In this document: positions 1 to 24,448 of the stretch, one piece after another
Layout: each line of letters opens with the position of its first letter
How positions within the stretch are numbered: the first letter of the stretch is position 1
DNA from: a virus
Length of the DNA stretch: 24,448 nucleotides
Strand: one strand, 5' to 3'
Virus record (IMG/VR): IMGVR_UViG_3300027816_000391
Coordinates: 1 to 24,448 of that record
The notes under the pieces: generated by a model
Databases searched by the model: none
What the model saw: the letters and a program-made list of their open reading frames with translations, nothing else
Told to the model about the DNA's origin: nothing
Position numbers and translations under genes: made by a program

Positions 1-41
1 CGCGTCTACCGCCAGCCATTGACCACAACGGAGAGCACAAC

Positions 42-308
42 GTGAGCGACTACCAACAGCAAGACCTACGCGGCAGCCTGTTCAAAAACGACCGCAAGCG
101 CGAGGGCAAGCAAGACCCCGACTACACTGGCAGCGCGCTGATCGGCAGCGTCGAGTACTTCGTCGACGCCTGGATCAACGAAAGCAAGCAGACCGGCCGC
201 AAGTACCTCTCGCTGAAGTTCAAGGCCAAGGATCGCCAGCCGGCCAGCAAACCGGCCACGGCGCCCGCTGCGGCTCCCGAAGACTTCAACGACGACATCC
301 CGTTCTGA
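42..308 (+). CDS. Small phage protein with SSB-like acidic C-terminal tail
   Basis: This 88-residue protein begins at GTG 42, with a GGAGAG Shine-Dalgarno-like sequence just upstream. The N-terminal half (about residues 9-62) has the pattern G-x-LFKN-DR-K, DYTGS, then alternating hydrophobic residues ending in YLSLKFKAK. This matches a small conserved phage family that I know only as hypothetical, probably a single beta-barrel-like domain. Residues 66-80 are a Pro/Ala linker. The last residues, DDIPF, copy the acidic tip that bacterial single-stranded DNA-binding proteins use to recruit repair and replication partners. A role at ssDNA or in contacting host SSB-binding proteins is an inference. 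The stop codon overlaps the next ATG (TGATG). The frame is open to the left window edge, so a longer form starting upstream cannot be fully excluded. Confidence 0.75.
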   Translation: MSDYQQQDLRGSLFKNDRKREGKQDPDYTGSALIGSVEYFVDAWINESKQTGRKYLSLKFKAKDRQPASKPATAPAAAPEDFNDDIPF

Positions 309-451
309 TGCGCGGGTTTTTCAGGCCGATCGAGTTTCTCATCGGCATCACCAGTGCGGTCGCGATCATCCTCGGCGCCGGGGCAATCCTCGGCGCGTTC
401 ATCGGCTCGATCGCTGCCGCAGCGCATCTCGTGTACGGATGGCTGACGTGA
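308..451 (+). CDS. Small putative membrane protein (47 aa)
   Basis: The ATG at 308 overlaps the upstream stop (TGATG), and the reading frame runs 47 codons to TGA 449-451. The peptide opens with a short basic-aromatic stretch (MRGFFRP). From about residue 9 to 42 it is almost wholly hydrophobic and rich in Ile, Ala and Gly, enough for one long or two short membrane spans. No family is recognised. Support for it being real is the translational overlap with the upstream gene, the filling of an otherwise empty gap, and the membrane-like composition. It could be an early host-takeover or holin-like peptide, but nothing in the sequence decides this. Confidence 0.55.
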   Translation: MRGFFRPIEFLIGITSAVAIILGAGAILGAFIGSIAAAAHLVYGWLT

Positions 452-777
452 TCATGGGCGTGCGATCGGCGGCCGAGGAGGTGCTTGAGATCCAGCTCAA
501 GGCGGCAAACCTGATCGGGTTCGTCCGCGAGCATCGGTTCCACCCGGTCAGGAAATGGCGCTTCGACTTCGCGCACCTCGGCCACAAGCTCGCCGTCGAG
601 ATCGAGGGCTTCGCACCCGGCGGAAAAGCCGGGCGGCACCAGAGAATCGGCGGCTTCACGGCAGACGCGGAGAAGTACGCCGAGGCAGCGATCCTCGGCT
701 GGCGGCTGATTCGCGTGACGACGCGCCAGGTGAGGTCGGGCGAGGCGCTGAAATGGATCGAGAGGGCGATGCAATGA
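439..777 (+). CDS. PD-(D/E)XK-like endonuclease, phage type
   Basis: A 112-residue protein resembling small phage nucleases of the restriction-endonuclease fold. After an N-terminal helix (about residues 9-27) there is a basic-aromatic strand RKWRFDFA with Asp43, then LAVEIEG with Glu54 and Glu56, which fit the D...E-x-E metal site of this fold. A GRH motif follows, then a helix with EKY and a terminal strand GWRLIRVT, the usual end of the core. Such proteins are thought to nick or resolve branched phage DNA; the exact substrate is unknown. ATG 439 overlaps the upstream gene by 13 nt. ATG 454 (residue 6) is an alternative start without overlap. Neither has a strong ribosome site. The stop overlaps the next ATG (ATGA). 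Confidence 0.7.
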   Translation: MADVIMGVRSAAEEVLEIQLKAANLIGFVREHRFHPVRKWRFDFAHLGHKLAVEIEGFAPGGKAGRHQRIGGFTADAEKYAEAAILGWRLIRVTTRQVRSGEALKWIERAMQ

Positions 778-947
778 CAACCGAGACGGAGTTCGGCCGC
801 TACACGCAGGCCGAGGTCGACGAGATCGTCGAGCGCGAGATCAAGCGCGAGGTCGAGCTCGAGCGAGAGCAGCTCGCGAAGCTGACGCTAGTGCTGGTCA
901 CCCTGGCCTATGCCGTCGGCGTCGCGTGCGGAGGTCTGGTGCTGTGA
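774..947 (+). CDS. Small C-tail-anchored membrane protein (57 aa)
   Basis: ATG 774 overlaps the stop of the nuclease gene (ATGA). The first 40 residues are highly charged and probably helical: a run with EVDEIVEREIKREVELEREQ reads as a coiled coil. Residues about 40-57 (from LTLVLVTLAY to GGLVL) are a single hydrophobic span ending at the stop codon. The layout is a cytoplasmic helix with a C-terminal membrane anchor. No family is recognised and I assign no function. The overlaps at both ends and the clear amphipathic-then-hydrophobic design support a real gene. Confidence 0.65.
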   Translation: MTTETEFGRYTQAEVDEIVEREIKREVELEREQLAKLTLVLVTLAYAVGVACGGLVL

Positions 948-1162
948 CTTGGGTCGTAGCGGCGCAGGTGAACGGCGAGAGGATCTACTGGCGAGGGTTT
1001 AGCGCAGTGGGCGAGCTCAAGACGACGGCCTACTGGTCCGAGGCGCAGAAGTTCGCCACGCCGCGCGAGGCCTACCGAGCGTGCGAAACGCACGACCAGC
1101 TCGCGCGCTCGGATGAATGGCGGGTCGTCAAGATTCACGCACGAAGCGAGAGGACGAGCTAA
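944..1162 (+). CDS. Hypothetical phage protein (72 aa)
   Basis: GTG 944 overlaps the previous stop (GTGA), and the gene ends in a TAATG junction with the next one. An in-frame ATG at 926 would lengthen it by six residues but deepen the overlap; I prefer 944 because GTGA/ATGA junctions are the rule here. The protein looks like a small alpha/beta domain: TWVVAAQVNG, then YWRGF, a helix-like region with WSEAQKFATPREAYRAC, and a final strand EWRVVKIHAR. The pattern of a strand pair followed by a helix reminds me of small phage proteins that read like single-domain adaptors, but I do not recognise the family. Confidence 0.6.
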   Translation: MTWVVAAQVNGERIYWRGFSAVGELKTTAYWSEAQKFATPREAYRACETHDQLARSDEWRVVKIHARSERTS

Positions 1163-1527
1163 TGGCCGCACAACTCGACGCAGACCTGGCACCGACCGAT
1201 CAGCTCCTCGATGCCTGGGCCCGCGATGGCCGGCAAGGGCAGGGCGGCGGTATGCACCCGCTCGAGGTCATGCGACTGATGCACGAGGGGCAGGTGCTCG
1301 GGGCCGAGAAACTCTCGACCGACGAGATCCTGATTCTGGTCGACAAGACCTACCTCGCGAGTCCGCCGCGGACGAAGGCGCTGATCGACGTCTGGTACAA
1401 GTCGCCCGCGCCGGTGACGGTCAAGGCGAAGCGGCTCGGAATCTCGCGATCGGCGCTCTACACGCAGTGGCGCGCGGTGCTCTGGTACGTCCGCGGCGCA
1501 CTGCGCGCAGGCGGTCTCGCAATTTGA
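1162..1527 (+). CDS. HTH protein, candidate late-gene regulator / antiterminator-like
   Basis: This 121-residue protein starts at ATG 1162, overlapping the upstream stop (TAATG); a longer in-frame version from ATG 1117 would overlap that gene by 46 nt. Residues about 66-112 read PPRTKALIDVWY, then VTVKAKRLGISRSALY with the A-x3-G-I/V-S spacing of a helix-turn-helix, then TQWRAVLWYV as a following helix. The arrangement (acidic, loosely ordered first half, then a sigma region 4-like HTH) is that of small phage regulators often annotated Q-like antiterminators. Position supports this: it is last in the early-type cluster and sits directly before a repeat-rich control region, a terminator and the structural genes. 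The regulator assignment is an inference; the HTH is seen in the sequence. Confidence 0.55.
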   Translation: MAAQLDADLAPTDQLLDAWARDGRQGQGGGMHPLEVMRLMHEGQVLGAEKLSTDEILILVDKTYLASPPRTKALIDVWYKSPAPVTVKAKRLGISRSALYTQWRAVLWYVRGALRAGGLAI

Positions 1528-1541
1528 CTGCAATTCGGACG

Positions 1542-1596
1542 TAGACATTCTGGATGTCTAGACATAAATTCCCGCCATTCTGGCGGACGTGCCGCC
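1542..1596. promoter_or_regulatory. Paired repeat array, candidate operator or late-control region
   Basis: Two arrays lie in the gap between the HTH gene and the first structural gene. In the first, TAGACAT (1542-1548), a 5-nt spacer TCTGG and ATGTCTA (1554-1560) form a perfect inverted repeat. The second arm is part of the 12-bp palindrome ATGTCTAGACAT (1554-1565), so there are three half-sites. In the second, CCGCC (1572-1576), ATTCT, GGCGG (1582-1586), ACGTG, CCGCC (1592-1596) again gives three half-sites with 5-nt spacers. Both contain CATTCTGG, at 1546 and 1576, exactly 30 bp apart. Protein binding or RNA hairpins are both possible. I see no convincing -35/-10 pair, although TTGACT at 1524-1529 is a possible -35. 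Confidence 0.5.
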
Positions 1597-1609
1597 AACG
1601 TAATCAGAG

Positions 1610-1636
1610 GCCCGCATCTTGCGGGCTTTTTCGTTT
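1610..1636 (+). terminator. Rho-independent terminator upstream of the structural genes
   Basis: GCCCGC (1610-1615), loop ATCTT, GCGGGC (1621-1626), followed by TTTTTCGTTTT. This is a compact perfect 6-bp G/C stem with a T-rich tail on the + strand. It ends transcription coming from the HTH gene side or acts as the barrier that an antiterminator must overcome. The first structural gene begins 12 nt after it, with GAGG (1639-1642) as ribosome site. Confidence 0.8.
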
Positions 1637-1647
1637 TCGAGGTCTGC

Positions 1648-2055
1648 ATGGCAATCCAGCTCTCCACGACAGTACGCAACGCGCGGCTCGACGCGATCGA
1701 GACCGCGATCGGCGCGAGCGCCGTGCTCAAGATCCGCACGGGCGCGGCTCCCGCGAACTGCGGCACGGCCGACTCGGGCACCGTGCTCGCCACGGTCAAC
1801 CTGCCCTCCGACTGGATGGCAGCCGCCTCTGGCGGCTCGAAGGCGCTCTCCGGCTCGTGGGTGGACTCGAGCGCCGATAACACCGGCACCGCCGCGCACT
1901 TCCGCCTGTACGCCTCCGACGGCACGACCTGCCACCTGCAGGGCACCGTCACGCTCACGGCGGGCGGCGGCGACATGACCGTCGACTCGACGAGCTTCAC
2001 GGCCGGGCAGCAGTTCACGGTGACCGGCTTCACCCTGACCGACGCCAACAGCTGA
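1648..2055 (+). CDS. Conserved phage structural-type protein (135 aa)
   Basis: The first gene after the terminator. It belongs to a family often seen in phages of proteobacteria: it opens with MAIQLSTTVRNARLDAIE, a short N-terminal helix, and then a beta-rich body with KIRTGAAPANC, LPSDWMAAASGG and a C-terminal GGGDMTVD region ending in FTLTDANS. Low Lys, high Thr/Ser/Gly/Ala and no charged patches fit a virion surface or fibre-associated protein. The precise role is unknown; capsid decoration and fibre components are both possible. The sequence shows only the fold type and the company it keeps: five more structural-type genes follow without gaps. Confidence 0.7.
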   Translation: MAIQLSTTVRNARLDAIETAIGASAVLKIRTGAAPANCGTADSGTVLATVNLPSDWMAAASGGSKALSGSWVDSSADNTGTAAHFRLYASDGTTCHLQGTVTLTAGGGDMTVDSTSFTAGQQFTVTGFTLTDANS

Positions 2056-2056
2056 G

Positions 2057-2479
2057 ATGGCCGACAACCTCGGATATACGCCGGGAGCGGGCGCGGAGGT
2101 CGCGACCGACGACATCGGCGGCAAGCATCACCAGCGCATCAAGCTCGTCCTGGGCGCCGACGGCGTCTCGGACGGCGACGTCTCAAGCGCGAATCCGATG
2201 CCGGTGCGTGACGTCAATCACGACGACCTGGTGTTTTTGTTTCAGCGGATGCTCGCGTTTCTCGGCGCACCGCTCGGCTACGACAAGTCGCTGCAGCGCG
2301 GTCGCGTTTCGGCCGTTGTGGAGTCGGGCACCGTGACGACCGTCACTACCGTCACGACGGTGACGACCTGCGCGACGGTTACCAACTTGTCGACGATCGA
2401 CACGATGCAGGGGCGACTGCTCGTCAACGGGCAAAACGTCAGCGCATGGCACGCGTGCGTTCGCAGCCGGATCACTTGA
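2057..2479 (+). CDS. Conserved phage structural-type protein with Thr-Val repeat (140 aa)
   Basis: This gene starts one nucleotide after the previous stop. The N-terminal part (about 1-55) carries GYTPGAGAEVATDDIGG and LVLGADGVSDGDV, features of a family widespread among phages and usually linked to fibre or capsid-surface modules. A short helix (residues 57-70) follows. Residues 96-108 are a run of Val-Thr-Thr repeats from a tandem DNA tract. The C-terminus ends NGQNVSAWHACVRSRIT, a conserved tail-end motif of the family. Function is not established. Position within an unbroken row of structural-type genes supports a virion part. Confidence 0.7.
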   Translation: MADNLGYTPGAGAEVATDDIGGKHHQRIKLVLGADGVSDGDVSSANPMPVRDVNHDDLVFLFQRMLAFLGAPLGYDKSLQRGRVSAVVESGTVTTVTTVTTVTTCATVTNLSTIDTMQGRLLVNGQNVSAWHACVRSRIT

Positions 2480-2487
2480 GGTAGGAC

Positions 2488-4101
2488 ATGGCGAACACGT
2501 TCAAAAAGGTCATCGACCGGCTCATGTGGGCGCAGGTCGCACCGGCTCCCAACGCGCACGCTGCGGCTGCCTGCCTCGCGTCCGATATGCGCTCTGACCT
2601 TTCGCGCAATCCGTTCGTGTATCAGCTCGCGAGCAACACGGTCCTCAACCGGTACAACATCGTCACGAAGGGCTGGTCGTTTGTGCAGTCGCCGGCGCTG
2701 GCCGGTACTTTCGGCGCAGGCGCCGCGATGGCTTTCGCGCCTTCGCTCGGCCTGGTCGGCACGATCGCCGCAGGCGCGACGACGACTTCGGTCGTGCTCT
2801 CGACTGCGCTGCCGACGGCCGTGGGCCTGAATATGCTCGCCAATCGCGGCGGGTCGGGCGAGTACGGCTTTAAGCTGCGCATCATCGACACGACGGCCGG
2901 CAAGACCGCCGAGCGGTACATCACCGGCAACACCGCCGGCACGACGCCGACGATCACTGTGCAGAGCTCGTTCGGCTTCACGCCTTCGACGGGCGCGCGC
3001 TACGAAATCATCGCCGGCCGCGTGTTCATGCTCGGCGCCGGTACGCTGGCCTCGAACATTTGGCGCTCGTTTGAGGTGGCCTCGAACACGCTCTCGAGCG
3101 GCCTCTCGACGACGAACCTGCCTGCGACGATCGGAACCGACACCTCGATCATGGTGCTCGATGAGCAATACACGCCGTTTGACTGTTCGCCTGGCGATGG
3201 CGTGGTGAAAGGCAGTTACAACTACGACAGCGGCGTCGTCTCGCGCTATGCGCTCGCAGCGACCGCGTCGGGCGCCTCAACGATTACCGGCCAGGCCACA
3301 GGCGGCGACGCAGTAGTCGCAGCGAACGAATACCGCAATTTTCAGATCCGCATCGTCGAGGACGCCACGACGCCGGGTTCGGTCGGCCAGCGCCGCATCA
3401 TCGCCTCGCACACTGCGGGCGCTTCGCCCGTCTACACGCTCGGCACGGCCTGGACGACGCAGCCGTCGAGCTCGGCGAAGTACGTCATCGAATTGCCGAA
3501 CCTGATGCTCGTGCGTTCGTCGGCGACGACGACCGTCTACACGTACAACTACGGCGACGCGACCGTCAACAACGGCACGAACAGCATCGCCTCGGGCGCC
3601 TGGTCGACGACCTACTTCGGCGCGGCACCTGCCGCGAACGCGTCGGGCGGTATGTGGGCGCCGTCCTGGGGTATTCAGCCTGATGCTGGCCGCAATGCGC
3701 GCCACTCGTTCTGCTACTTCTTCCGCGGTGGCGCGACGACGCTCGACGTGCTCGACATCGCGGCGACCATCACTGGGACATGGACTGGCGCGATCACTTA
3801 CGACGGCAGCGTCGCGCTCACGGTCGGAACGTGCGGCACCTATTCGCCGTTCGAGAACGAGGGCCGGATGTTCTACATGAACATCTACGCGGCGTCGGCC
3901 GTGAGCCAAATGTACCGATTCGACGTACAGAATCGCGTCCTCTCACCGTTCACGCCGACGGATTTCCTGCAGGCCGGCACGGCCGCCCTCGGGCAGCGCA
4001 TGGCGGCATACGCCGCGATCGACGGAAATGACACCTACGACGTCGTGCTTCTGCAGTCGCACCTCTCGACGGTCTCGCAAGAAATGGTGGTCCTCGTATG
4101 A
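2488..4101 (+). CDS. Large putative virion protein, fibre/capsid-surface module (537 aa)
   Basis: A 537-residue, beta-rich, Thr/Ser/Gly/Ala-rich protein with an AGGTAGGAC-type ribosome site. The N-terminal 60 residues (MANTFKKVIDRLMW, then a helix and NPFVYQLASNTVLNRYNIVTKGW) form a conserved opening that I associate with a phage structural protein family lacking a firm function. A hydrophobic Gly/Ala region (about 70-125) contains AGATTTSVVLSTALP. From about residue 125 there are two similar blocks ending in ITGNTAGTTPT and IASHTAGASP, suggesting an internal duplication. The rest reads as beta strands. It is too long for a decoration protein and has no enzyme motif; a fibre, spike or surface-lattice protein is the best guess. 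Confidence 0.65.
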   Translation: MANTFKKVIDRLMWAQVAPAPNAHAAAACLASDMRSDLSRNPFVYQLASNTVLNRYNIVTKGWSFVQSPALAGTFGAGAAMAFAPSLGLVGTIAAGATTTSVVLSTALPTAVGLNMLANRGGSGEYGFKLRIIDTTAGKTAERYITGNTAGTTPTITVQSSFGFTPSTGARYEIIAGRVFMLGAGTLASNIWRSFEVASNTLSSGLSTTNLPATIGTDTSIMVLDEQYTPFDCSPGDGVVKGSYNYDSGVVSRYALAATASGASTITGQATGGDAVVAANEYRNFQIRIVEDATTPGSVGQRRIIASHTAGASPVYTLGTAWTTQPSSSAKYVIELPNLMLVRSSATTTVYTYNYGDATVNNGTNSIASGAWSTTYFGAAPAANASGGMWAPSWGIQPDAGRNARHSFCYFFRGGATTLDVLDIAATITGTWTGAITYDGSVALTVGTCGTYSPFENEGRMFYMNIYAASAVSQMYRFDVQNRVLSPFTPTDFLQAGTAALGQRMAAYAAIDGNDTYDVVLLQSHLSTVSQEMVVLV

Positions 4102-4262
4102 CCGTGCAGGAACTGATCGACGTCGCTAAAGCGCGACTCGGCTATCTTGCCAAGCAGCGCGAGACCGCCGTGCGCCTCGGTGACAGCAATCAGATCGCCT
4201 CGATCGACGCCGAAATCGCCGAGACGCAGGAGACGCTGACAAAGCTCCTGACCTTGGAGTAG
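4098..4262 (+). CDS. Small helical phage protein (54 aa)
   Basis: ATG 4098 overlaps the previous stop (ATGA) and the frame ends at TAG 4260-4262. The whole peptide is predicted helical with heptad-like spacing: ELIDVAKARLGYLAKQRETAV, then QIASIDAEIAETQETLTKLL. This two-helix coiled-coil signature is typical of a small protein commonly found among phage structural genes. Its role is unknown; assembly scaffold or trimerisation partner for neighbouring fibre proteins would fit. It has no cysteine and no membrane segment. Confidence 0.7.
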   Translation: MTVQELIDVAKARLGYLAKQRETAVRLGDSNQIASIDAEIAETQETLTKLLTLE

Positions 4263-4266
4263 TCCG

Positions 4267-5007
4267 ATGCTTCTCTCGCTACTTTCCCCGTCGGGGATAA
4301 GCGGCGGCATCGGAGTCGTCGACGTAACGCTCGGCGCGGTTACGCTCTCGGCGAGCGGCGAGCTCGTCACGACCGGCGTCAACGGGTCGCTCGATGCGAC
4401 GCTCGGCGCGGTTACGCTTTCGTCCGCGTCGCAGCTGCGGATCGCAGGATCGAGTGCAATCGCGCTCGATGCGCTGACGGTCTCGAGCTCGGGCGCGGTA
4501 CGGATCGCGGGCACGCTCGCGAAGACGCTCGACGCGGTGACGCTCGTCTCGACGGGCGAACTGACGAGCGGGATCTCCGGCACGCTCTCGGCCACGCTCG
4601 GAACGCTCACCTCGAGCGCCGATGGTCGCCTCGCGCTGCGGGCTACGCTCTCCGCTGGGCTCGGCACGCTTACGGGCGCATCGACCGCTCGGCTCGAGAT
4701 CGCAGGCAATCTCGCCGGCGCGCTTGGAACACTGACCGCAGGATCGGCCGCCACGCTGCCGATCGTCGGCACGCTTGCACGCGAGCTCGATGCGCTTACC
4801 GCCTCGGCTACCGCGCGGCTCGACCTGAACGGGAACCTGGTCGCCACGCTCGGGCCGCTTACGCTCGACGCCGAAGCGCTCGCGATTCCATACGAGTCGC
4901 CGGTATATCGGCAGGTGTCCATACGCGGACAAATTTCGACGGTTAGCGTCGCCAAAAATAAGGGCGGCACGGTTCGTGCGGGCAGCAGATCGACAACGGT
5001 GCACTGA
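4267..5007 (+). CDS. Repeat protein with ~21-residue beta repeats (246 aa)
   Basis: After a 20-residue leader (MLLSLLSPSGISGG...), residues about 20-205 consist of nine imperfect units of 21-24 residues of the form (T/D)LGALTLSSxGxLxIAGTLxx. A non-repetitive 40-residue tail with YESPVYRQVSIRG and a basic end (VRAGSRSTTVH) follows. Such regular hydrophobic-Gly-Thr spacing suggests a beta-solenoid or extended fibre shaft. Similar repeat proteins occur in phages in the same place, between small structural genes and the terminase. Repeat number is likely to vary between relatives. The stop overlaps the next ATG (TGATG). The shaft role is inferred from repeat form and context. Confidence 0.7.
   Translation: MLLSLLSPSGISGGIGVVDVTLGAVTLSASGELVTTGVNGSLDATLGAVTLSSASQLRIAGSSAIALDALTVSSSGAVRIAGTLAKTLDAVTLVSTGELTSGISGTLSATLGTLTSSADGRLALRATLSAGLGTLTGASTARLEIAGNLAGALGTLTAGSAATLPIVGTLARELDALTASATARLDLNGNLVATLGPLTLDAEALAIPYESPVYRQVSIRGQISTVSVAKNKGGTVRAGSRSTTVH
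4324..4878 (+). repeat. Tandem coding repeats, 63-72 nt unit
   Basis: Nine degenerate copies of a unit whose most constant part reads ACGCTCGGCGCGGTTACGCT or a close variant; near-identical copies occur at about 4327 and 4399. Units are 63-72 nt, always a multiple of three. They diverge at the DNA level more than at the protein level, so they look like old duplications kept for structure. Confidence 0.65.
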
Positions 5008-5267
5008 TGATTATCCACCTCGACTCGGCCGATTCCGCGAACGTCTCGATCAACTGGACGGACCTCGGCAATGCGACGGTCGCATCCGTTTCGTATACGC
5101 CGATCTCCGGGCTGACGCTCACCCCGCAAGGCGTGACCGGCTCCGTCTCGACGGTGCGGATCTCCGGCATGACGCACGGGCAGATCTACGCGCTCGAAGC
5201 GACGGCCACGCTCTCAACGGGCGAGACGCTGAATCGAAACGTCTCGATCCGCGCCTTCAACGGCTGA
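5007..5267 (+). CDS. Putative fibre-tail adaptor-like protein, Ig-like beta domain (86 aa)
   Basis: A single beta-sandwich-like domain. LDSADSANVSINWTDLG is followed by ATVASVSYTPISGLTLTP, VSTVRISGMTHGQIYALEATAT and ETLNRNVSIRAF. The order (short acidic start, INW strand, a T/S-rich 'sYTPisGLtl' strand, then an 'xiSGmthG' turn and a final strand) resembles the small phage fibre-tail adaptor family. That family would connect a fibre to its attachment point. The match is by pattern, not alignment, so it is moderate. It directly follows the repeat protein, with stop and start overlapping, which fits a partnership. Confidence 0.6.
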   Translation: MIIHLDSADSANVSINWTDLGNATVASVSYTPISGLTLTPQGVTGSVSTVRISGMTHGQIYALEATATLSTGETLNRNVSIRAFNG

Positions 5268-5269
5268 CG

Positions 5270-5659
5270 GTGCCGTTCGCGCCACCGAAACCGTGTAGCG
5301 CGCCAGGCTGCAAGGAGCTTGTGCCGCGCGGTCGATGGCGCTGCGAACAGCACGAAAAAGTCGCAGAGAAAACGCGCCAGGCTAGGGCGGGGACTGCGGC
5401 CGAACGTGGCTACGATCATTCATGGCGGCGGCGTCGGGCGGCCCACCTCGCGGCCGAGCCGCTCTGCAGACTCTGCAAGGCGAACGGACGACTCGTCGTC
5501 GCATCGGTCGCGGATCACATCGTTCCGCACCGAGGCGATCGGGCGCTATTCATGGGCGAGCTGCAGAGCTTGTGCGTTCACTGTCACTCGAGCGTGAAGC
5601 AGCGCGAAGAAGCGGCAGCACTCCGAAACGAACCGAGCGAAGCAACCGCGCGCACGTAG
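5270..5659 (+). CDS. HNH endonuclease, packaging-associated
   Basis: This begins at GTG 5270, 2 nt after the upstream stop, and gives 129 residues. A first zinc-knuckle-like part has Cys9, Cys14, Cys25 and His28. The second has Cys66-x2-Cys69 and Cys102-x2-Cys105, framing the beta-beta-alpha metal core: Asp82-His83, His87 and His106. This is the classic small HNH protein found beside terminase genes in HK97-type phages, where it helps terminase cut at cos. The residue where the motif's Asn normally sits (N-L/W-Q before SLC) reads Glu97-Leu-Gln, an unusual change. The gene directly precedes the non-coding region and the small terminase, as in other cos phages. Confidence 0.88.
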   Translation: MPFAPPKPCSAPGCKELVPRGRWRCEQHEKVAEKTRQARAGTAAERGYDHSWRRRRAAHLAAEPLCRLCKANGRLVVASVADHIVPHRGDRALFMGELQSLCVHCHSSVKQREEAAALRNEPSEATART

Positions 5660-5828
5660 CAACGCGCAGAGGCCGACGCGCGCACACGCACGCGGACGCC
5701 GACGCAACCCGAGGGACCGCAGCGACAAAGTCGCGCGAGGGGGAGGGCGGGTCGTATCCCTGGGGATACACGATATAGACCGGCCGGGTGCCCGAAATTA
5801 GGCACGGTCAAGATCAGGAAATGGGTTT
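5660..5828. other. Dyad-rich non-coding region, candidate cos packaging site
   Basis: A 169-nt gap between the HNH gene and the small terminase gene with no plausible coding sequence. It holds three hairpin-forming elements: GCGAC-AAA-GTCGC (5722-5734), GTATCCC-TG-GGGATAC (5754-5769) and GTGCC-8 nt-GGCAC (5788-5805). Between the first two lies a purine-rich run, GAGGGGGAGGGCGGG (5737-5751). There is no T-tract, so this is not an intrinsic terminator. Position between HNH and terminase is where cos lies in many Gram-negative siphophages. The exact nick positions and overhang cannot be told from sequence alone. Confidence 0.55.
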
Positions 5829-6251
5829 ATGCCAGGGCCACCGAAGACGCCAGCGAATCTCAAGCTCATCACGGGAACGGTGCGAAAAGATCGCGTCGAG
5901 ACCGGCGGGATCGATCTGCCGCTGGTCGATGAGGTGCCGTCGGCGCCCGAATGGCTGCCGAACGCGCACGCCGCGAACGAGTGGAAGCGCCTCGCGCCGA
6001 TCCTGGTCGCTAACAAGCTGTTAGCGGAAGCGGACCTCTCGGCCTTCGCTCATATGTGCGCCGTTCACGGAAAGATGGTGCAGCTCTGGACCGCGGGCGA
6101 GACGCCGACTGGTCACATGGTCTCCCAGTACAACTCGCTCGCCGCGGCCTTCGGGCTCTCGCCGGCCTGGCGATCGAAGGTCAAGCCGATTGGAAACAAG
6201 GACGAAGGCAACAAGTTCGCGAAGCTCAAGCCGGCCGACATCGCCGGCTGA
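5829..6251 (+). CDS. terS: Terminase small subunit, P27 family
   Basis: 140 residues starting with MPGPPKTPANLKLITGT, the hallmark opening of P27-type small terminases. A conserved PxxPEWLPNAHAANEWKRLAPIL block (about residues 38-61) and helices through LLAEADLSAFAHMC follow. The C-terminus, SPAWRSKVKPIG, matches the family's 'LSPxxRxKi' ending. It should bind the packaging site and bring the large subunit to it. Its last 62 nt overlap the proposed start of the large subunit, so the two are translated in a coupled manner. The dyad-rich region just upstream is its likely binding target (inference). Confidence 0.9.
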   Translation: MPGPPKTPANLKLITGTVRKDRVETGGIDLPLVDEVPSAPEWLPNAHAANEWKRLAPILVANKLLAEADLSAFAHMCAVHGKMVQLWTAGETPTGHMVSQYNSLAAAFGLSPAWRSKVKPIGNKDEGNKFAKLKPADIAG

Positions 6252-7923
6252 TTACGTCGCCGTCGCGATCGCCTACGCGGAAGAAGCCGCAAGCGATCGC
6301 AAGGGCAAGATGGTAGGCAAGTGGGTACGACTTGCCGCGAAGCGCTTCCTCGACGATCTGAAACGAGCGCCGAAGAAGTCCTGCACTTTCAACTGGAGCG
6401 CGGAGCAAGCAAACCAGGCTTGCTGGTTCATCGAACAGCTCCCGCACGTCGAAGGTGTCTGGGATTCTCCGACGATCAAGCTCGAACCGTCGCAGGTGTT
6501 TTTCATCTGCAACCTGTTCGGCTTTCGTAACGCGGACGGGACGCGTCGATTCACGACGGCGCTCTACGCGGTCGCGCGAAAGAACGCGAAGTCGGCGCTT
6601 GCGGCTGGAATCTTGCTGTACGTCTTCTGCACTGAGCCGGAGATCGGGCCGCAGGTCATCAGCGCGGCGACGACGGGCGACCAGGCGCGCATCGTTTGGG
6701 GCGTCGCGAAGCGGATGGTCGAGAAGCTCCCCGATCTTCGGGAAGCATTTACCCTCGAGCCGTTTGCGAACGCGATCGCGCGCTACGAGAACGGCGGGAC
6801 GTTTAAGCCGATCAACGCGAAGGCATCGACGCAGGACGGACTGAACCCGTCGGCCTTGTGTTTCGACGAGCTGCACGCGCACAAGACGCGCGACCTGTTC
6901 GACGTCCTACGCTCTGCGACGGGCGCTCGAAAGAATCCGCTTTTTCTGTACACGACCACCGAGGGCTACGAGAACCCCGGCCCGTGGGCCGAGGTCCGCA
7001 AGTTCGCCTGGCAGGTGCTCGAGGGCGTGGTCGAAGCCGATCACTTCCTGGCCGTCTACTACGCGCTCGACGACGCCGACGACGACTTCGACGAGAGCAA
7101 GTGGATCAAGGCGAACCCGCTCCTCGGCGTGTCGGTGTCGCTCGAGAAGCTGCGCGAGTACGCGACCGAGGCGAAGCAGCTGCCGGGCGTGCTCTCCGAG
7201 TTTCGGATCAAGCGCCTGAACCGGCCGGCCGCTGCGGCGACGGCATGGATTGACCTTCGCAAGTGGAAGCGCTGCTCCGGTGCGGTCGAGCTCGACGAGC
7301 TCGAGGGCGCCCGGTGCTGGGCCGCCTTCGACCTGGCCTCGACGCGGGACATGACCGCCTGGCGCATCGTCTGGGAGCGCGGCGGCGAGTTCTATACCTG
7401 GGGCCGCTACTGGGTTCCCGAGGCTGCGGTGCATCAACGCACGGAGCGCGGGTCGGTGCCGTATCGGTCCTGGATGGAGCAGGGGCTGATCCAGATGACC
7501 GAGGGCGACGTCACGGACTACGCCGCGGTCGAGCGGGACATCCTCGCGGACTGCGCGCGGTTCCGGCCGATCGAGGTCGCCTACGACGCGTGGAACGCGA
7601 CCGACCTCGTGAACCGACTGGTCGCCGCCGGACTTCCGCTCGTGCAGTTCATCCAGGGCGCGCGGTCGTTTCAGCCGGGCTTCCAGGCGCTCGAACGGGC
7701 CTACGTCGCGAAGAAGCTGCACCACGGCGGCGATCCGGTGCTGACCTGGAACGCCTCGAACCTCGTGCCGCGGCGGGACCAGAACCTAAACCTCGCGCCG
7801 GATAAGCGGCGGTCGGCGGAGAAGATCGACGGGATCGTGTGCCTTCTCATGGCGATGGCGCGCGCGTCGGTCGACGAGGTGCGTCCCTCGGTCTATGAAA
7901 CGCAAGGAATTACGGTGATCTGA
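6190..7923 (+). CDS. terL: Terminase large subunit (ATPase and nuclease)
   Basis: A 577-residue packaging motor of the Terminase_1 type. The start is uncertain: TTG 6190 gives a 62-nt overlap with the small subunit. The conserved N-terminus ADYVAVAIAYAEEA begins about residue 20, so the next ATG (6310, residue 41) is too late. The ATPase domain has the Walker A-like VARKNAKSA (about 127-135) and the Walker B FDELH with Asp-Glu (about 225-229), then a YTTTEGYENPG coupling motif. The nuclease domain has Asp381 in AFDLASTRDM, an acidic 'YDAWNATDL' near 460 and Asp546 in KIDGIVCLL. The stop overlaps the portal ATG. It translocates DNA into proheads and cuts it. Confidence 0.93.
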   Translation: METRTKATSSRSSSRPTSPADYVAVAIAYAEEAASDRKGKMVGKWVRLAAKRFLDDLKRAPKKSCTFNWSAEQANQACWFIEQLPHVEGVWDSPTIKLEPSQVFFICNLFGFRNADGTRRFTTALYAVARKNAKSALAAGILLYVFCTEPEIGPQVISAATTGDQARIVWGVAKRMVEKLPDLREAFTLEPFANAIARYENGGTFKPINAKASTQDGLNPSALCFDELHAHKTRDLFDVLRSATGARKNPLFLYTTTEGYENPGPWAEVRKFAWQVLEGVVEADHFLAVYYALDDADDDFDESKWIKANPLLGVSVSLEKLREYATEAKQLPGVLSEFRIKRLNRPAAAATAWIDLRKWKRCSGAVELDELEGARCWAAFDLASTRDMTAWRIVWERGGEFYTWGRYWVPEAAVHQRTERGSVPYRSWMEQGLIQMTEGDVTDYAAVERDILADCARFRPIEVAYDAWNATDLVNRLVAAGLPLVQFIQGARSFQPGFQALERAYVAKKLHHGGDPVLTWNASNLVPRRDQNLNLAPDKRRSAEKIDGIVCLLMAMARASVDEVRPSVYETQGITVI

Positions 7924-9107
7924 TGTCAATTCTCGACCGACTCTTTAGCCGCAAGTCGACGCCGGACCAGATCCTGCGCTCCGCCCTTCTCGGGTCGAGC
8001 TCCGTCTCCGGCGCCTACGTCTCGGCCGAGTCGTCGATGCGGATCGCGGCGGTGCACGCTTCGGTCTCTGTTATTTCGAAAACCGTCGCCAGCCTGCCGC
8101 TGCACGTATATGAGCGGACTTCGACGGGCAAGCAACGCGCGGTAGCGCATCCGCTGTACGAGCTCCTGCACGCGTCTCCGAACGCCTGGCAGACCTCCTT
8201 CGAGTTCCGCTCGATGATGCAGTGGAACCTCTGCCTGCGCGGTAATGCGTTCGCATTGATCGTCTGGGCCGATCGCGACCGCGTGCTCGAGCTCATCCCG
8301 CTGCACCCTGACCGGATGACGGTCGGCCAGCTCGACGATTTGACGCTCACCTACGAGTACCTGCGGCCAAACGGCGCGCGGGTCGTGTTCCCTGCCGAGG
8401 AGATCCTGCACATCCGCGGGCTCTCCTCGGACGGCATCCTCGGACGCTCCGTGATCTCCGACGCGCGCGACGTGATCGGGATCGCCCAGGCGACGCAGGA
8501 GTACGCCGGGCGCTTGTTCAAAAACGACGCGACGCCTGGCGTGGTGATCCAGTCCCCGAAGCCGCTCGGCAAGGAGGCCGCCGCGCGCCTTCGCGACTCG
8601 TGGAACGACGCCTTCGCGGGCTCGGGCAACGCGCGCCGAACGGCCGTGCTCGAGGACGGGCTGACCGTCGAGAAACTCTCGATGACCGCCGACGACGCGC
8701 AGTTCCTCGAGACGCGGAAATTCACGCGCTCGGAGATCGCGGGCCTCTTTGGTGTACCGGCTCACCTGATCGGTGACCTCGAGCGCTCGACGTTCTCGAA
8801 CATCGAGCACCAGGGCATCGAGTTCGCCACCCACTGCATCCGCCCGTGGGTCGTGAACTGGGAGCAGGCGATCGCGCGCGCACTGCTGACCGCGCCGCGA
8901 AAGTATTTCGCGGAATTCAACCTCGACGCGCTGACGCGCGGCGATCTGAAGTCCCGATACGACGCCTACGCGATCGGTCGGAACTGGGGCTGGCTCTCGG
9001 CGAACGACATCCGCGCGCTCGAGAACATGAACGCCATCGACGGCGGGGACACCTACCTACAGCCACTGAATATGCAACGCGCAGGCGCACCCGCCGCGCA
9101 GGAGTAG
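7923..9107 (+). CDS. Portal protein, HK97 family
   Basis: 394 residues, a usual length for HK97-type portals. Recognisable stretches include AAVHASVSVISKTVASLPLH (about 41-61) and HPLYELLHASPNAWQTSFEF. Then come QWNLCLRGNAFA, the 'eilHIRGLSSDGILGRS' block (about 160-176), the GRLFKNDATPGVV stem region (about 196-209) and a C-terminal helix region with FGVPAHLIGDLERSTFSNIEHQ. It forms the twelve-part ring at the capsid vertex through which DNA passes, and it binds terminase and then the head-tail connector proteins. It starts in a TGATG overlap with terL and is followed after 6 nt by the protease, the standard order. Confidence 0.94.
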   Translation: MSILDRLFSRKSTPDQILRSALLGSSSVSGAYVSAESSMRIAAVHASVSVISKTVASLPLHVYERTSTGKQRAVAHPLYELLHASPNAWQTSFEFRSMMQWNLCLRGNAFALIVWADRDRVLELIPLHPDRMTVGQLDDLTLTYEYLRPNGARVVFPAEEILHIRGLSSDGILGRSVISDARDVIGIAQATQEYAGRLFKNDATPGVVIQSPKPLGKEAAARLRDSWNDAFAGSGNARRTAVLEDGLTVEKLSMTADDAQFLETRKFTRSEIAGLFGVPAHLIGDLERSTFSNIEHQGIEFATHCIRPWVVNWEQAIARALLTAPRKYFAEFNLDALTRGDLKSRYDAYAIGRNWGWLSANDIRALENMNAIDGGDTYLQPLNMQRAGAPAAQE

Positions 9108-9113
9108 AAGGGG

Positions 9114-9758
9114 ATGGAAGTGAAACAGATGCGCGTCGTCGCCGAGATCAAGGCGGTCGACGACGAGGGGACGATCGAGGGCTACGGCTCGATCTTCGGG
9201 AACGTCGATTCCTACGGCGACGTCGTCGCGAAGGGCGCCTTCACGCGCACGCTCGAGGAGTCGAAGGGCTCGGGCCGGATGCCTGCGATGCTCTGGCAGC
9301 ACAACCCCGACGAGCCGATCGGCGTGTGGACCTCGATGAGCGAGGACGCGAAGGGGCTCTACGTCAAGGGCAAGCTCGCCGAGACGCAGCGCGGCCGCGA
9401 GGCGCTCGCGCTCATCAAGATGGGCGCGCTCTCCGGTCTCTCGATCGGCTACTCGACGGTCGCCGCGGACTACGACACGGGCAAAGACATCCGCGTCCTG
9501 ACCGACGTCGACCTTTGGGAGGTGTCGCCTGTGACCTTCCCCGCCAACGACAAGGCGCGGATCACCGCCGCGAAAAGCGCGGAGATCAAGACGCGCCGAG
9601 ATTTTGAGGGATTCCTGCGGGACGCCGGATTCTCTCGCGCCGAGGCGAAGCGCATCGCTTCCCACGGCTTCGATCCAGATCAGCGGGACGCTGACGAGGA
9701 TTCATCCGACGACCTGCTGAAAGTAATCGAAGCGGCACGCACGGCGATCGCCGGCTGA
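9114..9758 (+). CDS. Prohead protease, HK97 (U35) family
   Basis: 214 residues with the full signature of the phage prohead protease: GYGSIFGNVDSYGDVVAKGAF (about 24-44), WQHNPDEPIG with catalytic His63, MGALSGLSIGY with the nucleophile Ser107 or Ser110, and DLWEVSPVTFPAND. The herpesvirus-assemblin-like enzyme removes the capsid scaffold domain and then itself. The C-terminal 50 residues carry a helical RDFEGFLRDAGFSRAEAKRIA segment, probably the scaffold or capsid targeting part. ATG 9114 has AAGGGG directly before it; ATG 9129 (residue 6) is better spaced from a GGAAG site and is a possible alternative start. Confidence 0.93.
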   Translation: MEVKQMRVVAEIKAVDDEGTIEGYGSIFGNVDSYGDVVAKGAFTRTLEESKGSGRMPAMLWQHNPDEPIGVWTSMSEDAKGLYVKGKLAETQRGREALALIKMGALSGLSIGYSTVAADYDTGKDIRVLTDVDLWEVSPVTFPANDKARITAAKSAEIKTRRDFEGFLRDAGFSRAEAKRIASHGFDPDQRDADEDSSDDLLKVIEAARTAIAG

Positions 9759-9792
9759 CCGCAATCATCCATTCTTTGAAGGAGTACTGACT

Positions 9793-11007
9793 ATGTCCAC
9801 CGAAATCAAGAACGCCGTCGAGGCGCTCGCGAAGTCCGTCGAGGACTTCCGCGCCGTCGATCGGGACTACAAGAGCCGCGCCGAGGCCGAGATCCGCGAG
9901 GCCCGCGAGAAGGCGAGCGCCGCGATCGACGCCGCCGAGGCTGCGAAGAAGGCCGCCGAGGAGGCCACGAAGAAGGCCGCTCGCGCGACTGTCGGCGGTG
10001 CCGCCGGCGATGCGAACGTCGACAAGGCCGAGCACAAGAAGGCCTTCGGCGCGTTCCTGCGCAAGGGCATCGAGACGGGTCTCGCCGACCTCGAGCGCAA
10101 GGCCGTCAACGTGACGACCGCTGGCGATGGTGGCTACGCGCTGCCGGAGCAGATCGAGTCGGTCATCGCGCAGCGCCTGCTCGACATCTCCCCGGTCCGC
10201 TCCGTGGCGAACGTCGTGTCGGTTTCGACCAGCGACTACAAGCAGCTCGTCGACACCCGCGGCATGGCCTCGGGCTGGGTCGGTGAGGCCGCCGCTCGCA
10301 CCGCGACGAACACGCCGACCTTCTACGAGGCCGCGGCGTACATGGGCGAGATCTACGCCAACCCGCAGGCGACGCAGCAGTCGCTCGACGATCTGATGTT
10401 CAACGTCGAGGCCTGGATCGCCAGCTCGATCGCCGACGAGTTCGCCTACCAGGAAGGCGGCGCGTTCGTCTCGGGCAACGGCACGAGCAAGCCGCGCGGC
10501 TTCCTCAACTACTCGACCGCCGCCACCGCCGACTCGTCGCGCGCCTGGGGCACCCTCGAGCACGTTGCCACCGGCGTCTCGGCCGACTTCGCCGCCTCGA
10601 ACAAGGGCGACAAGCTGGTCGAGCTCGTCTACAAGCTCAAGGCCGGCCACCGTGCAAACGCGGTGTGGATGACGAACAAGGCGATCCTCGCCGAGATTCG
10701 CGCGTTCAAGGAATCCACCACGAACGCCTACCTCTGGCAGCCGGGCCTCGCAGCCGGTCAGCCGAGCACGCTGCTCGGCTACCGCGTGATCGAGGCCGAG
10801 GATATCCCGGCGAAGGCCGCGAACTCGCTCTCGATCGCCTTCGGCGATTTCCGCGCGGGTTACACCGTGGTCGATCGCGTCGGCATCCGCTCGCTCCGCG
10901 ACCCGTACTCGAACAAGCCGTACGTCGGCTTCTACGTGACGAAGCGCGTCGGCGGCATGGTCGTGAACAGCGAGGCCATCAAGGTCTTGAAGTTCAGCAC
11001 CACCTGA
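9793..11007 (+). CDS. Major capsid protein, HK97 fold, with scaffold delta domain
   Basis: 404 residues preceded by a strong ribosome site, AAGGAG (9779-9784), eight bases from the ATG. Residues 1 to about 105 form an Ala/Lys/Glu-rich coiled-coil delta domain (for example KSRAEAEIREAREKASAAID) that acts as scaffold. The mature shell domain begins near NVTTAGDGGYALPE (Asn106 on), so cleavage is predicted around residues 100-106. Other family landmarks are ISPVRSVANVV, the E-loop region VDTRGMASGWVGEA, EIYANPQATQQSLDD and FVSGNGTSKPRGFLNY. The C-terminus KPYVGFYVTKRVGGMVVNSEA is typical. A strong terminator follows, consistent with very high and separately tuned expression. Confidence 0.95.
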   Translation: MSTEIKNAVEALAKSVEDFRAVDRDYKSRAEAEIREAREKASAAIDAAEAAKKAAEEATKKAARATVGGAAGDANVDKAEHKKAFGAFLRKGIETGLADLERKAVNVTTAGDGGYALPEQIESVIAQRLLDISPVRSVANVVSVSTSDYKQLVDTRGMASGWVGEAAARTATNTPTFYEAAAYMGEIYANPQATQQSLDDLMFNVEAWIASSIADEFAYQEGGAFVSGNGTSKPRGFLNYSTAATADSSRAWGTLEHVATGVSADFAASNKGDKLVELVYKLKAGHRANAVWMTNKAILAEIRAFKESTTNAYLWQPGLAAGQPSTLLGYRVIEAEDIPAKAANSLSIAFGDFRAGYTVVDRVGIRSLRDPYSNKPYVGFYVTKRVGGMVVNSEAIKVLKFSTT

Positions 11008-11031
11008 TCGGGTCTAGTCCGACCCTCGAGA

Positions 11032-11063
11032 GGGGGCCACCTTCGGGTGGCTCCCTTTCTTTT
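11032..11063 (+). terminator. Rho-independent terminator after the capsid gene
   Basis: A 10-bp stem, GGGGGCCACC (11032-11041) with GGTGGCTCCC (11046-11055) including one G-T pair, is closed by the stable TTCG tetraloop and followed by TTTCTTTT. It sits 24 nt after the capsid stop. The next gene starts 12 nt downstream, so some readthrough or antitermination must supply the tail genes. Confidence 0.9.
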
Positions 11064-11074
11064 GTGGAGCATCC

Positions 11075-11275
11075 ATGCAGATCGAAGTCATCAAGAATTT
11101 CGCCTACGCCTACGGCGGCACCGATGTCGTGCATTACACCGCCGGCGAGACGTTCGACGTCCCCGACGAGTGTGGCGAACTTGCAATCGCAGAGGGCTGG
11201 GCGTCCGCGCCTGGCGTGAAGGCCGTGAAGCCGGCCGCGACTAAGGCCCGAAAGGCCGCACCCGAGAACAAGTGA
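11075..11275 (+). CDS. Small conserved protein of the capsid-connector interval (66 aa)
   Basis: Starts at ATG 11075 with GGAG (11065-11068) upstream. The N-terminal 45 residues form a small beta-like domain: MQIEVIKNFAYAYGG, VVHYTAGETFDVPDECGELAIAEGWA. The last 20 residues are Lys/Ala/Pro-rich (KAVKPAATKARKAAPENK), probably disordered. Proteins of this size and pattern (a 'G-x-x-F-x-V-p-d-x-x-a-x-x-L-x-x-x-G-x-A' fragment) often sit between the HK97-type capsid and connector genes. The function is unknown; a minor head or neck role fits. The end overlaps the next gene if that starts at GTG 11272. Confidence 0.75.
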   Translation: MQIEVIKNFAYAYGGTDVVHYTAGETFDVPDECGELAIAEGWASAPGVKAVKPAATKARKAAPENK

Positions 11276-11277
11276 CA

Positions 11278-11871
11278 ATGGACTACGGATTGCGCCTTAT
11301 CACCGGGCCGACGATCGACCCGGTCTCGCTCGCCGAAGCGCGCGCGCATTGCCGCATCGACGAGAGTGCCGACGACGGGCTCGTCGCCGGGTATCTCATG
11401 GCGGCGCGTTCGTACATTGAGAGCACGACCGGGCTCTCGCTGATCTCGCAGACCTGGGAGATGACGCTGCACGACTGGCCACTCGCCGACGAGGGCATCG
11501 TACTGCCGCGTCAGCCGGTGCAGTCGGTGACCTCGGTGCAGTACTACGACACGGCCGGCGCGCTGCAGACGCTCGCGAGCGCGGCATACGAGATCGACAC
11601 CTCGGCGATGCCGGCGCAGATCGTTCTCGCCGACGGCTACTCGTGGCCGCAGCTCGACGATCGGCTCGCTCCGGTCGTCATCCGTTTCGTCGCCGGCTAC
11701 GGCGCCTCGCCGGGTTCGATCCCGGAGGCTATCCGCCACGCGATCTTACTGCTCGTCGGGCACTTCTACGCAAACCGCGAACAGGTGGTCGTCGGAGCAG
11801 GCCTCGCGGTCGCGCAGCTGCAGTACGGCGTCGACGCTCTGATCGCGCCCTACAAAGTGCGCGGGTTCTAA
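11278..11871 (+). CDS. Head-tail connector protein, HK97 gp6-like
   Basis: 197 residues from ATG 11278; GTG 11272, six bases earlier, makes a GTGA overlap with the previous stop and would add two residues. I keep the ATG, but both are possible. The N-terminus has LITGPTIDPVSLAEARAHCRID, then DDGLVAGYLMAARSYIESTTG, the standard opening of the gp6/adaptor (Phage_connect) family. RQPVQSVTSVQYYD and VVIRFVAGYG lie in the middle, and a helix AIRHAILLLVGHFYANRE is near the C-terminus. It forms the ring under the portal onto which the stopper docks. The next ATG directly follows its stop. Confidence 0.88.
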   Translation: MDYGLRLITGPTIDPVSLAEARAHCRIDESADDGLVAGYLMAARSYIESTTGLSLISQTWEMTLHDWPLADEGIVLPRQPVQSVTSVQYYDTAGALQTLASAAYEIDTSAMPAQIVLADGYSWPQLDDRLAPVVIRFVAGYGASPGSIPEAIRHAILLLVGHFYANREQVVVGAGLAVAQLQYGVDALIAPYKVRGF

Positions 11872-12195
11872 ATGCGCGCCGGTCGTCTCGATCGTCGCGT
11901 CACGATCGAAAGCAAGACGGTCACGCGCGACGACTTCGGCGCCGAGGTCGTTACCTGGTCGACCTTTGCCGAGGTCTGGGCCGAGGTTCGGGACGTTAAC
12001 TCCGTCGAGAAGGTCGTCGACCAGCTGCGGACGATGACGCGTCTCACGATGGTGACGACGCGCTACGTCCCAGGCGTCACGACGGATATGCGCGTGCGCG
12101 TGAACGGCGACGGTCGATTGCTTGCGATCGCCTCGCTCGCCGAGGTCGGTCGGAAGCTCGGCTGGTCGATGGCGTGCGAGCAGTACAGTGCTTGA
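11872..12195 (+). CDS. Head closure / head-tail adaptor protein (SPP1 gp16-like fold)
   Basis: 107 residues beginning MRAGRLDRRVTIES, the clear signature of the phage head-tail joining family (Phage_H_T_join), followed by DDFGAEVVTWSTFAEVWAEV with the conserved W-x2-F-x3-WAE pattern. The rest forms a beta barrel: TRLTMVTTRYVPGVTTDMRV and a final strand LLAIASLAEVGR. It closes the connector after packaging. ATG 11872 immediately follows the previous stop. Its 3' end overlaps the next gene's GTG by 8 nt, so no gap is left. Confidence 0.9.
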   Translation: MRAGRLDRRVTIESKTVTRDDFGAEVVTWSTFAEVWAEVRDVNSVEKVVDQLRTMTRLTMVTTRYVPGVTTDMRVRVNGDGRLLAIASLAEVGRKLGWSMACEQYSA

Positions 12196-12703
12196 CCTCG
12201 AGGTTAAAGGCCTGCGCGAGCTCGACACGCTGCTCGCCGGGCTGCCCGACAAGCTGCGCGCGAACATCCTCCGCGGGGCTCTGAACGCCGCCGGCAAGGA
12301 GATCGCCGAGGAGGCTCGGCGGCTCGCTCCGGTGCAGACGGGAACCCTGCGCGACTCGATCCGCGTCTCGACACGGCTCGTCCGCGGGACGACGAACGTC
12401 GAGGCGAAGGTCAAGGTCGGCGGCAAGCAAAAGGGCAAGCGGTCGGTCTTCTACGCGCGGTTCATCGAGTTCGGAACCGCCGCGCACATCATTCGCGGGC
12501 GCAACGGCCCGCTCAAGTTCAACGGCACGCACACGCTTGAGGTCGCGCACCCAGGCGTGAAGAAGAAGCCGTTCATGCGACCGGCGCTCGACGCTCGGTT
12601 ACCGAGCGCGCTTGAGGCCTTCCGCGAGCGGCTGCGCAAGCGCATGACGAAGGAAGGCATCAACCTGCCGGAGGAGTTCCTCCCGGCCGAGGACGACGAA
12701 TGA
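12188..12703 (+). CDS. Neck/tail component, HK97 gp10 family
   Basis: Starts at GTG 12188, eight nucleotides inside the previous gene; no later start keeps the conserved N-terminus VKGLRELDTLLAGLPDKL. It is 171 residues long. The family features seen are a helix pair with ALNAAGKEIAEEARRLAPVQTGTLRDSI (the 'aP-x-x-tG-x-L-r-x-s' motif), the strand FYARFIEFGTAAH, and the tail VKKKPFMRPALDA with the 'pFmrPA' motif. It is the tail-completion or neck protein joining tail tube and head. The insertion with KVGGKQKGKRS is basic. The stop overlaps the next ATG (ATGA at 12700). Confidence 0.9.
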   Translation: MLDLEVKGLRELDTLLAGLPDKLRANILRGALNAAGKEIAEEARRLAPVQTGTLRDSIRVSTRLVRGTTNVEAKVKVGGKQKGKRSVFYARFIEFGTAAHIIRGRNGPLKFNGTHTLEVAHPGVKKKPFMRPALDARLPSALEAFRERLRKRMTKEGINLPEEFLPAEDDE

Positions 12704-13101
12704 GAGCCGAGAAGGTAGTCAAGACGCTGCTCGGCAACGCCGCGGGCGTCTCCGCCCTGGTCGGTGCTCGGATCTATCCGGGCCCGATTCCGCAGGGCAC
12801 GACGCTGCCGGCGATCAGCTACGAGCACATATCGACCGTGCCTCTGCGCACGCTCGACGCGGCGGCCGGGTACAGCCTGGTGCAGTCGCGGATCGAGTGC
12901 ACCGCGGTCGCGAAGACCTACGGCGAGCAGAAGGCGCTCGTCGAGGAGATCCGCAAGGCGCTCGACTACCAGCGCGGCACCGTGGCGTCGATCGAGGTCG
13001 TCTCGATCCTTCGCGGGGCGGCGGGTCCAGATATTCGGGACGACGACGTGCAGCTCTACACGCAAGCCGTCGATTTCCTCGTGACGCTTCGAGAGATTTA
13101 G
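12700..13101 (+). CDS. Tail completion protein, DUF3168 family
   Basis: 133 residues overlapping the previous gene by the ATGA junction. The pattern fits DUF3168 tail-terminator-like proteins: an N-terminal helix with VVKTLLGNAAGVSALVG, the strand RIYPGPIPQGTTLPAISYEHIS, then an SLVQSRIECTAVAKTYGEQKALVEEIRKAL section with alternating strand and helix, and a final strand VQLYTQAVDFLVTLRE. It likely forms the ring capping the tail tube at the head side. A weak hairpin lies 10 nt after the stop, separating this neck group from the tube gene. Confidence 0.88.
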   Translation: MRAEKVVKTLLGNAAGVSALVGARIYPGPIPQGTTLPAISYEHISTVPLRTLDAAAGYSLVQSRIECTAVAKTYGEQKALVEEIRKALDYQRGTVASIEVVSILRGAAGPDIRDDDVQLYTQAVDFLVTLREI

Positions 13102-13111
13102 TTCAACTACC

Positions 13112-13132
13112 GCCGCGGGGCGCGGCATTTTC
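13112..13132 (+). terminator. Possible weak intrinsic terminator before the tail tube gene
   Basis: GCCGCG (13112-13117), loop GGG, CGCGGC (13121-13126), followed by ATTTTC. The stem is perfect, but the T-run is short and broken. It lies between the neck genes and the tube gene's strong ribosome site (AGGAGAG, 13138-13144). It could also act as a processing hairpin protecting the tube transcript's 5' end. Confidence 0.5.
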
Positions 13133-13151
13133 ATACTAGGAGAGTACGACC

Positions 13152-14363
13152 ATGCCGAATCCAGCATCCGGCGTTTTTAAGCAACTGGCCTATAAGGCCG
13201 AATCGACCTACGGCACCGTACCGAGCGCCTCCGGCGCTCAGTCGCTGCGCCGCGTTCAGTCCACCCTTGACCTCGCGAAGGACGCGTACCAGTCGAACGA
13301 GATCCGACTCGATCAGCAGATCGCGGACTTTCGTCACGGCGTGCGCCGCGTCAGCGGCAAAATCACCGGCGAGCTCTCGCCGGCGACGTACAAGGACTTC
13401 TTCGCCCAGGCGCTGCGCAAGGCGTTCGTGGCCGGATCGTCCGCCTCGTCGGTCTCGCTGACGATCGCGGGCTCGGGCCCGTACACGATCACGCGCGGCT
13501 CGGGTTCGTACCTCACCGACGGCTTCAAGGTCGGCGACGTCGTGCGCATCACCGCGGGCTCGGTGAACGCGAACAACCTAAACAAGAACGTGCTCGTCAC
13601 CGGCCTCACCGGCACGGTCATCACTGGGATCGTGCTCAACGGCACGACGATGACCGCCGAAGGCCCGATCGCCTCGTGCACCATCGCGGCCACCGGCAAG
13701 AAGTCGTTCGTGCCGCTCACCGGGCACACCGACAACTCGTTCTCGATCGAACACTTCTACGCGGACCTCGGTCAGTCGGAAGTGTTCTCGGGCTGCAAGG
13801 CCTCGCGGATCGCGCTCGCGATGCCGCCGTCTGGAATGGTGACCTTCGACGCTGACGTCATGGGACAGAACGTGACGACCGCCGCGTCGCAGTACTTCAC
13901 CTCGCCGACCGCCGCGACGACGACCGGCTGCCTGGCCGCCGTGAACGGCGTGCTGCGCGTGGGCGGCTCGACCGTCGCGACGCTGACCGGCCTCTCGGTC
14001 GACATCAACAGCAATTATTCGGGCGACCCGGTGGTCGGCTCGAATACCGTGCCGTTCCTGTTCCCCGGCCGCGTCCTCGTGTCCGGCCAGGCGACCGCGT
14101 ACTTCGACAGCGTGACGCTGCGCGATGCGTTCCTCAACGAGACCGAGCTCGATCTGATCGCCGCCTTCACGACGGGCAGCGCAAAGGATTCGGACTTCCT
14201 GACCGTCGTCCTGCCGCGCATCAAGCTCGGCGGCGCGGCCAAGTCGGACGGCGAGGGCGGCCTCATCCAGACGATCCCGTTCCAGGCGCTCCTGAACACC
14301 GCCGGCGGCACGGGCATCGCCACCGAGGCGACCACGATCGCGATCCAGGACTCGGCGGCCTGA
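13152..14363 (+). CDS. Major tail tube protein (Phage_tube_2-like)
   Basis: 403 residues, with ribosome site AGGAGAG seven bases before the ATG. The N-terminus reads YKAESTYGTVPSASGAQ, then SLRRVQSTLDLAKDAYQSNE and RVSGKITGELSPATYKDFF, all features of the large tail tube family. Residues about 90-180 (SSASSVSLTIAGSGPYTITR... to TGLTGTVIT...) look like an inserted domain seen in larger members of the family. DNSFSIEHFYADLGQSEVFSG and INSNYSGDPVVGSNTVPF are typical core blocks. It polymerises around the tape measure to form the tail. It is flanked by hairpins on both sides, as for a highly expressed single-gene transcript. Confidence 0.9.
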   Translation: MPNPASGVFKQLAYKAESTYGTVPSASGAQSLRRVQSTLDLAKDAYQSNEIRLDQQIADFRHGVRRVSGKITGELSPATYKDFFAQALRKAFVAGSSASSVSLTIAGSGPYTITRGSGSYLTDGFKVGDVVRITAGSVNANNLNKNVLVTGLTGTVITGIVLNGTTMTAEGPIASCTIAATGKKSFVPLTGHTDNSFSIEHFYADLGQSEVFSGCKASRIALAMPPSGMVTFDADVMGQNVTTAASQYFTSPTAATTTGCLAAVNGVLRVGGSTVATLTGLSVDINSNYSGDPVVGSNTVPFLFPGRVLVSGQATAYFDSVTLRDAFLNETELDLIAAFTTGSAKDSDFLTVVLPRIKLGGAAKSDGEGGLIQTIPFQALLNTAGGTGIATEATTIAIQDSAA

Positions 14364-14375
14364 CGTCGATTTGCC

Positions 14376-14429
14376 GGCACCGGCCGGACCGCCTCTCGCA
14401 GGGGCGGCCGGTCGGTGTCCGGTTTCTTT
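14376..14429 (+). terminator. Strong intrinsic terminator after the tail tube gene
   Basis: The 5' arm 14376-14393 pairs with 14403-14419 over 17 base pairs, with one bulged A and two G-T pairs, followed by TTTCTTTG (14423-14430). The T-tract begins three bases after the stem. It lies 13 nt after the tube stop and 21 nt before the chaperone ATG, so it probably reduces transcription of the chaperone and tape measure relative to the tube. Confidence 0.85.
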
Positions 14430-14450
14430 GTTCAACCCCTGCGAGGAAAT

Positions 14451-14867
14451 ATGACTACAGAAACTTTGTTTGACGTCGATTCGATTGCGGACATCGGCTC
14501 CGCGGAAGTGAACCTGAAGGTCAACGGCCAGCCGGTGCCTGGCGTGTTCGTCACGCTTGCCGGTCCCGAGCACGCGGTTCGCAAGAGCTACGCGCTCGAC
14601 AAGGCGCGCCGGATGCGCAAGCAGCTCGCCCGCACGGGCAAGCTCGAGCTCGACGATCCGGTCGACGAGCAGGAGGACGAGACCGTTCACATGGCCTCGT
14701 GCGTCCTCGCCTGGCGCGGCATCGGCAAGGGCGGCCAGGCGCTGCCCTGCACGAAGGAGAACGTCCTCGCGCTGCTCGCTGATCCGGCGAAGGGCTGGTT
14801 CCGTCGCGCGGTGAAGGAGGCGCTCGACGACGTCGAGAATTTTATCAAGCGCTCCGCCGCGCCCTAA
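14451..14867 (+). CDS. Tail assembly chaperone (gpG-like)
   Basis: Starts at ATG 14451 with GAGGAAAT directly upstream; an in-frame ATG at 14415 lies inside the terminator hairpin and is rejected. It is 138 residues long. Residues about 21-120 have the form VNLKVNGQPVPGVFVTLAGPEHAVRKSYALDKARR, then an acidic DDPVDEQEDE loop, VHMASCVLAWRG, LPCTKENVLALLAD and a final helix RRAVKEALDDVENFIKR. This is the usual shape and place (tube - chaperone - tape measure) of the gpG-type tail chaperone. A second domain is encoded in the -1 frame after it. It binds tape measure during tail assembly and is not part of the virion. Confidence 0.85.
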   Translation: MTTETLFDVDSIADIGSAEVNLKVNGQPVPGVFVTLAGPEHAVRKSYALDKARRMRKQLARTGKLELDDPVDEQEDETVHMASCVLAWRGIGKGGQALPCTKENVLALLADPAKGWFRRAVKEALDDVENFIKRSAAP

Positions 14868-15205
14868 TCGCGGCGGCAGAGCGCGAGATCGAGCTCGGCA
14901 CGCGCCTCGAGGACGGCGCGACGCTACGGACTCACCTGCAGCGCTACGCGGTATCGACCGGCAAGGTCGACCCGCGACTCGATGCGCCTGCAATCCCGGC
15001 GGCGGTCCGCCCGCTCTGGGAGATCTTCCTCTCGCTCGCAGGGGCGAGGCGTTCCGGTATGGGCGCCTCGCCGCTTGCGCTATCGGACGTCGAGGCGTGG
15101 TGCCGGCTCACCGGCACGCGGCTCACGACGTGGGAACTCGACACGCTGCTCGCGATTGACCAGACGGCGATCGCAGCGGCGAACACTCAAAAGGCGACCT
15201 CATAG
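14843..15205 (+). CDS. -1 frame extension of the tail chaperone (gpGT-like T domain)
   Basis: The frame offset by -1 from the chaperone is open from 14783 to TAG 15203-15205 and contains no ATG, GTG or TTG before codon 14969 or so. It codes for a well-formed domain: YQALRRALIAAAEREIELGTRL, WEIFLSLAGARRSGMGASPL, then WCRLTGTRLTTWELDTLLAID, the typical 'T' domain pattern of gpGT proteins. The most plausible link is a -1 slip at TTT in GAATTTTAT (14837-14845), giving a ~251-residue fusion (14451-14843 then 14843-15205). No perfect X-XXY-YYZ heptamer exists, so the exact slip site is inferred. The stop abuts the tape measure ATG. Confidence 0.75.
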   Translation, partial: YQALRRALIAAAEREIELGTRLEDGATLRTHLQRYAVSTGKVDPRLDAPAIPAAVRPLWEIFLSLAGARRSGMGASPLALSDVEAWCRLTGTRLTTWELDTLLAIDQTAIAAANTQKATS

Positions 15206-18200
15206 ATGTCGATCGTCAGTAGCGTCGAAATCCAGCTGCTCGCCAACGTCGCGCGCCTGCAGACCGACATGGCGGCCGCCCGGAAATCCGTCGGCGACGC
15301 GATGGGCGGCATCGAGAACGCGGTCGGCGTGGCGAAGAAGGCCTTCGGCGCGCTTGGCGTCGCGGTCGGCGTGGCCGGCTTTTCGTCCTGGATCAAGGGC
15401 GCGATCGACGCGGGCGACGAGGCGTTCAAGCTCTCTCAGAAACTCGGCGTCGCAACTAAAGACGTCGCCGGGCTGCAGCTCGCGTTCCAGCTCGCGGGCG
15501 TCGGCACGGACGCGATGGAGAAGGGGCTCGTCAAGCTCTCGATCCAGATCGCGAACAACTCGAAGACGCTGCAGGCGTTCGGGATCGACACGCGCAACAC
15601 CGACGGGTCGCTCCGCAGTACGACGATCGTGCTGCGCGACGTCGCCGATCGGTTCGCCGCGATGACCGACGGCGCGACGAAGACGGCGCTCGCCGTGCAG
15701 CTATTCGGCAAGTCCGGCGCCGAGATGATTCCGCTCCTCAACGCCGGCTCGGCGGGCCTGCGCGAGATGGACGAGATGGCGCGCAAGCTCGGCCTCTCGA
15801 TGGACGAGCAGACCGCGCGCGCCGCGGAGCAGTTCAACGACACGCTCGAGCTGATGTCGATGGCGGTCTCGGGCGTCGCCCGGCAAGCCGTCTCGGAGCT
15901 CATGCCGTCGCTCACGAACATGGCGGCCGGCTTCCTCAAGGCGATGACCGAGGGCGATGCGCTAAAGACCGCCGCGCAGCTCCTCGGCGTCGTGCTCAAG
16001 TCCCTATTCACCGCCGTGATGGCGGTCGCCGAGGGGCTCAATACGCTCGCAATCACCGCCTCCGCCACCTGGCGCGCCTTCATGGCGGCCACGAACGGCG
16101 ACTTCTCGAAGGCGGCGGAGATCATCCAGACGGCGGGGCGGGACATCTCCGCGGGCTGGAAGACGACGAGCGAGGTCATCTCGAAGGCCTGGTCGAACTC
16201 CGCAGACGCGTCGATCACGGCGACGGCGACGATCGTCGGTGCGGCACGCCGCAACGCCGACGCATCGGGTACGGCGGCGCTCGCCGCGGACGAAAACGCG
16301 AAGGCGGTCAAGCGGGCGGCCGATGAGTACGGGAAGCTGACCGACTCGCTCAACAAGCAGCTCGTGACCGTGAGCGCAGAGATCGCCACGCGCGGCAAGC
16401 TGACCGACGCGCAGAAGCTCGAGATCGACGTGCGCGCGAAGCTCAACGACGAGACGCTGCGGCTGACCGCCTCGCAGCGCGCGGAGATCGAGACGAAGCT
16501 CGCAGCGGCGACCGCTGCTCTCAACGATCGGGACGCGCAGCGCGCGGCCGACGAGGCTCGCAAGAAGCTCTCGGAGACGATCGGCAAGCAGAACGAGGAT
16601 CTCGTCAAGCAGATCGAGGCGCAGCGCAAGGCGAACGCCGAGGCGGGTCTGACGACCGATCAGATCGCGCGGCTCGAGATCCAGCGCCTGCGGGATGCCG
16701 CGGCGACGGCCTCGCAAAACGCGCAGCTGCGGATTCAGTCGGGCATCAACGACGAAGTCACGAAGGAATACCAGGAGCAGGCGGCGAACCTGCGCAAGCT
16801 CGCCGACGAGAAGCAGCAAGGCGTCCACGTCCAGGCGGCGATACAGGCCCGCGACGCCTGGAAGGAAACGACGAAGGCTATCTACGACGGCCTCACCGAC
16901 GCGCTGATGCGCGCCTTCGAGTCCGGCAAGGGCTTCATGGAGGCCTTCCGCTCGACGCTCCGCAACGCGTTCAAGACGCTCATCCTCGAGCCGACCATCC
17001 GCGCCGTCATGGCGCCGATCGCCGGCGCGATCGGTGGCGTCATGGGCGGTATGCCTGGCGTCGCCGGTGCCTCGACGGGCGGCCTCGGCGGGATCGGCGG
17101 AGGCGGCGGCCTGCTCGGCTCGATCGGCTCGATCGCCGGCATCGGCGGGATGCTCTCCTCAGGGATCGGCTACGGCCTCGCCGCCTACGGCTCGGGCGCG
17201 ACGATCATGGGCTCGCTCGCCGGCGCCGGTTCGATGCTCTCGGGCGGACTCGCCGCCGGGTCGCTCGGCTCGATCGCCGCCGGACTCGGCGCCCTGGTCG
17301 GCACGCTCGGCCCGATCGCGCTCGGTATCGGGCTGCTCGTGAAGGGCTTCTCGCGCGGCCCGAAGGAGGTCGTCGCAACCGGCATTGAGGGCACGATCGA
17401 GACGGGCGCCGTCGACGCGCGCCGCTACTCGGACTGGAAGAAAAAGGGCGGCTGGTTCCGCAGCAACAAGTACGGCACCGACTACTCGGCGCTGGGCGTC
17501 GACACGGACGAGCAGCTCAACCAGACGGCGATGGCCGTCTACGACCAGGCGCGGGCCTATGCCGACGCGCTCGGTCTCTCGGTCAACGCGCTCGCGAACG
17601 TGCAGTACCGCATCCGCGTACAGCTCAGCAACGACGAGAAGGCGAACGAGAAGGCGCTCGAGGACGCGTTCGAAGGCTACCGCGAGGCGCTTGCGAGCGC
17701 ACTCGGCGGGGCGCTCGTGCCGTTCCAGAAGGCGGGCGAGACGTTCGCGCAGACGCTTGAGCGCGTCGCCACGTTGCAGGTCTTCGCGACCGACATGAAC
17801 CGCCTCGGCGGCGTGTTCTCGCGCGTCGCAAAGCTCTCGGTCGCCGCGCGCGAGGAGCTCGTCGGGCTCGCGGGCGGGCTCGACAAGTTCATCGCCAAGG
17901 CGGCCTCGTTCGTCCAGAACTTCTACACGCAGGACGAGCAGGCGGGGCTGCAGGCGCGGTCGATTCAGAAGCAGCTCGAGGCGCTCGGGATCACCGGGCC
18001 GCTGCGAAGCCGCGACGACTTCCGCCGCCTGGTCGAATCCGTCGACGTATCGTCGGCCGAGGGCCGCAAGCGGCTTAACGAGCTGCTCACGATCGCGCAG
18101 GCGTTCGCGCCGATTGGTCAATACCTCGAGACGAGCGGAAAGACGCTCGCCGAGCTCGCGGCTGCGGCGCCGTCCTCGGCGATCCTCGAGTCGTTCATCT

Positions 18201-18448
18201 CCGAGAGCGAGCTCGCCGCGCGCAACGCCGAACGCACGGCGACGGCGGTCGAGCTCCTGAACGAGTCGATCCTCGACATCGGCTCGATCATCTCGGCGGC
18301 GGTCAACCGCTCGACCGACGCGATCATCGCGCTGCGCGGCTCGGTCGAGTCGGGCCAGGCGGAGATCGCCGCAGCGACGAAGAAGACGAGCCGTCTGCTC
18401 GAGGAGTGGGACGGCAACGGTGCACTGGTCACAACGCCGGCGGACTAA
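15206..18448 (+). CDS. Tail tape measure protein (1080 aa)
   Basis: The longest gene. Residues 1-45 are helical, followed by a hydrophobic segment (GALGVAVGVAGFSSWIKGAI, about 48-67). The conserved core GDEAFKLSQKLGVATKDVAGL (about 70-90) to ALAVQLFGKSGAEMIPLLN matches tail-length tape measures. A coiled-coil stretch rich in Lys, Glu, Ala and Arg covers roughly 360-560. Residues about 598-713 are a Gly/Ala-rich hydrophobic domain (GGIGGGGGLLGSIGSIAGIGG...), probably membrane-active when DNA is ejected. The C-terminal third is mixed helical. At roughly 0.15 nm per residue a tail of about 160 nm is expected, which is a general rule, not a measurement. Confidence 0.92.
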   Translation: MSIVSSVEIQLLANVARLQTDMAAARKSVGDAMGGIENAVGVAKKAFGALGVAVGVAGFSSWIKGAIDAGDEAFKLSQKLGVATKDVAGLQLAFQLAGVGTDAMEKGLVKLSIQIANNSKTLQAFGIDTRNTDGSLRSTTIVLRDVADRFAAMTDGATKTALAVQLFGKSGAEMIPLLNAGSAGLREMDEMARKLGLSMDEQTARAAEQFNDTLELMSMAVSGVARQAVSELMPSLTNMAAGFLKAMTEGDALKTAAQLLGVVLKSLFTAVMAVAEGLNTLAITASATWRAFMAATNGDFSKAAEIIQTAGRDISAGWKTTSEVISKAWSNSADASITATATIVGAARRNADASGTAALAADENAKAVKRAADEYGKLTDSLNKQLVTVSAEIATRGKLTDAQKLEIDVRAKLNDETLRLTASQRAEIETKLAAATAALNDRDAQRAADEARKKLSETIGKQNEDLVKQIEAQRKANAEAGLTTDQIARLEIQRLRDAAATASQNAQLRIQSGINDEVTKEYQEQAANLRKLADEKQQGVHVQAAIQARDAWKETTKAIYDGLTDALMRAFESGKGFMEAFRSTLRNAFKTLILEPTIRAVMAPIAGAIGGVMGGMPGVAGASTGGLGGIGGGGGLLGSIGSIAGIGGMLSSGIGYGLAAYGSGATIMGSLAGAGSMLSGGLAAGSLGSIAAGLGALVGTLGPIALGIGLLVKGFSRGPKEVVATGIEGTIETGAVDARRYSDWKKKGGWFRSNKYGTDYSALGVDTDEQLNQTAMAVYDQARAYADALGLSVNALANVQYRIRVQLSNDEKANEKALEDAFEGYREALASALGGALVPFQKAGETFAQTLERVATLQVFATDMNRLGGVFSRVAKLSVAAREELVGLAGGLDKFIAKAASFVQNFYTQDEQAGLQARSIQKQLEALGITGPLRSRDDFRRLVESVDVSSAEGRKRLNELLTIAQAFAPIGQYLETSGKTLAELAAAAPSSAILESFISESELAARNAERTATAVELLNESILDIGSIISAAVNRSTDAIIALRGSVESGQAEIAAATKKTSRLLEEWDGNGALVTTPAD

Positions 18449-19351
18449 ATGAAACTCATCCGACCCACAACGATCGGCGACTCGCAGTTCATCAGCTCGA
18501 CCGTCGCGGAACCCGCAGCGACCGAGACCGCGTGGGTCTCCGGTACGACCTACGCGATCGGCGACCTGCGGATTCGCACGCAGACGCACCGCGTGTACAA
18601 GCGCAAGACGGCGGGCGCGGGCACGACGGCGCCCGAGAGCGATCCGACGAACTGGGAAGACGTCGGGCCGACGCTCCGCTGGGCGATGTTCGACCAGGAG
18701 GTCAACACGCAGACCACGGGCTCGTCGCCGCTCACGGTCACGATCGCGCCGGGCATCGTCAACTCGCTCGCGCTGATCGAGCTCGTCGGCACCTCGGTCA
18801 CCGTCACGGTCACAGACGGGTCGGGCGGGCCGACGGTTTACTCGGCGACGATCAGCCTCGAACAGTCGTCGGTCTCGGACTGGTATCAGTACTTCTACGA
18901 GCCGTTCTCGCAGCGCAGCTCGCTCGTGCTCACGAACCTGCCGCCCTACGGCAGCGCGCGCGTGACGGTCTCGATCACCGGCGGCGGCACGATCAAGTGC
19001 GGCGGCTTCATCGTCGGGACGGTGTACGCGCTCGGCACGACGCAGTACGGGGCGACGGCCGGCATCCGCGACTACTCGAAGAAGACCGTCAACGATGCGA
19101 CCGGCGTCGTCTCGCTCGAGCAGGGCAAGTTCTCGAAGCGGCTCCGGGCGCGGCTGCAGGTTAGCGCAGGCGCGGCGGGAACGATCCAGACGCTGCTCGC
19201 CAGTCTGCGCGCGACTCCCGTCGTCTGGATCGGCGACGACACCGGCACCTACGAACCGCTGACCGTCTTCGGCTTCTACCGCGACTTCGAGCTCGACGTC
19301 GCGTATCCGACCGTCTCCTTTTACAGCCTTGACGTTGAGGGTATGACCTAA
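18449..19351 (+). CDS. Tail-tip protein with CBM-like N-terminal domain (300 aa)
   Basis: It starts right after the tape measure stop. The opening MKLIRPTTIGDSQFISSTV belongs to a phage tail protein family found behind tape measures. Residues about 27-70 read AWVSGTTYAIGDLRI...HRVYKRKTAGAGTTAPESDPTNWEDVG, the layout of a carbohydrate-binding ChtBD3-like module: an aromatic-rich loop with a 'Y-x-x-G-D' strand and a terminal 'P-x-x-N-W'. The rest is beta-rich, with TLRWAMFDQEVNTQT and a C-terminal domain from about residue 205 (TAGIRDYSKKTVNDATGVV...). It probably closes the tail tip and helps fibre attachment. The exact role is unknown. Confidence 0.7.
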   Translation: MKLIRPTTIGDSQFISSTVAEPAATETAWVSGTTYAIGDLRIRTQTHRVYKRKTAGAGTTAPESDPTNWEDVGPTLRWAMFDQEVNTQTTGSSPLTVTIAPGIVNSLALIELVGTSVTVTVTDGSGGPTVYSATISLEQSSVSDWYQYFYEPFSQRSSLVLTNLPPYGSARVTVSITGGGTIKCGGFIVGTVYALGTTQYGATAGIRDYSKKTVNDATGVVSLEQGKFSKRLRARLQVSAGAAGTIQTLLASLRATPVVWIGDDTGTYEPLTVFGFYRDFELDVAYPTVSFYSLDVEGMT

Positions 19352-21231
19352 TGCCTACTTCACCGACACCTATCGCCGCGCTTCCGACTCCGCCGAGCCG
19401 CGACGATTCCGCCAATTTTGCGACCCGCGGCGACGCCTTCCTCGCGGCGCTGCCGACGTTCCGCTCCGAGACGAACGCCGTCGCCACGAACGTCTATAAC
19501 AACGCGGTCGAGGTCAGCAGCAACGCGACGACGGTGTCGTCGAACACGACGCTCGCGGTCAACTCCGCGAACGCCGCCGCAGGCTCTGCAGGCGCGACGC
19601 TCTGGGTGAGCGGCACGACCTACGCGCTCGGCGCCGTCGTCTGGTCGCCCGCGAACGGACAGATCTACCGCCGCATCGTCGGCGGCGCGGGCACGACCGA
19701 CCCGTCGGCCGACACGACGAACTGGACGAACGTCATGGCGTTCGTGTTCTCGGGCGGGAACGCGGGACTCGGGACGGGTTCGCCCGTTTTCAAATTGGAT
19801 ATTGTGGGCAACATCCGCGCTTTGAACTCCGGCGCTGATTCGCAGGTAATTATCACCGCGCCGACCGATTCGTATGCACCGTATGTTCGCTGGGGAGTTT
19901 CCGGCATCCGCGATTCGGGCATCTTGGGTTTTCCTGCGGGCGACGATGCGCTTGTATACCGCAGCCAAGCAAACAGTTTCAGCACCGGGACGGAGCGGTT
20001 TCGTTGTGATGTCGGCGGAACATTTAGAATAAAAGGGGCAGGCACGGCAGGAAGTACGGACGCTGTGCAATTTAGCGGATCGGCTCCTGCGTCCTCCCTT
20101 TTGCTCGATTCCTCCGGGAACTTCGGCTTGGGCGTCACGCCGAGTGCGTGGGGAAGTGGCATCAAGTCATTTCAAGTCGGCAACTACTCCGCGCTGACTA
20201 ACAGCCAAGGCGGCTATACATGGTTGTCGAACAATGCGTTCTACGACACCGCGTGGAAATACCTGACTACGAACCGCGCACTTTATTACGCGCAAGACAC
20301 GGTGGATGGCGGGCATAAGTGGTACAGCGCCCTTTCCGGCACCGCAGGCAACGCCATCACGTTCACGCAGGCGATGACGCTGACGGCGTCTGGTAATCAG
20401 TTACTTGGAACCACCTCTGAAACTGCTGGAACGCGCCTCAAAATTGTTGACACCACACCAGCAATTCGTCTTGAAGAGTCGGGATCAGGCGGCGCAAAGC
20501 GTTTAGATATAAGTGTCAACGCCAGCGGCGAAGCCGTTATTTCTGCGCCACAGTCCGCTCAAATTATTGCATTCAGCACAGTCGGCACCGAACGCGCCCG
20601 CATCACCGCAGGGGGAATGGCTCTTTTTGGTACTACAAATGATTACAGCCTTGGCACGCAGCCAGGATTTGTATTATCAAGACTTTTTTCTGTGTCCCCA
20701 GACAACACCGCTAGCGCGAACAATCGTAACTGGGCAACGGGAGCAAATGGATACGAAAACGGGTCGTATGACATTTCTTCATCAAGCGCAAACAACACGT
20801 TTGCCAACAACGCATACCGCCTTGTGGTCACTCGTGCGGGCACTTGCTTAAACACAACAGGAACATACGGAACGCTGGTCTCTGACGAGCGACTCAAACA
20901 GGACATTACAGACGCAAATTCGCAGTGGGATGACATCAAGGCTATTCAGTTTCGCAAGTTCCGAGTTCGGCAAGAAGTAGCAGAGCAGGGCGACGAGGCT
21001 TTGGTTCGGCTGGGCGTAATTGCACAAGAGGTAAAAGCGGTCAGCCCAGGTTTGGTGACGACGCGCATCGCAAATGAAAAAGACGTTATCGCGAACCCAG
21101 ACCTTGAAGGAAAAGAGGTGTACGGATTTAAGGATAGCGTTTTGTTTTGGAAAGCCGCCGTCGCCCTGCAAGAAGCCATGACCCGCATCGAATCCCTCGA
21201 GGCGAAAGTGTCCGCTCTGGAGGCCGCTTAA
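19351..21231 (+). CDS. Tail fibre with CBM-like module and C-terminal S74 autochaperone (626 aa)
   Basis: It overlaps the previous gene (TAATG). Residues 1-80 are Ala/Ser/Thr/Asn-rich (NVYNNAVEVSSNATTVSSNTT...), probably a trimeric coiled shaft that attaches to the tail. Residues about 84-126 repeat the CBM-like module of the previous gene (LWVSGTTYALGAVVWSPANGQIYRR). Residues 135-500 are a long beta-rich shaft and receptor region. The C-terminal about 115 residues are the intramolecular chaperone (Peptidase_S74): SDERLKQDI with Ser511 and Lys516 at the spacing of the endosialidase Ser-Lys cleavage pair. GVIAQEVKAVSPGLV and a closing coiled-coil helix follow. It folds the trimer and cuts itself off. 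Confidence 0.88.
   Translation: MPTSPTPIAALPTPPSRDDSANFATRGDAFLAALPTFRSETNAVATNVYNNAVEVSSNATTVSSNTTLAVNSANAAAGSAGATLWVSGTTYALGAVVWSPANGQIYRRIVGGAGTTDPSADTTNWTNVMAFVFSGGNAGLGTGSPVFKLDIVGNIRALNSGADSQVIITAPTDSYAPYVRWGVSGIRDSGILGFPAGDDALVYRSQANSFSTGTERFRCDVGGTFRIKGAGTAGSTDAVQFSGSAPASSLLLDSSGNFGLGVTPSAWGSGIKSFQVGNYSALTNSQGGYTWLSNNAFYDTAWKYLTTNRALYYAQDTVDGGHKWYSALSGTAGNAITFTQAMTLTASGNQLLGTTSETAGTRLKIVDTTPAIRLEESGSGGAKRLDISVNASGEAVISAPQSAQIIAFSTVGTERARITAGGMALFGTTNDYSLGTQPGFVLSRLFSVSPDNTASANNRNWATGANGYENGSYDISSSSANNTFANNAYRLVVTRAGTCLNTTGTYGTLVSDERLKQDITDANSQWDDIKAIQFRKFRVRQEVAEQGDEALVRLGVIAQEVKAVSPGLVTTRIANEKDVIANPDLEGKEVYGFKDSVLFWKAAVALQEAMTRIESLEAKVSALEAA
19790..21150 (+). other. AT-richer segment inside the fibre gene (mosaic candidate)
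   Basis: From about 19790, right after the CBM-like module, codon use changes: third positions T and A become common (for example AAATTGGATATTGTG, GAATCGGGA-type codons), and the G+C drops clearly, to near half around 20400-21000, against about two thirds elsewhere. It returns to the usual GC-rich style near 21150, inside the chaperone domain's helix. Boundaries are by eye. It suggests that the receptor-binding part was exchanged from another genome. Confidence 0.7.
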
Positions 21232-21554
21232 TGTCTACCGTCATCACCTGGACGATCTCGCACCTCGAGTGCTACCCGCAGCGCGACGATCTCGACGACG
21301 TCGTGTTTAACGTGCACTGGCGCTGCTCCGGCGTCGACGGCGATCACGCGGCGTCGGTCTATGCGACCTGCGCCGTCGCCGAACCCGAGGAGGAGTTCAC
21401 GCCATACGCCGATCTGACCGAGGCCGACGTCCTCGCATGGATCTGGTCGAGCGGCGTCGATAAGGACGCCACCGAAGCTGCGGTCGAGGCGCAGATCGCG
21501 AACCTCAAGAACCCGCCAACCGTTTCTCATCCCCTGCCGTGGAGCGGCCAATAA
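21231..21554 (+). CDS. Conserved phage protein, DUF7936-like (107 aa)
   Basis: It starts at ATG 21231, overlapping the fibre stop (TAATG). The opening STVITWTISHLECYPQ, then VVFNVHWRCSGVDGDHAASVYATCAV, FTPYADLTEADVLAWIW and a C-terminal QIANLKNPP...PLPW are the features of a small family that very often follows tail fibre genes and is now carried as DUF7936. It is a beta-rich domain of about 60 residues with a helical end. A fibre-assembly or tail-tip role is suggested by position only. G+C is back to the phage's normal level. Confidence 0.8.
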   Translation: MSTVITWTISHLECYPQRDDLDDVVFNVHWRCSGVDGDHAASVYATCAVAEPEEEFTPYADLTEADVLAWIWSSGVDKDATEAAVEAQIANLKNPPTVSHPLPWSGQ

Positions 21555-21724
21555 TGGAAAACGTCAAGATCGAGATGACCCTTCAAGAGGCCTGTGATGT
21601 CGTGAATATGCTCGGTCAGCTGCCGACATCGTCGAACGCGCACGGCCTCTGGTTGAAGCTGCGCGTGCAGGTCGAACAGATGCTGCCGAAGCAGGGGCCG
21701 GCGGTCTCGGAGTCAGAGCCGTGA
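21554..21724 (+). CDS. Small phage protein (56 aa)
   Basis: ATG 21554 overlaps the upstream stop (TAATG); an in-frame ATG at 21539 lies inside the previous gene. The peptide is helical: MENVKIEMTLQEACDVVNMLGQLP, then HGLWLKLRVQVEQML, ending in an acidic tail (GPAVSESEP). The stop overlaps the next gene's GTG (GTGA). Small helical proteins of this kind (two helices with a Trp near the second) often occur between fibre and holin genes. No function is known. Confidence 0.7.
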   Translation: MENVKIEMTLQEACDVVNMLGQLPTSSNAHGLWLKLRVQVEQMLPKQGPAVSESEP

Positions 21725-21948
21725 GCGCCGACGCCTGGCTCGTCGCGCAGGAGGAGCGTCTGCGCGAAGTAGAGACGAAACTGGCCGCGCACGAAGCGGT
21801 GTGCGCCGAACGCTACGAGGGCATCCGGCGCGACTTCGCGGTCTTCACGACCGAGATGCGGGACTTCAAGAACATCATCAACAAAGTCTCCCTCGGCATC
21901 CTCGCCGGCATGGCCGGCATCCTCGTCAAGCTGATCTTCTTCGTCTGA
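21721..21948 (+). CDS. Putative holin-type protein, XhlA-like layout (75 aa)
   Basis: GTG 21721 overlaps the upstream stop. Residues 1-50 form a charged coiled helix: RLREVETKLAAHEAVCAERYEGIRRDF and TTEMRDFKN. Residues about 55-75 are one hydrophobic span, VSLGILAGMAGILVKLIFFV, ending at the stop. A cytoplasmic coiled coil with a single C-terminal span just before the endolysin gene is the XhlA/hemolysin-like holin layout. It could instead be a small accessory of the holin. The stop overlaps the endolysin ATG (TGATG), so the two are likely made together. Confidence 0.65.
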   Translation: MSADAWLVAQEERLREVETKLAAHEAVCAERYEGIRRDFAVFTTEMRDFKNIINKVSLGILAGMAGILVKLIFFV

Positions 21949-22430
21949 TGCAATTCGAGGAGGCCTTCGGGCGCGTGATCGCGCACGAGGGCGGCTACGT
22001 CGATCACCCGGACGATCCGGGCGGTGCGACGCGCTTCGGCGTGACCGAACGAGTCGCCCGCGAGAACGGCTACCGCGGCTCGATGCGCGACTTCCCGCTC
22101 GCCGAGGCGCGGCGGATCTATCGCGCGAAGTACTGGGACGCCGTCCGCGCCGACGAGCTCCCAGCCGCCGTTCGTTTCGACGTGTTCGACGCCGCGATCA
22201 ACTCCGGGCCCGCCCAGGCGATCCGGTGGCTGCAGCGCGCGATCGGCGTCCGCGACGACGGCGTGGTAGGGCCGGCGACGATTGCCGCCGCGCGGACCTT
22301 CAACGGGCCGGCGCTCGCGGCGCGCTTCAACGGCGCGCGGCTCGAGTTCATGGCAAGCCTGCCGACCTGGTCGACCTTCGGCCGCGGCTGGGCTCGCCGC
22401 ATCGCGACCAACCTGAGGAACATCACATGA
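21948..22430 (+). CDS. Endolysin, GH108 N-acetylmuramidase with PG-binding domain
   Basis: 160 residues from ATG 21948. The first 20 residues hold the GH108 active site in IAHEGGYVDHPDDPGG, where Glu14 is the acid/base candidate, followed by GATRFGVTERVAREN. The middle has IYRAKYWDAVRADELP and FDVFDAAINSGP (about residues 60-90). The C-terminal half carries a PG_binding_3-type motif with RWLQRAIGVRDDGVVGPATIAAA. The enzyme cuts the MurNAc-GlcNAc bond in the host wall at the end of infection. No signal peptide or export segment is visible, so it needs a holin. The 3' end overlaps the next gene (ATGA). Confidence 0.93.
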   Translation: MQFEEAFGRVIAHEGGYVDHPDDPGGATRFGVTERVARENGYRGSMRDFPLAEARRIYRAKYWDAVRADELPAAVRFDVFDAAINSGPAQAIRWLQRAIGVRDDGVVGPATIAAARTFNGPALAARFNGARLEFMASLPTWSTFGRGWARRIATNLRNIT

Positions 22431-22648
22431 ACGAGATCAAAGCCTACCTCCGCGGCGCCTGGCGCTCCCGCCTCGTGTGGCTGAATACCGTCGCCGCGTT
22501 CGCCGCCGCGCTGCTCGCCGACTCCGCCGTGCGCGAGTTCGTGCTCTCGCAGATCGGCCCGAACGGCCTCGCGACGGTCGCCGCCGCAGTCGCAGCCGGC
22601 AATATCGCGCTGCGATTCGCCACGACCAAACCGCTCACCGAGCGCTGA
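22427..22648 (+). CDS. Putative holin with two membrane spans (73 aa)
   Basis: ATG 22427 overlaps the endolysin stop (ATGA). After a basic start (MNEIKAYLRGAWRSRL) it has two hydrophobic stretches: residues about 18-32 (WLNTVAAFAAALLAD) and about 48-64 (GLATVAAAVAAGNIALRF), with a short acidic loop between them and a basic tail. Small size, two spans and position immediately after the endolysin suggest a class II-type holin. With the single-span protein at 21721 there are two holin candidates; one may be an antiholin or assistant. No family match is claimed. Confidence 0.7.
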   Translation: MNEIKAYLRGAWRSRLVWLNTVAAFAAALLADSAVREFVLSQIGPNGLATVAAAVAAGNIALRFATTKPLTER

Positions 22649-22652
22649 CGCC

Positions 22653-22967
22653 GTGGCGACCGGAATCCCTGCGAGATTCCAGCTCCTCGGCCACACGATA
22701 AACGTCCGCGTCATCCCGCGCTCGCGGTGGCGGCACGGCAAGGGCGTCGTCGGCGTCTGGATACCGGACCGGCTTCGTATCGACTTGCTCTCCGATCCGC
22801 TCGAGACGCAGCTGCAGGCGACCTTCTGCCACGAGCTCGTGCACGCGCTCCTCGACATGATGAATCACGAGCTCTCGCACGACGAAACCTTCGTCGACAA
22901 CCTCGCGGCGCTGCTTATGCAGGCGCTCGTGACGTTCGAATTCCAAAGGCCACCCCGCGGGGATTAG
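22653..22967 (+). CDS. Small zinc metallopeptidase-like protein (HExxH)
   Basis: 104 residues from GTG 22653. Residues 60-64 are HELVH, the zinc-binding HExxH, in a helix that follows FC. The following helix carries SHDETFVDNLAALLMQ, with Glu78 a candidate third ligand. Upstream is the strand LLGHTINVRVIP and a 'GVWIPDRLRIDL' strand, as in compact phage metallopeptidase-like proteins with an ImmA/IrrE or SprT-like fold. Targets are unknown; phage relatives are uncharacterised. It is short for a full peptidase domain. It follows the holin with a 4-nt gap and abuts the next gene. Confidence 0.75.
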   Translation: MATGIPARFQLLGHTINVRVIPRSRWRHGKGVVGVWIPDRLRIDLLSDPLETQLQATFCHELVHALLDMMNHELSHDETFVDNLAALLMQALVTFEFQRPPRGD

Positions 22968-23966
22968 ATGCCAGCGCCAAAGGTAAGCGACGCAGAGTTC
23001 ATCCAAACGTGGCACCGATACAAAGAGCCGAGACTCGTCTCGAAGGCTCTCAGCGTATCGGTGCGGCAGATCCACGAGCGCCGACGCCGCCTCGAGGCCA
23101 AGCACGGCATCGTGCTCCCGAGCGCGAACGCGCAGGTCAACGCGAGCCCGTATAGCCAAAAGGGCAGAGCGGTCCAGCAGACCGCCGAGCGCCGCGCCAG
23201 GCAGTATGAGCGCGAGATGGGCGTCATCGTCCAGAACGGCGTCGTCCTGGTCGCCTCCGATTGTCACTACTGGCCGGGAATCGTCACGCCGGCGCACGAG
23301 GCTCTCTGTACGCTCGCGAAGGAGCTGAAGCCGGCGATGGTCGTGCTCAACGGCGACCTACTCGACGGCGCGCGGATCTCGAGGCACGCGCGGATCATGT
23401 GGGAGAAGCAGCCCGAGCTGCGCGAGGAGCTGCACGCGGTGCAGGACCGATGCGCCGAGCTCGAGCGCGCGGCGGGCGGTGCGGAACTGATCCGCACGAT
23501 CGGCAACCACGACGCGCGGTTCGAAAATTACTTGAGCGCGAACGCTCCCGAGCTCGAGGAGATGACCGGCTCGACGCTGATCGACTACCTGCCGCGATGG
23601 CGCGCCGGCTGGTCCGTTCACGTCAACGCCGGCACCGACGGCTGGACCGTCATCCGCCACCGCCCGGTCGGCGGCGGCATCCACGCCGCGTACAACTCGA
23701 CGCTCCGGGCGGGCACGCATTACGTGCACGGCCACCTGCACAAGCTCCAGGTGACGCCGTGGGCCGACTACCGCGGCCGGCGCTTCGGCGTCGACACCGG
23801 CACGCTCGCCGAGCCCGCCGGGCCGCAGTTCAACTACACCGAGGCGGCGCCGCTGAACTGGGCGAGCGGCTTCGTCGTGCTCACCTACCACGCCGGCCGG
23901 CTCCTCGAGCCCGAGCTCGTCGTCGTTCACGCCGGCGCCGCATGGTTCCGAGGCAGGAAGTTATGA
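22968..23966 (+). CDS. HTH-metallophosphoesterase fusion
   Basis: 332 residues. Residues about 5-45 (DAEFIQTWHRYKEPRLVSKAL to VRQIHERRRRLE) form a DNA-binding-like helix-turn-helix of the terminase/resolvase sort. After a polar linker, residues 92-270 are a calcineurin-like metallophosphoesterase. Every motif is present: Asp98-x-His100, GDLLD with Asp130, GNHD with Asn180 and His181, and GHLH with His256 and His258, plus His231 as an intermediate metal ligand. Metal-dependent phosphodiester cleavage is expected. With the DNA-binding head, a nucleic-acid substrate is likely, but that is inference. It abuts the upstream gene and overlaps the next by ATGA. Confidence 0.85.
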   Translation: MPAPKVSDAEFIQTWHRYKEPRLVSKALSVSVRQIHERRRRLEAKHGIVLPSANAQVNASPYSQKGRAVQQTAERRARQYEREMGVIVQNGVVLVASDCHYWPGIVTPAHEALCTLAKELKPAMVVLNGDLLDGARISRHARIMWEKQPELREELHAVQDRCAELERAAGGAELIRTIGNHDARFENYLSANAPELEEMTGSTLIDYLPRWRAGWSVHVNAGTDGWTVIRHRPVGGGIHAAYNSTLRAGTHYVHGHLHKLQVTPWADYRGRRFGVDTGTLAEPAGPQFNYTEAAPLNWASGFVVLTYHAGRLLEPELVVVHAGAAWFRGRKL

Positions 23967-24184
23967 CCGACCCGATCAATCCGGCCCACTACCGAGCGGG
24001 CGAGATCGAGTGCATCGACGCCATCCAGGCACAGCTCTCGCCGGCCGAGTGGCAGGGCTACCTGCGCGGGCAGATCGCGAAGTACAACTGGCGGCTCGGC
24101 CTGAAGGACTCCGTCGAGCAGGATGCCCGGAAGCTGCTCTGGTACGCCTCCATGCTCGCCGGCGTCGATCCGCGCGACCGATGA
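23963..24184 (+). CDS. DUF3310 protein (73 aa)
   Basis: ATG 23963 overlaps the previous stop (ATGA). It reads NPAHYRAGEIECIDAIQAQL, then EWQGYLRGQIAKYNWRLGLKD and EQDARKLLWYASML, the full DUF3310 pattern: P-x-H-Y, the 'IECIDAI' strand, the 'GxxxGqxxKYxWRxG' helix and a final 'D-x-x-K-x-x-w-Y' helix. The domain is often found in phage proteins near nucleotide-related genes and is sometimes labelled a nucleotide kinase, but no kinase P-loop exists here. Function is unknown. Its stop overlaps the next ATG (ATGA). Confidence 0.88.
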   Translation: MTDPINPAHYRAGEIECIDAIQAQLSPAEWQGYLRGQIAKYNWRLGLKDSVEQDARKLLWYASMLAGVDPRDR

Positions 24185-24448
24185 TCCCGCCTTGGCTCAC
24201 CCTTCGCCTGGCCGCATACGGGGCCGCCACGGCGGCGCTCGCCCTCGGCCTATGGCTCGCCTACGGGTGGGCCTACGACCGCGGCGTCGGGGCAGAACGG
24301 GCGCGCTGGCAGGCCTCCGTCGCCGAGGCCGGCACCCGGTTCGCCGAGGCGCTCGCCGAGCAGCAGGCGACGATCGCCGCGCTCGATCGCGACCTCGCGG
24401 CCGCCCGGCGACGCGCAAACCAATCACGGGAGGATCTCGCCGATGCGC
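24181..24448 (+). CDS. Rz-like inner-membrane spanin, partial at window end
   Basis: ATG 24181 overlaps the DUF3310 stop (ATGA), and the frame stays open through the window edge (about 89 residues seen). Residues 8-30 are one N-terminal hydrophobic anchor (RLAAYGAATAALALGLWLAYGW). The rest is a highly charged helical periplasmic domain: RGVGAERARWQASVAEAG, then AEALAEQQATIAALDRDLAAA. An N-terminal signal-anchor with a long coiled coil is the Rz (i-spanin) layout; the outer-membrane partner would be embedded in or follow the missing 3' part. It disrupts the outer membrane after wall digestion, so the host is Gram-negative. Confidence 0.8.
   Translation, partial: MIPPWLTLRLAAYGAATAALALGLWLAYGWAYDRGVGAERARWQASVAEAGTRFAEALAEQQATIAALDRDLAAARRRANQSREDLADA

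Follow-up and report, generated by a model that had tools for sequence, protein, structure and literature searches.

A candidate Q-type late-gene control region in a viral genome, next to the gene for a probable Q antiterminator of a new family

Introduction

The element bound by the Q protein of phage 21 lies in the spacer of the P_R′ promoter and consists of two 6-bp direct repeats, TGAGCA, with a critical C at −21 and −13 (PMC6606751). Helices H3 to H6 of 21Q have been described as sigma-region-4-like (PMC6606751; Shi et al. 2019). For phage lambda, an extra −35-like element is required for Q loading (PMC6606751). AlpA of Pseudomonas aeruginosa has no sequence homology to 21Q and has a similar fold (PMC9371919).

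Here we describe a locus in a viral sequence of 24,448 nt (IMG/VR record IMGVR_UViG_3300027816_000391, positions 1 to 24,448; one strand, 5′ to 3′), the whole of which is termed the window. Sequence comparisons indicate that the gap at 1528 to 1647 is very probably a late-gene control region for Q-type processive antitermination with a layout like that of phage 21. Shared with phage 21 are a candidate Q gene, a sigma70 promoter whose −35/−10 spacer contains two subsites repeated directly at a distance of 8 bp, a short leader with an intrinsic terminator (t_R′) before the late genes, and a predicted sigma-region-4-like C-terminal part of the regulator. The window differs in that its subsites read TCTAGACR rather than TGAGCA, its repeats are shifted upstream by about 3 bp, its protein has 121 amino acids and falls below Pfam detection while 21Q has 162 (PF06530), and its leader includes a hairpin in a fixed position, a pause element not being evident. 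The docking site in the −35/−10 spacer and the terminator downstream are also found with AlpA, but there one AlpA occupies a single GGGACG site, whereas the window has two repeated sites (PMC9371919). GafZ, which drives the structural gene cluster of a Caulobacter gene transfer agent, is similar in having a putative element between −35 and −10 and differs in acting with GafY and IHF and in a predicted structure that reportedly resembles neither Q nor AlpA (PMC11150451). Lambda Q and P_R′ have a Q-binding element between −35 and −10, a promoter-proximal pause and a late-gene terminator; the window resembles them in its candidate element and terminator and may do so in an early pause. Lambda Q (PF03589) differs in giving no Pfam match to the window protein family. 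The original prediction, which drew attention to this gap, knew of no named element with this form, but the form matches that of a Q-binding element in a late promoter with a leader hairpin and a terminator downstream. Loci of this kind, with Q-type late antitermination, are already known; what would be new is the putative regulator family, which current libraries do not recognize.

Results and Discussion

The anatomy of the locus, its conservation, repeat geometry, predicted fold and synteny were observed or computed directly. The arrangement of Q-dependent late loci, in which the regulator gene is directly 5′ of the late promoter and the late genes lie 3′, was present (Table 1), and the promoter was the only sigma70-like one within the first 6 kb of the window (9 of 12 matches, 17-nt spacer).

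Table 1. Features of the candidate late-gene control region (window coordinates)
Feature	Coordinates	Strand	Remarks
Candidate Q-type antiterminator, 121 aa	1162..1527	+	N-terminal helices and predicted C-terminal sigma-region-4-like HTH
−35 hexamer TAGACA	1542..1547	+	Sigma70-like promoter scan; aligned TTGAC/TTTAC/TTGAT in relatives
Candidate Q-binding element, subsite 1 TCTGGATG	1549..1556	+	−28 to −21; period-8 repeat with subsite 2
Candidate Q-binding element, subsite 2 TCTAGACA	1557..1564	+	−20 to −13; TCTAGAC kept in 7/10 further loci
−10 hexamer TAAATT	1565..1570	+	Predicted transcription start about 1577, placed by spacing
Possible −10-like pause element CATTCT	1576..1581	+	About −1 to +5
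Leader RNA hairpin UGGCGG-ACGUG-CCGCCA	1581..1597	+	About +5 to +21; counterpart hairpins in relatives
Intrinsic terminator, t_R′-like	1606..1634	+	11-bp stem and T run; 5′ of late genes
Co-directional late genes	1648..23966	+	PHROG matches, ORF list

Use of the first structural gene (1648 to 2055, phrog_3758) as a lead yielded 80 viral loci. The whole gap was kept in L002/L003, L015/L017 and L026/L027, and in these the protein ending before the gap was homologous to the 1162-1527 product. Profile searches and one DNA-pattern scan added L201 to L210, L225, L243, L244, L245, L247, L248 and L249. No match was obtained in a single-sequence search of viral contigs, in a protein-level search of annotated phages with the window protein, or in a first scan of genome contigs with four sequences; a wider profile run on genome contigs found one metagenome-assembled genome. 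A three-part module, comprising a promoter with spacer repeats, a hairpin at a fixed place and a terminator before the late genes, was kept after the regulator gene in 11 distinct loci including the window, the ten others being viral contigs and the one metagenome-assembled genome and encoding homologues 33 to 74% identical to the window protein. Two further homologues, L245 and L248, had neither element nor terminator after the regulator gene. These comparisons agree with the earlier proposals that the gap is where a late regulator would act and that the upstream HTH protein is its natural partner.

A scan of viral contigs for DNA alone (GTCTAGAC, then CGGGCTTTTT 42 to 72 nt on), with protein data left aside, recovered the loci already known together with a new one, L225; the remaining matches look unrelated. 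In L225 a regulator homologue, 43% identical, ends 3 nt before the element, and the hairpin stands at the same distance from the element as in other loci, while the spacer repeat has only 3 of 8 matches. The presence of a diverged regulator homologue beside this element bore out the prediction from element to protein.

The gap had been singled out for two arrays, each of three alternating half-sites, TAGACAT-TCTGG-ATGTCTA-GACAT (1542 to 1565) and CCGCC-ATTCT-GGCGG-ACGTG-CCGCC (1572 to 1596), which were regarded as equivalent, tied by CATTCTGG 30 bp apart and read on one DNA face. Letters and coordinates were right, and CATTCTGG does stand at 1546 and 1576, its only two copies in the window. 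When the 120-bp gap was shuffled with dinucleotides kept, however, 5% of the shuffles had a repeated 8-mer and 4.5% a perfect inverted repeat at least 7 bp long, and a repeated 8-mer was present in 35% of the 120-bp segments that make up the window; these eye-catching features are therefore close to chance expectation. The shared CATTCTGG was rejected as a signal, as the pair is absent from the ten other loci and such repeats are common by chance. Nor do the arrays stand as units, since the conserved features cut across both. Array 1 is a −35 hexamer and two 8-bp direct repeats, running into a −10 located between the arrays. In array 2, only half-sites 2 and 3 (GGCGG ACGTG CCGCC) have positional counterparts in relatives, as a hairpin, and the first CCGCC occurs in the window alone. 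Alignment of the gap in relatives thus failed to retain the CATTCTGG pair and its 30-bp spacing but did reveal hairpin arms that vary yet pair. The palindrome GTCTAGAC is perfect in 7 of 11 loci and lost in L243 and L244. Rather than being unconserved apart from the terminator, the gap is conserved, though in features other than those originally named.

Across the module loci, the −35 (TTGACT, TTTACA, TTTATC, TTGATG, TTGCAG or TTGATT in relatives) and the −10 are 17 to 18 nt apart, and the spacer is filled by two 8-bp direct repeats, followed after 0 to 2 nt by a TAnnnT-like −10 in relatives. This conserved candidate element thus sits between −35 and −10 in all 11 loci at the sequence level and has the two direct repeats 8 bp apart that characterize the phage 21 type. 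The repeats are TCTGGATG and TCTAGACA in the window and L203, TCTAGGCG and TCTAGACG in L205, CCTAGACG and TCTAGACG in L207, TCTGAACG and TCTAAACT in L243, and TGAGACAG and TGAGACAC in L244. Over the 11 loci, which are partly related to one another, identity at offset 8 was 0.67 versus at most 0.27 at every other offset from 4 to 14. When the eight columns of subsite 1 were permuted in all loci at once, so that kinship was kept, the observed 59 of 88 matches was reached by 1 of 40,320 permutations, the identity itself (2.5e-5). The five loci found after the hypothesis gave, by themselves, 26 of 40 matches, equalled by 5 permutations (1.2e-4), and L244 alone gave a P of 0.005. The same 8-bp period in the spacer is shared by four known 21Q-type phages: the SE1 spacer reads TTGACA-TCAA-TGAGCA-AA-TGAGCA, and HK639, Pm34 and ST64T have 5/6 repeats at the period of phage 21. 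The sequence of the site drifts (TGAGCA, TCTAGACR, TGAGACAS) while the 8-bp spacing holds, which suggests that the placement of two protomers on RNA polymerase determines the spacing. A further copy of GTCTAGAC, possibly an accessory site, was observed in four loci at the regulator stop codon or just past it, about 26 to 41 bp 5′ of the main element (L207, 3361 to 3410; L209, 1397 to 1445; L247, 690 to 740; L249, 815 to 865). Separately, TTGACCGTCTAGACC 5′ of the terminase small-subunit gene (L015, 9212; L017, 7229) holds a second GTCTAGAC, the promoter geometry of the main element being absent there.

In the loci examined, the distance from subsite 2 to the loop centre of the leader hairpin is 22 to 25.5 nt, and the arms (GGCGG/CCGCC, GGGCG/CGCCC, GGGGCG/CGCCCC, GGCGC/GCGCC and GGGG/CCCC; L244, L247 and L249 read by eye) are unrelated in sequence yet paired. 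A fixed place combined with drifting arms argues for a role as RNA, and the hairpin may serve to retain the leader RNA within the loaded complex, to impede backtracking or to shield the 5′ end. Possible leader hairpins were also seen by eye in HK639 and Pm34, so the fixed hairpin may not be special. The hexamer just before the hairpin, the possible −10-like pause element, has a final T in 9 of 11 loci and an A at position 2 in few. The terminator is at the same place, between promoter and first gene, in all 11 loci. In the window alone, GGCGG has a second possible partner within 1572 to 1597, the first CCGCC; this pairing competes with the conserved hairpin, so that two mutually exclusive leader folds exist.

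These observations bear on three other explanations of the gap. The palindrome ATGTCTAGACAT could be the operator of a dimeric repressor or activator controlling initiation, with the terminator merely ending an early operon. The perfect GTCTAGAC palindrome in 7 of 11 loci, the window included, the second upstream copy in L207, L209, L247 and L249 and the predicted sigma-region-4-like HTH of the protein would all suit an operator. The direct repeat, however, outlasts the palindrome, with 6 of 8 matches in L243, which has GTCTAAAC, and 7 of 8 in L244, which has no palindrome; direct matching of the two 8-mers is far above inverted matching (42 versus 19 of 64), and the terminator between promoter and first gene in all 11 loci would be superfluous for a plain activator. 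We therefore regard an operator as unlikely.

Still less probable is a put-like or attenuator RNA acting in cis, in which no protein would be needed and the hairpins of array 2 would themselves bring about antitermination or attenuation. In favor of such an RNA, a hairpin with compensated arms stands at a fixed position between promoter and terminator, and the two CCGCC copies of the window could compete for one GGCGG; but the competing arm occurs only in the window, a search of Rfam gave no match, and the spacer repeats and linked HTH gene would be left unexplained. In put RNAs, loop and arms are conserved in sequence, unlike those of the hairpin of this module. Hardly any credence can be given to the idea of two related in-phase operator arrays linked by CATTCTGG, which has the sequence as stated in its favor but is contradicted by comparison, being kept in 0 of 10 other loci, and by the commonness of such 8-mer repeats in the window. 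Of the two options put forward in the original prediction, an operator on one DNA face or an RNA element for antitermination, antitermination is the best reading, and the in-phase arrays are not upheld.

The 1162-1527 protein probably belongs to a new family of Q antiterminators, unrecognized by Pfam or PHROGs: searches of both with this protein gave no match, a PF06530 search of the whole record found nothing, and no family member reached the Pfam Q cutoffs (PF06530; lambda Q, PF03589; Q82, PF06323) or the PHROG cutoff. The protein was therefore not filed under PF06530. Weak but collinear alignment with PF06530-type Q proteins (QuuD, ST64T, SE1, HK639, Pm34, L024 and others) was nevertheless suggested by profile comparison, with a P of 3.6e-4 over 109 columns, nearly full length; this P fell from 0.018 to 0.0019 to 3.6e-4 as the family alignment grew. 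QuuD matches 21Q at 7.6e-7. No clear late promoter was seen downstream of Escherichia coli QuuD, where nmpC and IS5 lie, and QuuD was therefore used solely as a sequence link to 21Q.

Structure models of modest confidence (mean pLDDT of 61 and 70) predicted six helices, with a C-terminal half of sigma-region-4 fold, a trait of 21Q (PF06530). Residues 51 to 121 of the L207 homologue model matched sigma-L region 4 (3hug) with a Z of 9.6 and an rmsd of 1.5 Å over 71 amino acids, and the window protein model matched sigma region 4 domains with Z values of 6.4 to 6.8. The chains of 21Q were absent among the fold matches listed, an absence that does not amount to exclusion, and a search of a viral fold library gave no confident match. 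PDB sequence searches before the wider profile gave chance matches only; with the widest profile, the top match was sigma-L region 4, at a nonsignificant E of 0.25.

For a Q-type locus of this layout, we infer protein binding, pausing, loading and antitermination as follows. RNA polymerase would start at about 1577 from the sigma70-type promoter (−35 at 1542, −10 at 1565), pause early and be held near the promoter. Without the regulator, it would stop at the terminator at 1606 to 1634, and the leader transcript would then be about 55 nt long. The 1162-1527 protein would bind the two 8-bp direct repeats at 1549 to 1564 and join the promoter-near polymerase, and the loaded complex would read through 1606 to 1634 and later terminators, turning on about 22 kb of late genes. 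This would assign a probable function, and a DNA target, to a phage regulator family that lacks annotation and lies outside the enterobacterial phages used for work on Q. A more speculative proposal, which is rather doubtful, is that the family is separate from Q21, Q82 and lambda Q, with an 8-bp two-protomer docking reached or kept and with loading dependent on the +5 to +21 hairpin; the hairpin may then serve, for example, as a bead keeping the nozzle threaded or as a block to backtracking. If true, the fixed-place hairpin would be a part with no described counterpart in known Q systems.

The late genes of the window encode a virion protein, TerS, TerL, portal, protease, capsid, head-tail adaptor, tail proteins, tape measure and tail fibre. 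Where annotated, the genes after the terminator in relatives are virion or terS/terL genes, and in L244 the module is followed directly by terS and terL. In L014, L024 and L028, which have the same downstream gene, the slot is filled instead by a PF06530/phrog_79 Q protein. That of L024 is a diverged Q protein (PF06530 and phrog_79 at 1.7e-4 and 1.6e-7), and at 4447 to 5000 its gene precedes a promoter of its own (TTGAAT...GATACT), then a GTGGTCGT/ACGATCAC leader hairpin and finally a terminator. The regulator and element of L202 (3366 to 3490) are nearly identical to those of L203, while the gene after the terminator is different; regulator and element therefore travel together between late operons.

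Other observations concerned the downstream genes of the window. Tandem 9-bp repeats resembling ACCGTGACG (2330 to 2383) lie in the gene at 2057 to 2479 and encode Thr/Val repeats. The DNA from 2328 to 4086, over the gene at 2488 to 4101, is 71% identical to that of Synechococcus phage MinM1, and the terminase is nearest to those of Pseudomonas phages, so the genome is mosaic. The listed ORF of the terminase large subunit begins with TTG and shares 62 nt (6190 to 6251) with the end of the small-subunit ORF; the true start of the large subunit may be further in.
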